This document shows positions 1 through 64,000 of a stretch of 64,000 nt of DNA, piece after piece. Every line of letters begins with the position of its first letter. Position 1 is the stretch's first letter. This DNA is from Tremella fuciformis. Taxonomy: Eukaryota > Basidiomycota > Tremellomycetes > Tremellales > Tremellaceae. The stretch is taken from contig CP136490.1 in assembly GCA_032768795.1 (NCBI GenBank), forward strand, positions 1,116,001 to 1,180,000, written 5' to 3'. The notes under the pieces are model-generated. The model saw only the letters and a list, made by a program, of their open reading frames with translations. It was not told the origin of the DNA and searched no databases. The position numbers and the translations under genes were made by a program.

Positions 1-1304
1 ACTCCTTGCCGGCCTTGCCGATTCCCAAGTGACCCGTCAGACGAGCGTACAGACCGGTGAACGAGCCGATAAGGAAGTCTTTGATGAAGGATGCCTTCTG
101 TTTGGCCGAGGTGTTGCGCAACTGCAGTCGTGCTTGCTCGCGTCTGCTGAGCGGCTTGGCGCTGAGAATCGCAGGCATAGTGGGGAGAATGATGTCGCCC
201 ACGAATACCGAAACGATCTTGGCTCTGGACGAGACCGCAAGATTCTGCGACAACAACCTGTGAGTGGTCGTGAGAACTTGAGACGCGAAAGTGTCTGGCG
301 TAGCCAGGACCGAGGTGGACGGGTAGAGCGTGATGAGCTTCGGGACTCGACCGTTGGCGTTGGGCGCGAGCAGAGTCGGCAAAGCCGGTAGGGCGCCTGG
401 CTGGGAAGGCGGAGATGGATTGAGCGGATACAGAGAGACGAAGGCATGGATGTGGGGCACATGGGCCGGATGAGGGTTGTAAGGATCGGAAGGAGTGTCA
501 CGACCGAAGGCCGGGTATCGAAGGGTCAGAGTTGCCAGGAGTGACCGGTGGAAGGGAGGGAAAGTCGCCGACTGCCATCAGCTCAGGCTCTGGAGTGATC
601 GGACAACACACATCCTCCGGGTCGTAGATGAGAACGCGAAGAGATGATCGCTCCTCCAGAGCAGACAGCTTTCGCTCCAACAGCTCAGCCTCCTTAACCT
701 GTGGCACCGCGATCAGGACGATGTAGCCGGCCTTCAGCAGACTGGCGGCGAGAGGAATGAGGATAGGTGGCAGAGGCGACGGAGCGAGCAAGACTGGCGG
801 TCAGCCAGAGCATCGAGATCAGCCATGACCTACCAATAGCCTCCTTGAGCATCCCATCTTCTACTCTGCCGCGCGTCGAATAATGCCCCAATCGGTAATC
901 CCTGACACCGCGTCGGAGGAGGAACGCGCCCAGTCCGAGACCCACAGTCATGCTCAGCGCCAGGCCACCCACGGCATACGGGTGTCGATGAGCGGCTTTG
1001 TTCGCCTTGTTGCACAGCGATACGGGCATCGGCGGCACAGGCGGAGGCGGCGGAGGCAGCTCCTTGCCGAGGAAAGGAGGGAAGGGGATGGATATGCTAG
1101 GCGGGCCGTGGATGTTGAGTGACTCGACTGCACGTAAGCGACACACGCCCTGCATACTCGTCGAGAGGAAGGCAGCGCACATATCTCGTTCGATACCCTC
1201 TCCATCGTTTCGAGCATCTTGTACGGCAGGTCGTGTAAGTTGGTCGGAACCTGGTCCTCGAGCCACTCTTCGAGCTGATCGAGAAAGCTATTCTCGGGCG
1301 ACAT
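1..1304 (-). CDS. DUF1776 family protein (PBR1-like), 3' end outside window
   Basis: Four exons, complement of 1181..1304, 834..1127, 612..793 and 1..571; the introns are 53, 40 and 40 nt and all phases agree. The protein starts MSPENSFLDQLEEWLEDQ, then has a proline stretch and one membrane segment (HPYAVGGLALSMTVGLGLGAF, about residues 85-105). Next comes a Rossmann-like section with the strand GYIVLIAVPQ and the segment FHRSLLATLTLRYP. This order resembles the fungal DUF1776 family (yeast YNL181W/PBR1, a putative short-chain oxidoreductase of the endomembrane system). Family assignment is from recognition only. The reading frame is still open at the window edge, so at least 390 residues are coded and the C-terminus is missing. 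It is divergent from the small membrane protein gene starting at 1674, with a shared upstream region of about 370 bp. Confidence 0.72.
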
Positions 1305-1673
1305 CGTGCGAGGCTCAGCACTGCTGGCAATATGTAAGTGGGTCAAGGTCGTGCCCTCCCTGAGGGCCAGTCTTTGTACTTCGGTCACTCGGCGGACGAG
1401 AGGACAACGCTCAGGTGTCGTTGGGGTTTAGCGTACTCGTAATGGGACCGGCAGAGCGCAGCGAGCGGCAAAGCTTGCAACGACGCGGAGACGAGCCGGC
1501 GGCGGCCGCTTAGACAGTAATCGAGCCCCTCGTTAGCCACATGGCGATATACAGGGAGGAAATGACGTATTGCTCCAGGCCGCATCCAACTGGCACAAAG
1601 AAATAGTGGACGATGCGTCTGTCTTGCTATTCTCATTATCTCCCGTCTGACGACCCGTGACGATCATAACAGC

Positions 1674-2561
1674 ATGTCTGCCCCCGAGCCCACCGGGACT
1701 CGTCAGCGAACGAACAAGACCGACAAGAAGGAGGATGAGGCTGCCAACCCGTAAGCGTGCCACAGCTCGACGTTCCGTCTCTTGCTGATGATGCAGGGCC
1801 TCCTTGTCTGCTGACCCGACGAAGAAGGTCCCGCGGAACAAGCCTCATGTCAAACCCCCATTCATCGACATGTCCATGAACCGATTGTGAGCGTGACAGA
1901 CGTCTCTCACCCTTTACATGACCCATTGCTTCACTGCAAATCTCCCCGACAGCATCAGCGCAGCCGAGACAGCTGCAGGGGACGGGGTCTGATTTGAGGA
2001 AACCGACTTCGTTCTCACGCTGACTTCAGCCTCACCTACCTCGTCTTATCTCTCCTGGCAGTCGGTGCATTCTACGCATGGCGCTTCACAGTGTGGGCCG
2101 CCGACGCCGGTGGATACTGGAACCTGATGACTGGCCGGCGTCCTCCTCTACGGAACGTCAACGACCCCGCCGCCATCGCATCAGCAGCAGCTTCGGCTGC
2201 TCAAAGTGGCTCGGCAGCTGGCGCATCGTCTGCGGCTGGCAAAGTGAGTGCTGTTTGCTGACAAGTCTTGAGCAACAAACTGAAACATCAGGGCGGTGCT
2301 TCGGGCAAATCCAGCAATGCCGATATTCAGACGCAGATCTTCAATCTTGCCAACGCGCTTGGTATCAAGCCTGCCGAGCTGTCGTCTGCCATCCGACCAC
2401 TCATCGATCCTTCAGTTCCGAACCCGGCTGCTGCCGCTCAGCAAGAGGCAGAAGTACTCAAACAGCAAGCGGCGGCCCAGGGAGCCAACGGCGGCGGCGA
2501 AGCGCAACAAACCCAAGATGCCAGCGTTCTCGGCATTCTCGGAGAGGCACTTCTGGATTGA
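1674..2561 (+). CDS. Hypothetical single-pass membrane protein, 216 aa
   Basis: Four exons at 1674..1750, 1797..1886, 2030..2243 and 2292..2561; all three introns (46, 143 and 48 nt) have GT-AG ends and matching phases. The N-terminus is short, charged and soluble (MSAPEPTGTRQRTNKTDKK). It is followed by one strong hydrophobic helix (FLTYLVLSLLAVGAFYAW, about residues 56-73), then the motif GGYWNLMTGRRPPL, and a long Ala/Gln/Ser-rich tail containing an amphipathic helix (IQTQIFNLANALGIKPAELS). Topology suggests an anchored protein with its tail on one side of an internal membrane. I do not recognise the family. The 143-nt second intron is long for this genome and could hide a further exon. 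Confidence 0.65.
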
Positions 2562-2936
2562 TTGAATCCTTTATGCAACTGGTAGCGGCCGAGAGATTTG
2601 TTGTGGCGAGCGTATACCCATGAGTGAGCCCTGTCTCAGACGCATGCGTGCATCGCTCAACGGCGGACTATGTAAAGCGAAAAAGCGAATAATCACTATA
2701 CTTACTGAAATACGAGGAGAATATACAACATGGCAAGAAACCGCAATGGCTTGTGCACAACGGAAAGAAAACAGTTTGCTGACGCACCACCTATGTTACA
2801 ACATAATCGCTCCTCAATGTGTTCCTGCCTCTTGTGCCTCCAAAACCAGCTGGAGACGGTCGCATATAGATCGCCAGAGAGACTTGGTTCGTCTGTTGCA
2901 CTCGCGCCCTTGGAATGAGGGAACGAGTGAATGGTG
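2562..2936. other. Convergent intergenic region, no gene seen
   Basis: This region separates the ends of two converging genes and should hold both 3' UTRs and polyadenylation signals. No conserved ORF or RNA was recognised. Confidence 0.6.
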
Positions 2937-4227
2937 TTACGAGGTCGAGGCAGGGAAGTAAGGCAGGAAAACGGGTCTTGTCTTGATAGCCCACTGACCA
3001 ACCCACCACTTGTCGACGCCGCAGCTGCCCCAAGGTCGATCGTCGCTGTCGCCACTGACAATCGGACCGGTGCTACCGCTAGTCCTACGGATGACGGGGG
3101 ACATGTGAATGCCGGGACTTCCGGTCGGGGTCATGATCTTGTCAACAGACGCACGGGACGACACGGATGACCGAGAGGAATCCGAGCTCCAGGCAGAACA
3201 CTCGGTGGTGCCATTTGTCATGGTAGACGTAGTGGTCGGTGGGAGGTGCTGGACGACCGGCGAGGGAGAGGTGATGAGAGGCCTGTGTCGGGTGCGGCTC
3301 GGCTCGCCAAAGTGGTGATCGAAGAACGCGGAATGGTGCGCGTGGACGTCGAGACGATCCATCTCTTGCTTCCGATTGTGCTCTTTGCGGGCGGCGAGGA
3401 GATCGCGCACCATTGAGTAAGCGCCGTTCTCCATGTGATCTACGAGTCAGTAACCTCATTCTGACAATCCGAGCACCAGTCAAGTGGGTGGCGACAGGAG
3501 TGGGATACTCACATCCGTCTCGACAGATCCGGCTCTCGTCTGGATTTGGCACGAAATTGCCGCAAGTCGTACCGTCGGCATTGATGGCCGTACACGAGTG
3601 CTTCTCGTCAGCCAGGAAGCTCAATAACCAAGCGAGGTCGCTTGTCCGAGGCCAGCGTATGATCCTCCTTTCGGGGGTCACTAGACGCGTCGGGTCTGGG
3701 TTGGGAAGTGATCCGATCACAACTCACGAATTTGCAGAAGATCGACTCATGTTCTTGAGGGGCGTGGCAAGAACCAAGAGGCCCTGCATTGCACTGATTC
3801 ACGTCAGCGTGTTGGTTCCCACGCCCCGACAGCTTCTGACACGCCTGGAACCGCATGTGAGACGCGTGTTGGGTGGCAAATCGGCACCACATGACGGCGT
3901 TCTCTTCTTCGCGCGTCTGGCGCGTCTGAGCGGTCCCGGGTGGCAAAACGTAGCTAGGGGAAGCTGAGCAAGACTCACCCGCGTAGTGCGCCATTTCTCC
4001 TCCTCGACGCGGTTCATACGAACTCGTGTCTTGCGCTTGTGCTGGCCAGCGGTGGTCGGAACCACCTTGCGCACAGCCGGCGCGACGGGCGATGGAATGC
4101 CTACAACGGGGGCTGCGGGCAGGTTGGAAGGGCACGCGAAAGCGGTTGGGTGATCGAAGCAGGACGAGGGGAGCTGCGGCAGTGCTGGACGCGCGGGCGA
4201 CGCGATGGGAAGCGAGGAGACGGGCAT
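2937..4227 (-). CDS. Hypothetical cysteine-rich protein, 346 aa
   Basis: Four exons, complement of 3979..4227, 3728..3925, 3513..3603 and 2937..3439; phases agree and the total is 347 codons including stop. The N-terminus is Pro/Ala-rich and leads into a basic segment (HKRKTRVRMNRVEEEKWRTT). A Cys/His-rich middle follows (MWCRFATQH, FQACQKL, GSCHAPQEHESIFCKF, KHSCTAINADGTTCGNF, ICRDGY), which looks like one or two zinc-binding modules. The C-terminal half is Ser/Thr-rich and probably disordered. This suggests a nuclear or nucleic-acid-binding protein, but I do not recognise the family. The 124-nt intron (3604-3727) has the weakest acceptor, and a further 39-nt in-frame intron inside exon 2 is possible. 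Confidence 0.6.
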
Positions 4228-6263
4228 GGCGTCGACGATGGCGAGCGCGTTGTGCTCGCTACCTGGAAGGACGACCGTGCGGCGTAGATCGCGATATGCG
4301 GCGGCTGATATTGACGTTGAATGGAAGGGTTTGTCGGGTCAGGGAACGATCTCAATTAGGGTGCCGGTAGGTTTGAGAGGTCGAACAAAGGGAAAGGGAG
4401 ATGGGGAATGTATAAAAGGTGCTCGGTGGTTGGTGGCAACCGGCAAGTGGAATGATGATGCAGGTGATGGGCTGGGCAGACGGAAAGGCAGAGGGGCGGT
4501 AAAGGCAGATCGGTGATCGGCACCCCCAAACTCACAGTCGTTCGCCTCGATGCACGCCGCCAGCCTGGTTGGTATGTACTTCGGGACAAACGTCAGACGT
4601 ATGCGAGGACAGTGACGTCTGTACGGCTTGGACAAGTCGCGTCCTTTTTTTCTTGTGTCTCCGCCGACGAGGGCGGGTCTCGGATCAAGTCGAGGGTGTT
4701 TCGGTCGACAGGTAGGATTGGACTCGAACAGTCGAGAGCGGATTATACGGCAGATGAGAGACACAAGCGAGACGCGCAGACGACGACGCCGAGGATACAA
4801 ACGAGGCTTTTTTGGGCGTGGTACAAGGAGAACGGGATTGGTGGTGTCGGCGACGGAACGCGGAGCGGTAGTCGAGCAACTCGCGAGTTGGAGGAGCGAA
4901 GAGGAAACCGTTGCCGGCGGCTGGGTCCTTTAATGCGTTTTCTCTTTTACGCAGATGCAGCGGGGCAGCTGCGCAACTATTATCTTGCACGGGATTTGGC
5001 GCGCGGCGGCATGTCAATGCTGCATCAGGTCAGGTCCGGCGGGAAAAACGGGGCTCATGGACTCTGGTGTGTGTTGTCTCGTGAGACAAGACTTGTCTTG
5101 ATGGGCGGCCGTACCCCACCATCACGACCAGCCAGCGGCATGTAGAGCACGGTGCTCCACGGACCACAATCCCCTGCCCTGCCCTGCCCAGACCCCGACG
5201 TCGTAAGCGAGCATGGTTTCACCATCATGTACCATCCCGGTACCCCCGCCCAGGTCACCACTCCGGATCGACCGAAGGGACGGGTTTCGGGCGCGACGCG
5301 CGAGAGACGTCTTTCCGTCTCTCATGCCTTTGGTCAGGTCCTCCGGTAAGGGGTCGATGTGGGCGCCTGGACTAGTTTAGCCATGTTTCATACTTGGCGA
5401 TCCAAAGGATGCACAACGGACCAGGCAATTAGGGCGTAGCGCGGGCGTCGAGCGCCGGATATCATACGTGCGCGGACACTCGCTCCACCTGGGGTGTACG
5501 CGGCGACCACGACGACGACAACACGGTCGACGAGGGCGAGACATGCTGTCCGGCTGCCGGGCCGAGAGTTGACAGCTGTGAGACGTCTCTGATCGCCGCC
5601 GACGCATCGACCAGCGGGCGTACGCCGAGACATCGCCATCACCTGGACCTCCATGCGGCTTCTAGACCGCCGCGTGCGCACCGCCCGCCCGTCAGCTGAC
5701 CGATGACTGATCACTGATTTTTCCCCACCACAAAACCGAGGTCCACTGCAAGCTCGTTGCCACCAAGCGAGAATGGGCATCTCGGTCCATCACGACACCC
5801 TCCTTTCGTTGACTGTCCCGATAAGCGGAAGCGACGACATGACGCCGGTCTCACGCGGGGCTAACGGGCATGCCGGACCGGACGACGCAAGCCGTCTGCG
5901 AGGCACCGCTCGGGGTGGCGCAGAAGGGTCGAGACCTTCTTTTCCAGGTGGACCGGGTTGATTGATTGACCGTCGTCCCCATCAGCCATCAACAGGTCCT
6001 TTCGATTGCTGATGGCTCTCGGCGTCATAGCGCCAGGTCCGCCACAATTTACAGCGACTCTTCGAGGTTGGAGACAAGCGAATGCTAATCCGTGCGTGCT
6101 CACGTGGCTGGCCGTCTTGACCCGTCAACTGCTCGGAACGCTCCAGCCTTCACGGCTGGAGGGCATGCGTGATGAGTTGCATGCGATGTCGTAATTTGGG
6201 TCCTACTCTACATCTATCTAATTGAGCATGATGGTGTCTAGAGTCGTAAAGAGGCGGGCTTGT
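4228..6263. other. 2-kb intergenic region without a recognisable gene
   Basis: It lies upstream of the cysteine-rich gene (minus) and downstream of the MFS gene (minus). ORFs here are short, overlap on both strands and show no family features. The length suggests a long promoter or leader for the gene at 2937-4227. No tRNA or repeat was recognised. Confidence 0.5.
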
Positions 6264-8354
6264 TCACATGCGAGAGATGAAGATGAAAACAGTGAGGGAT
6301 AGAGCCAAACAGGTGATCATGAATGGGTTGAGCACAAAGATCGTGAAGCCTTGCGCAAGCATACCGATAGCGCTGCAAAATCAGCCAGAGGTGCAAAGCG
6401 TGCTTCCGCCCACTCACAAGGGGATCAACGCCGATCCGCCGGCACCCATAGAGGCGACAAGACCAACGGCAGCTGTCCCGATCCTTCGAGGTGTGTGGAA
6501 AGACAGAGTCTCGACCCTGAATGTCAGTGGCGCCCATACAGGTGGGAAGGAGCAGACGATATGGGGTAGATAGGACCGAGGCAGAACCCTGCGATGGAGA
6601 GTGCCACTCCATTGGCGATGACGCTGGGGACCGTCCAATTGACGATCAACATGGCGATACAGACAGAAGTATACAAGACGATCGCCCAGTTGTTGCCCAG
6701 CTGTTCGTGAGCATCTTATCCTGTCGTCATGAGACCTAGACTCGCCAGCTTGGTCACGGGGATCAACGTCAATTGCCCCACACCAATCCCGGCAAAATAT
6801 CCAGACACAGCATATCCACTTGCCGGAGTTCCGTGCTTGATCTCCTCCAAGAAGCTAGTAGTCCATGCGCCGAGTCCCACTTCTACACCGACATAGAGGA
6901 AGAGATAAACAGCCATCAGCTGCACGATCCGCAGTCTGATGATAGTGAATAAATCCTTCTTCTCCTCCACGACTGACATTTCAGTCGGCAGCGGAAGAGT
7001 CCCTACGCGCTGGAGCTCCACCTCTTCCATTCGGATAGCTTCTAGCCTATCGAGAACTCCAGAGTGTTCGAGGGGGTTGTGTGTGGGCCCGACACCCGGT
7101 GTGATCGCTCCGGCTGACTCGAATGACGGTCGGCGTGTGGGAGCTTGCGAGGTGGCAGGGGTACGCTGGGTGAGACCGCGCCGAATCTCCGACTCCTCCA
7201 TCGCTTGCTGGTGAGACAGAGGTATGATCTCCTCCGCCCGGCGACCGCGAAAGGTGAGAGCGATACACGCACAGAGAGCGGTGGAGATGCCCATTGACGC
7301 AAAGTAATACAGTGTCACGCGCTCAACTCGACTTGCAAATTGTGTGGCAACTAGCGGAGCTACAGCGGCGCCGAGGCCATACAGGCCGTGTCCGCAGGAT
7401 AACTTGAGTGCAGGGTTGGGAAGGCGGGACAGCTGTCAGCCCGGGCCCGTCCGAACGGGGGTCGACCTGGCTTGACCCTCACATATAATGAATTCCCCAT
7501 CCCAGACACGAAGTAGCCTAGGCAAAAGACCGGGTATGGGGGGCCTGATCCAAGTATGGCATAGGCCGTCGTCTGTATGGCCAGACCGACTGTTGCGACC
7601 TGGTCCCAGCCAGCTCTGGCAGTTCATATGGTCCAGGAAATCTCACCCATGCAAAGCCGATACGATCCGTCAACGGTCCAACTATCAAAGACGACAGGAA
7701 GATCCCGCCAAAGTTGATCACATACACCAAGGAGATGATGGCGTAGTTGACCCCGTAAAATATCTGCAGCTTGGGCACAAGCGGTCCAGCACTGGCATCG
7801 TTCCATCCTCCCATGAGGAGCACAATCCACAGCAGGACCGTCATGAGCCGTTGTGTCTTTTCCCCGGGAGGTAGTCGGATATCGCCTCTCCTAGCTGTCT
7901 CTTTCGATCTGCCAAGCTTGAGACCTTTGAATACAGCCCCAGTTCTTCCTCTCCTCTTCGGGTCTCTCTCTATTTTCGGCTCGATGAACGGCAACGCTTG
8001 ACGGGTCGTCGCGATCCCTGACGACCATGCTGGCGGGTCCGTAATGCGAGGCGAAGCAGGTGGACCGGGAGACCGGGACATGCTCAAAGTCGGCTCTACA
8101 GCTCCTCGAGACCGCACGGAAGATTGCCTTGCACGAAGCCTGTTGGACTCCTGCTTGTGCTCCAGTTCCGGCAGGTCCATCTCGACCATATCCAAAGCCT
8201 CATCCTTGTCTTCTGGGGTTGCTGTACCCGCACTCCCCTCAAGGGAGGCCTCGGTCGCCTCGTGCGTGAAGTTTTCATGTGGGCGTCCAGAAGTATCCTC
8301 AGTGACTGTCGGGCCTGCTTCCTCCGGCGCGCTGTGCAAGGCAGCTTCCGCCAT
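6264..8354 (-). CDS. Major facilitator superfamily transporter
   Basis: The first exon starts at 8354 (MAEAALHSAPEEAGP) and codes for a long Ser/Glu/Arg-rich cytosolic N-terminus of about 170 residues. The first membrane helices follow (QRLMTVLLWIVLLMGGWND, NYAIISLVYVINFGGIFLS), with the MFS loop-2 signature GPLTDRIG. After an intron cluster around 7320-7600, a second block (from about 7318) holds a central charged loop and more helices (LRIVQLMAVYLFLYVGVEVG, YAVSGYFAGIGVGQL). The last exons give NWAIVLYTSVCIAMLIVNW, GTAAVGLVASMGAGGSAL and FVLNPFMITCLALSLTVFIF, with the stop at 6264-6266. The layout resembles the fungal BSC6/FucP-like MFS group; the substrate cannot be told. Exon borders between 6720 and 7520 were not all resolved. 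It is the last ordinary gene before the retrotransposon block. Confidence 0.72.
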
Positions 8355-8597
8355 GATCAGCTTCTGAGATGAGAGAGTGAACGATAGTCAATTTCTTGGA
8401 GAAGGACGAGATTGCACATGTGGGGCATCTGCCGCTTTACCGCCGGATAGCCTTCCCTGGAAGGCGCTACTGCGCGTCGGCATTCCTCTCGTCCTCGTGT
8501 CATCGAAGCCTGCCCTTGATTAGGAGACGTTGAGGCCAGAAGCTCGGGAGGGAAATGAGGTTGACTTCTGGTCGGTTAAAACCGGTTCGGAGTTTTG

Positions 8598-9159
8598 TGT
8601 CATGACCGACCTCATCTCAAACACAAGTCACCGCTTTTTACGCCATTCGCCTACAAAACACAGTACTTTTTCCACCGAACTGCTCAAACATTACCTCTTC
8701 TGGTACATCGCCGATTTAAGTCAGTACTTTTGTCGGTGATCTTCCCTGAAGTCAATACTTTTATCGGTGATCTTTCCTGAAGTCAGTACTTTTTCCGGTG
8801 ATCCTACTCGGCGGCCTTCAGCCACCTTTCCACTCCCAGTAATTATAGACAGATCTGCAGCGAGGAGAATCGCTTGCACTCGAGAAATATCGGCAGTAGG
8901 AAAACTTTTCTCATGGAATGGGTGGCAAAACAGGTGGCAAATCCCTTCGGCGTACATAGCCCTCTTGTCTATATAAGGAGGCCACTTTCCGGCCAAGATA
9001 GTTTCTTCAGCAATGGATCTCTTGTGTCCCGTCACAAAAGTCACACAGCTGGTCTGAACCCAGCACTCTTGTCCTCGATCCCTCAGTCCCCTTGCTTTAC
9101 GAGCCAGAGACTAGACCCACTCGTGCCCTTTACCTTGGGCTACCCCTTCGAGCGTGACA
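8598..9159 (+). repeat. Solo LTR of Gypsy-B, 562 bp
   Basis: It begins TGTCATGACCGACC, ends GAGCGTGACA, and matches the two Gypsy-B LTRs at 42595-43156 and 48225-48786 over its whole length with a few substitutions. It is flanked by the direct repeat TTTTG (8593-8597 and 9160-9164). It holds a TATA box (TATATAA near 8970) and three degenerate copies of a 27-28 nt unit (GTCARTACTTTT...CGGTGATC) at about 8720-8805. It is the footprint of an element that lost its body by LTR-LTR recombination. Confidence 0.95.
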
Positions 9160-9164
9160 TTTTG

Positions 9165-10336
9165 CCGACGGGTTCATGGTACAGGTGTCCACCAGTGCGG
9201 CCCGATCATCGCGCCCGGCTTCGACTCGACAACCTGGCCGTGAATCAAACATGGCCGTACGTATCGCCTGCCCACCGGTATCACTGCTTGAAGCAGCACA
9301 TGGGTTTTGGAGTAAAAGCCGCGATACGAAAAGGGGATCCCAGCAAAAATGCCTACCGAAGATCAGCCTTTTCCCGGTTGATTCGGGTTACTTACGGCGA
9401 TGCCATGCACAGCTCATAATCGCGCTGTCACCTTCTGGCTCACTATGCAGCCCCCTTTGAAGCACCGCTCATACATATGTACCATCATATTGTTTCGAGC
9501 GTTGCGAATCGGTTGGCGGGCTCTCGAAGGTCTCACCACATGAATTCTGAAGTCGCCGAGCAGGATCCATGCGGCTTTCGCGGCCATAATCTTCCTCGGA
9601 GTTCGAGCCATACGGCAGTAAGGCCTACTCAAGCCGCCTTGGACAGTGATCTGGTCTACTTGCAGGCGCAAAGAGAGTCCGGCAGGTTACGAGGCGGCGT
9701 AATGACTGCGTCTCGACGTTCAGGCTATCTGCCGTTCGGTGAGATGACGACAATAGGGCCGTGTGGGACGGTACGGCGATAGGCTGATGTGAGAAAGTGG
9801 CAGGGCATCCCTCATGGGAGACTTTTGACTGAATATTGTAGCCCGAGTGTTGGGGTAAGGGCAAGCTGACATTCAGCGCTTCGTACTCCCCAACGAGACT
9901 GATCCGTGCGCGAGCCCGTGTCTTTCGGATTTGACTTTGGGACAAATGACTATTGGCTTTAACGCGATCTGGAGTGACGCCATCATGATGCCATGCTGAT
10001 CTCAGATTCATACGAGGTTTTGCCCATGAGCAGTAGGCTCAACGCCCAATGTCAATTAAGCCGAAAGACATCGGCAACAAGCGGTGGTATTGCATCTCGA
10101 TTTCGCGATTTACAAACACATTTTGGTCAAGCACAATATGAGCTTCGCTGAATTGATTTGTGTGATACTCTTGCAAATCGCCAGCCTACTGCTCCACTAG
10201 TACTTACCTGACGTGAAAGGAAAAATAAAACAAGCTCGCAAAATCGGCTGGCTTGCTTCGCCGCAGGAAAAGGTTATCTTCTGTCTCTTTGAGGCTCTCT
10301 GTCGTCTCCACGTTCTCTCCTAAGTGACGCAGCAAG
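9165..10336. other. Intergenic region upstream of P1, no gene seen
   Basis: Only short overlapping ORFs without family features are present. The last few hundred bases should hold the promoter of P1. Confidence 0.45.
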
Positions 10337-10969
10337 ATGCGCAGCTGGCTCTCCAAGTCGCTACGAGGGCGTTCCTCGTTCAGCCCTGCACCACGGCACC
10401 CTCGGATCTACACCGCCAGAAGTATTTCGAGGTATCTTGTGGACCAGGCGAAACAAGCAAATCCTGGTGTGACTGCCTCGATCCTAGCCACAGATGCCGC
10501 ACAAGTCGCGGAGGAGGTAATTCGACTGTTCTCCAACGAGGCGTTGTCCGAGGACAAGCAAGACGCTGTTGCCACTTCAGTGTCTGCTTGTTTTCTCGCG
10601 AAGTACTGCACAGATGCAATCAAACAAGGGCGTCAACCTGATGAATGTCGTTTTGGCATTGAGGGGATCAGATGCTCGGGATCAATCGTCGGCACGCCCA
10701 GCTCGTCCCTACCTATACCTTACTTCGCTGATGACGTGCACGCTGATCGCCACACGTACAGGAGACTTGTGTACGATCACCCCTCGTTGCAGATTTGCTG
10801 GCCGACAGAAAACGCTGTCCTAATGGTCAGCTCACCTCAGATGACCCTGTTCACTGACGCGATGTTCAGCTGCCCTTCCTATCGAGATGAGACTATTGGC
10901 TCAAGGAAGTCTGCAGCAGTAGAGATGAGTGTCACAGCCCGCCACAAGTCCGAACAATGTCTGGACTGA
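10337..10969 (+). CDS. P1: orphan-family protein, 210 aa
   Basis: Single-exon ORF. The N-terminus is basic (MRSWLSKSLRGRSSF) and could be a mitochondrial presequence. It shares with P2 and P3 an N-terminal helix (TARSISRYLVDQ), a core helix (QDAVATSVSACFLAKY, about residues 75-90), a GIEGI element, a YRRLVYDHPSLQICW strand block (about 137-151), and a C-terminal segment YRD..IGSRKSAAVEMSV. No catalytic or membrane motif is visible and I do not recognise the family. A possible 44-nt intron (GTCAGC...TTCAG, from 10827) was rejected because the unspliced frame aligns better with the paralogs. Same strand and order as P2, P3 and P4, which suggests tandem duplication. Confidence 0.6.
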   Translation: MRSWLSKSLRGRSSFSPAPRHPRIYTARSISRYLVDQAKQANPGVTASILATDAAQVAEEVIRLFSNEALSEDKQDAVATSVSACFLAKYCTDAIKQGRQPDECRFGIEGIRCSGSIVGTPSSSLPIPYFADDVHADRHTYRRLVYDHPSLQICWPTENAVLMVSSPQMTLFTDAMFSCPSYRDETIGSRKSAAVEMSVTARHKSEQCLD

Positions 10970-11552
10970 AGCAGGTCGGAAGTCGATGGATATTCTTCCA
11001 GTGAGAAACATGCATGATACTTCATCGCATCAGTTGTGCTCGCGCCCCCCAATGTCAGGTGCTCAGCGGCACTGAAGTGGTCAATTCAGTGGTCAGGCTC
11101 CCGGACAGGCGCTACCTCCAATGCTAGGCCCTCATGTCCCGCTAACCTGTGTGGCAGATATTGTGGAGTCCGCGAAGTTGGCAAATGGGGGCTAAGCTCC
11201 ATAAGCGGGCCACATCGGTCCTCTGTCCAAGAAGCTGCGATTGGCAACATGTCATGGTCATTGCGAGAAAAGTAGGCCAGATTGCACAATAAAGTATCGA
11301 AATTCACCAATATCTCAAATCGCACCAGACACGCAATGCGTCGTTGAGAGCTGACAGTTCCGTGCTTCGCCACCGCGACTGAAAGGAGACGCCGTTACAC
11401 AGCATTTCGATGCGGTGCTTCCCCGGGTCGCACTGCGCAAAGCTGAGGCGAGACCTAGGAGCTGCCTACCCTCTTTCCTCTCTTTCATCACACCAACTTC
11501 TCTCTCCTGACGTTCTTCTGAGGGCCGTGTCCTTCCTCAGTACGGAACAGTC
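10970..11552. other. P1-P2 intergenic region
   Basis: It should hold the P1 3' UTR and the P2 promoter; CT-rich stretches lie just before the P2 start (11460-11530), as is common in fungal leaders. No other feature was seen. Confidence 0.45.
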
Positions 11553-12182
11553 ATGAGCCGTCTGAACACGCTAGAGCAAGACTCGATACCGAAGTCGCTC
11601 GAGTTTACCGCCCAAAGCGTATCTGAGTGTCTCATACGTCGGACACGGGAGCTGAGACCCGGGAGCCCGCTGCCGACTTTAGTGCAAGATGCTCGCCAGG
11701 TCGCAACTGACTTGATGAGCCTTTACTCCAGCATAGCGATGTCCAACGCGAAGCAAGAGGATATCGCAGTATCCGTCTGCGCTTGTTTTATGGCCAAATA
11801 TAACGCGGAGACGCCCTCGTACAATACGAAGCTGAAGAATCGTATCAGGTTGAAAATTCAGGACATCGAATTAGATGTCAAAGAATCACTTGGCTCTCAG
11901 CTTGAATCAGAGAACGGCGGGACAAGTCTTTCTGACCCTATCTCTCCTGCTCAGTTTTTTTATCCTCCTTCGTCGAGCAACCTGCCGGTATATGAAAGGC
12001 TTGTATATGACGAACCATCCGTCCAGCTTTGTTGGATGAGCGACCTTGTTGATGGGAGAAAGACCTGGTGTGGCGAACGTCCTCCGATCCGTTATTACAC
12101 TCGGACCAGGGACAAGAATCTTCGTCACGAGAGAGCTGTCGCCGTGGGAATGAGCGTCGTAGGGCTCGAGAATTGGACGTAG
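11553..12182 (+). CDS. P2: orphan-family protein, 209 aa
   Basis: Single-exon ORF. It aligns with P1 along most of its length: TAQSVSECLIRRT with TARSISRYLVDQA, DARQVATDLMSLYSS with DAAQVAEEVIRLFSN, KQEDIAVSVCACFMAKY with KQDAVATSVSACFLAKY, and YERLVYDEPSVQLCW with YRRLVYDHPSLQICW. It ends RHERAVAVGMSV against SRKSAAVEMSV. The middle section (KNRIRLKIQDIELDVKESLG) is longer and more charged than in P1. There is no signal peptide or membrane segment and the function is unknown. The conserved residues are spread over a pattern of helix, helix and beta strand, so this is a folded domain and not low-complexity sequence. Confidence 0.62.
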   Translation: MSRLNTLEQDSIPKSLEFTAQSVSECLIRRTRELRPGSPLPTLVQDARQVATDLMSLYSSIAMSNAKQEDIAVSVCACFMAKYNAETPSYNTKLKNRIRLKIQDIELDVKESLGSQLESENGGTSLSDPISPAQFFYPPSSSNLPVYERLVYDEPSVQLCWMSDLVDGRKTWCGERPPIRYYTRTRDKNLRHERAVAVGMSVVGLENWT

Positions 12183-12996
12183 GGGACCAGACGACAGCGG
12201 TCAGGACGACCGCCCGGTCAAGGCTTGCATTGCCTTCCTTCTTCTCTACTGAATAGCCTTTCGTAGTGGGAGGCCCGATGTATCCGACAGTGTTGATGAG
12301 CAGGATGGAAACACCAGATCCCGATTCTGTTCTGGTGGCCGACCGCATCTAATACTACTCGCTGCCTCGGCATTCGGATCAGGATGCCATGTTCGCCACT
12401 TCCATTATACGAGCGACTGACTTGGTGTTGAGACGCTCGGGCAGGTGTCTTGCCAATGCCGGTGTTGCTTAGACAAAACGGCACTCCCAGCAGCAGGTAG
12501 CATAAGCGATATCGCATGAATGAAATTCACCTTAGTGGCGACTTATATGGGCTCTCGTGAGAAGGTCTGCTGCAGTACCCTCACTTGGCAATATCCCAGG
12601 GCATTCGGCAATGGGCGTGCGCCATCCTTTCTTGCGTTTTATCATTTTTCTCAGCGGGGCCTGCAGGAAGATGAAAAGCCTTCGGATTTCTTCGAGCTTT
12701 AACGTCCACTTTGCTTCTTTCGAAAGCAGACTCGCCAATTCACGGACACGATCGCGAATTCTCCTGGCACTTTTGGAAACCCCTATTGTCTATCGTCAGC
12801 ACACCAAGGAGGAGCGAATACCGATTCTGATGTGTAAACAGATGTGTCATCACGCGGCCATTTCATTTCTCGCTGGTCAAGGAGGTAGGCCCAAGAGACA
12901 TAAATACCTCAGTAGTCAAGGTAGCTGGAATCTCACGATACTCATCCATCGCCATCTGACAACAAACATAATTGCTGAAGCTTGATTCCACTCACC
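12183..12996. other. P2-P3 intergenic region
   Basis: About 0.8 kb with no recognisable gene or repeat; it should carry the P3 promoter. Confidence 0.45.
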
Positions 12997-13483
12997 ATGC
13001 ACCGCATGAGGAGGTCGTTCAAGAATATCATCGGTGTCTCTCGTGGCTCCGACGCCGACCCCTTACATATGTTGATGTTCTCAGCGGAGAGCATATCTGC
13101 GTACTTGGAAAAACAGGTGAAGAGCATGCTAATCTTCCCGACTGAGACCTTGGCAGCCCTTTTGAAAAAGGGATGCATGTCAGGTAGGAGAGGAACTCAT
13201 GACGCTATTCTCAGATAATGCGTGCTTCGCGCCTGATGGACAATTCGAGCCAGAGCAGGAATTCGACCCCAATGAAACGCGCCACGTCAAACGTGACGAC
13301 GTAGCGACCTCTGTCGTCACTTGTTTTGTTGCCAGGTATCGTGATCACTATCTGTCAGGACTTCCTCCAGAAACCTATGGAGTTCAGGGAATTGAGAAAG
13401 ACGAGAAAGTTATCCTTCTTGGAGGATCTCTTGACCAGCCACCCACCAAACTGCCAGCGGAAATGTTCTGCACGAACGAAGAA

Positions 13484-13801
13484 CGACGGAAATAGGTGGT
13501 ACGCTCACATGAGCTTGACTCATCTTCGAGTAACCTCGTCGAGGCTACTCGATCCTCGACGAGGTTGTGCCTCGACGAGGTTCACCCTCGACGAGGCAGA
13601 GAAGCTGCCACCAACGATAACTCCGCTTATAACGCCGACACCCTCGACGACCTTGTAGAATGCCGCCGCCTGTTGCCCTCCTCATCACTCATAGCAAGTG
13701 CTGAGCGGGCAACAGGTAAGTCCGAATGCATCACTCATAGCAAGTGCTGAGCGGGCAACAGGTGACCGGAATCCCATTGCCTCAGAGCTAAGATTCCGTC
13801 G
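13484..13801 (+). repeat. Copia-A copy 1 5' LTR (318 bp)
   Basis: It has unusual ends, CGACGGAAAT and GATTCCGTCG, in place of TG...CA. It contains several CCTCGACGAGG/CCTCGTCGAGG palindromes and a 46-nt tandem duplication (CATCACTCATAGCAAG...). Confidence 0.93.
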
Positions 13802-14847
13802 TGGTAACGTCTCATTCGACAAGTCGCGGTAGATAGAACGCGTCAACAAACTCGTCGACCTTGCCTACGCACCGCCAGCCTCGAAGTGGTCCTCCGTCAT
13901 GCCATCTGTGCATACGGTGAAAGAAGAGCGTAAGCTCAACGGGCGCGACAACTACGCCCAGTGGGTGCGCGAGATTCGAGTCGTCCTCGGATCCGCCGGC
14001 CTCGTCCCACACATCACCAAAGACGCGTCAGCGATCCGAGCACTCGTCGAGGCTCGATATCCAGTGTCAAGTCCGGCCACAGCAGCCGAGACATCAAAGA
14101 GAGCAGTTGCTCTATACGAGCATGAGAAGGAGCAGTCCACCGCCCTCTCCACTCTCTACGGCAGTCTGACAGAGACTGTCCAAAATAAGCTTCCCTCGAG
14201 CCTGATCGACTTCGAGAATCCTCAACCGAAGGGGCTTTACGATCACCTGGTCACCACATATGGGGCCAATAACGGATCTCGCCTAGCCGAATTATGGTCA
14301 TCGATATTTGGCGAGACCATCCCAGAGAATGAGGACCCCGAACCTCATCTCACTGCTATCCGGTCACAGTTGGCCGAAATCACCTCCTCCGCCATCACTT
14401 CCAAGCTCACCCTTGAGCAATTCGCCAACCAGATCGGCGCATACGCCGCCATCCGTCGCCTACCGTCCTCATACGGCCTCCTCGCATCGACCTTCTACTC
14501 AGGGACCTCGTCGAACAAGATCCATCTCGACGAGGTTATCGATAGGGTTGCCGATGAACACCGCCGACGTCAACAAAAGGGCGAGAGCGTAAACGAGATG
14601 GGGATGCTCAGCAAATCTCTACCAAAACCGGCAGGCAAGAGATGCATCCACCATCCGGATCAGGGGAGGCACTCCACAGATGAGTGCTGGAAAGTGATTG
14701 GAGTGCCGAAGCACATCCAGGAGCAGAGGTCGGCAAAGGAAGCAGACAGGAGGAAGAAGCAAGGAGGACAAGCGGGGAAGGGAATGAAGGCGAGAGAGCA
14801 GAGCGAGTCAGGAGACGACTCATCAAGTGAGGCCAAGAGAGGCTCGT

Positions 14848-15251
14848 TGTCACAAACTCGCTCTCCAACCCCCTCCAAGGGTGAGGCACCTTAAACCATA
14901 AAAGGAATTCTGCGGCCAACGCTCTGGTTAATCCCAAACCAGGGCCCATTGGTATATAACAGGGCTACCGAGCTGATGTGTCATTGCCCGTCATGACACT
15001 ATCACCCATTCACCACAGAGCTCGCCCTCGAGCTCTGCACTCCTCCCCTCCCACCTGGACCCAGGCTGGGATTCGAACGCTGGACTGAGAATTCCTTTAC
15101 TGTCACAAACTCGCTCTCCAACCCCCTCCAAGGGTGAGGCACCTTAAACCATAAAAGGAATTCTGCGGCCAACGCTCTGGTTAATCCCAAACCAGGGCCC
15201 ATTGGTATATAACAGGGCTACCGAGCTGATGTGTCATTGCCCGTCATGACA
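14848..15251. mobile_element. TRIM-like miniature LTR element, 404 bp
   Basis: Two direct repeats of 151 bp (14848-14998 and 15101-15251), starting TGTCACAAAC and ending GTCATGACA, flank a 102-bp core. The TSD CTCGT lies at 14843-14847 and 15252-15256. The empty site is present in Copia-A copy 2 (GGCTCGTCGAGGG at about 19425). It has no coding capacity. Each repeat contains TATATAAC. The core holds GGGATTCGAAC, which resembles a tRNA B box on the opposite strand, but no tRNA folds there. TG...CA ends, paired terminal repeats and a 5-bp TSD fit a terminal-repeat retrotransposon in miniature; the partner that mobilised it is unknown. Confidence 0.85.
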
Positions 15252-18120
15252 CTCGTCGAGGGAGATAAAGGAGGAAGGCTATTATGCGACAGAGATCGCA
15301 CTGCACGCCCACGATAACCTTCCCTCCACTTCCATCATCATCGACAGCGGTGCTACAAGTCCGTTTATCAAGGACAAACACCTCCTCTCCCACCTCACCA
15401 AGCTCGACAAGCCCATCAAAATCCAGATCGGAGATGGGTCAATTGTCGAGGCTACACACTCCGGCCGCCTGACATTCGAGAACGTATGGTACAAGAACGC
15501 CCTCTATGTCCCCTCATTCACGCACAACCTCCTCTCCACACAGCGCCTCGGTCCATACACAGGGACCCATTGGCGCTTCTCGAGTGACTCGGCTACATTG
15601 GTCGAGAAAGGAAAGGTCATCCTCCGGGGCAAGAAGCTCGGCAACCTATGGGTTGTAGACGACACACCGGTACGCACCACCTCGCGCATTCACCGAGCAC
15701 TTCAGGCAAGAGAAAACACTGAAGCCGAAGACAACCGCCTCCTCACCTGGCACAAGCGCCTAGGTCACTCGAACATGAGGAAGGTCTGGGAGCTCGGGAA
15801 AGAGGGGAAGCTAGGCGCAAAGTGGACGGGATTGTTTCGGAGAGTCGAATGCATGGATTGCCTGAAAGGAAAGGCAACGCGCTCGGCATCTCTACCTAAC
15901 CCGCGTCGAGCCGGCAAACCCCTCGTCGAGGTATCAGTCGATCTATGGGGACCAGCGACCGTCCAGTCGAGAGAAGGCTTCCAATACTTCCTCACCTGCT
16001 ACGACGACCATAGCAAATTTGTGCAAGCTATACCAATCAAGAAGAAGTCGGATGCAGCCGAAGCACTACAAGACTACATCAAGTTGGCAGAGAATCAGCT
16101 TGATCGAACGGTCAAGACCATCCGCTCAGACCAAGGAGGCGAGTTCACGAGCAAGGAATTCAGCCACTGGTGTAAAAGCAAGGGAATTGAGCATACCCTC
16201 ACGCCGACCGACGCACACAATCAAAACAGTCGAGTCGAGCGCGTCCATCTCACCATCCTCAATGACATCCGCACATGTCTCGCGGACTCGAACCTGTCAA
16301 GTCAATTCTGGGTCGACGCATTACGATATGTAGTCTTCACCAGAAACAGGCTACCAGACTCCCAAGGAAAAATCCCTGTCGCTCTCTTTCGACCACATCA
16401 CGACATTGACATACGATATGAAGGAATGCAGCCATTTGGCCAACACTGCATCTATCGAGTTGTGAGCCCCGCATCAAAGCTCGACGAGCGGGGTCAATGC
16501 GGTCGACTGCTGGGATACACGGAAGGGAGCTGGGGCTACAAGGTGTTGACCCAAACCAACAGGGTCATCGCAAGTCGAGACGTTACATTCATCACGGGCA
16601 AGAAGACAACGCCACGTTCAGATGAACCGCGACGGATTCTGGAGCCGCCTCAACCTGAACCTCGACAAGCATCGACGAGCCTCGACGAGGATGACGATAC
16701 ATCAATCGAGCTGAACGAGATAGTCGAGGCAGGGGAGGCACCAGAAGAAGAGGAACAAAGGGAAGAGATGGACGACATACCTCCCCAAGCCGTGCCAAGG
16801 CAAGGGAGAGGCTGGGCCAACGAATACATTCGAGAGGATGCACCGAGCCCAGAACCGAACCCCGACGACGGACCAGAGGATCCAGATCGTCGGCTAAACC
16901 AGCCCATAGAGGCCGATGCAGATGAACCAAGACGGTCCGGGAGACTAGCAGGTCAAGAGCCCAGTCATCACCCTCTGCACGACATCGACATGGACTATAA
17001 CCGAGTAGCCATCGAGCACGCGTTATCAGCCCAGTCACTCACCAACCCTCAGTCATACACCGAAGCTCGTCGAGCTGCAGACTGGGAGGAGTGGAACAGG
17101 GCCATGGACGAGGAGATGACAAAGATGGAGAAATACGGAGTGTGGGAGAAAGTCCCCAGAGAGAACCACCGCACCCTTACAGGCAAATGGGTCTTCACCC
17201 GCAAAATCGACGGGGACACGGGCAAAGCAAGCCAATACAAGGCTAGATTCGTCGTGAGAGGGTTCCAACAAGTCTCAGGACGGGATTTCGACGAACTCTT
17301 TGCATCGGTCACCCACAAGTCTTCATTCCGCCTATTCCTCACCATCGTTAACTACCTCGACTGGGAATGCGACCAAATCGACATCATCGGCGCATTCCTC
17401 AAGGCCAATATCGACAAGGACATCTTCATCGAGCCACCAGAAGGTAGCGACATCGCTGCCGATCACGTCCTGCACCTCCGGAAGTCATTATACGGTCTCC
17501 GACAATCACCGCACTTGTTCAACAAGCGCCTCGACGAGTTCCTACGGGAGCTAGGCTTCAAACCGACCCTAGCGGACCCATGCATCTACTCGCTGCGACA
17601 AGGACACAAGCGGTGCATGATCTCAGTCCATGTTGACGACATGCTCATAGCCGGCAACGATCGATCAACAATCGACGAGATCAAGCGGAGGATCGACAAG
17701 GAACTTGAGTGCAAGGATCAAGGACCGGTCTCATACTTCCTCGGTATCAACATCTACCGAGACAGGCCAAACAAGAAGATGTACCTATCACAAGAGCACT
17801 ACATCGAGGCAGTTCTTCAACGCTTCGGTGAAACCGGGAAAGCCTGCAAGACAATCTTGCCAGACGCAAAGCTCGTCGAGGCTACGCCAAAGGAGGTCGA
17901 GGAGGCTCGAGACAAACCGTTTCCTGCACTCGCCGGGTCAATCCTCTATATCGCCACTATCACCCGACCCGACATCGCCTACGCAGCCTCACTGCTGTGT
18001 CGCTTCATAAGCAAATGGTCACTCGCGCATTGGAGGGCCGCAAAGCACCTACTGAGGTATCTTCGAGGAACCTCGGATCTTGCTCTCACCTTCGATGCTC
18101 ATGGAGGGAGACGAGCACTG

Positions 18121-18392
18121 CGACGGAAATAGGTAGTACGCTCACATGAGCTTGACTCAGCCTCGAGTAGCCTCGTCGAGGCACACACATCCTCGACGAG
18201 GTTGTGCCTCGACGAGGTTCATCCTCGACGAGGCAGGGGAAGCTGCCACAACAATAACTCCGCATATAACGCCGACACCCTCGACGACCTTGTAGAATGC
18301 CGCCGCCTGTTGCCCTCCTCATCACTCATAGCAAGTGCTGAGCGGGCAACAGGTGACCGGAATCCCATTGCCTCAGAGCTAAGATTCCGTCG
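18121..18392 (+). repeat. Copia-A copy 2 5' LTR (272 bp)
   Basis: Same ends (CGACGG...CCGTCG) as the other Copia-A LTRs, but it carries only one copy of the 46-nt repeat. Confidence 0.93.
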
Positions 18393-18489
18393 TGGTAACG
18401 TCTCCTTCGACAAGTCGCGGTAGATAGAACGCGTCAACAAACTCGTCGACCTTGCCTACGCACCGCCAGCCTCGAAGTGGTCCTCCGTC

Positions 18490-21400
18490 ATGCCATCTGT
18501 GCATACGGTGAAAGAAGAGCGTAAGCTCAACGGGCGCGACAACTACGCCCAGTGGGTGCGCGAGATTCGAGTCGTCCTCGGATCCGCCGGCCTCGTCCCA
18601 CACATCACCAAGGACGCGTCAGCGATTCGGGCACTCGTCGAGGCTCGATATCCAGTGTCAAGTCCGGCGACAGCAGCCGAGACATCAAAGAGAGCAGTTG
18701 CTCTATACGAGCATGAGAAGGAGCAGTCCACCGCCCTCTCCACTCTCTACGGCAGTCTGACAGAGACTGTCCAAAACAAGCTTCCCTCGAACCTGATCGA
18801 CTTCGAGAATCCTCAACCGAAGGGGCTCTACGATCATCTGGTCACCACATATGGGGCCGACAACGGATCTCGCCTAGCCGAATTATGGTCATCGATATTT
18901 GGCGAGACCATCCCAGAGAATGAGGACCCCGAACCTCATCTCACAGCTATCCGGTCGCAACTGGCCGAAATCACCTCCTCCGCCATCACTTCCAAGCTCA
19001 CCCTTGAGCAATTCGCCAACCAGATTGGCGCATACGCCGCCATCCGTCGCCTACCGTCCTCATACGGCCTCCTCGCATCGACCTTCTACTCAGGGACCTC
19101 GTCGAACAAGATCCACCTCGACGAGGTTATCGATAGGGTCGCCGATGAACATCGCAGACGTCAACAAAAGGGCGAGAGCGTAAACGAGATGGGGATGCTC
19201 AGCAAATCTCTGCAGAAACCGGCAAGCAAGAGATGCATCCACCATCCGGATCAGGGGAGGCACTCCACAGATGAGTGCTGGAAAGTGATTGGAGTGCCGA
19301 AGCACATCCAGGAGCAAAGGTTGGCCAGGGAAGCAGCCAAGGGAAGGAAGCAGGGAGGACAAGCGAAGAAGGCAAGAGAGCAGATGGAGTCAGGGGATGA
19401 CTCATCGAGTGAGAACAAGAGAGGCTCGTCGAGGGAGACAAAGGAGGAAGGCTATTATGCGACGGAGATTGCACTACACGCCAACGACAACCTCCCATCC
19501 ACCTCCATCATCATCGACAGCGGTGCCACCAGTCCATTCATCAAGGACAAGCACCTTCTCTCACATCTCACCAAACTCGACAAGGCCGTCAAGATCCAAA
19601 TTGGAGACGGATCGATTGTCGAAGCTACACACTCCGGCCGCCTCACCTTCAGCAACGTATGGTACAACAACGCCCTCTACGTTCCATCATTCTCGCACAA
19701 CCTCCTCTCAACACAGCGCCTCGGTCCGTACACAGGGACACACTGGCGCTTCTCGAAGGACTCGGCTACATTGGTCGAGAAAGGGAAGGTCATCCTCCGG
19801 GGAAAGAAACTTGGCAACCTATGGGTTGTAGACGACACACCGGTACGCACCACCTCGCGCATTCACCGAGCACTTCAGGCAATAGAAAACACTGAAGCCG
19901 AAGACACTCGCCTCCTCACCTGGCACAAACGTCTAGGTCACTCGAACATGAGGAAGGTGTGGGAGCTCGGGAAAGAGGGGAAGCTAGGCGCAAAGTGGAC
20001 AGGGTCATTTCGGAGAGTCGAATGCATGGATTGCCTGAAAGGGAAGGCAACGCGCTCGGCATCTCTACCTAACCCTCGTCGAGCCAGCAAGCCCCTCGTC
20101 GAGGTATCAGTCGATCTATGGGGACCAGCGACCGTCCAGTCGAGAGAAGGCTTCCAATACTTCCTCACCTGCTATGACGACCACAGCAAATACGTGCAGG
20201 CCATACCACTCAAGAAGAAGTCGGATGCAGCCGAAGCACTGCAAGACTATATCAAGTTGGCAGAGAATCAGCTTGATCGAACAGTCAAGACCATCCGCTC
20301 AGACCAAGGAGGCGAATTCACAAGCAAGGAATTCAGCCACTGGTGCAAAAGCAAGGGAATTGAGCACACCCTTACGCCGACCGACGCACACAACCAAAAC
20401 AGTCGAGTCGAGCGCGTCCATCTCACCATCCTCAATGACATCCGGACATGTCTTGCGGACTCGAACTTGCCAACCCAGTTCTGGGTAGATGCACTGCGAT
20501 ATGTAGTCTTCACTCGGAACAGGCTACCAGGCTCCCACGCGAAAATCCCGATAACGCTCTTCCGACCAAACCACGACATCGACCTGCAGTACCAGGGGAT
20601 GCAGCCATTCGGCCATCACTGCATCTATCGAGTTGTGAACCCCGCATCGAAGCTCGACGAGCGGGGACAATGCGGTCGACTGCTGGGGTACACAGAAGGG
20701 AGCTGGGGCTACAAGGTGCTGACCCAATCCAACAGGGTCATCGCAAGCCGAGACGTCACATTCATCACGGGCAGGAAGACAACGCCCAGTTCAGATGAAC
20801 CACGACAGATCCTGGAGCCGCCTCAACCTGGACCTCGACAACCATCGACGAGCCTCGACGAGGATGACGATACATCCATCGAGCTGAACGAGATAGTCGA
20901 GGCAGGGGAGGCACCAGAAGAAGAGGAACAAGGGGAAGAGATGGACGACATACCTCCCCAAGCCGTACCCAGGCAAGGAAGAGGCTGGGTCAATGAGTAC
21001 ATCCGAGAGGATGCACCGAGCCCGGAACCGAATCCCGACGACGGACCAGAGGATCCCGATCGTCGACTAAACGAGCTCACAGCGGCCGATGCAGATGAGC
21101 CAAGACGGTCGGGGAGACTAGCGGGCCAAGAACCTAGTCATCACCCTCTGCACGACATCGACATGGACTATAACCGAGTAGCCATAGAGCACGCGTTATC
21201 AGCCCAATCACTCAACAACCCCCAGTCGTACACCGAAGCTCGTCGAGCCGCAGACTGGGAGGATTGGAAATCGGCCATGGACGAGGAGATGGGAAAGATG
21301 GAGAAGTACGGAGTGTGGGAGATGGTTCCCAAGGAGAATCACCGCACTCTTACAGGCAAATGGGTATTCACCCGCAAGATCGACGGGGACACGGGCAAAG

Positions 21401-22782
21401 CGAGTCAGCACAAGGCCAGATTCGTTGTGAGAGGATTTCAACAAGTCTCAGGACGAGACTTCGACGAACTCTTTGCTTCGGTCACCCACAAGTCATCATT
21501 CCGCCTGTTCCTCTCCATCGTCAACTACCTCGACTGGGAATGCGACCAAATAGATATCATTGGAGCATTCCTCAAGGCCAACATCGACAAGGACATCTTC
21601 ATCGAGCCACCAGAAGGCAGCGACATCGCCGCCGGACACGTTCTGCACCTCCGGAAATCACTATACGGTCTCCGACAATCACCGCACTTGTTCAACAAGC
21701 GCCTCGACGAGTTCCTACGGGAGCTAGGCTTCAAACCGACCCTAGCGGATCCATGCATCTACTCGCTGCGACAAGGACACAAGCGGTGCATGATCTCAGT
21801 CCACGTTGACGACATGCTCATAGCCGGCAACGATCGATCAACAATTGACGAGATCAAACGGAAGATCAACAAGGAACTCGAGTGCAAGGACCAAGGACCG
21901 GTCTCCTACTTCCTCGGTATCAACATCTACCGAGATAGGTCAAACAAGAAGATGTACCTGTCACAAGAGCACTACATCGAGGCAGTTCTTCAACGCTTCG
22001 GTGAACCCGGCAAAGCCTGCAAGACAATCTTGCCTGACGCAAAGCTCGTCGAGGCTACGCCAAAGGAGGTCGACGAGGCTCGAGATAAACCATTTCCAGC
22101 ACTCGCCGGGTCAATCCTCTATATTGCCACGATCACCCGACCCGACATCGCCTACGCAGCATCACTGCTCTGTCGCTTCATCAGCAAATGGTCACTCGCA
22201 CATTGGAGGGCCGCAAAGCACCTATTAAGGTACCTGCGAGGAACATCAGATCTCGCACTCACCTTTGACGCACATGCAGGAAGAAGAGCACTGCTAGGCT
22301 GGGCAGACGCAGACTGGGGTGGATGTCTCGACACACGTCGATCTACAACCGGCTACGTCTTCAATACATACGGGGGCATTGTGTCATGGAAAAGCAGGCG
22401 ACAACCGACAGTCGCACTCTCGACGACACAGGCCGAACTCCTAGCATCAACAGAAGCGGGCAAAGAGGCAATATGGCTCAGGCAATTATTGAACGACCTC
22501 GACCTCGGTATAGATGGGGCAGTGCCCATCTACAACGACAACAATGGAGCCATTCAACTGGCCAAACATCAACACGGGTTCAAGCTGAACAAAGCATTCG
22601 ACATGCGAGCCCAGTGGATACGAGAGCATCAAGCTGGTGGACTGCTTGAGCTCAAATACACACCAACGGACAGCAACCGAGCCGACATACTGACCAAGAA
22701 CCTTTCGGCCGAGAAGACGAGACAGCTTCGGCAGCTACTGGGCTTGGGAAGACAAGGAGAAGCAGAGCAGCAGAGTCAATAG
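18490..22782 (+). CDS. Copia-A Gag-Pol polyprotein, 1430 aa, intact
   Basis: One uninterrupted frame starting MPSVHTVKEERKLNGRDNYA. Order: Gag (UBN2-like, residues 1-250) with a CIHHPDQGRHSTDEC zinc-binding motif near residue 245; aspartic protease (IIIDSGATSPFI, about 337-348); integrase zinc finger (HKRLGHSNMRKVW ... CMDCLKGKATR); integrase core with VDLWGP, TIRSDQGGEF and the catalytic Glu in NSRVERVHL; an acidic linker; reverse transcriptase with VHVDDMLIAGND; and RNase H (WADADWGG, STTQAELLA). The integrase-before-RT order defines Ty1/Copia. All catalytic acids expected for the family are visible. It would form virus-like particles in the cytoplasm. No frameshift separates gag from pol. 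Confidence 0.95.
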   Translation: MPSVHTVKEERKLNGRDNYAQWVREIRVVLGSAGLVPHITKDASAIRALVEARYPVSSPATAAETSKRAVALYEHEKEQSTALSTLYGSLTETVQNKLPSNLIDFENPQPKGLYDHLVTTYGADNGSRLAELWSSIFGETIPENEDPEPHLTAIRSQLAEITSSAITSKLTLEQFANQIGAYAAIRRLPSSYGLLASTFYSGTSSNKIHLDEVIDRVADEHRRRQQKGESVNEMGMLSKSLQKPASKRCIHHPDQGRHSTDECWKVIGVPKHIQEQRLAREAAKGRKQGGQAKKAREQMESGDDSSSENKRGSSRETKEEGYYATEIALHANDNLPSTSIIIDSGATSPFIKDKHLLSHLTKLDKAVKIQIGDGSIVEATHSGRLTFSNVWYNNALYVPSFSHNLLSTQRLGPYTGTHWRFSKDSATLVEKGKVILRGKKLGNLWVVDDTPVRTTSRIHRALQAIENTEAEDTRLLTWHKRLGHSNMRKVWELGKEGKLGAKWTGSFRRVECMDCLKGKATRSASLPNPRRASKPLVEVSVDLWGPATVQSREGFQYFLTCYDDHSKYVQAIPLKKKSDAAEALQDYIKLAENQLDRTVKTIRSDQGGEFTSKEFSHWCKSKGIEHTLTPTDAHNQNSRVERVHLTILNDIRTCLADSNLPTQFWVDALRYVVFTRNRLPGSHAKIPITLFRPNHDIDLQYQGMQPFGHHCIYRVVNPASKLDERGQCGRLLGYTEGSWGYKVLTQSNRVIASRDVTFITGRKTTPSSDEPRQILEPPQPGPRQPSTSLDEDDDTSIELNEIVEAGEAPEEEEQGEEMDDIPPQAVPRQGRGWVNEYIREDAPSPEPNPDDGPEDPDRRLNELTAADADEPRRSGRLAGQEPSHHPLHDIDMDYNRVAIEHALSAQSLNNPQSYTEARRAADWEDWKSAMDEEMGKMEKYGVWEMVPKENHRTLTGKWVFTRKIDGDTGKASQHKARFVVRGFQQVSGRDFDELFASVTHKSSFRLFLSIVNYLDWECDQIDIIGAFLKANIDKDIFIEPPEGSDIAAGHVLHLRKSLYGLRQSPHLFNKRLDEFLRELGFKPTLADPCIYSLRQGHKRCMISVHVDDMLIAGNDRSTIDEIKRKINKELECKDQGPVSYFLGINIYRDRSNKKMYLSQEHYIEAVLQRFGEPGKACKTILPDAKLVEATPKEVDEARDKPFPALAGSILYIATITRPDIAYAASLLCRFISKWSLAHWRAAKHLLRYLRGTSDLALTFDAHAGRRALLGWADADWGGCLDTRRSTTGYVFNTYGGIVSWKSRRQPTVALSTTQAELLASTEAGKEAIWLRQLLNDLDLGIDGAVPIYNDNNGAIQLAKHQHGFKLNKAFDMRAQWIREHQAGGLLELKYTPTDSNRADILTKNLSAEKTRQLRQLLGLGRQGEAEQQSQ

Positions 22783-22801
22783 ACATGCTCGCGAGGGGAG
22801 G

Positions 22802-23119
22802 CGACGGAAATAGGTAGTACGCTCACATGAGCTTGACTCAGCCTCGAGTAGCCTCGTCGAGGCACACACATCCTCGACGAGGTTGTGCCTCGACGAGGTT
22901 CATCCTCGACGAGGCAGGGGAAGCTGCCACAACAATAACTCCGCATATAACGCCGACACCCTCGACGACCTTGTAGAATGCCGCCGCCTGTTGCCCTCCT
23001 CATCACTCATAGCAAGTGCTGAGCGGGCAACAGGTAAGTCCGAATGCATCACTCATAGCAAGTGCTGAGCGGGCAACAGGTGACCGGAATCCCATTGCCT
23101 CAGAGCTAAGATTCCGTCG
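22802..23119 (+). repeat. Copia-A copy 2 3' LTR (318 bp)
   Basis: It shares the AGGTAGTACG and GCACACACATCC variants with the LTR at 18121, confirming that these two form a pair. It carries the 46-nt duplication that its partner lacks. Confidence 0.93.
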
Positions 23120-23632
23120 CACTGTTGGGATGGGCGGACGCAGACTGGGGTGGATGTCTCGATACACGCCGATCAACAACTGGCTATATCTTCAACACCT
23201 ACGGAGGCATCGTATCATGGAAAAGCAGGCGACAACCGACAGTCGCACTGTCGACGACACAGGCAGAGCTCCTTGCATCGACAGAAGCGGGCAAAGAGGC
23301 AATATGGCTCAGGCAACTATTGAACGACCTCGACCTAGGCATAGATGGAGCAGTGCCCATCTACAACGACAACAATGGGGCCATTCAACTGGCCAAACAT
23401 CAACACGGGTTCAAGTTGAACAAAGCATTCGACATGCGAGCCCAGTGGATACGAGAGCATCAAGCTGGTGGTCTGCTTGAGCTCAAATACACACCAACGG
23501 ACAGCAATCGAGCCGACATCCTGACCAAGACCCTTTCGGCCGAGAAGACAAGACAGCTCCGGCAGTTACTGGGATTGGAAAGACAAGGAGAAGGAGGGCA
23601 GATGAGTCAATAGACATGCTCGCGAGGGGAGG

Positions 23633-23950
23633 CGACGGAAATAGGTGGTACGCTCACATGAGCTTGACTCATCTTCGAGTAACCTCGTCGAGGCTACTCG
23701 ATCCTCGACGAGGTTGTGCCTCGACGAGGTTCACCCTCGACGAGGCAGAGAAGCTGCCACCAACGATAACTCCGCTTATAACGCCGACACCCTCGACGAC
23801 CTTGTAGAATGCCGCCGCCTGTTGCCCTCCTCATCACTCATAGCAAGTGCTGAGCGGGCAACAGGTAAGTCCGAATGCATCACTCATAGCAAGTGCTGAG
23901 CGGGCAACAGGTGACCGGAATCCCATTGCCTCAGAGCTAAGATTCCGTCG
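23633..23950 (+). repeat. Copia-A copy 1 3' LTR (318 bp)
   Basis: It shares the AGGTGGTACG and GGCTACTCGATCC variants with the LTR at 13484, confirming the outer pair. The AAGAA duplication follows directly. Confidence 0.93.
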
Positions 23951-24107
23951 AAGAAGGGGATCCACCAAATCGTATCATCTACGAGCAGTCGTCGGTTTCC
24001 GTCTGTTGGGAGGAACCCTCTATATCCTACAGAAACTATACTCGTTTCAAGGATCCCCAACTTGGCTTCCGCGAATCAGTCGCGAGGGACATGAAATATA
24101 GCATTCA

Positions 24108-24283
24108 TGTTGAACAATAAGCCCCGAGGACGCCTCATAGGCCCAGAATTGCCTCTTTGGGTAGGATGCGGAGTAGGACAATAAGACCATGAGCGAGCGG
24201 CCACGCACAGGCCGCCAGAGCGATGCTCATATATACAGAACTGCAGAGAAGGACGAATGCATAGCTCTCATCGTTGTGTAACA
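24108..24283 (+). repeat. Copia-B 5' LTR (176 bp)
   Basis: Canonical TG...CA ends; it contains CATATATAC as a possible TATA element near 24229. Matches the 3' LTR at 29652. Confidence 0.94.
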
Positions 24284-24623
24284 GATTAAAAGTCCCAAGT
24301 CTCAGCCCGAGACTACAGAGAGCATACGGGCTGTCTATCGAGCCGTCGCCGCCGCCGCAGACGCTCTAGACACCGCCACAGACCGAGCCGTCGCCGTCCA
24401 TCGTCGCAGACGCTCGAGAGCAGTTCCTAGCCATCAGGAAGGCTAGAGGAAGAACGAGAACACCTCGTAAGCACACAGGGAGAGCGTCGGGCCTAGTAAC
24501 AGGCGCTCTATCGCGAAAGTCGTCCCCTGCGAGGTATCGTTCCGCTGACGCACACTCTGCCGTCAACCGTCATTACAGCACCCCCGCGTGTGCACAGACC
24601 ATCCTCTACATACCTTTATCGTC

Positions 24624-27600
24624 ATGTCCGCCACCAGAGTCAACATTGACGCAATCCCAAAGCTCTCGCATGATCCCTCGTCATATGCGCCATGGCGGGC
24701 GGCCGTAGAAGTCGCCCTGCAGCTTGGAGATTGCTGGAACGCCGCTTTAGGCCTGGACGTCGAGCCAGGCCGAGTTGGCACCACTGAGAGGCGAACCCGT
24801 GCTGGCTCCGTCATGCCGGCAGGATCGGAAGCCGGAGGACTGAGCGGTGAAGATAAGAAGGACTGGGAGAGGTGGCAAGCCCGAGAGAGCAGGGCACAGG
24901 CGATGTTGAAGGGGACGGTTTTGGAGGCCGTCCGGCTCGACATTGAGGATCTGCTCGCTGCAGCCAACATGTGGCTGTATTGCGACAAGATGCACGAGGC
25001 CGATCTCCTCGAGAATCAGAGGATCGTGCACGCCCGCCTGTGGACGCTCGATCTTCGAGGGGACGCCTCTGCGGACGAAATGAGCGCTCATGTAGAGACG
25101 TTCTCGAAGGCGATATCGGACGGCAAGCGCGTCGGGATCGTCCTGAGCGACACCGAGCGCGCTCAAAGGTTCCTCGCCACCATCCTCGATCCAGCTTTCA
25201 ACATCGTAAGGGCTGAGTTGGCACCCATCGCCAAGGACAAGCAGTCCTGGGCCGTCGTGCTCTCGAAATACACCACCGAGATCGCGCGACGACGGGCTAG
25301 GCCGCCTCAAGGCCGTCAAGGTAACGGAGGTGGCAAACCGCTCGCGATGGCTGTCGAACGCCGCCCTCGATTCGATAGAGACAAGACCAATGACGAATGT
25401 CGACATTGCGGCAAGAAAGGTCATTGGGAGCGTGATTGCCGCAAGAAGGCTGCAGAACTGCAGCGCGGCGGCCTGCAGGGACGAGGCGGTCGCTCAGCTC
25501 GGCAGAGAGGTGGCCGAGGTGAGCGGAAGGGCGTCCAAGATCGTCAGGACACCGCCGCCGCCGCCGCCGATAAGAGGATCACGATCCCGCCTAAGGCAGA
25601 CTCCGGACTGCTCGCTGCAGCCCTGGAAATTGACATGGATCCTTGGGCCGGTTTGACCGTTGCCGTCACCAAATGGGCCGAGCTCGACGACGATAGCGAC
25701 GATCGCATCGTCTTTCCCGACCAGCTCGATGACCCGTGGTTCGAGGACGGGTCTGCGGAGGCTAGTAATGACGCTCTGTTCACCGCAGACACTCTGCAAG
25801 TCGAGTCAGAGGCCGTCGAGCCCGTTTGGGTGCTCGATAGCGGAGCTACCGATCACTTGACCCCGCACAGATCGATCCTAAAGCGAGTCCGCCGTCTCGA
25901 GACGCCCCGAGTCTTTGGGCTAGCCAGCGACACCGGCACAATGCAGGCCATCGAGGTAGGCGAGGTAGATCTTGTCCTATCGTCTGGGCAACGCCTCACG
26001 CTCCGAGATGTCTATCACGTCCCGACGGCTCGGATCAGCCTCTGTTCGCTTTCGAGGCTGCTTCGGTGGGGCTGGCGGGCCGATTTGAAGGGTGACGGCG
26101 GAACGCTCGAGCGACGGCAGGAAAGGCTAGCTCTGCGAAAGAAAGGTTCGCTTTGGACCGTGCGACTCGGTAGGACGCATCCTACGATCTTGCTTGCCAA
26201 CGCCGTCGACGCTAGATCACCGCTCGAGGCTGAACATCAGCGTCTAGGTCATATAGGCGTCGAGCGACTTAAAGAGCTGGGTAGGAAAGACCTACTTACC
26301 AAGCCCTGGCGCGCCTATAAGGACGATCCGTTCGTCACCGCTGCATGCGAGGTGTGCGCCCGCACCAAGATCACCAGGCCGCCGAAGGCTGGTGACGCCC
26401 CGCTGCTCAGAGGCGGCGGCGACGGTGTCGGCGTTGATGTCGACATTACCGGGCCATTTGAGACGTCTGTCGACGGCTGCGAGAATATGCTCATAGCTAT
26501 CGAGCGCTCGAGCAAGATCCTAGGCGTCATACCGATAGGCCGGAAGTCAGAGGCGTTCAATGCTCTGCGGCAATTCCTAGCCAAAATCGAGCGGCAACTC
26601 GGAGATCGCGTCCGAGTCATTCGCAGCGACGGCGGAGGCGAGTTCGATAGCCTCGAGGCAAGGGCTTTCTATCAGTCAGCCGGCATACAGCATTACATGA
26701 CGCCTCGCTACACGCCCGAGCTGAATGGTGCAGCCGAGCGGACGATACGCACGATCAAAGACATGACGGCCGCGATGTTGGCTGATAGTCGTCTTCCTCA
26801 TGCCTATTGGTCTTTCGCGGCCCGATACGCCGCCGTAATCGTCATGAAGCTATCCGTGTCAGCCCGAACGGGTCTATCGGCCTGGAGCGCGCTCACAGGG
26901 CGTGAGAGAGGCCTAAAGTCCGTCTTGCGATTCGGGCAGAGGTGTCATGCGCAGATCCCGTCTCAAATCCGCCGTAAAGCGTCATTCACGATAGAGCGCG
27001 GCGAGGCGTGTCGGATACTCGGTCAGAGTGAGACTCAGAGCGGCTGGATCGTGCAGCTCGATGCCACGGGTGAGATTGCCCATCGAAGAGATGTCAAAGT
27101 GCTCGAGAGGTCAGAGGACGATGAGGCCGATGTCGGTCACGTGACCCAAAGCGACCGAGCACAACTCATACCGGTTGGATCGATGGGAGGCAAGATCGCT
27201 AGTCATTCGAACAGGGATGATGATAGAGACGATCCGAAGGCGTCTGAGGATCAGCAGGACTCCGGGCAAGCTCAGAAAAATGTCGCTGGAGTGGAGATCT
27301 CAGAGGAAGAGCTCACAATTAACGATCCCGCACCGGTCACTTCCAGCACGCCTGAGCAGCCTCGGGTCCCCCGTCCGTCCCGACTGCCAGTGGCCACCAA
27401 TCGTCCCAGGATCCCCGTTGCCGACCGCTGGACCTATGTCCCCGTCTCGGCGACACCGCCACCACCTCCTGTGGACACCAGCACCGTCGGTCGGCCCATC
27501 CGCGAGAGGAAAGCGCCCTCAAAGTTCGGTGCTATCGCTGAGCGGCTGCACAGCCCTTTCGCTTTCCTGTCCGCCAATGCAGCCGATGGCCCCGTGATGC

Positions 27601-29657
27601 CTGTAGATCCCAGAAACCTAGCCGAGGCGATGGCGAGTGACGACAGAGCTGAATGGATTGCAGCCATGGAAAAGGAGATAGCGAATATCGAGGGCAAGGG
27701 GACCTGGCGCGAGGTGAAGCTGCCTGCAGGCCGCAAGGCTGTTGGTTCGCGATGGGTATTCAAGGTCAAGACCGATGCGGACGGCAACGTCGTCAAACAC
27801 AAGGCTCGGCTCGTCGCGCAGGGCTTCTCGCAAGTGCCGGGTATCGACTTTGAAGAGACGTTCGCGCCGGTAGGCCGTCTCGGATCCCTGAGACTGTTGC
27901 TGGCTATCGCCGCCGCAGACCGCATGGTCGTCGCGCAAGCAGACGTCGAAGGAGCGTATCTGAACAGCCCAATCGACACAGAGGTCTACATTCGGTATCC
28001 GGACGGGATGCGGCGGAAGCCAGGATGCGACGCCCTGCTGCTCCTGAAAAGCCTGTACGGTCTAAAGCAGTCAGCAAGGAACTGGTGGGAAGAGCTAGGA
28101 CGAGTCTTACGTCGACAGGGCTTCCAGAGGACGAACGGTGACTGGGGACTGTATGTGCGGCAGGACCGACAAGGCCGAATCGTGCTTGTCTTGGTCTATG
28201 TCGACGACATCGTGATTGCCGCATCGTCGCAGGGGGAGATCGACACCCTGTGGACAGCCCTAAAGGCTGAGTGGACGATCACCGTCATAGGCGACGTCGG
28301 CACCGTGCTTGGGATGAAGGTATCGCAAGACAAGGCTAGACAGACGATCTGGCTGAGTCAGCCCGCGTATATCGACAGGGTGCTCGAGCGCTTCCCGGAG
28401 CACACGAGTAGACGCTCACGATCGACACCGCTGCCACAGGACGCCAAGATCGATGCAGAGGACGTGTCAACAGCCTTAACGCCCTATCAAGAACTGGTAG
28501 GATGTCTCTTATGGCTAGCGGGCTGCACCCGCCCGGACGTCATGTTCGCCGCCTCGTATCTATCCAGGGCGCTCGCGGCGCCTACCCGTCAGCATTGGGA
28601 CCTCGCACAAGGCGTCCTGACCTACCTAGCCCACACACGGACTGTCGGGCTCAGGCTAGGCGGCGGGAAAGACGACGGGCTGCAGGGCTGGGTAGATTCG
28701 GACTGGGCGGGTTGCAAGGACACTCGGCGGTCAACCACAGGCTGGTTGATGGAGTTCAAGGGCTCGGCGATCACATGGTCGTCTCGCAGGCAAGCCACGG
28801 TCTCGACATCGACGGTTGAGGCCGAATACATCGCTGTCGCAGAAGCAGCCAAGGAGGCGGTTTGGCTCAGGAACCTGCTCTGTGAGCTAGGACTCGAGCA
28901 GAGATCACCAACGCCGCTCTTCTGCGACAACCAGGGGTCTATCAGGCTTGCAGGACAGCCAACCACTCACTCTCGGACCAAGCACATCGACATAAAGCAT
29001 CATTTGATCCGGGAACTCGTCGACACCGGCAAGGTGGCCTTGCGGTACGTCAGCTCTGCAGACCAGAAGGCGGATATCCTCACCAAGTCGCTTCCCGCCG
29101 CCGCTCACGCGCGCCATTTTGAAGCTCTGGGTCTGGGGCGTCCGCCTGCCGGTGCGGAGCGCGCTCTCGTCCACCTAGCGGCTGCATTCAGCGATCTAGA
29201 AGACGTCGACGGTAGCGAGAAGGTGTTGAATGACAAAGTCAGTCGCGCTCAGAGTCGTCTGCCACACCACGTGGTCGGGCCAAAACGCCGAAATGCCGCT
29301 AGTCAGCCGATCCATCAGTTCGCTCGTCATGAGCAATGCTTTGCTGGATGCGCACGGAAAACCAGAGGGGATAGGACTGCAGGGGGAGCTGGAGAGTATC
29401 AAGGAGGATCAGGGCTACCAGCAGACACCAAGATCATCGATTTTGGGTCGGTATTGATGGAGAACGGCCTGACGCCTTCTCATCAGTCTGAAGGAGGTAG
29501 GACTCAGAACCGTGCGACGCTCGCGACGCGCGGTCTCGGGCCTCTATCGTCCTGGAGCGAAGATCAGCAGGCTTGGGGACGCCCGGTAGGTCCTTGGCAC
29601 AACCGCCAGACCTGTCGCGGCCACCTGCAGCCTGCAGACTTCGAGGGGGAGTGTTGA
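24624..29657 (+). CDS. Copia-B Gag-Pol polyprotein, about 1677 aa, intact
   Basis: The start is placed at MSATRVNIDAIPKLSH (24624); an upstream in-frame ATG at 24588 is possible. Order: Gag with CRHCGKKGHWERDC knuckle; protease WVLDSGATDHL; integrase zinc finger (HQRLGHIGVERL ... CEVCARTK) and core (VDVDITGPF, VIRSDGGGEF, ELNGAAERTIRTIKDM); reverse transcriptase (AQADVEGAYLNSPI, YVDDIVIA); RNase H (GWVDSDWAGC, STVEAEYIA, KHIDIKHHLIRE). After RNase H the frame runs on for about 170 residues without a known domain and stops inside the first bases of the 3' LTR. That tail is unusual: Copia polyproteins normally end shortly after RNase H. Confidence 0.94.
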   Translation: MSATRVNIDAIPKLSHDPSSYAPWRAAVEVALQLGDCWNAALGLDVEPGRVGTTERRTRAGSVMPAGSEAGGLSGEDKKDWERWQARESRAQAMLKGTVLEAVRLDIEDLLAAANMWLYCDKMHEADLLENQRIVHARLWTLDLRGDASADEMSAHVETFSKAISDGKRVGIVLSDTERAQRFLATILDPAFNIVRAELAPIAKDKQSWAVVLSKYTTEIARRRARPPQGRQGNGGGKPLAMAVERRPRFDRDKTNDECRHCGKKGHWERDCRKKAAELQRGGLQGRGGRSARQRGGRGERKGVQDRQDTAAAAADKRITIPPKADSGLLAAALEIDMDPWAGLTVAVTKWAELDDDSDDRIVFPDQLDDPWFEDGSAEASNDALFTADTLQVESEAVEPVWVLDSGATDHLTPHRSILKRVRRLETPRVFGLASDTGTMQAIEVGEVDLVLSSGQRLTLRDVYHVPTARISLCSLSRLLRWGWRADLKGDGGTLERRQERLALRKKGSLWTVRLGRTHPTILLANAVDARSPLEAEHQRLGHIGVERLKELGRKDLLTKPWRAYKDDPFVTAACEVCARTKITRPPKAGDAPLLRGGGDGVGVDVDITGPFETSVDGCENMLIAIERSSKILGVIPIGRKSEAFNALRQFLAKIERQLGDRVRVIRSDGGGEFDSLEARAFYQSAGIQHYMTPRYTPELNGAAERTIRTIKDMTAAMLADSRLPHAYWSFAARYAAVIVMKLSVSARTGLSAWSALTGRERGLKSVLRFGQRCHAQIPSQIRRKASFTIERGEACRILGQSETQSGWIVQLDATGEIAHRRDVKVLERSEDDEADVGHVTQSDRAQLIPVGSMGGKIASHSNRDDDRDDPKASEDQQDSGQAQKNVAGVEISEEELTINDPAPVTSSTPEQPRVPRPSRLPVATNRPRIPVADRWTYVPVSATPPPPPVDTSTVGRPIRERKAPSKFGAIAERLHSPFAFLSANAADGPVMPVDPRNLAEAMASDDRAEWIAAMEKEIANIEGKGTWREVKLPAGRKAVGSRWVFKVKTDADGNVVKHKARLVAQGFSQVPGIDFEETFAPVGRLGSLRLLLAIAAADRMVVAQADVEGAYLNSPIDTEVYIRYPDGMRRKPGCDALLLLKSLYGLKQSARNWWEELGRVLRRQGFQRTNGDWGLYVRQDRQGRIVLVLVYVDDIVIAASSQGEIDTLWTALKAEWTITVIGDVGTVLGMKVSQDKARQTIWLSQPAYIDRVLERFPEHTSRRSRSTPLPQDAKIDAEDVSTALTPYQELVGCLLWLAGCTRPDVMFAASYLSRALAAPTRQHWDLAQGVLTYLAHTRTVGLRLGGGKDDGLQGWVDSDWAGCKDTRRSTTGWLMEFKGSAITWSSRRQATVSTSTVEAEYIAVAEAAKEAVWLRNLLCELGLEQRSPTPLFCDNQGSIRLAGQPTTHSRTKHIDIKHHLIRELVDTGKVALRYVSSADQKADILTKSLPAAAHARHFEALGLGRPPAGAERALVHLAAAFSDLEDVDGSEKVLNDKVSRAQSRLPHHVVGPKRRNAASQPIHQFARHEQCFAGCARKTRGDRTAGGAGEYQGGSGLPADTKIIDFGSVLMENGLTPSHQSEGGRTQNRATLATRGLGPLSSWSEDQQAWGRPVGPWHNRQTCRGHLQPADFEGEC

Positions 29658-29827
29658 ACAATAAGCCCCGAGGACGCCTCATAGGCCCAGAATTGCCTCT
29701 TTGGGTAGGATGCGGAGTAGGACAATAAGACCATGAGCGAGCGGCCACGCACAGGCCGCCAGAGCGATGCTCATATATACAGAACTGCAGAGAAGGACGA
29801 ATGCATAGCTCTCATCGTTGTGTAACA
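29652..29827 (+). repeat. Copia-B 3' LTR (176 bp)
   Basis: Direct repeat of 24108-24283; it supplies the stop codon of the element's polyprotein at 29655. Confidence 0.94.
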
Positions 29828-29965
29828 ATTCAGCTAGACACAGAGACGGCGGAAAGTTCAACCAAGCTCAACTCTGTTTGGCAATGAGGTCTGACATTGA
29901 TGGAGGTACATGTCCGGATCAACCCCGAAAGCAGCAGAGATTTAAGACTGAGATGAGGTGCTCAA

Positions 29966-30737
29966 TGTCAGGAAACCGACACGGCATCCTGACCACGAGA
30001 CTACCACGAGGCAACTTCCGACGGAAACATCCAAAGGATCCTACGAACCGAAGAACGTGAGTACGATAGAACCGTCACTATTAGTCACGAATAACTACGA
30101 CTTGCTCTTGAAAGCGCTGGAACAACCTGGAGAACGATAGAAGGATACGTCTCAGCCTTCCATCGGCCGAGTTGAGATAGGAACGCACGCAAGGACAAGA
30201 GTCAGGTCCACGATAACGGAGGATAGAGTTATCTCACAGTCAGGGCCACGGGGCGGAGACCGAGGACGATAAGGACGACGACGGGCACGCAAGGAGATTA
30301 GATGCAAGCCAGCGCGGAGAGAAGACGATAGAAGAGAAGAGAGACGACGAGAGAATACTAGAGAGTATTGGGAACGAGTAGAAGCGACTAGGAGAACGAT
30401 GGAACGATCCACGAAGGACGATGCTAGAAGGATCAGAGTGAGAGCGGGCGAGAGTCAGCAGATACTTAAGAAGGAAGATCGCAGAGGAAGTTCCTCAGCG
30501 ATCTAGTTAACTAGTCCTCTAGATAGAACGTCTACTTAGAGAATCGACCGTACCAGTGACGAGAGATAGATAAGTGAAGTGAGTCTTGATCGCTCCTCAC
30601 CCAGCTTGGTTCCACTCTACTCTTGTTCGTTACTATCTGTTACGAATAGTCGTTAATAGTTAGCAGCTTGAACCGATAGATTGATTTAGGTGAGCTTTAG
30701 TTGGATCTAATACAGGTCACCGGGTACAGGTCTGACA
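29966..30737 (+). repeat. Gypsy-A LTR 1 (772 bp)
   Basis: TGTCAGGAAACCG...CAGGTCTGACA. It contains an 86-codon antisense ORF that recurs in every Gypsy-A LTR only because the LTRs are nearly identical. Confidence 0.95.
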
Positions 30738-30786
30738 GATAACTAGATCGCTCATATCCTTCGACAAGCCACCAAATCAAGACGAC

Positions 30787-32031
30787 ATGTCCTCTGCACC
30801 TACGACCGGGTACGGCCTTAGGAACCGAGGCGCGACAGGCAATCCCGACGCAGAGCATGAGCTGATCACTCCTCCCACTGGGACTACCACGGAGGAAGGA
30901 GAAGGAGTCCAAGGTACGCCAGGCGTGTACGAGCCAGGCGCTCAAGAAGACACGATGGAGTCTACCCAGGATGATGGGCTCTCTTCGATCAGGACCCAAC
31001 TCGATAAGATTGGTGAGGCACTGTTGCTTTTGAGTCAGAATCAAAGGATGATGACTGAGCATCGAGTGAACCAATTCGAGACTAATACGAACAAATCGAA
31101 CAACAAGGAACCAAAGGTCAACTCTCCGGACGAGTATCAAGGAGAAAGGAACAAGCTCACCGGATTCCTGACGCAGTGTCAGCTGGTCTTCGACTTACAA
31201 CCAGCCCGATACGCCACCGACTATGCCAAGATCCGATATATGATATCGTTCTTTAGGAAGGCGCCACTGCACTCTATTGAGGCGCACTTAGCTAAGGATG
31301 TCGACGATCAGCCTAGATGGCTTCACGATTACGGGTTGTTCATCAAACACATCAAACGAACCTACGGAGACCCAGATGAAGTTCATACAGCCGAACGGAA
31401 ACTATTAGCGATCCAACAAAAGTCTTCTGTTACGAATTACTTTGCAGAGTTCGAACAGTTATCATCATTGCTGGATTGGCCCGATTCGGTTCTCATCGCC
31501 AAGGCTAGGGAAGGCTTGAAGCCCTCTCTCAAGGACGCCATCGCTACCAAGGTGGAGGAAATCCCTAAGACCTGGAACGACTTTGTCACGGTGATCACGA
31601 GACTTGATGAACGCATGTTCGAGAGGGAACAAGAGAAGAAGAACGAACAAGGACGCCCAGAGAGGCATGAACCGCGACAAATAGAAACGAATAGTGGGCG
31701 AGTGCGACCAGCTGTTACCAGTTTTAACCGCTCATCAGAAACCAGCACAGTCAAGAGCACTCAGCCACCGCGTGCGACCACCCCATGGAATGGCAACCCA
31801 TTCGCAGGCCTAGGTATGCGACCACGCCTGAGTGAGTTCGAGAAGCAGAGACGAAGGGATTCGGGCTTATGCTTTTCTTGCGGACAGAGTGGTCATCAGG
31901 CCAAGGACTGTTCGCAATCGACGCGATCTCAAGGAACGGTGGTCTCTTCCAATGCTACGAACACCTACCAGCGTACCACGACCCCTTCTACGAGCTCGCA
32001 ACAGTCAAAAGTAAGCGCCCCGTCGAATTGA
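30787..32031 (+). CDS. Gypsy-A Gag, first unit, 414 aa
   Basis: Starts MSSAPTTGYGLRNRG. A capsid-like helical region (about residues 120-280, with PDEYQGERNKLTGFLTQCQ and YFAEFEQLSSLLDW) is followed by a basic linker and one CCHC zinc knuckle (CFSCGQSGHQAKDC, about 361-374). It forms the virus-like particle and binds the RNA. The 3' end overlaps the pol frame, which is open from 31836 in the -1 register. Confidence 0.93.
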   Translation: MSSAPTTGYGLRNRGATGNPDAEHELITPPTGTTTEEGEGVQGTPGVYEPGAQEDTMESTQDDGLSSIRTQLDKIGEALLLLSQNQRMMTEHRVNQFETNTNKSNNKEPKVNSPDEYQGERNKLTGFLTQCQLVFDLQPARYATDYAKIRYMISFFRKAPLHSIEAHLAKDVDDQPRWLHDYGLFIKHIKRTYGDPDEVHTAERKLLAIQQKSSVTNYFAEFEQLSSLLDWPDSVLIAKAREGLKPSLKDAIATKVEEIPKTWNDFVTVITRLDERMFEREQEKKNEQGRPERHEPRQIETNSGRVRPAVTSFNRSSETSTVKSTQPPRATTPWNGNPFAGLGMRPRLSEFEKQRRRDSGLCFSCGQSGHQAKDCSQSTRSQGTVVSSNATNTYQRTTTPSTSSQQSKVSAPSN

Positions 32032-35000
32032 GAGGGAGTCGGGGCTCAAACAAACCTCTCACTCTAGGTGCGGCATTCGAGAATTATAACGGAACAGAAT
32101 TTATTGGGGACGAACTACTACCAAAAAGATCAATTGTATGCTACGATAACATGACCGAGAATCTACGATTGAGGGTACTCCTAACTGGCGGCCGGGCAAA
32201 GCTCCAGTGCGGATTCCCTTCCTTATATTGCCGACAAGGATATCTCTCCAACATCCTGTTCGACACTGGAGCCAGCTCCTGCTTTGTCGACTGGAGGTCA
32301 GAGATAGCCCAGACCTTAAACCACACCGTGATTGAACGACCCAAACACGTAGTAATGTTTGATGGACGTACAAGCGCGTTTGGTCTGGTTCACACCTATA
32401 TCGACACGAACATCCAACTTCATCCCGAATATCCCCCAATAGATGTCAAATTGCTTGTGACGGAATTAAATGGGGCCGACATTGTATTGGGATGGCCGTG
32501 GATGGCCGAGAACGGAGTAACCATTGATGCGAGGCATGGATGGGCTGAGTTCCCGTGCACTCCTGTGGTGAGAAAACCACACAGACGAAAAGGGAAGGCT
32601 TACAGGAAGCCCTATGCGTCCGGGACAACCTATCCCAACAACATCGAGATCGCGGAAAGCGGCAATCGATGGAGACCGATCTCAGTAACCCAGGAAGGAT
32701 CTGGCGAGGCTGGAATAAGCAACGATGGCGAAGGAGCAACAGAAACGAATAGCTGCGAAAAAGCGCCAATGGCGGACGATCCTCTTGAAAGGGCTGGGAC
32801 GGAAGACGGGACTCCCGTACTCAGTGACCCTTCTACGAGGGATGATGAGTCAAGCGATGATTCTAGTGGAATCTACGACGACTACAAATACGGCAAGGAT
32901 GAAGCCGGAACCGATCCGGAGGATTGGACGGCAATCGAAGATTTGCAAGATGTGACTATTTGGAACAAATGGGGACGAATAGCACTTGAGGAGAAAGAAT
33001 ACGACCAAACAAGGGTAGAGGTGAACGGAGTAACCGCCAGTGAGAGCGACTCGTACACGACCTTGAACGAGAAGGAACAGTCTTCGGCAAAGGAAAGCAA
33101 GATTCCAGAGGCCTACCAAGGATGGGAAGACTTGTTTGAAGAACCGAGTGGGTCGGCAGCGCTGCCGCCACATCGACCGTACGACCACAGGATAGAACTA
33201 AAGGAGGGAGGTAAGCTGCCTCTTGCTCCTCTCTATCAACTATCTCCGAAAGAAAAGAACGCCTTACACGAATACTTGGAAAAGGAGAAGGCGGAAGGAA
33301 AGATATACCATTCGTTATCACCTTATGGATCGCCGGCGTTCTTTGTCCCGAAGAAAGACGGACGCTTACGACTAGTCGTGGACTATCGCAAGCTAAATGA
33401 AGCCACAGTAAATAGCGCCTATCCGTTACCATTAATCTCGCAGATCTTGGCAGATCTACGTGACGCACGGTTCTACACGAAGCTGGATTTGGCAGGGGCC
33501 TATCAGCTGGTGCGGATGGCTGAAGGACACGAACACCTGACAGCGTTCAGGACTATCTTTGGTATGTTCGAGTCCACTGTGATGAGGGATGGCCTAAAAG
33601 GGGCTCCCGCAACGTTCCAACATTTTATGAACGATATATTTTCGGAACTAATAGGGAAAGGTGTCTACGTATATATCGACGACATTCTCATTTACGCGAA
33701 AACGGTTGAAGAACTTCGAGCTCTTACCAAGACAGTCTTCGATATACTACGACAATGGGAGCTTCGACTAAAAGCAGCAAAATGCGAGTTCGAGAAAGAC
33801 AGCATTACATTCTTAGGACACAGGGTGTCTGCGGAGGGGATAGCAACCGACGAAGGACTAACAGAAACTATTAGGAACTTCCCTATCCCGACTACACAGA
33901 AGGAACTACGATCTGCGGTGGGTCTTTTCAGTTACTACCGAAGATTTGTACCCAACTTCTCGGGAATTGCGAGACCTCTCAACAAGTTGATGTCGAAGAA
34001 AGCAAGGTTTATTTGGAACGAAGAGGCTGACAAGGCATTTCAGTCGCTGAAAGGTGCCCTATCATCACCGCCTATTCTCGGGCACTTCGATCCAGAGCTC
34101 CCGATAGAGGTACACACGGATGCCTCGGACTTCGCCATTGGGTATGTGATCTACCATGTGGATCGCAACACCATGAAGCGAACGGCAATCCATTATGGTT
34201 CAGCAAGGCTCAAACCGAATGAGGAGAACTGGACTGTCACCGAGAAAGAACTATTCGCAATTATTTATTGCTTACAACATCATCGAGCATATTTCGAGGG
34301 CAGCAAATGGCCAATAATCTTTGTTACCGACCATCAGCCCTTGATAGGGTATACCATGCCGAAGCAGGTATCAAACAGGGAGGCCAGATGGGCAGAGATC
34401 CTGGCTCGCTTCGATCTACGAATAGTGTACACCCCAGGTAAGGGCAACGTGGTACCAGACGCCCTGTCGAGACGACCTGACCTGGCAGGGACAAGAGGCG
34501 GTGACAGTTACCAAACGGACTCGAAGGTTCGACAGGTGATCGAGACAATCGATGCTGAGAACGAATTGGACCAAATAGTGACGAACTTAGAAGAGTCAAA
34601 GAAGACAGCTTCAATCGTCGAAGACCAGGAACCCCTTGAAATGTATGGGGTTACAACGACCGAATCACCCAGTACAGCAGACCCGAACACGTATGATTGG
34701 ATCATCGATGGAAGCAGAGTAAGGGAAGGGTATATGAAGGACGAGCAGTGCAGGCAAGTCATCGAAGGGATTGCCGCACAGAAACCGCTCGAAGATATTA
34801 GGAACGAATTGCGACTATCAAGCGATACTAGAGTCGAAATAGACCAACAAGGATTCATCCGCATCGACGGCAAAATCTATATCCCAGACTACGATGATTT
34901 GAGGTTCAAGATCATAAACTCAAGACACGACACTCCGTTGGCAGGACATCCAGGAGTTAAAAGGACTATGAAGGCGGTTCAACGGGACTATTACTGGCCT

Positions 35001-36362
35001 GGGCTCACTGCGCACGTCACCAAGTACGTGTCGAGCTGCACAGCCTGTCTGCGCACCAAGCCTTTCAACCAGAGACCAAGAGGTCAGCTACGAACCTTGG
35101 AAGTTCCACGCCTACCGTTCGAGGACATCACGATGGACTTCATCGAAGAGCTGCCAGTCTCAAACAACTTCAATTCAATACTAGTAGTGGTCGACCGCTT
35201 GACAAAGTACACAGTGCTCATACCCACGGTAACAAAGTTGAACGCACCCGAAATGTGTTCGTTACTATTCGATACGGTTTTCTCCAGATACGGACTGCCG
35301 AGCACGATTGTATCTGACAGGGGAAGTAAATTTGTATCAGACTTCTGGAGGAGTCTAACGGAGCAATTCGACATTCGATTGGCACTCAGTACGGCAAGAA
35401 GGCCGCAGACTGATGGTCAAACCGAGCGACATAACCAGAAAGTAGAGGGATTCATGAGGATCTTCACCAACTTCGACCAGGACAACTGGGCACCGTTGTT
35501 GGCATTCGCCCAGTTCGCCATCAACAACGCCCATCACGATACGATAGGAATGACCCCGTTCTATGCGCTACACGGATTTCATCCTAGATGGGTTCAGGAA
35601 ATATTAGAACCGAATAAAGTCGACAATCAGCAAGCAAGACAACGTGCGAACTCAATGAACGAAGTTCACTCAATCTGCAGGGAGAACTATGTACGAGCAG
35701 GAAAGGAAATGGAGAAGTACTACAACAGGAAGCACCAGCCGCAGGTCGAAATCAAGGACGGAGACTATGTCATGTTGGACCTCGAGGGCCTTAACACGAA
35801 ACGACCCAGCAAGAAACTCGACTACAGGCGAGATGGACCCTTCCAGGTGGAAGAATCAATAGGAACACACGCGAAGAAATTGAAGTTACCAGCGACGCTC
35901 AAGATCCACAATGTTTTTCATGTGTCCAGACTGCATCCTGTGGACGTTATTAGCGTCGAAGACAAACGAATACGACCAAAAGGGCAACCACAAGGACTAC
36001 CAACTATAGTGGAGCCTGATGCTGAATTTGAAGTCGAGAGGATTCTGGACTCAAGAAGAACAAGGAATGGGAAAGTCGAGTACCTAGTGGAGTGGAGAGG
36101 CTACGGGGACGATGAAGTGGGCTGGGAGCCGGAGGTGAACGTCAGAAACGCGGCAGAGGTTGTAAGAACATTCCACGAGCGACACCCCGACAAGCCCATT
36201 GGTCACACATTCGGAGGAATCAAGAAAGATAGGAGCTATTCAAAACGAATAAAGACAAATAGCGACAAAGAAGAGCCTATACGACCTAACAAACGACAAC
36301 GAACTCAAGAGTCAGTCAGGCAAGAGACCGGGCACAGGCATAATCTAAGAAGTCGTCAGTAA
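31869..36362 (+). CDS. Gypsy-A Pol, first unit, intact frame
   Basis: This is the open frame in the -1 register relative to gag. The pol frame is closed by TGA at 31833, so any shift must occur between 31836 and 32031. The ATG at 31869 is only the first in frame. Domains: protease (NILFDTGASSCFVD), reverse transcriptase (LRLVVDYRKLNEAT, YIDDILIYAK), RNase H (EVHTDASDFAIGY), integrase zinc finger (HDTPLAGHPGVKRTM ... CTACLRTK) and core (TMDFIEELP, IVSDRGSKFVSDF, QTDGQTERHNQ). A C-terminal chromodomain follows (ERILDSRRTRNGKVEYLVEW, GYGDDEVGWEPE). RT before integrase plus a chromodomain make this a Ty3/Gypsy chromovirus, a group that targets modified histones. Confidence 0.94.
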   Translation: MLFLRTEWSSGQGLFAIDAISRNGGLFQCYEHLPAYHDPFYELATVKSKRPVELRGSRGSNKPLTLGAAFENYNGTEFIGDELLPKRSIVCYDNMTENLRLRVLLTGGRAKLQCGFPSLYCRQGYLSNILFDTGASSCFVDWRSEIAQTLNHTVIERPKHVVMFDGRTSAFGLVHTYIDTNIQLHPEYPPIDVKLLVTELNGADIVLGWPWMAENGVTIDARHGWAEFPCTPVVRKPHRRKGKAYRKPYASGTTYPNNIEIAESGNRWRPISVTQEGSGEAGISNDGEGATETNSCEKAPMADDPLERAGTEDGTPVLSDPSTRDDESSDDSSGIYDDYKYGKDEAGTDPEDWTAIEDLQDVTIWNKWGRIALEEKEYDQTRVEVNGVTASESDSYTTLNEKEQSSAKESKIPEAYQGWEDLFEEPSGSAALPPHRPYDHRIELKEGGKLPLAPLYQLSPKEKNALHEYLEKEKAEGKIYHSLSPYGSPAFFVPKKDGRLRLVVDYRKLNEATVNSAYPLPLISQILADLRDARFYTKLDLAGAYQLVRMAEGHEHLTAFRTIFGMFESTVMRDGLKGAPATFQHFMNDIFSELIGKGVYVYIDDILIYAKTVEELRALTKTVFDILRQWELRLKAAKCEFEKDSITFLGHRVSAEGIATDEGLTETIRNFPIPTTQKELRSAVGLFSYYRRFVPNFSGIARPLNKLMSKKARFIWNEEADKAFQSLKGALSSPPILGHFDPELPIEVHTDASDFAIGYVIYHVDRNTMKRTAIHYGSARLKPNEENWTVTEKELFAIIYCLQHHRAYFEGSKWPIIFVTDHQPLIGYTMPKQVSNREARWAEILARFDLRIVYTPGKGNVVPDALSRRPDLAGTRGGDSYQTDSKVRQVIETIDAENELDQIVTNLEESKKTASIVEDQEPLEMYGVTTTESPSTADPNTYDWIIDGSRVREGYMKDEQCRQVIEGIAAQKPLEDIRNELRLSSDTRVEIDQQGFIRIDGKIYIPDYDDLRFKIINSRHDTPLAGHPGVKRTMKAVQRDYYWPGLTAHVTKYVSSCTACLRTKPFNQRPRGQLRTLEVPRLPFEDITMDFIEELPVSNNFNSILVVVDRLTKYTVLIPTVTKLNAPEMCSLLFDTVFSRYGLPSTIVSDRGSKFVSDFWRSLTEQFDIRLALSTARRPQTDGQTERHNQKVEGFMRIFTNFDQDNWAPLLAFAQFAINNAHHDTIGMTPFYALHGFHPRWVQEILEPNKVDNQQARQRANSMNEVHSICRENYVRAGKEMEKYYNRKHQPQVEIKDGDYVMLDLEGLNTKRPSKKLDYRRDGPFQVEESIGTHAKKLKLPATLKIHNVFHVSRLHPVDVISVEDKRIRPKGQPQGLPTIVEPDAEFEVERILDSRRTRNGKVEYLVEWRGYGDDEVGWEPEVNVRNAAEVVRTFHERHPDKPIGHTFGGIKKDRSYSKRIKTNSDKEEPIRPNKRQRTQESVRQETGHRHNLRSRQ

Positions 36363-36429
36363 CTATTAGTCCCAAATAGCACCCAGTGCGATTGAGGACT
36401 TCATAGGTACAACGATAGATGACTATATG

Positions 36430-37789
36430 CTACATTTCCCTATTCTTCCTCTTCAGCGACTCCAAAGTACGAACAGCTGCCTCGGCTTCACCTATCTGGG
36501 AAATGCGCGAATGTATGTCCGCAAAAGTGCCCGCAGGGATAGTGACTGTCCCGGAGGTAGACGAATTCAATCGAGCGCGTTCGAGTCCCTTCAGACCTTC
36601 CTTGAGGGAAAGGAAATGCTCTCGTAAAACCTGAAGATAAGGCGCGGGGTCTGAGAAAGAACATGCCGAAGTGCACACAGCACAGCGAATTGAGCCTGGC
36701 TTGACTCGACAAACAAGCTTGGCCTTGAGACAGCCTCGGCACGGTGGAACCGAGACCGGATATTTTTGCTGTTCGGCGAACTTCTCATTTGAAAGTGGGC
36801 GCGTGCCGCGAGCAGCACGCTTGGGCGGCGCCTCACCGGCTTTAAGTTCGGACGGCCGTTTGTAGGGCGGGGGGACATCGACAGTGTGGGACTATTCGTT
36901 ACTATTAACCCCAAACAGTACGAGATCACTTGCCTTCGGAACAAACTTAGACGGGGTCTGACTCGCGTGGGCGGCTGACATGAACGTGGCATAGTCCTAC
37001 AATTAGTTACTATTCGTAACGAATAGAAACTACTCACAATGGCCAGGATCTCGTCGGGATCAACTGATTCCGGAGTGGACGGAATGGGCTTGGTCTCGTC
37101 GAGCTCGCGAATAGGAGTATCGACAATGGCGCGTTGTTTCCCTTTCCCCTTGGAACCCTTCTTGCGAGGGGGTTCGGACTCTGTCTCCGACGAGTCCAGC
37201 TCGTCTTCGATGGCGGGGGGATCGGAGGAAAGAAGGAAGGCTGCTATTAGTTGCGGATAAAATCGAATAGGAACGACTTACTAGGGTCTTCATCGACGTT
37301 ACCCTCGGGATCAGTAGTCTCGGATCCATCTGGAAACTATTAGGAACGAATACACACGAATACAAGAAAACAAACACACCTTCGGATTTGTTGTCAGCCT
37401 CCGGGGCGGGCGACGAAGTCTTGTCTTGGGCGGTGTTCAGAGGGGCAGTGGGGGCACGTTCGAGAGCAGCGGGAGCTGAGACGGTGTCGGCGGGGGCGAG
37501 AGGCTGGGTGACGCCTTCTCCATCCGAGAGAGTGGGGAGGGCAGGTGTCTCATCTGCTATTAGTGACAAATACGAGCGAGTAGTAGTAACTCACTCGGGT
37601 CCGCATCCATCTGGGTGAGATCTTGTCGGGTTTCGTTTGACGGAGCCAACTCGTCCAACTCAGGCAGGGGCGTCATAGCGGGCGAGGTGGACTTGCGCGT
37701 GAAGCGTCCCTTATGCTCTTGGTCAGTAATAGCCACGAACATGATCGAGTACTCACACGTCGTTGGGCGGATGCGCGAGAGCGGGCCAT
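36430..37789 (-). CDS. Antisense accessory gene of Gypsy-A, first unit: 367-aa Cys-cluster protein, 7 exons
   Basis: Exons, complement of 37757..37789, 37595..37715, 37380..37553, 37282..37329, 37038..37240, 36934..36996 and 36430..36891. The six introns are 41, 41, 50, 41, 41 and 42 nt. All have GT-AG ends except the last (GC-AG), and every phase fits, giving 368 codons with stop. Most have a CTAAT-type branch site just before the acceptor. The protein starts MARSRASAQRR and has a long acidic Ser/Thr/Pro-rich part. Near residues 250-280 it carries a cysteine cluster, CRGCLKAKLVC then CAVCTSAC (spacing C-x2-C-x6-C-x8-C-x2-C-x3-C), related to but not matching the Zn2Cys6 pattern. A helical C-terminus follows. 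I infer a zinc-binding, possibly DNA-binding protein; the function is unknown. Confidence 0.8.
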
Positions 37790-37933
37790 AGGGGTACGCC
37801 AAAGGTCAAGAAAAGTAGATGTACGAACGAACAACGAGAGGGCGCAGTCACGCCCTTATGTATCCTGCGGGCGTCTATCGGCAAAACGGCGTTACGAGTA
37901 AAAACGAGTATGAGGCAGTCGCAAGAGCGAGCG

Positions 37934-37946
37934 GTTGCTAGGCAAC
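37934..37946. promoter_or_regulatory. X-box-like palindrome GTTGCTAGGCAAC, site 1
   Basis: A 13-bp near-perfect inverted repeat matching the RFX-family X-box form (GTNRCC/RGYAAC half sites). It lies 145 bp upstream of the antisense gene's start codon. Confidence 0.6.
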
Positions 37947-37985
37947 TAGGGTGACAACTCGCAGATGCTCGACATGTAGAAAGTC

Positions 37986-37998
37986 GTTGCTAGGCAAC
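37986..37998. promoter_or_regulatory. X-box-like palindrome GTTGCTAGGCAAC, site 2
   Basis: An exact second copy of the 13-mer, 52 bp from the first and about 100 bp before the middle LTR. Spacing of about five helical turns suggests paired binding. Confidence 0.6.
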
Positions 37999-38099
37999 GG
38001 GACGATAAGCGACAACCGATAGGCGGTATCAGGAACAAATAAAAATCAGTCGCGACTAATCTTATCATGAAGGGACTCATGATGTAAAGGAGGGAGGAG

Positions 38100-38871
38100 T
38101 GTCAGGAAACCGACACGGCATCCTGACCACGAGACTACCACGAGGCAACTTCCGACGGAAACATCCAAAGGATCCTACGAACCGAAGAACGTGAGTACGA
38201 TAGAACCGTCACTATTAGTCACGAATAACTACGACTTGCTCTTGAAAGCGCTGGAACAACCTGGAGAACGATAGAAGGATACGTCTCAGCCTTCCATCGG
38301 CCGAGTTGAGATAGGAACGCACGCAAGGACAAGAGTCAGGTCCACGATAACGGAGGATAGAGTTATCTCACAGTCAGGGCCACGGGGCGGAGACCGAGGA
38401 CGATAAGGACGACGACGGGCACGCAAGGAGATTAGATGCAAGCCAGCGCGGAGAGAAGACGATAGAAGAGAAGAGAGACGACGAGAGAATACTAGAGAGT
38501 ATTGGGAACGAGTAGAAGCGACTAGGAGAACGATGGAACGATCCACGAAGGACGATGCTAGAAGGATCAGAGTGAGAGCGGGCGAGAGTCAGCAGATACT
38601 TAAGAAGGAAGATCGCAGAGGAAGTTCCTCAGCGATCTAGTTAACTAGTCCTCTAGATAGAACGTCTACTTAGAGAATCGACCGTACCAGTGACGAGAGA
38701 TAGATAAGTGAAGTGAGTCTTGATCGCTCCTCACCCAGCTTGGTTCCACTCTACTCTTGTTCGTTACTATCTGTTACGAATAGTCGTTAATAGTTAGCAG
38801 CTTGAACCGATAGATTGATTTAGGTGAGCTTTAGTTGGATCTAATACAGGTCACCGGGTACAGGTCTGACA
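38100..38871 (+). repeat. Gypsy-A LTR 2, shared middle LTR (772 bp)
   Basis: It serves as 3' LTR of the first unit (polypurine tract AAAGGAGGGAGGAG just before it) and 5' LTR of the second. Confidence 0.95.
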
Positions 38872-38920
38872 GATAACTAGATCGCTCATATCCTTCGACA
38901 AGCCACCAAATCAAGACGAC

Positions 38921-40165
38921 ATGTCCTCTGCACCTACGACCGGGTACGGCCTTAGGAACCGAGGCGCGACAGGCAATCCCGACGCAGAGCATGAGCTGAT
39001 CACTCCTCCCACTGGGACTACCACGGAGGAAGGAGAAGGAGTCCAAGGTACGCCAGGCGTGTACGAGCCAGGCGCTCAAGAAGACACGATGGAGTCTACC
39101 CAGGATGATGGGCTCTCTTCGATCAGGACCCAACTCGATAAGATTGGTGAGGCACTGTTGCTTTTGAGTCAGAATCAAAGGATGATGACTGAGCATCGAG
39201 TGAACCAATTCGAGACTAATACGAACAAATCGAACAACAAGGAACCAAAGGTCAACTCTCCGGACGAGTATCAAGGAGAAAGGAACAAGCTCACCGGATT
39301 CCTGACGCAGTGTCAGCTGGTCTTCGACTTACAACCAGCCCGATACGCCACCGACTATGCCAAGATCCGATATATGATATCGTTCTTTAGGAAGGCGCCA
39401 CTGCACTCTATTGAGGCGCACTTAGCTAAGGATGTCGACGATCAGCCTAGATGGCTTCACGATTACGGGTTGTTCATCAAACACATCAAACGAACCTACG
39501 GAGACCCAGATGAAGTTCATACAGCCGAACGGAAACTATTAGCGATCCAACAAAAGTCTTCTGTTACGAATTACTTTGCAGAGTTCGAACAGTTATCATC
39601 ATTGCTGGATTGGCCCGATTCGGTTCTCATCGCCAAGGCTAGGGAAGGCTTGAAGCCCTCTCTCAAGGACGCCATCGCTACCAAGGTGGAGGAAATCCCT
39701 AAGACCTGGAACGACTTTGTCACGGTGATCACGAGACTTGATGAACGCATGTTCGAGAGGGAACAAGAGAAGAAGAACGAACAAGGACGCCCAGAGAGGC
39801 ATGAACCGCGACAAATAGAAACGAATAGTGGGCGAGTGCGACCAGCTGTTACCAGTTTTAACCGCTCATCAGAAACCAGCACAGTCAAGAGCACTCAGCC
39901 ACCGCGTGCGACCACCCCATGGAATGGCAACCCATTCGCAGGCCTAGGTATGCGACCACGCCTGAGTGAGTTCGAGAAGCAGAGACGAAGGGATTCGGGC
40001 TTATGCTTTTCTTGCGGACAGAGTGGTCATCAGGCCAAGGACTGTTCGCAATCGACGCGATCTCAAGGAACGGTGGTCTCTTCCAATGCTACGAACACCT
40101 ACCAGCGTACCACAACCCCTTCTACGAGCTCGCAACAGTCAAAAGTAAGCGCCCCGTCGAATTGA
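38921..40165 (+). CDS. Gypsy-A Gag, second unit, 414 aa
   Basis: It reads as the same protein as the first unit's Gag (30787-32031), with the same CCHC knuckle and the same -1 overlap with pol. Confidence 0.93.
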   Translation: MSSAPTTGYGLRNRGATGNPDAEHELITPPTGTTTEEGEGVQGTPGVYEPGAQEDTMESTQDDGLSSIRTQLDKIGEALLLLSQNQRMMTEHRVNQFETNTNKSNNKEPKVNSPDEYQGERNKLTGFLTQCQLVFDLQPARYATDYAKIRYMISFFRKAPLHSIEAHLAKDVDDQPRWLHDYGLFIKHIKRTYGDPDEVHTAERKLLAIQQKSSVTNYFAEFEQLSSLLDWPDSVLIAKAREGLKPSLKDAIATKVEEIPKTWNDFVTVITRLDERMFEREQEKKNEQGRPERHEPRQIETNSGRVRPAVTSFNRSSETSTVKSTQPPRATTPWNGNPFAGLGMRPRLSEFEKQRRRDSGLCFSCGQSGHQAKDCSQSTRSQGTVVSSNATNTYQRTTTPSTSSQQSKVSAPSN

Positions 40166-42594
40166 GAGGGAGTCGGGGCTCAAACAAACCTCTCACTCTA
40201 GGTGCGGCATTCGAGAATTATAACGGAACAGAATTTATTGGGGACGAACTACTACCAAAAAGATCAATTGTATGCTACGATAACATGACCGAGAATCTAC
40301 GATTGAGGGTACTCCTAACTGGCGGCCGGGCAAAGCTCCAGTGCGGATTCCCTTCCTTATATTGCCGACAAGGATATCTCTCCAACATCCTGTTCGACAC
40401 TGGAGCCAGCTCCTGCTTTGTCGACTGGAGGTCAGAGATAGCCCAGACCTTAAACCACACCGTGATTGAACGACCCAAACACGTAGTAATGTTTGATGGA
40501 CGTACAAGCGCGTTTGGTCTGGTTCACACCTATATCGACACGAACATCCAACTTCATCCCGAATATCCCCCAATAGATGTCAAATTGCTTGTGACGGAAT
40601 TAAATGGGGCCGACATTGTATTGGGATGGCCGTGGATGGCCGAGAACGGAGTAACCATTGATGCGAGGCATGGATGGGCTGAGTTCCCGTGCACTCCTGT
40701 GGTGAGAAAACCACACAGACGAAAAGGGAAGGCTTACAGGAAGCCCTATGCGTCCGGGACAACCTATCCCAACAACATCGAGATCGCGGAAAGCGGCAAT
40801 CGATGGAGACCGATCTCAGTAACCCAGGAAGGATCTGGCGAGGCTGGAATAAGCAACGATGGCGAAGGAGCAACAGAAACGAATAGCTGCGAAAAAGCGC
40901 CAATGGCGGACGATCCTCTTGAAAGGGCTGGGACGGAAGACGGGACTCCCGTACTCAGTGACCCTTCTACGAGGGATGATGAGTCAAGCGATGATTCTAG
41001 TGGAATCTACGACGACTACAAATACGGCAAGGATGAAGCCGGAACCGATCCGGAGGATTGGACGGCAATCGAAGATTTGCAAGATGTGACTATTTGGAAC
41101 AAATGGGGACGAATAGCACTTGAGGAGAAAGAATACGACCAAACAAGGGTAGAGGTGAACGGAGTAACCGCCAGTGAGAGCGACTCGTACACGACCTTGA
41201 ACGAGAAGGAACAGTCTTCGGCAAAGGAAAGCAAGATTCCAGAGGCCTACCAAGGATGGGAAGACTTGTTTGAAGAACCGAGTGGGTCGGCAGCGCTGCC
41301 GCCACATCGACCGTACGACCACAGGATAGAACTAAAGGAGGGAGGTAAGCTGCCTCTTGCTCCTCTCTATCAACTATCTCCGAAAGAAAAGAACGCCTTA
41401 CACGAATACTTGGAAAAGGAGAAGGCGGAAGGAAAGATATACCATTCGTTATCACCTTATGGATCGCCGGCGTTCTTTGTCCCGAAGAAAGACGGACGCT
41501 TACGACTAGTCGTGGACTATCGCAAGCTAAATGAAGCCACAGTAAATAGCGCCTATCCGTTACCATTAATCTCGCAGATCTTGGCAGATCTACGTGACGC
41601 ACGGTTCTACACGAAGCTGGATTTGGCAGGGGCCTATCAGCTGGTGCGGATGGCTGAAGGACACGAACACCTGACAGCGTTCAGGACTATCTTTGGTATG
41701 TTCGAGTCCACTGTGATGAGGGATGGCCTAAAAGGGGCTCCCGCAACGTTCCAACATTTTATGAACGATATATTTTCGGAACTAATAGGGAAAGGTGTCT
41801 ACGTATATATCGACGACATTCTCATTTACGCGAAAACGGTTGAAGAACTTCGAGCTCTTACCAAGACAGTCTTCGATATACTACGACAATGGGAGCTTCG
41901 ACTAAAAGCAGCAAAATGCGAGTTCGAGAAAGACAGCATTACATTCTTAGGACACAGGGTGTCTGCGGAGGGGATAGCAACCGACGAAGGACTAACAGAA
42001 ACTATTAGGAACTTCCCTATCCCGACTACACAGAAGGAACTACGATCTGCGGTGGGTCTTTTCAGTTACTACCGAAGATTTGTACCCAACTTCTCGGGAA
42101 TTGCGAGACCTCTCAACAAGTTGATGTCGAAGAAAGCAAGGTTTATTTGGAACGAAGAGGCTGACAAGGCATTTCAGTCGCTGAAAGGTGCCCTATCATC
42201 ACCGCCTATTCTCGGGCACTTCGATCCAGAGCTCCCGATAGAGGTACACACGGATGCCTCGGACTTCGCCATTGGGTATGTGATCTACCATGTGGATCGC
42301 AACACCATGAAGCGAACGGCAATCCATTATGGTTCAGCAAGGCTCAAACCGAATGAGGAGAACTGGACTGTCACCGAGAAAGAACTATTCGCAATTATTT
42401 ATTGCTTACAACATCATCGAGCATATTTCGAGGGCAGCAAATGGCCAATAATCTTTGTTGCCGACCATCAGCCCTTGATAGGGTATACCATGCCGAAGCA
42501 GGTATCAAACAGGGAGGCCAGATGGGCAGAGATCCTGGCTCGCTTCGATCTACGAATAGTGTACACCCCAGGTAAGGGCAACGTGGTACCAGAC
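40003..42594 (+). pseudogene. Gypsy-A Pol, second unit, 5' part cut by Gypsy-B
   Basis: Protease, reverse transcriptase and RNase H are intact and match the first unit (one Asp/Asn and one Thr/Ala change seen). The frame is broken at GKGNVVPD, at the end of the RNase H/connection region, where Gypsy-B is inserted. Read-through enters the Gypsy-B LTR and stops at 42777. Confidence 0.92.
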
Positions 42595-43156
42595 TGTCAT
42601 GACCGACCTCATCTCACACACAAGTCACCACTTTTTACGCCATTCGCCTACAAAACACAGTACTTTTTCCACCGAACTGCTCAAACATTACCTCTTCTGG
42701 TACATCGCCGATTTAAGTCAGTACTTTTGTCGGTGATCTTCCCTGAAGTCAATACTTTTATCGGTGATCTTTCCTGAAGTCAATACTTTTTCCGGTGATC
42801 CTACTCGGCGGCCTTCAGCCACCTTTCCACTCCCAGTAATTATAGACAGATCTGCAGCGAGGAGAATCGCTTGCACTCGAGAAATATCGGCAGTAGGAAA
42901 ACTTTTCTCATGGAATGGGTGGCAAAACGGGTGGCAAATCCCTTCGGCGTACATAGCCCTCTTGTCTATATAAGGAGGCCACTTTCCGGCCAAGATAGTT
43001 TCTTCAGCAATGGATCTCTTGTGTCCCGTCACAAAAGTCACACAGCTGGTCTGAACCCAGCACTCTTGTCCTCGATCCCCCAGTCCCCTTGCTTTACGAG
43101 CCAGAGACTAGACCCCCTTGTGCCCTTTACCTTGGGCTACCCCTTCGAGCGTGACA
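42595..43156 (+). repeat. Gypsy-B 5' LTR (562 bp)
   Basis: TGTCATGACCG...GAGCGTGACA. It contains a TATATAA box at about 42967 and the triple GTCARTACTTTT repeat, probably enhancer-like. Confidence 0.95.
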
Positions 43157-43329
43157 GTATCCATTGCCAACCACCCTAGTCCTTGCTCGTGATCCTTTAC
43201 TTTGGTTCACCTTGTTCCCAGCTTGGCTTTACTTTGCCTTGTCTTACCCTAGCCTAAGCCATTTCGCTTTCATCCCTTCCTCAGACTCATCCTCAGAACT
43301 TTGCTGACTTACAGGTCACCTCTTGCACC

Positions 43330-44361
43330 ATGGAATCCGAGAATACGACTGCCCAGCAGCTCACTCCTGAGCAAGCTCTCCAAGCCCAACATGACATGAT
43401 TCTTCAACTTCAAGCTCAGATCAATGCTCTTCAAGTCAACTCCGCTACCGGCAGGCCTGAGCATACCAAGGAACCAAAGATCTCTCATCCACCGCCTTTC
43501 AGTGGCCGTAAGGATCAGACTCTGGAATTCTTGGCTAAGTGCAATATGGTCTTTGCTGTTCAACCTCGCACCTACTCTACGGACGTCACTCGCATCGCTT
43601 TTGCAACCAATCTACTTAAGGAGGAAGCCTATCGATGGGTCTTACCTTACCTTGGCATGGACGCAGAGGATCAACCAACCTGGCTCCATGCCTGGGACGA
43701 CTTCCAAATTGAATTCAAGAAGTATTTTGGCGATGCCAACATGGCAGAAACATCTCGCTTCAAGCTCCGCAACCTCCGACAAACCGGTTCAGCAAGTCTC
43801 TATGCCACAGAGTTCCAGCGCCACGCAGCATATGTCCACTGGAACAACGAGACCAAGAAGCAAAACTTCTTTGATGGACTCAAGGATGACGTCAAGGATC
43901 GACTTCTTGCTCCTGGCAAATTCAAGGATTATGAAGCTTTGGTCACTGCAGCAATCGAGTATGATGACCTTCTCTACCAACGACGTCGCACCAACAACAA
44001 TCCTCGACCATCAACACGCTTCACTCCCAGCGGCACTATGGCAACTCGTTTTAGCCCTTCCATCCGGCCCACCAATACCTTGGCACCTCGGACGACCACC
44101 TCGACTACTTTCACTCCAACCCCAATGGAAATTGATGCAACTCAAGCCAGAACCTTTGGACCGCTCACTCCAGCTGAGCGTGAACGACGCATCAAGGAGA
44201 ACCTCTGCATGTACTGCGGCAAGCCTGGTCACAAGGCTAGGGAATGCCGTACAGGCCAGCGCAACCAGCAGCAGAAAGCCCAGGTCAGTGCCACCACAAC
44301 TGCATCCGACAATGTCATTGCCTCCGACAATAAGGCAAAAAACATGCAGCCCCAGGCCTAG
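43330..44361 (+). CDS. Gypsy-B Gag, 343 aa
   Basis: Starts MESENTTAQQLTPEQALQA. A coiled segment is followed by a Ty3-type capsid region (FSGRKDQTLEFLAKCNMVF, WLHAWDDFQIEFKKYFGD), a Thr-rich linker and one CCHC knuckle (CMYCGKPGHKAREC, about residues 295-308). The stop TAG is at 44359. The last codons include the shift site that leads to Pol. Confidence 0.94.
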   Translation: MESENTTAQQLTPEQALQAQHDMILQLQAQINALQVNSATGRPEHTKEPKISHPPPFSGRKDQTLEFLAKCNMVFAVQPRTYSTDVTRIAFATNLLKEEAYRWVLPYLGMDAEDQPTWLHAWDDFQIEFKKYFGDANMAETSRFKLRNLRQTGSASLYATEFQRHAAYVHWNNETKKQNFFDGLKDDVKDRLLAPGKFKDYEALVTAAIEYDDLLYQRRRTNNNPRPSTRFTPSGTMATRFSPSIRPTNTLAPRTTTSTTFTPTPMEIDATQARTFGPLTPAERERRIKENLCMYCGKPGHKARECRTGQRNQQQKAQVSATTTASDNVIASDNKAKNMQPQA

Positions 44362-44383
44362 GCGTGTCCCCACCTCTGGGGCT
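44337..44383 (+). promoter_or_regulatory. Programmed -1 ribosomal frameshift signal (A AAA AAC plus hairpin)
   Basis: The heptamer A AAA AAC (44337-44343) sits in the gag frame as GCA AAA AAC. After a 4-nt spacer, AGCCCCAG (44348-44355) pairs perfectly with CTGGGGCT (44376-44383). The -1 frame is closed by TAA at 44331 and gag ends at 44361, so the shift must fall in a window of under 30 nt that contains this heptamer. After a -1 slip, reading enters the long pol frame. Confidence 0.85.
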
Positions 44384-47300
44384 CTCAACAGGGCACAACA
44401 CGGTACAGCAAAAACGTCTACATATCACGGCAACATCGCTATCGTCAACAATACTACCATCAACACCTAAGGACCACCTCTGCCTTCCCATCGTCATCAA
44501 ACATGGGAACTCAAGCTACGACACTCTTGCAATGATTGACTCTGGTGCCACTGCCAGTTTCATCAACTCAAGCTTCCTCGACACGACCAACATCCCTCGT
44601 ATCTCCAAGGTCACGCCCCTGGAGGTTTCAGTCATTGATGGGCGACCTATTGCTTCTGGCGCCATCACACACCACACAGCACCTATGTCACTGTGCCTTC
44701 ATGGTCATGAAGAGACAATCTCTCTTGACATCACATCACTCGGCACCTATCCAGTCATCCTTGGCCTTCCATGGCTCTCTCGACACAACCCAAGCATTGA
44801 TTGGTCCCGTCAGACCATCAAGTTCTCCTCTCCGCTCTGCCTGGAGCAGTGCAGCAGGTATGACAAACCTGTAGAGGCAGATTCTGCTCCTCAGTCACAT
44901 CGAATTACAAGAAAGCGCGCCGGTAACCTGCCTAGCAAGAAAGCTTCAGGTACGCCATCACAAGATCAACAAACCTCAAAATACGCTCCGCCACACATAG
45001 CCTTGGTCAGCGCGGCAGCCTTCAGAATTGCCATGAGAAACGCACAAATCTATGGCATCACCACGACAACTCAAGTTTCAGGCCTCATCGATCCATCACC
45101 AGCACAGGACGATGACGACACCTCGGATCTCAACTTCCAGCAACTCAAGGAGATCATTCCCTCAGAATTCCATGACCACCTTGAAGTATTCAACAAATCC
45201 AACTCCGACAAGCTACCAGACCACGGACCTTACGATCATGCCATAACACTTGAGGGCAATGCCCAACCCAAGTTTGGCCCAATTTACAGTCTGTCAGAGG
45301 TCGAGCTCAAAGCCTTGGACGAATACCTCAAAGAGAACCTCAAGAAAGGATTTATACGACCAAGTTCAAGCCCCGCTGGTTCACCCATCCTCTTTGTCAA
45401 GAAACCAGACGGATCCCTCAGATTATGTGTCGACTACCGGCAACTCAATAGCATTACTCGGAAAAACCGATATCCGCTCCCGCTAATTCAAGAATCTCTC
45501 GATCGCCTTCAAGGAGCCTCATGGTTCAGCAAGATCGACTTACGTGCCGCATACAACCTTGTCCGCATTGCCAAAGGCGATGAATGGAAGACGGCATTCC
45601 GCACCCGCTATGGACACTACGAATACCTTGTGATGCCTTTTGGGCTTACAAATGCGCCCGCATCATTCCAGAACCTCATCAACGATGTCCTCAGAGACTT
45701 TTTGGATGTCTTTGTCATTGTCTACCTGGACGACATCCTCATCTTCAGCAAATCAAAGGACGAGCACATCACGCATGTCAAGCAAGTCTTGGAACGACTA
45801 CAAGAACACCACCTTTGGGCAAAAGCAGAAAAGTGCACCTTCTTCAAGCATGAGGTTGATTTCCTTGGTTACCTTGTCTCTGACAAAGGAATCCGAATGG
45901 ACCCTCACAAAGTTGAAGCAGTCACAAACTGGCCACCACCAAAATCGGTACACGATGTTCAAGTCTTCCTTGGCTTTGCAAATTTCTATCGACGCTTCAT
46001 CAAAGCATACTCCAAGGTCACGTCACCACTCACACACCTCCTACGCAAGGGAGTCAACTTTGTGTGGGGAGACAAGCAACAATCCGCCTTTGATACACTC
46101 AAGCACTCTTTCACCAGTGCTCCGATACTTCAACACTTTCAACCTGGAAAGCCAATCATCATGGAGACAGACGCTTCAGACTTTGCTATTGCAGGTGTCC
46201 TCTCACATTCCGACATAGATGGGAAGCAACTTCACCCAATTGCCTACTACTCTCGAAAACTCCAACCGGCCGAACTCAACTATGAGATCTACGACAAAGA
46301 AATGCTTGCAATTGTGGAAGCATTCAAACACTGGCGGCCATACCTAGAAGGAGCAAAAGAAATCACAGTCTATACCGACCACAAGAACCTCGAATATTTC
46401 ACGACCTCCAAGGTGCTCAACAGACGACAAGCTCGTTGGGCGGAACTCTTAGCCAACTTCGATTTCAAGATACACTACCGACCTGGAGAAAAGATGGGCA
46501 AACCAGATGCCCTGACCAGGAGGTCAGACCTTCAAGGAGGGAGTAGAGCTGCCGAAGCACCTCCACACACACTCCTCAAACCCGGACAATTCATCATTGG
46601 TGCTTTACACAGCAACTCTGATAACTCGACAACTTCCGACATCATGGCCAGAATAGAGCAACTCCAGCCTGAGGATCCGATCCTACAAGAGCTACTGCCT
46701 AATCTGCGCAATACAAATCGACCAATACCCATGGAATTACAAGACAAATTGAAAGATTTCACCCTCGACAAGAACATTATCCGATATCAACAAAGGGTCT
46801 ACGTCCCAAACAATCAGGATCTCAAAATCGACCTACTGCACCAGTGTCACAACACCCCTACCGCAGGACACTTTGGACAACAGAAGACATTCCAACTTCT
46901 AGCTCGACACTACTACTTTCCTGGCATGCGACAATTTACCAATACCTATGTGGACGGATGTCACACATGCGCACGGAATAAAATACCTCGACACAAACCC
47001 TACGGACCTCTTCAACCGCTTCCGGTACCCAGCAAACCTTGGCACTCAATTTCCATGGACGCTATTGTCAAACTCCCGGTATCAAAAGGTTATGACTCAA
47101 TCATGGTTTTTGTTGACCGCTTCACCAAACAAGCCCACTTTGTCCCATTCAAAGAAGATGGCTTTGACGCGCCCAACTTAGCAACAATGTTCCGACAAAA
47201 CATCTGGAGACTTCATGGACTTCCACACGACATTGTCTCAGACCGCGGATCAATCTTCAACTCGCAATTCTGGAGATCATTTGTCAAAGGCCTTGGAATC

Positions 47301-48212
47301 ACACCCAACTTCTCAACAGCCTTTCACCCACAATCCGATGGACAAACAGAACGAGTCAATCAAGTTCTGGAACATTACCTTCGATCATTCTGCGACTACG
47401 ACCAAGCCAACTGGTCCTCACTTTTGGACTTGGCAGAATACAGCTACAACAACTCAGTCCACTCGTCAACCAAGTTCACTCCTTTTGAAGCCAACTATGG
47501 TTATCATCCCAACGATCCAACAACTCCGCCAACATCAACTGTCCCTGCAGCACAGACACACCTTGAAAAATTACGCTCCTTGCATGAACAGCTCTCCAAC
47601 AATATCAAGACCGCCCAAGAGCATTACACCAAGTTCTACAACCGAAAAATCAAGGAGATCAATGCCAAAGACCAACCACTCTTCAAAGTAGGAGATCAAG
47701 TCTTCCTGAATCGAAGGAACATACAAACACTTCGACCCTCGCTCAAGCTCGACCAAAGGATGCTCGGACCGTTCAAGATCATTGAGGCTACTTCCTCTCC
47801 GCTCGCATTCAGATTGGAGCTTCCGCCATCCATGAACATACACCCAGTCTTCCACGTCAACCTTCTCGAACCGATGCGTCACGGACACCCTCAGCAACCA
47901 CAAGATCCACCACCACGCATTGAAGTCAATGGACAAGAAGAATACATCATCGACAGAATCCTCGACTCTCGAATCAGCTCAGACAATGGTTACGATTACC
48001 TTGTCAGCTGGAAAGACTACTCAAGCGCCCACAACTCATGGGAACCATGGGAAAACGTCCACGACACCACCGCCTATCAAAAATTCCATCGACAACATGC
48101 TCAGGACCCAAACCACCATTTCCCTTCCAGTTCAACAAACTCAAAGCGCACTACAGCACTCGACAAAAGATCTAAGTCCAGATCAAACCGGCTCAGAGGA
48201 CTTCGCCCTTAG
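44343..48212 (+). CDS. Gypsy-B Pol, about 1289 aa, expressed by -1 frameshift
   Basis: The start given is the first codon after the slip. Protease (AMIDSGATASFINSSF), reverse transcriptase (LRLCVDYRQLNSIT, VYLDDILIFSK), RNase H (METDASDFAIAGVLS, YDKEMLAIVEA), integrase zinc finger (HNTPTAGHFGQQKTF ... CHTCARNK), core (SMDAIVKLPVS, IVSDRGSIFNSQFW, QSDGQTERVNQ) and a chromodomain (DRILDSRISSDNGYDYLVSW, SWEPWENV). A Ty3/Gypsy chromovirus of a family different from Gypsy-A. All catalytic residues expected are present. Stop at 48210, about 15 nt before the 3' LTR. Confidence 0.94.
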   Translation, partial: HAAPGLGVSPPLGLSTGHNTVQQKRLHITATSLSSTILPSTPKDHLCLPIVIKHGNSSYDTLAMIDSGATASFINSSFLDTTNIPRISKVTPLEVSVIDGRPIASGAITHHTAPMSLCLHGHEETISLDITSLGTYPVILGLPWLSRHNPSIDWSRQTIKFSSPLCLEQCSRYDKPVEADSAPQSHRITRKRAGNLPSKKASGTPSQDQQTSKYAPPHIALVSAAAFRIAMRNAQIYGITTTTQVSGLIDPSPAQDDDDTSDLNFQQLKEIIPSEFHDHLEVFNKSNSDKLPDHGPYDHAITLEGNAQPKFGPIYSLSEVELKALDEYLKENLKKGFIRPSSSPAGSPILFVKKPDGSLRLCVDYRQLNSITRKNRYPLPLIQESLDRLQGASWFSKIDLRAAYNLVRIAKGDEWKTAFRTRYGHYEYLVMPFGLTNAPASFQNLINDVLRDFLDVFVIVYLDDILIFSKSKDEHITHVKQVLERLQEHHLWAKAEKCTFFKHEVDFLGYLVSDKGIRMDPHKVEAVTNWPPPKSVHDVQVFLGFANFYRRFIKAYSKVTSPLTHLLRKGVNFVWGDKQQSAFDTLKHSFTSAPILQHFQPGKPIIMETDASDFAIAGVLSHSDIDGKQLHPIAYYSRKLQPAELNYEIYDKEMLAIVEAFKHWRPYLEGAKEITVYTDHKNLEYFTTSKVLNRRQARWAELLANFDFKIHYRPGEKMGKPDALTRRSDLQGGSRAAEAPPHTLLKPGQFIIGALHSNSDNSTTSDIMARIEQLQPEDPILQELLPNLRNTNRPIPMELQDKLKDFTLDKNIIRYQQRVYVPNNQDLKIDLLHQCHNTPTAGHFGQQKTFQLLARHYYFPGMRQFTNTYVDGCHTCARNKIPRHKPYGPLQPLPVPSKPWHSISMDAIVKLPVSKGYDSIMVFVDRFTKQAHFVPFKEDGFDAPNLATMFRQNIWRLHGLPHDIVSDRGSIFNSQFWRSFVKGLGITPNFSTAFHPQSDGQTERVNQVLEHYLRSFCDYDQANWSSLLDLAEYSYNNSVHSSTKFTPFEANYGYHPNDPTTPPTSTVPAAQTHLEKLRSLHEQLSNNIKTAQEHYTKFYNRKIKEINAKDQPLFKVGDQVFLNRRNIQTLRPSLKLDQRMLGPFKIIEATSSPLAFRLELPPSMNIHPVFHVNLLEPMRHGHPQQPQDPPPRIEVNGQEEYIIDRILDSRISSDNGYDYLVSWKDYSSAHNSWEPWENVHDTTAYQKFHRQHAQDPNHHFPSSSTNSKRTTALDKRSKSRSNRLRGLRP

Positions 48213-48224
48213 AGGGGGAGCTCC

Positions 48225-48786
48225 TGTCATGACCGACCTCATCTCACACACAAGTCACCACTTTTTACGCCATTCGCCTACAAAACACAGTACTTTTTCC
48301 ACCGAACTGCTCAAACATTACCTCTTCTGGTACATCGCCGATTTAAGTCAGTACTTTTGTCGGTGATCTTCCCTGAAGTCAATACTTTTATCGGTGATCT
48401 TTCCTGAAGTCAATACTTTTTCCGGTGATCCTACTCGGCGGCCTTCAGCCACCTTTCCACTCCCAGTAATTATAGACAGATCTGCAGCGAGGAGAATCGC
48501 TTGCACTCGAGAAATATCGGCAGTAGGAAAACTTTTCTCATGGAATGGGTGGCAAAACGGGTGGCAAATCCCTTCGGCGTACATAGCCCTCTTGTCTATA
48601 TAAGGAGGCCACTTTCCGGCCAAGATAGTTTCTTCAGCAATGGATCTCTTGTGTCCCGTCACAAAAGTCACACAGCTGGTCTGAACCCAGCACTCTTGTC
48701 CTCGATCCCCCAGTCCCCTTGCTTTACGAGCCAGAGACTAGACCCCCTTGTGCCCTTTACCTTGGGCTACCCCTTCGAGCGTGACA
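48225..48786 (+). repeat. Gypsy-B 3' LTR (562 bp)
   Basis: Reads as identical to the 5' LTR at 42595. Confidence 0.95.
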
Positions 48787-50693
48787 CAGACGCCCTGTCG
48801 AGACGACCTGACCTGGCAGGGACAAGAGGCGGTGACAGTTACCAAACGGACTCGAAGGTTCGACAGGTGATCGAGACAATCGATGCTGAGAACGAATTGG
48901 ACCAAATAGTGACGAACTTAGAAGAGTCAAAGAAGACAGCTTCAATCGTCGAAGACCAGGAACCCCTTGAAATGTATGGGGTTACAACGACCGAATCACC
49001 CAGTACAGCAGACCCGAACACGTATGATTGGATCATCGATGGAAGCAGAGTAAGGGAAGGGTATATGAAGGACGAGCAGTGCAGGCAAGTCATCGAAGGG
49101 ATTGCCGCACAGAAACCGCTCGAAGATATTAGGAACGAATTGCGACTATCAAGCGATACTAGAGTCGAAATAGACCAACAAGGATTCATCCGCATCGACG
49201 GCAAAATCTATATCCCAGACTACGATGATTTGAGGTTCAAGATCATAAACTCAAGACACGACACTCCGTTGGCAGGACATCCAGGAGTTAAAAGGACTAT
49301 GAAGGCGGTTCAACGGGACTATTACTGGCCTGGGCTCACTGCGCACGTCACCAAGTACGTGTCGAGCTGCACAGCCTGTCTGCGCACCAAGCCTTTCAAC
49401 CAGAGACCAAGAGGTCAGCTACGAACCTTGGAAGTTCCACGCCTACCGTTCGAGGACATCACGATGGACTTCATCGAAGAGCTGCCAGTCTCAAACAACT
49501 TCAATTCAATACTAGTAGTGGTCGACCGCTTGACAAAGTACACAGTGCTCATACCCACGGTAACAAAGTTGAACGCACCCGAAATGTGTTCGTTACTATT
49601 CGATACGGTTTTCTCCAGATACGGACTGCCGAGCACGATTGTATCTGACAGGGGAAGTAAATTTGTATCAGACTTCTGGAGGAGTCTAACGGAGCAATTC
49701 GACATTCGATTGGCACTCAGTACGGCAAGAAGGCCGCAGACTGATGGTCAAACCGAGCGACATAACCAGAAAGTAGAGGGATTCATGAGGATCTTCACCA
49801 ACTTCGACCAGGACAACTGGGCACCGTTGTTGGCATTCGCCCAGTTCGCCATCAACAACGCCCATCACGATACGATAGGAATGACCCCGTTCTATGCGCT
49901 ACACGGATTTCATCCTAGATGGGTTCAGGAAATATTAGAACCGAATAAAGTCGACAATCAGCAAGCAAGACAACGTGCGAACTCAATGAACGAAGTTCAC
50001 TCAATCTGCAGGGAGAACTATGTACGAGCAGGAAAGGAAATGGAGAAGTACTACAACAGGAAGCACCAGCCGCAGGTCGAAATCAAGGACGGAGACTATG
50101 TCATGTTGGACCTCAAGGGCCTTAACACGAAACGACCCAGCAAGAAACTCGACTACAGGCGAGATGGACCCTTCCAGGTGGAAGAATCAATAGGAACACA
50201 CGCGAAGAAATTGAAGTTACCAGCGACGCTCAAGATCCACAATGTTTTTCATGTGTCCAGACTGCATCCTGTGGACGTTATTAGCGTCGAAGACAAACGA
50301 ATACGACCAAAAGGGCAACCACAAGGACTACCAACTATAGTGGAGCCTGATGCTGAATTTGAAGTCGAGAGGATTCTGGACTCAAGAAGAACAAGGAATG
50401 GGAAAGTCGAGTACCTAGTGGAGTGGAGAGGCTACGGGGACGATGAAGTGGGCTGGGAGCCGGAGGTGAACGTCAGAAACGCGGCAGAGGTTGTAAGAAC
50501 ATTCCACGAGCGACACCCCGACAAGCCCATTGGTCACACATTCGGAGGAATCAAGAAAGATAGGAGCTATTCAAAACGAATAAAGACAAATAGCGACAAA
50601 GAAGAGCCTATACGACCTAACAAACGACAACGAACTCAAGAGTCAGTCAGGCAAGAGACCGGGCACAGGCATAATCTAAGAAGTCGTCAGTAA
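48787..50693 (+). pseudogene. Gypsy-A Pol, second unit, 3' part
   Basis: Resumes at the CAGAC duplication with ALSRRPDLAG and continues through integrase and chromodomain to the stop, with one Glu/Lys change from the first unit. It is separated from the RT half by Gypsy-B. Confidence 0.92.
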
Positions 50694-50760
50694 CTATTAG
50701 TCCCAAATAGCACCCAGTGCGATTGAGGACTTCATAGGTACAACGATAGATGACTATATG

Positions 50761-52120
50761 CTACATTTCCCTATTCTTCCTCTTCAGCGACTCCAAAGTA
50801 CGAACAGCTGCCTCGGCTTCACCTATCTGGGAAATGCGCGAATGTATGTCCGCAAAAGTGCCCGCAGGGATAGTGACTGTCCCGGAGGTAGACGAATTCA
50901 ATCGAGCGCGTTCGAGTCCCTTCAGACCTTCCTTGAGGGAAAGGAAATGCTCTCGTAAAACCTGAAGATAAGGCGCGGGGTCTGAGAAAGAACATGCCGA
51001 AGTGCACACAGCACAGCGAATTGAGCCTGGCTTGACTCGACAAACAAGCTTGGCCTTGAGACAGCCTCGGCACGGTGGAACCGAGACCGGATATTTTTGC
51101 TGTTCGGCGAACTTCTCATTTGAAAGTGGGCGCGTGCCGCGAGCAGCACGCTTGGGCGGCGCCTCACCGGCTTTAAGTTCGGACGGCCGTTTGTAGGGCG
51201 GGGGGACATCGACAGTGTGGGACTATTCGTTACTATTAACCCCAAACAGTACGAGATCACTTGCCTTCGGAACAAACTTAGACGGGGTCTGACTCGCGTG
51301 GGCGGCTGACATGAACGTGGCATAGTCCTACAATTAGTTACTATTCGTAACGAATAGAAACTACTCACAATGGCCAGGATCTCGTCGGGATCAACTGATT
51401 CCGGAGTGGACGGAATGGGCTTGGTCTCGTCGAGCTCGCGAATAGGAGTATCGACAATGGCGCGTTGTTTCCCTTTCCCCTTGGAACCCTTCTTGCGAGG
51501 GGGTTCGGACTCTGTCTCCGACGAGTCCAGCTCGTCTTCGATGGCGGGGGGATCGGAGGAAAGAAGGAAGGCTGCTATTAGTTGCGGATAAAATCGAATA
51601 GGAACGACTTACTAGGGTCTTCATCGACGTTACCCTCGGGATCAGTAGTCTCGGATCCATCTGGAAACTATTAGGAACGAATACACACGAATACAAGAAA
51701 ACAAACACACCTTCGGATTTGTTGTCAGCCTCCGGGGCGGGCGACGAAGTCTTGTCTTGGGCGGTGTTCAGAGGGGCAGTGGGGGCACGTTCGAGAGCAG
51801 CGGGAGCTGAGACGGTGTCGGCGGGGGCGAGAGGCTGGGTGACGCCTTCTCCATCCGAGAGAGTGGGGAGGGCAGGTGTCTCATCTGCTATTAGTGACAA
51901 ATACGAGCGAGTAGTAGTAACTCACTCGGGTCCGCATCCATCTGGGTGAGATCTTGTCGGGTTTCGTTTGACGGAGCCAACTCGTCCAACTCAGGCAGGG
52001 GCGTCATAGCGGGCGAGGTGGACTTGCGCGTGAAGCGTCCCTTATGCTCTTGGTCAGTAATAGCCACGAACATGATCGAGTACTCACACGTCGTTGGGCG
52101 GATGCGCGAGAGCGGGCCAT
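50761..52120 (-). CDS. Antisense accessory gene of Gypsy-A, second unit, 367 aa
   Basis: Exact counterpart of 36430-37789, offset by 14331 bp; exons, introns and the Cys cluster are all kept. The two X-box-like palindromes recur at 52265-52277 and 52317-52329. The sense Pol of this unit is broken, but the antisense gene and its upstream sites are whole. Confidence 0.8.
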
Positions 52121-52430
52121 AGGGGTACGCCAAAGGTCAAGAAAAGTAGATGTACGAACGAACAACGAGAGGGCGCAGTCACGCCCTTATGTATCCTGCG
52201 GGCGTCTATCGGCAAAACGGCGTTACGAGTAAAAACGAGTATGAGGCAGTCGCAAGAGCGAGCGGTTGCTAGGCAACTAGGGTGACAACTCGCAGATGCT
52301 CGACATGTAGAAAGTCGTTGCTAGGCAACGGGACGATAAGCGACAACCGATAGGCGGTATCAGGAACAAATAAAAATCAGTCGCGACTAATCTTATCATG
52401 AAGGGACTCATGATGTAAAGGAGGGAGGAG

Positions 52431-53202
52431 TGTCAGGAAACCGACACGGCATCCTGACCACGAGACTACCACGAGGCAACTTCCGACGGAAACATCCAAA
52501 GGATCCTACGAACCGAAGAACGTGAGTACGATAGAACCGTCACTATTAGTCACGAATAACTACGACTTGCTCTTGAAAGCGCTGGAACAACCTGGAGAAC
52601 GATAGAAGGATACGTCTCAGCCTTCCATCGGCCGAGTTGAGATAGGAACGCACGCAAGGACAAGAGTCAGGTCCACGATAACGGAGGATAGAGTTATCTC
52701 ACAGTCAGGGCCACGGGGCGGAGACCGAGGACGATAAGGACGACGACGGGCACGCAAGGAGATTAGATGCAAGCCAGCGCGGAGAGAAGACGATAGAAGA
52801 GAAGAGAGACGACGAGAGAATACTAGAGAGTATTGGGAACGAGTAGAAGCGACTAGGAGAACGATGGAACGATCCACGAAGGACGATGCTAGAAGGATCA
52901 GAGTGAGAGCGGGCGAGAGTCAGCAGATACTTAAGAAGGAAGATCGCAGAGGAAGTTCCTCAGCGATCTAGTTAACTAGTCCTCTAGATAGAACGTCTAC
53001 TTAGAGAATCGACCGTACCAGTGACAAGAGATAGATAAGTGAAGTGAGTCTTGATCGCTCCTCACCCAGCTTGGTTCCACTCTACTCTTGTTCGTTACTA
53101 TCTGTTACGAATAGTCGTTAATAGTTAGCAGCTTGAACCGATAGATTGATTTAGGTGAGCTTTAGTTGGATCTAATACAGGTCACCGGGTACAGGTCTGA
53201 CA
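52431..53202 (+). repeat. Gypsy-A LTR 3 (772 bp)
   Basis: Matches LTR 1 and 2 except for GTGACAAGAG instead of GTGACGAGAG near 53023, a variant shared with the inverted solo LTR at 54135. The right flank is ATCAG, not the expected CTCAA. Confidence 0.95.
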
Positions 53203-54134
53203 ATCAGGCAGTCCCCTTGTGGGGGCTCCTGACACACATCGCAGAAATTCCATGTCAGCTGACCAGGACTACACCGTGGAGTTACTGTTAGAGCAAATTT
53301 CGGCTGGTATGGGCACAATCAGTCTGCAGAAGTTTCCATGGCGCCCGGGACCGTCCTTATATAGTCCAAACCCTATGACTCTCTTCTGAAATGCGAACTC
53401 CACTCTCCATGCTTCTCCTTTCTGACACTCTTTGGCAAACCAAACTTTGCCAAAAATGTCACGCCATTGCTACCAATCGCTGGTGTAATTTGATTCCATA
53501 TTTGGCGATACACGGTTGCTGGGGTGACTTTTTCACACGAAATTGTCAATGATTGTATGCTGATGACCGAAAGTGGGCGGCCTCGCTTTCGTATGATGTA
53601 CAGACGTTTAGCTATTGGATACACTGTCAGTACACACCCCTTGCGGACACAAGAGCGGAATGATAGGAGCGACTTGCTCGGCGTATGATTCACGGCGGAG
53701 GATCCGTCAGCAAGAATAGTCGACTTACTTGATAACAAGTGAACGCACAAGACTTGCCTCGACATTTGGCTTTGATTCTTTCGCTGGGATCTCACTCGGG
53801 TAATCACTCTGAGCAAGCCAGGCTTCCTAAGTTTAGGAACTGCTCGCAGCTGTGATGTGCATAGGCCGCGCTCTGCCGGTAAGCAGCACTAGGGTACTTG
53901 TATCATGTCAGCAGCAGCTGGTCCTCGCAGCCATATCTCGAGTGGCACACTGATTTGCAGAGACGGGGTCAGATGATGGCATGAAGGCGGGTTCGTCAAA
54001 AGAACCAATGTTGGAGCGAGGTGAGTATACAATTTCCACATTCTATGCATTGTAGCGCTATTGCGTGCACAGATCAGGGCTACATCCTTACCAAGCAGCG
54101 CCATGATTACCCGCTCACGCCCGGAGGGGTTGAG
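53203..54134. other. 932-bp segment inverted between two opposed Gypsy-A LTRs
   Basis: Its ends carry the wrong target duplications: ATCAG at 53203 and TTGAG at 54130-54134. Read in reverse complement, the segment begins CTCAA, matching the left flank of the Gypsy-A array (29961), and ends CTGAT, matching the right flank of the solo LTR (54907). The segment therefore flipped by recombination between the LTRs. On the minus strand at 53203-53253 it carries the first 17 codons of P4 (MEFLRCVSGAPTRGLPD). The rest is the former P3-P4 intergenic region; a 147-codon minus ORF at 53373-53816 has no recognisable feature. Confidence 0.9.
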
Positions 54135-54906
54135 TGTCAGACCTGTACCCGGTGACCTGTATTAGATCCAACTAAAGCTCACCTAAATCAATCTATCGGT
54201 TCAAGCTGCTAACTATTAACGACTATTCGTAACAGATAGTAACGAACAAGAGTAGAGTGGAACCAAGCTGGGTGAGGAGCGATCAAGACTCACTTCACTT
54301 ATCTATCTCTTGTCACTGGTACGGTCGATTCTCTAAGTAGACGTTCTATCTAGAGGACTAGTTAACTAGATCGCTGAGGAACTTCCTCTGCGATCTTCCT
54401 TCTTAAGTATCTGCTGACTCTCGCCCGCTCTCACTCTGATCCTTCTAGCATCGTCCTTCGTGGATCGTTCCATCGTTCTCCTAGTCGCTTCTACTCGTTC
54501 CCAATACTCTCTAGTATTCTCTCGTCGTCTCTCTTCTCTTCTATCGTCTTCTCTCCGCGCTGGCTTGCATCTAATCTCCTTGCGTGCCCGTCGTCGTCCT
54601 TATCGTCCTCGGTCTCCGCCCCGTGGCCCTGACTGTGAGATAACTCTATCCTCCGTTATCGTGGACCTGACTCTTGTCCTTGCGTGCGTTCCTATCTCAA
54701 CTCGGCCGATGGAAGGCTGAGACGTATCCTTCTATCGTTCTCCAGGTTGTTCCAGCGCTTTCAAGAGCAAGTCGTAGTTATTCGTGACTAATAGTGACGG
54801 TTCTATCGTACTCACGTTCTTCGGTTCGTAGGATCCTTTGGATGTTTCCGTCGGAAGTTGCCTCGTGGTAGTCTCGTGGTCAGGATGCCGTGTCGGTTTC
54901 CTGACA
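54135..54906 (-). repeat. Solo Gypsy-A LTR, inverted (772 bp)
   Basis: Reverse complement of the array LTRs over the full 772 bp, with no body attached. The right flank CTGAT (54907-54911) pairs with the ATCAG end of the inverted segment, giving the original 5-bp duplication. Confidence 0.94.
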
Positions 54907-55604
54907 CTGATGAAGAAGTCGAATTGTCAGACAACGAGCTCGACAGACCTGATCCGATTGGCATGTCGCGTGACGGAACTTTCGATAAGCTCTTGGAGGC
55001 AGCTAAGGGGGACTTCAATGGTCATGAGCTCACCAGCTACCAGGAAGTAGGCATTCGAGAGGACATAGACAAGCTCGTCAGTAGCCTATATCAAATATTT
55101 GTCCACTTAGACTATCTTCCACATCGCGACAGCGACCCTCAGGATCTCATCATCCCTCATCGATACGACGAGAAGGTATTGAGAGAGTGCGTGCTGAGCA
55201 AGTACTCTCAGAACGAACGACCTGGAATCGAGTCTGCCGTGGTCCTCGTGCCTCCCCAAGACACTGCGCTGACCGGAACGAGCGAACGGAATCCGTTTCA
55301 GCGCGCCAAAGAGCTGTACAGATACTTCAGAACGACCATGAGGGCTAGTGCCTTCCCGCAAGCGCCGGATCCTGCCGAAAGTACTGCATGGTCCATTTTC
55401 TCTCAAAGGATCATCTACACCCGTAGCATCGAACAAGGCAGGCAATTGGGCGTCTGGTGGGCCTCAGTCGATCCAGAAACGGGAATGGACCGATACGAAT
55501 TCCGGATTGGTCCATCATCAGGGCGAATGGTGCCGGTTGACCCTGATGACAAAAGCGTTATGCTGAGATCGTGGATCCTACGATTCCGCGAAGAGGTCGG
55601 GTGA
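54885..55604 (+). CDS. P4: orphan-family gene cut off from its own start, now fused to LTR sequence
   Basis: The native gene began at 53253 on the present minus strand and continued at 54912; joined in the original order the frame is 247 codons. Now the frame runs back into the LTR, where an ATG at 54885 would give an LTR-derived start of eight residues (MPCRFPDT). The protein has an acidic start (DEEVELSDNELDRPD), VLRECVLSKY (the counterpart of SVSACFLAKY in P1), GIESAVVLV (GIEGI element) and QRIIYTRSIEQGRQLGVWW (the counterpart of YERLVYDEPSVQLCW). It is the most divergent member. Function unknown. Whether it is still expressed depends on a promoter within or across the LTR. Confidence 0.55.
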   Translation: MPCRFPDTDEEVELSDNELDRPDPIGMSRDGTFDKLLEAAKGDFNGHELTSYQEVGIREDIDKLVSSLYQIFVHLDYLPHRDSDPQDLIIPHRYDEKVLRECVLSKYSQNERPGIESAVVLVPPQDTALTGTSERNPFQRAKELYRYFRTTMRASAFPQAPDPAESTAWSIFSQRIIYTRSIEQGRQLGVWWASVDPETGMDRYEFRIGPSSGRMVPVDPDDKSVMLRSWILRFREEVG

Positions 55605-55743
55605 TATTTGTGTGCATGCCATATGCCACTCCGCCACATTGCCACATTGAAGAGTGAGGCTTCCCTTCGTTTCGCCAGCGGTTTTGATGATGCATCTCTC
55701 TGCATATGACACGAGAGCATTTCACGAGCGTAGATACGAGACG

Positions 55744-57342
55744 ATGTGGGGTCGCGCAACTCGCCGCCTGACTCGTCATGTCTCACCCATCGCGGGACCG
55801 TCTCGCTTGCCTCATGTCCTCCCCGCCACTGTAGTCTTTGCAGGACACGGAGTGCTCCTGCGGCCTGCCCGACAAGCTCGATTAGCTTCGAGTCAGCCTC
55901 AACAGCAGCCCCAGCCCGGCGCCGGCCCCTTGTCATCACCGAAAGGCAAGCCGAAGGCACCTGCTCATAAGCCTCCCAGACGGCGACTCGAAGCGGCCTC
56001 GCAACCTCTGCGAAATGCGCCTTCGTCCAGCCGAGGACCGGTCCTACAGTGTATTGCGCACACGACGGCTGAGCGATACGACCTCCCATCACTTGGCATG
56101 GTGCTGCGTGATTTAGGCGTCAAGTGGGACGAGGTGCCCGAAGGCGATAGGGATCAGGCCATTGTCATCGGCCCATGGAAGGGTCGAGGCGGAGCGGAGC
56201 GGATCATCTCGGGAAAGGACGTGAGGGGTATACCGACAGGAGCAGAGGAGGAGGACAGCGGGGTCTATGACGATCCGAACGACTTTGGATTCCAGTACGG
56301 CGAGCGGGGCGAGATCTGGATCTTCTCCAACGGCAGCTTCGTCACCTGGGGCCTGACCGAGGAGGAGGGACGGGCATTCCTGTGGGAGGTCATCCGGCGC
56401 CGAGGGAGCCGTGTCGAGGTGGAAGTCGAGCGGCTCAAGGACAAGGCGCACGAGGTGGAAGAGGTCGACTTTGTCGTTGACCCAGCTGCGACCACGCACA
56501 TCCTCGGCAACCTCATCCTCCTCGGGCGTCCGCCGGAGCTATCTACCTTCCCACCGTCGCCCTCTCTCGCTTCGCTCCTGACCCGCTATACGCTATCTTT
56601 CTCCCTCTCTCGCTCATCGGCGCTATCGGTACTTGAGCAGAGACTCGACAGTCATATCGCCTCGGTCTCGAAGATCCCGGCTGAGCTCGAGAGAATGGGC
56701 GTGCAGCCCATGAAACGCCGGGAAGTGATACGGAAGATGGGCGAGCTCATGAGCTTGCGGATGGCCGTCAATACCCGTGGAGGCGGTCTGGACGAGACGC
56801 CCGACTTTTACTGGTCCGAGCCAGAACTGGAAGGTCCGCCTTGCGTGTTGGTCAGGTGAATGCAGACAAGCTAACAATCAGCCTACTTTGATTCGATAGC
56901 GTCCGAATTCGAGATTAAAGAACGGGTAGACACCCTCAACCAGAAGATCGACTATGCGCAGGAGATCCAGTCAAACCTCCGCGCGCTGCTCACCGAAGCC
57001 TCGGGACACCGCATGGAGTTGATCATCATAGCCCTCATCGCCGTCGAGGTTGTGATCGTCAGTCGAGGCCTTCGACTGCGGAACCAGCTGATCTTTCAGG
57101 TATTGATTCGTGAGGGTCATGAGCTGCTAGACAACATTGTCTATCCTATCCTGAATCGCATAAGAGATCTGCCCAACTTGCTGAAAGCCGCCTCAGATGT
57201 GTCTCTCACAAGGGCTCAAGCAGGGCCGGTCGACGAGTCCATTGAAAGTTCGAAGCCAATAGAGAGCGGTATAGGCGGCGGACTGGGAAGCCTCGGTACA
57301 ATGTCACAGACAGTGGTCGTTGACGAGGGAAGAATCGTGTAA
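55744..57342 (+). CDS. MRX10: Mitochondrial DUF155 protein, MRX10/RMND1 family, 516 aa
   Basis: Two exons, 55744..56833 and 56882..57342, joined through a 48-nt intron with a GCTAAC branch site; the donor GTCCGC is non-standard but keeps the family sequence EPELE-AYFDSIASEFEIKERV. The start at 55744 gives an Arg-rich, acid-poor N-terminus (MWGRATRRLTRHVSPIAG) fitting mitochondrial import. The DUF155 core includes FSNGSFVTWGLTEEEGRAFL, ILGNLILLG, LEQRLDSHI and MGELMSLRM. A late hydrophobic helix (MELIIIALIAVEVVIV) anchors it in the inner membrane. Human RMND1 and yeast MRX10 support mitochondrial translation. Upstream in-frame ATG codons at 55687 and 55690 are alternatives. Confidence 0.8.
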
Positions 57343-57538
57343 ATAGATTAGAGAGGCCAACATCTGTAGCACCATCCTGTTGCCAAAACATGCACCACTG
57401 AGACGTCTCTGAGAACTTTGCACAATGCTGCATATGGAGTCTCTATACAAGGGTATTCGACCAAACTCGTACGATATATCTGATGCGGAAATTTCGATGC
57501 GGGGCAAGGCATTGCCAGCCTGAAGGGCAAGTGCAACC

Positions 57539-59967
57539 TCACCACTCGAATTTTTTCTTCGTCGCACCACCGACGGGAACAGCAACGACCTTGCCGCCCT
57601 TCTTGGCGTAGCCGACACCGTCAAGCCAGGGCCAGACGGCGGTCCGCTTGTCCTCGAATGTTTCGATAGCTTCGCGGTGCTGAAGAGTGAGACCAATGTC
57701 GTCGAGGCCATTGATGAGGCAGTGTCGTCGGAAAGCGTCGATCTTGAAAGGAATCTTCTCGCCACTTGGGCGAACAACACACTCGTTCTCCAGGTCGACG
57801 GCAATCTCCTTGCCTTCCGACGCGTCGGCATAGATGGCCTCAAGCGCTTCCTGGGGCAGCTCAAGAGGAAGCATGCCGTTCTTGAAGCAGTTGTTCTTGA
57901 AGATGTCACCGAAAGATGGAGCCATGACACATCGGATGCCGAAGTCGTTGAGGGCCCATGGTGCGTGTTCTCGAGAAGAGCCGCAACCAAAGTTGGGTCC
58001 TGTGCACACGAGGAGAGAGGAGTGCTTGTATGGCTCTTTGTTAAGGACGAAGTCGGGGATCTCCTCTCCGGTCTTCACGTCGTAACGCAGCGGCCAGAAG
58101 AGAGCCGAGCCGAGACCAGTTCGCAGAAGAGTCTTGAGGAACTGCTTCGGAATGATCTTGTCGGTGTCAATGTTGGCCTCCCACATGGGTGCGCAGATAC
58201 CGCGAACGACGTTGAATTTGGGCAGACCGGCGGAAGCGGCAGCAGCGGCCTTGACCGGAGTCTGACCCTCTTCGGTGATCTCGGTAGGCTCCTCCGGCTT
58301 GGCAGGAACGGTGACGGGAGTGAGGTAGTCGAAGTAAGAGGTGATCTTGAGACCGGCATCGTCATTCGATGCAGAGCCCATGATCTTGCGGACATCGGCA
58401 AGGTAGCCGGTAAGAGCTGCCGCGGCGACCATGGCTGGCGACATGAGATGTGTGCGGCCTCCAGCTCCTTGCCGTCCCTCGAAGTTACGGTTGGAAGTCG
58501 ATGCACATCGTTCTTGAGGCTTGAGCTGATCCGGGTTCATGCCGAGGCACATCGAGCACCCGGCTTCTCTCCAGTCAAAGCCGGCCTTCTTGAAGATGAC
58601 ATCAAGACCCTCTGCCTCTGCTTGCTGCTTGACGAGACCAGATCCGGGAACGATCATAGCGTAAACATGATCGGCGATCTTGGACGGTCCGCCGTTCTTT
58701 TCGGAAGCCAGAATGACCCGAGCAGCGGATCGAAGATCCTCGATACGGCCGTTGGTGCAAGAGCCCATGAAGGCTTTGTCGATGCGAACCTTCTCCATGG
58801 GAGTACCGGCGGTAAGACCCATATAGTCAAGCGACCGGACGACATTTGGGCGCTGAGCTTCGGGGAAGTCTTCTGGGGCGGGAACGACGCCGGTGATCTG
58901 GACGGTGTCCTGAGGCGATGTTCCCCAAGTCACAGTGGGGATGATGTCCTCGGCCTTGATCTCGACCTCGATGTCGTATTTAGCGCCTGCATCGGATTTG
59001 AGAGTACGCCAGTAAGCCTCGGCCTTATCCCACTCCTCTCCAGGGCGAGGGCTGAGAGGGCGACCCTTGAGGTATTCAAAGGTGATCTCATCGGGGGCAA
59101 TCATACCGGCTCGAGCGCCACCCTCAATGGACATGTTGCAGATCGACATTCGGGCCTCCATGGAAAGCGCACGGATGGTAGAGCCCGCAAACTCGATAAC
59201 GCACCCGGTACCTCCGGCGGTTCCGATGACGCCGATGATGTGAAGCACAATGTCTTTGGATGAGACACCTTCGGGAAGAGTGCCCTCGACGGAGATCCTC
59301 ATGTTCTTCGATTTTGCCTGAGGTAGACATTGTGTGGCAAGCACATGCTCTACCTCCGAAGTACCGATACCGAAGGCGAGAGCACCAAAGGCACCGTGAG
59401 CTATGGCCGTTAGCCCGACCGATAAGACAGCTCCTGGCTCGCTCACTGGAAGTGTGAGAGTCTCCGCAAACGACTGTGGTACCAGGAAGAGTGAAGCCTT
59501 GTTCTGGACCGATGATGTGCACGATACCTAGACGCGTCAGGCCATACGCAGCTGGAAGAAGGAGTGCTCACCCTGTCGCTTGTCGTCCATGCCAAAGTAG
59601 GTCAGGCCGAACTCCTTGACATTGTCCTCGAGGGCAGCACATTGAGCTCTGCTATCCGGCTCGCCAATGAAGGTGGAAATAGACTTGAAGTTTTTGCGGG
59701 GTACGGTGCTACTCGTCAGCTCGTGTCGTTGCTGTAAAGGCAAGCGGTTGCTCACGGGATATTGTGGTCGACGGTGGCAAGGGTGCAGTCTGTGCGTCTT
59801 ACTCGACGTCCAGCATTTCTCAGCCCTTCAAAGGCTTGTGGGGAAGTGACCTCGTGGACGAGGTGACGATCGATGTAGAGAAGCGTGTCGCCCTCGCCCG
59901 AACGGACCACATGGTCGTCAAAGACCTTGTCGTAGAGAGTGCGGGGAGCTGAAGTCGGGGCGGGCAT
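57539..59967 (-). CDS. LEU1: 3-isopropylmalate dehydratase (leucine biosynthesis), 763 aa
   Basis: Four exons, complement of 59756..59967, 59572..59708, 59447..59527 and 57539..59400; the introns are 47, 44 and 46 nt and all phases fit. It starts [20 protein letters not shown]. The aconitase-type domain has [46 protein letters not shown] and [10 protein letters not shown], which supply the three cysteines for the 4Fe-4S cluster. The C-terminal swivel domain has [13 protein letters not shown]. It isomerises 2- to 3-isopropylmalate; fungal enzymes fuse the bacterial LeuC and LeuD parts in one chain, as here. Length agrees with the family. A long antisense ORF (57677-59263) is a codon shadow. 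Confidence 0.96.
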
Positions 59968-60528
59968 GTTGGGGTGAGTGATGGTTTTCAAGAAGCAGTC
60001 GGGTGTATGATGTGAACGCGAGATATTCCTGCTCGCTGGAGCGAGATATATGTGAAAGAAGGGGTAAGAAAGAGATGTACACGACTCGACGTTATGATGT
60101 AGAGGAAAGTGGACCAACTCTTGCGTTTTCGGGCGAATCTGGTTGGTCAGTTGGCTCATCAGACATCATGCCGGTCTCCCGACCTCGATCCTTCGCAAAT
60201 TTCGGCCGACGAAGAGCTAGGCGCCCGTGGTCAGTTACTATTAAGATTGTTGTGCGCCTAATCTGTTGTTGGGCTGTCTTAATCCAGCCCGTTCAAGAGA
60301 CGTTGCATCTGGCTATACACTCTGTATTCCAAGCCCGGCCTGTCGTTGCCATGCTGCCATACATCACATGCCTCATGCATCACTGAGCCTGGCAGTCGGT
60401 GATGCGGTCCTTTGGGCCGTCTTCGATCAATGCGGAGCCCCACGGCGGCCACGAGTCGATTGGTGCCTGTTGCAGACTGTCACCTGACAATTTTTGCGAT
60501 GAGATGAACGACCAATCAAGAGGCGAGA

Positions 60529-60538
60529 CCGGAAACGG
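60529..60538. promoter_or_regulatory. Leu3-like site CCGGAAACGG
   Basis: Fits the CCG-N4-CGG arrangement bound by yeast Leu3, 562 bp upstream of LEU1. A 10-bp match of this kind can occur by chance, and Leu3 use in this lineage is not shown. Confidence 0.3.
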
Positions 60539-60721
60539 CCCAATCACCCACTCTGGCCCAATCTCAGCCCCCCTCCACCAACCATGTTTTTCCTACCTGC
60601 GGAGCCCATTGGGTCACCGAAATACCAAAGATGCATCGCTCTTCCAATTTTAACAGTGACTCTTGTGTGAACAGCGCGACCAGACTTGACAAACGCTCGA
60701 AAATCAAAGCAGAGTGACGAA

Positions 60722-60804
60722 AGATAGCGTCCCGCGGCGCCTTATCGCCCCCTTCCGACGCCTTATCTTGGGTGATTCTCGAGGCTGCGTGGGTCAAAGA
60801 TAAG
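60722..60804. promoter_or_regulatory. Cluster of four GATA-factor sites before the ammonium transporter
   Basis: HGATAR matches AGATAG (60722), CTTATCG (60741, reverse), CTTATCT (60762, reverse) and AGATAAG (60798), all within 140 bp of the start codon at 60861. Fungal ammonium transporter genes are activated by GATA factors under nitrogen limitation, so this is a likely nitrogen-regulated promoter. Confidence 0.6.
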
Positions 60805-60860
60805 GTATTTGCGGGGCAGAGAGAAAATAGACAGGCTACCCCGAGGAGAGGCCGAGGAGG

Positions 60861-62909
60861 ATGGTCAACGTGACGTATGGCGTCCTGTACACCAACAGCG
60901 ATGGGACCATCACGCTTGACCCCCTGGGCGCGGACATTGTCAGCACCATCAATGGGACGGCGACTTGTTTGTCTCTCCTCGTCAGAGGGCTGGTACAAGC
61001 TCATGTAGCAGCTTTTGGCAGCGGAGACGTCGCATGGGTGTTGACATGCGGCGCCTTGATCATTTTCATGGTGAGTCGAGGTCATATACGGGAGTGTGTA
61101 TTGACATCAGCTTCCCGGTCTGGGTTACCTATACTCTGGGCTGGTACGGCGTAAGAATGCCCTTTCCCTCCTATTCCTATCCATAGTCTCGCTCGCCATC
61201 GTTTCCTTCCAATGGTGGTTCATCGGCTATTCTTTGGTGTTCTCAGAGACGGGTGGCTCATTCCTGGGAGATGGCAGGTGAGAGAATGTCTGTCCAAACT
61301 AGTGCATGCTGACAAGAAAGAAACGTGTTCCTCCGAAACGTCCTGGACACACCGAAAGCGGAGAGCAATGACCGCCTTCCCGAGATCGTCTTTGCCATGT
61401 ACCAACTCTGCTTCGCGGCACTGGTACCCGCCATCCTGCTCGGTGCCGCCGCAGAACGAAGTCGCGTGTTTCCAGCCATGATCTTCATCTTCTGCTGGAC
61501 GACCTTGGTCTACGACCCATTAGCACACTGGATCTGGAGCGTGCACGGGTGGGCAGCAAAGTGGGGCGTTCTCGAGTGAGTGGTGCCAGACTTCAGATGG
61601 CGAGCCGTGCTGACTCACAGCTATGCGGGCGGGGTGCCCATCGAGATCTGCTCCGGTACCGCCGGTCTCGCCTACTCGTACTTCATCGGCAAGCGCAGAG
61701 GATATGGCACGGAACAGCTCGTATTCAAGCCTTCCAACGTGTCGCAAGTTGTGCTGGGCACCATGTTCCTGTGGGTCGGCTGGCTGGGATTCAACGGCGG
61801 GTCGTGCTTTGCCGCCTCGCTCAAGGCGGCCTTTGCCGTCTTCAACACCAACCTCGCCGGCTCGACGGGCGGTATCGTATGGCTCTTTATGGATTACCGT
61901 CTGGAGCGGAAGTGGTCCGTCGTGGGATTCTGCACAGGTGCCATTGCGGGTCTCGTGGCAATCACGCCCGCGGCGGGCTTTGTCGGTACACCTGTGAGTA
62001 CTCCCCTCCCACAAATATATATGAAAGCTGACCACAGGCCGCTGCGCTGATCGGTGTTGTCTCTGCTGCCGTGTCCAACTTGTCAACCCGCGTCAAAAAC
62101 ACTATGCGAGTGGACGACCCGTGAGTTCACGCAACAGCACATCGCCGAAGCGTGGCTAAGGGCAGAATGGATATCTTCGCCGTGCACGCCCTAGCTGGTG
62201 TCGTGGGCGTGATCATGACTGGCCTGTTCGCGCAGTCGTCCGTCGCTGCAAACGACGGCTACCTGGACATACCCGGCGGGTGGCTCGACCGACACTGGGT
62301 GCAGCTAGGGAAGCAAGTCGCCTGGGCCGCCGTGGGGATCGCATGGACGTTCGTCACCACATACGCGCTCATGTTCGTCATCAACCTCATCCCCGGCTGC
62401 CGATTCCGCTCGACCGAAGAGGCCGAGATCGTCGGCATGGACGTGAGCCCTCATCTGCATCGAGTTGGAGTGATCGCTGACATGGGCAGGAGGTCGAGTT
62501 GGGCGAGTACGTCGCCGACTACGCCTTCATCGAGCGAGACCTCGAGGGCAACTACTCGCCGCCCTCGTCCGACGGGCCCGGCGCGCGCGGCAAGTCCCTC
62601 ATGGTGCCCATGCTGGACGAGCCGTCCAAAGGCCTGCACAGCGCGTCCGACATGTCCACCGGCACAGGGGTCGACAGCGTCCAGACGGCCACGCAGACGA
62701 TCATCACGCCGCGCGACGCGTCGCGCAGCCGGTCGCGGAGCCGCGCGCGCACAAAGGGCATGCCAGAGGTGACCGAGGAGGTGGAGCTGAGCGATATTGC
62801 GCGCATGCGCAGTCGGCGCCTGAGCGAGATCATGATGGAGGAAGCGGGCTTCGGCGGTCCGGGCGGGCGGGGGCGGACCATGACGATGAAGAGGGAGCAT
62901 CAGGATTGA
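60861..62909 (+). CDS. AMT: Ammonium transporter, AMT/MEP family, Mep1/3-type, 579 aa
   Basis: Eight exons: 60861..60966, 61012..61070, 61111..61277, 61321..61575, 61621..61993, 62038..62120, 62166..62442 and 62490..62909; introns are 40-47 nt and every phase fits. Membrane segments and family motifs follow in order: GDVAWVLTCGALIIFM, PGLGYLYSGLVRRKNALS, WSVHGWAAKWGVLDYAGG, GFNGGSCFAA and FAVHALAGVVG. The first of the twin pore histidines is replaced by Glu (DYAGGVPIE, residue 204) while the second is kept (His 355), as in yeast Mep1 and Mep3 and unlike the sensor Mep2. The cytosolic tail of about 140 residues is long and Arg/Ser-rich. It imports ammonium at the plasma membrane. Confidence 0.95.
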
Positions 62910-63007
62910 GCAGCATCAACATCGGCATCATGACATCGCATCGTTTCGTATCTCAGCACGTCCGTGGCATTGACAGCACATGTAATGCATCACACCGCAT
63001 ACGCATA

Positions 63008-64000
63008 TTACAGCACGCTCCTCCCGCGGCACGCGTCCCATATCGGCATCGACCGCGTAGCTGCAAAGTCAAGTCCGCGCGATTGGAGGTAATCGATGAC
63101 GGCCACGCTCGAGGTGAGGTTGTTGAACCATATCCGCTCTGGACGAGCGAACCGACTTTCAAGCATGTATGCTAGGTGCTTTTGGCTACATGTCAGCTGC
63201 CTAAATGAGTCGCAGACAGCTTGCTCACAAGAGAGGGAAGATGAGTCCGTAGTCCACAGACAGGTTGACAAACTGCTCAACGGCATGTGAGGGAGTCTGA
63301 GTGTACCCTGCAAAGAGTGCAGGACTGGGACGTCAGCTTGTACTTACACTGCCCGCAGCTACTCACTTGGCCAGCAAGCCCCTTGCCGCCATCACGCCTT
63401 GGACTCCCGTCTCTTCTCTCATCCTTCTTGCGTCGTCCAACGTCCACAGATCTCCGTTCGCGACAGTGGGCACCTCTCCCCTGACACACTCGACAGCAAA
63501 CTTGAGCGCGGGTAGATTGACAGGTTCAGTCGAAGCCTGGTGTCGAGTCCGACCGTGTACAGTGATATGCGACACGTTGGTCTGTAATGCCGTGCGAATT
63601 AGTTGGTCGGTCAATCTACGATCAGCGTCGCCTGACAAGCTGCTTGTCTCGGCTCACTTGAGATCTGGGTCGACCCGTATCTTGATGCTGACCGGGAACT
63701 CATCTCCCAAGCGAGCCTTAACCGCCCGCACCATATCTCTCACCAGCTCGGGCTTGCGCAGCAGCGCGCAGCCGATACCCTCATTGTACGCCCACTTCTG
63801 GGGACAGCCGCAGTTGATGTCGATCCCATCGACATATGGGCGGATGAGCTCGGCAGCATCTGCTAGACACTCCCCAATTGGCGAAGCGAACTGCGCGATG
63901 AGCTTGCCGCGGACAAGCTGAGACTGCTTGGTGGGCGGCTTGGACGTCGATGGCAATCTTCGCCTTGCGCTCTGGGAGCTCTCGCCATTCTTGTGCAGCG
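63008..64000 (-). CDS. DUS4: tRNA-dihydrouridine synthase, DUS4 type, 5' end outside window
   Basis: Read from the minus strand: KLIAQFASPIGECLADAAEL, then the signature DGIDINCGCPQKWA with the catalytic Cys, SIKIRVDPDL, a 40-odd-nt intron, VSHITVHGRTRHQ, VPTVANGDLWTLDDA and GVQGVMAARGLL. Two more introns (63325-63366 and 63186-63228) lead to the C-terminal exon HLAYMLESRFARPERIW with the stop at 63008. The CGCPQKWA form is typical of Dus4, the enzyme that reduces U20a/U20b in the tRNA D-loop with FMN. Exons beyond about 63950 are incomplete at the window edge. Confidence 0.88.

Follow-up and report, generated by a model that had tools for sequence, protein, structure and literature searches.

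An antisense gene with predicted introns and a six-cysteine cluster in chromodomain Gypsy elements of Tremella fuciformis

Introduction

How can an LTR retroelement keep a gene with six introns, and does such a gene serve the element that carries it? This question is raised by a Gypsy element in a 64 kb stretch of Tremella fuciformis DNA (the window, 54% GC), in which a sequence-only reading had placed a seven-exon accessory gene on the strand opposite to gag and pol. Most descriptions of antisense accessory genes in LTR elements come from plants, and no function has been assigned to them (PMC7264820). The plant aORF-3R genes named in the accounts cited here comprise maize Grande gene23, rice RIRE2, Silene/Retand TRP28 and PvRetro13 (PMC7264820, PMC11963269). 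Grande gene23 is nuclear and has its own promoter (PMC7264820), TRP28 is predicted to bind DNA, and HTLV-1 HBZ and other retroviral antisense genes have been named as a comparison for antisense genes of retroelements (PMC11963269). Among fungi, the Boty element of Botrytis cinerea carries the antisense gene brtn, which is credited to Zhao et al. 2011 (PMC7264820, PMC8365987), and for a Boty-like element both a CHROMO domain and brtn-106 are described (PMC4227169). The statement of the sequence-only reading that no fungal chromovirus with a spliced antisense gene was known to it is therefore not supported as it stands, since Boty/brtn is a fungal chromovirus with an antisense gene according to these accounts. 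A search of open-access titles and abstract beginnings retrieved no multi-intron antisense gene in a fungal LTR element. Neither a six-cysteine (Cys6) family extending over several Gypsy families nor a shared antisense promoter motif was found in these records.

Results and discussion

Carrier element and structure of the antisense gene

The window contains one Gypsy element twice in tandem with a common middle LTR (Table 1). The three LTRs are 772 bp each and neighbouring ones differ by 0 and 1 nt. Pol of unit 1 matched the Pfam models RVT_1 (3e-32), RT_RNaseH (2e-25), rve (2.2e-10) and Chromo (6.8e-14), and it therefore combines the reverse transcriptase (RT), RNase H, integrase and C-terminal chromodomain of a chromovirus. 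When the minus strand was spliced between 36430 and 37789, seven exons were joined to a protein of exactly 367 amino acids, in unit 1 and in unit 2 alike. The introns are 41, 41, 50, 41, 41 and 42 nt long with phases 0, 1, 1, 1, 0 and 0, and these values are the same in both units. Placement, orientation, chromovirus type, exon number, intron lengths and consistency of the phases thus all agree with what had been read from the letters, and so does the cysteine cluster, which was recovered as CRGCLKAKLVCRVKPGSIRCAVCTSAC at 36741 on the minus strand in exon 7. A six-frame scan of the 64 kb window detected the pattern of this cluster only there and at its twin at 51072.

Two details had to be corrected. 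The splice sites had been called proper, and this holds for five GT-AG introns; intron 6 is of the GC-AG type (GCAAGT...TAG) and the acceptor of intron 1 is GAG in the window, with TAG at the equivalent place in a more divergent copy (L029). The coding part occupies 36430–37789 and not the whole span to 38099 that had been assigned to the gene; the stretch 37790–38099 consists of the antisense 5′ region and the polypurine tract.

Table 1. Features of the Gypsy element and its antisense gene in the window
Feature	Positions	Strand	Remarks
5′ LTR, unit 1	29966–30737	+	772 bp, TG...CA; within its bounds identical to the LTR at 38100
gag ORF	30736–32031	+	431 aa; Retrotrans_gag, zf-CCHC
pol ORF	31836–36362	+	1508 aa; RT, RNase H, integrase, chromodomain
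Antisense exon 7	36430–36891	−	Cys6 cluster (from 36741) and stop codon; dN/dS 0.082 against L029
Intron 6	36892–36933	−	42 nt, GC-AG, phase 0
Antisense exon 6	36934–36996	−	
Intron 5	36997–37037	−	41 nt, phase 0
Antisense exon 5	37038–37240	−	
Intron 4	37241–37281	−	41 nt, phase 1
Antisense exon 4	37282–37329	−	
Intron 3	37330–37379	−	50 nt, phase 1
Antisense exon 3	37380–37553	−	
Intron 2	37554–37594	−	41 nt, phase 1
Antisense exon 2	37595–37715	−	
Intron 1	37716–37756	−	41 nt, phase 0, GAG acceptor; weakest junction of the model
Antisense exon 1	37757–37789	−	putative ATG; no alignment in L029
Palindrome	37934–37946		GTTGCTAGGCAAC (GTTGCCTAGCAAC on the minus strand), X-box-like, upstream of the antisense ATG
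Second palindrome copy	37986–37998		52 nt further upstream
Polypurine tract	38086–38099	+	adjoins the 3′ LTR (by eye)
LTR common to units 1 and 2	38100–38871	+	
Antisense gene, unit 2	50761–52120	−	same seven exons, 367 aa
Palindrome pair, unit 2	52265–52329		52265–52277 and 52317–52329
3′ LTR, unit 2	52431–53202	+	

Selection on the antisense exons

The two units of the window differ by 1 nt across the 3,643 nt that precede the 3′ LTR and must be regarded as one observation rather than two, so that independent evidence has to come from other copies. We searched the genome (28.1 Mb, 11 contigs) and obtained 22 matches to the last two antisense exons. After two partial copies (L022, L030) had been dropped, 20 loci were aligned with the window, two of which (L010, L011) are its own units and thus not independent; 18 others remained. 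All six introns have kept their ends and lengths in each of the 17 other copies that are about 98–100% identical, and 14 of these 17 are intact (ATG present, no internal stop, no exon indel). The three broken copies involve one internal stop each (L017, L027) and a 535 nt insertion in exon 3 (L026).

More divergent is copy L029, which is about 85% identical to the units of the window. Over exons 2–7 its differences are distributed as 49/28/108 over codon positions 1/2/3 and a dN/dS ratio of 0.203 was calculated. When the same substitutions were reshuffled 2,000 times, the ratio averaged 0.83 with a minimum of 0.48, and only 0.8% of the reshuffled sequences were free of a stop. For exon 7 the ratio given in Table 1 goes along with 16/6/59 differences at the three codon positions, and it comes close to the 0.098 obtained for the pol tail read in its sense frame; for exons 2–6 we obtained 0.38. 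One indel of +3 and one of −6 are the only ones in exons 2–7, and introns 2–6 have exactly the same length as in the window. Exon 1 and the donor of intron 1 could not be aligned in this copy, and therefore the gene start is the weakest part of the model. The five copies that are about 98% identical gave ratios of 0.23–0.37 against the window, with 8–15 nonsynonymous and 11–14 synonymous changes each. Comparison of dN/dS across copies, which the sequence-only reading had proposed as a check, therefore indicates purifying selection.

A six-frame test of exon 7 yielded a low ratio, apart from the antisense frame, only for the sense frame in register with it (0.20). With 3 stops in the units of the window and 6 in L029, this frame is excluded as the target of selection. 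Since the region has no sense frame that stays open throughout, a hidden sense ORF was rejected. A chance ORF is ruled out by the codon-position and dN/dS tests against reshuffled substitutions together with the six-frame test. Taken together, these data show that the antisense exons are under selection at the protein level. The feature is almost certainly a real coding gene, and the preserved intron ends and lengths make it very likely that the gene is spliced.

Distribution among Gypsy families

When the 100 best RT matches were sorted by their identity to the element of the window, which represents family A, four further families emerged: B (about 51%), C (50%), D (50%) and E (45%). One copy of each family was read past the RT. 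In B, C and D an antisense Cys6 open frame was present just beyond the chromodomain, and its cysteine spacing (CX2CX6C, then X8–11, then CX2CX3–5C) is akin to that of A. The B frame retrieved the C frame from the genome with an E value of around 1e-14. Weaker matches led to a fifth family, G (L052–L055), in which a Cys6 frame and a chromodomain frame again face each other on opposite strands. Versions of the antisense gene are present in no fewer than five Gypsy families of this genome. A further divergent Cys6 motif (CHGCQQDDRPC...CYVCGAATGC, L056:460, minus strand), here kept apart from the named families, was a weak match to the B frame.

By coordinates, and with the 100 best RT matches as the reference, 21 of 22 matches to the antisense gene in A, 24 of 31 in B, 19 of 23 in C and 10 of 15 in D have an RT on the other strand within 12 kb and lie downstream of it. 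Of the remaining 17 A–D matches, 7 have an RT from this set close by in a different arrangement, and 10 have none from it. None of the 21 family E RTs within this set was paired with an antisense match, the queries not being specific for E. Past pol, one family E copy (L042) has a sense ORF of 448 amino acids (2878–4224).

Two introns are common to families B and C, where they agree in position and phase (one following DRxFFG, phase 1; the other following WA[LR], phase 0). An intact and divergent B copy (L047) gave a dN/dS ratio of 0.21. Ratios of 0.25–0.32 were obtained for three further B copies despite their damage, which consists of 1–2 nt indels and an internal stop in L043 and L044 and of a 1 nt insertion in L046; a fourth one (L045, 0.95) looks decayed. 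The divergent D copies (L048–L050) have 1 nt indels and ratios of 0.45–0.89 and look decayed as well, so that dN/dS is uninformative for this family. Since broken or decayed copies exist in A, B and D, not every copy of the element needs the antisense gene.

The C-terminal parts of pol of B, C, D and G are 39–40% identical to that of A, and across the five families identity ranges from 39 to 68%. In an unrooted tree of this region, which did not include G and in which A and E were flagged as long branches, A, B, C and D stood apart from E and from a nested element of the window (family F, see below) with a support of 100/98. This grouping of the families bearing the gene suggests that the antisense gene marks a clade, and the gene seems to be older than the divergence of families that are 40–68% identical in the C-terminal part of pol.

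Properties of the encoded protein

The protein consists of a low-complexity N-terminal part and a cluster of the type CX2CX6CX8–11CX2CX3–5C. Across 14 members from five families, five of the cysteines were present in all sequences and the sixth in at least 90%, and this near-invariance argues for metal binding. With its two CX2C-based halves and six cysteines the cluster resembles the fungal Zn(II)2Cys6 domain (Gal4-type, PF00172), for which the spacing is CX2CX6CX5–12CX2CX6–8C. However, the spacing is CX2CX6CX8CX2CX3C in A and the last interval remains at 3–5 across the five families, as against 6–8 in the Gal4 type. In addition, PF00172 was not matched at E values up to 10 by the 367-aa protein or up to 1 by the 14 members, and none of 123 places matching PF00172 in the genome (150 of 199 candidates scored) fell on an antisense gene by coordinates. 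We therefore rejected a Gal4-type domain. Pfam searches gave nothing convincing, neither a zinc cluster nor TRP28.

AlphaFold2 modeling on the 14-row alignment gave a mean pLDDT of 61, with poor values around the cysteines and the highest confidence for a C-terminal helix pair. A Foldseek search with this model gave no match at E ≤ 0.001, and the model was therefore not used; the PDB sequence search was also empty. Relatives of the protein were found neither in viral-contig scans nor in protein databases; the fungal coverage of these collections was not controlled, so that this result does not imply absence. The cysteine cluster is consistent with a zinc-binding nuclear regulator, an assignment which we make tentatively and which is about as open to doubt as to belief.

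The upstream palindrome

Two copies of a 13-nt palindrome, GTTGCTAGGCAAC, precede the antisense ATG of unit 1 by about 145 and 197 bp. This 13-mer occurs 78 times in the genome, compared with 2 occurrences of a reversed control. Of the 78 sites, 67 are located upstream of an antisense gene of family A or B, and such sites accompany 21 of 23 A pieces and 25 of 31 B matches. A variant present in D, GTTGCCCAGCAAC, has 13 sites (control 1), 10 of which sit 1.0–1.5 kb upstream of D matches by coordinates. In the D copy examined, GTTACCCAGCAAC stands about 93 nt before a possible ATG. The looser pattern GTTGCNNNGCAAC was counted at 114 places, against 20 for its control. The palindrome occurs in either orientation, A versus B. 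The sequences around it are unrelated between A, B and D, and thus the short motif itself is what these families share. Two palindrome pairs at C4:89919 and C4:279332 have the 52 nt spacing of the A type and no listed antisense gene; they are probably element fragments.

The consensus of the RFX X-box is GTNRCC-N0–3-RGYAAC, and the motif fits it as GTTGCC-T-AGCAAC in A and B and as GTTACC/GTTGCC-C-AGCAAC in D. The RNR small subunit is a typical fungal RFX target. The genome contains one match to the RFX DNA-binding domain (PF02257, E 2.6e-20), and fungal RFX factors act in the DNA-damage response and the cell cycle (PMC2873420, PMC6315099). No X-box was detected upstream of the antisense gene in three copies each of C and G. 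The same result was obtained for the host genes of the RNR small subunit (L063–L065), over 1.5 kb on either side of the matched exons. A literature search joining RFX with antisense promoters of fungal LTR elements had no result. The antisense gene probably has its own antisense promoter. Given the negative outcome for the host RNR genes and for the upstream stretches of C and G, control of this promoter by RFX stays a lead that we consider unlikely to be borne out. An X-box-like sequence, GTCACCTGGTAAC, was also seen in the family E copy mentioned above (L042:3206); from shuffled sequences, 1.2 X-boxes are expected per 64 kb.

Alternatively, the palindrome might not be a promoter element but might fold in the sense RNA, with a stem of 5 bp and a loop of 3 nt, into a hairpin that serves, for instance, packaging or 3′-end processing. 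The stretch between the antisense ATG and the 3′ LTR is indeed also 3′ noncoding sequence of the sense RNA, and both readings allow for the two orientations in A and B. The stem is short, however, and families C and G would also need packaging although the 3 + 3 copies lack the palindrome upstream, and we consider this function rather unlikely. A form with one mismatch, TTTGCCTAGCAAC, was found in a C copy with a nested insertion (L040:5799).

Comparison with known antisense genes

By position, orientation and persistence the antisense gene belongs to the aORF-3R class. In family A, the family in which the LTRs were delimited, pol ends at 36362, the antisense gene occupies 36430–37789 and the LTR starts at 38100. 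It runs opposite to gag-pol and is present in most copies, as judged from the 21 of 22 A matches paired with an RT within 12 kb. The plant genes likewise run antisense in the stretch that separates pol from the 3′ LTR, occur in all or most copies and have no assigned function in the accounts cited above. They differ in belonging to another kingdom and, for Retand, to a non-chromovirus lineage; moreover, the fungal gene has six introns and a Cys6 cluster and did not match the TRP28 model of Pfam. Boty/brtn agrees in that a fungal chromodomain Gypsy element carries an additional antisense gene. Compared by description only, it differs in that the cited accounts, as far as consulted, mention no introns, Cys6 cluster or shared upstream palindrome for brtn. 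HTLV-1 HBZ, also compared by description only, is likewise an antisense protein gene of a retroelement. The HBZ mRNA is spliced. HBZ differs in encoding a bZIP protein and in having its start at the 3′ LTR.

Possible function of the antisense gene

The explanation which we favor, and which we consider reasonably probable, is a spliced accessory gene placed antisense between pol and the 3′ LTR, a member of a family that is old in one element clade and that encodes a zinc-binding nuclear regulator under its own promoter. Its starting point is the protein-level selection on the antisense exons. The splice sites seen in the sequence would define introns only on the antisense RNA, and the sense genomic RNA would then carry them unspliced through each round of retrotransposition. 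We infer that the introns escape removal in this way, and the argument is sound. The promoter would lie in the roughly 310 bp between the antisense ATG and the 3′ LTR, where one or two palindromes fitting the X-box might place transcription under a host RFX-type factor. The protein would bind zinc and work in the nucleus on nucleic acid or chromatin, possibly regulating how the element itself is expressed or integrated. A more far-reaching version, in which clade-wide multi-exon antisense regulators with a new six-cysteine module have a dedicated promoter tied to the RFX stress or cell-cycle circuit of the host, seems rather unlikely to us. If it were true, a second intron-bearing transcription unit, invisible to sense splicing, would sense the DNA-damage or replication state and time the mobility of the element.

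The main rival to such a regulator is a counter-defence factor, a protein that blocks host silencing (RNAi or heterochromatin). Retention in five families of one genome and recent activity (LTRs with 0–1 differences) would fit a need of active elements, and the faster evolution of the N-terminal exons (2–6) compared with exon 7 would fit an arms race at one end of the protein. On the other hand, no likeness of the protein to any Pfam family or solved structure was found, and no version was detected for the 21 family E RTs among the 100 best matches (queries not E-specific). We consider this function improbable.

Recent capture of a host gene, inserted antisense together with its introns, is far less probable still. 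Intact introns would fit, since they can be kept only through capture in antisense orientation, but the strong matches to the A, B and D queries are element families and no host gene or other non-element relative was recognized in the genome (several weak matches unread). Moreover, with versions in five families whose pol C-terminal parts are 39–68% identical, any capture must be old. Finally, selection for the antisense RNA as such (regulation via double-stranded RNA, with the frame as a by-product) is largely refuted and the least credible option, for although antisense noncoding transcripts of LTR elements are known (PMC7264820), the codon-position pattern of exon 7 is not expected from an RNA-level function, exon indels are restricted to 3 and 6 nt and the lowest ratio belongs to the open antisense frame.

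With a regulator of the element as the preferred reading, the locus is of interest in several respects. One genome offers five families with related antisense genes at different distances and intact splice sites, purifying selection is measurable in A and B, and the upstream palindrome is common to A, B and D; the question of whether antisense genes serve the element thus becomes directly testable. For other fungi, a Cys6 exon, the palindrome and the strand opposite to a chromodomain provide a signature for annotation. The locus further illustrates how a gene with several introns can be retained by a retroelement.

Other features of the window

The two units (29966–53202) lie head to tail, and the flanks of the outer LTRs do not resemble a target-site duplication, as expected after LTR–LTR recombination. 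Pol of unit 2 is split by the nested family F Gypsy element (42594–48523; gag 43258–44361, pol 44334–48212). Pol of this element is directly followed by its LTR repeat, so that an antisense gene would have no space between them; the repeat occurs a third time at 8597–8896. An inverted family A LTR lies at 54131–54908, 0.9 kb downstream of unit 2. The segment 13484–29827 contains adjacent Copia-like ORFs of 1452 and 1702 amino acids (by eye) with several LTR-like direct repeats. A host gene at 57542–59527 on the minus strand encodes Aconitase and Aconitase_C domains, and its product presumably resembles isopropylmalate dehydratase.
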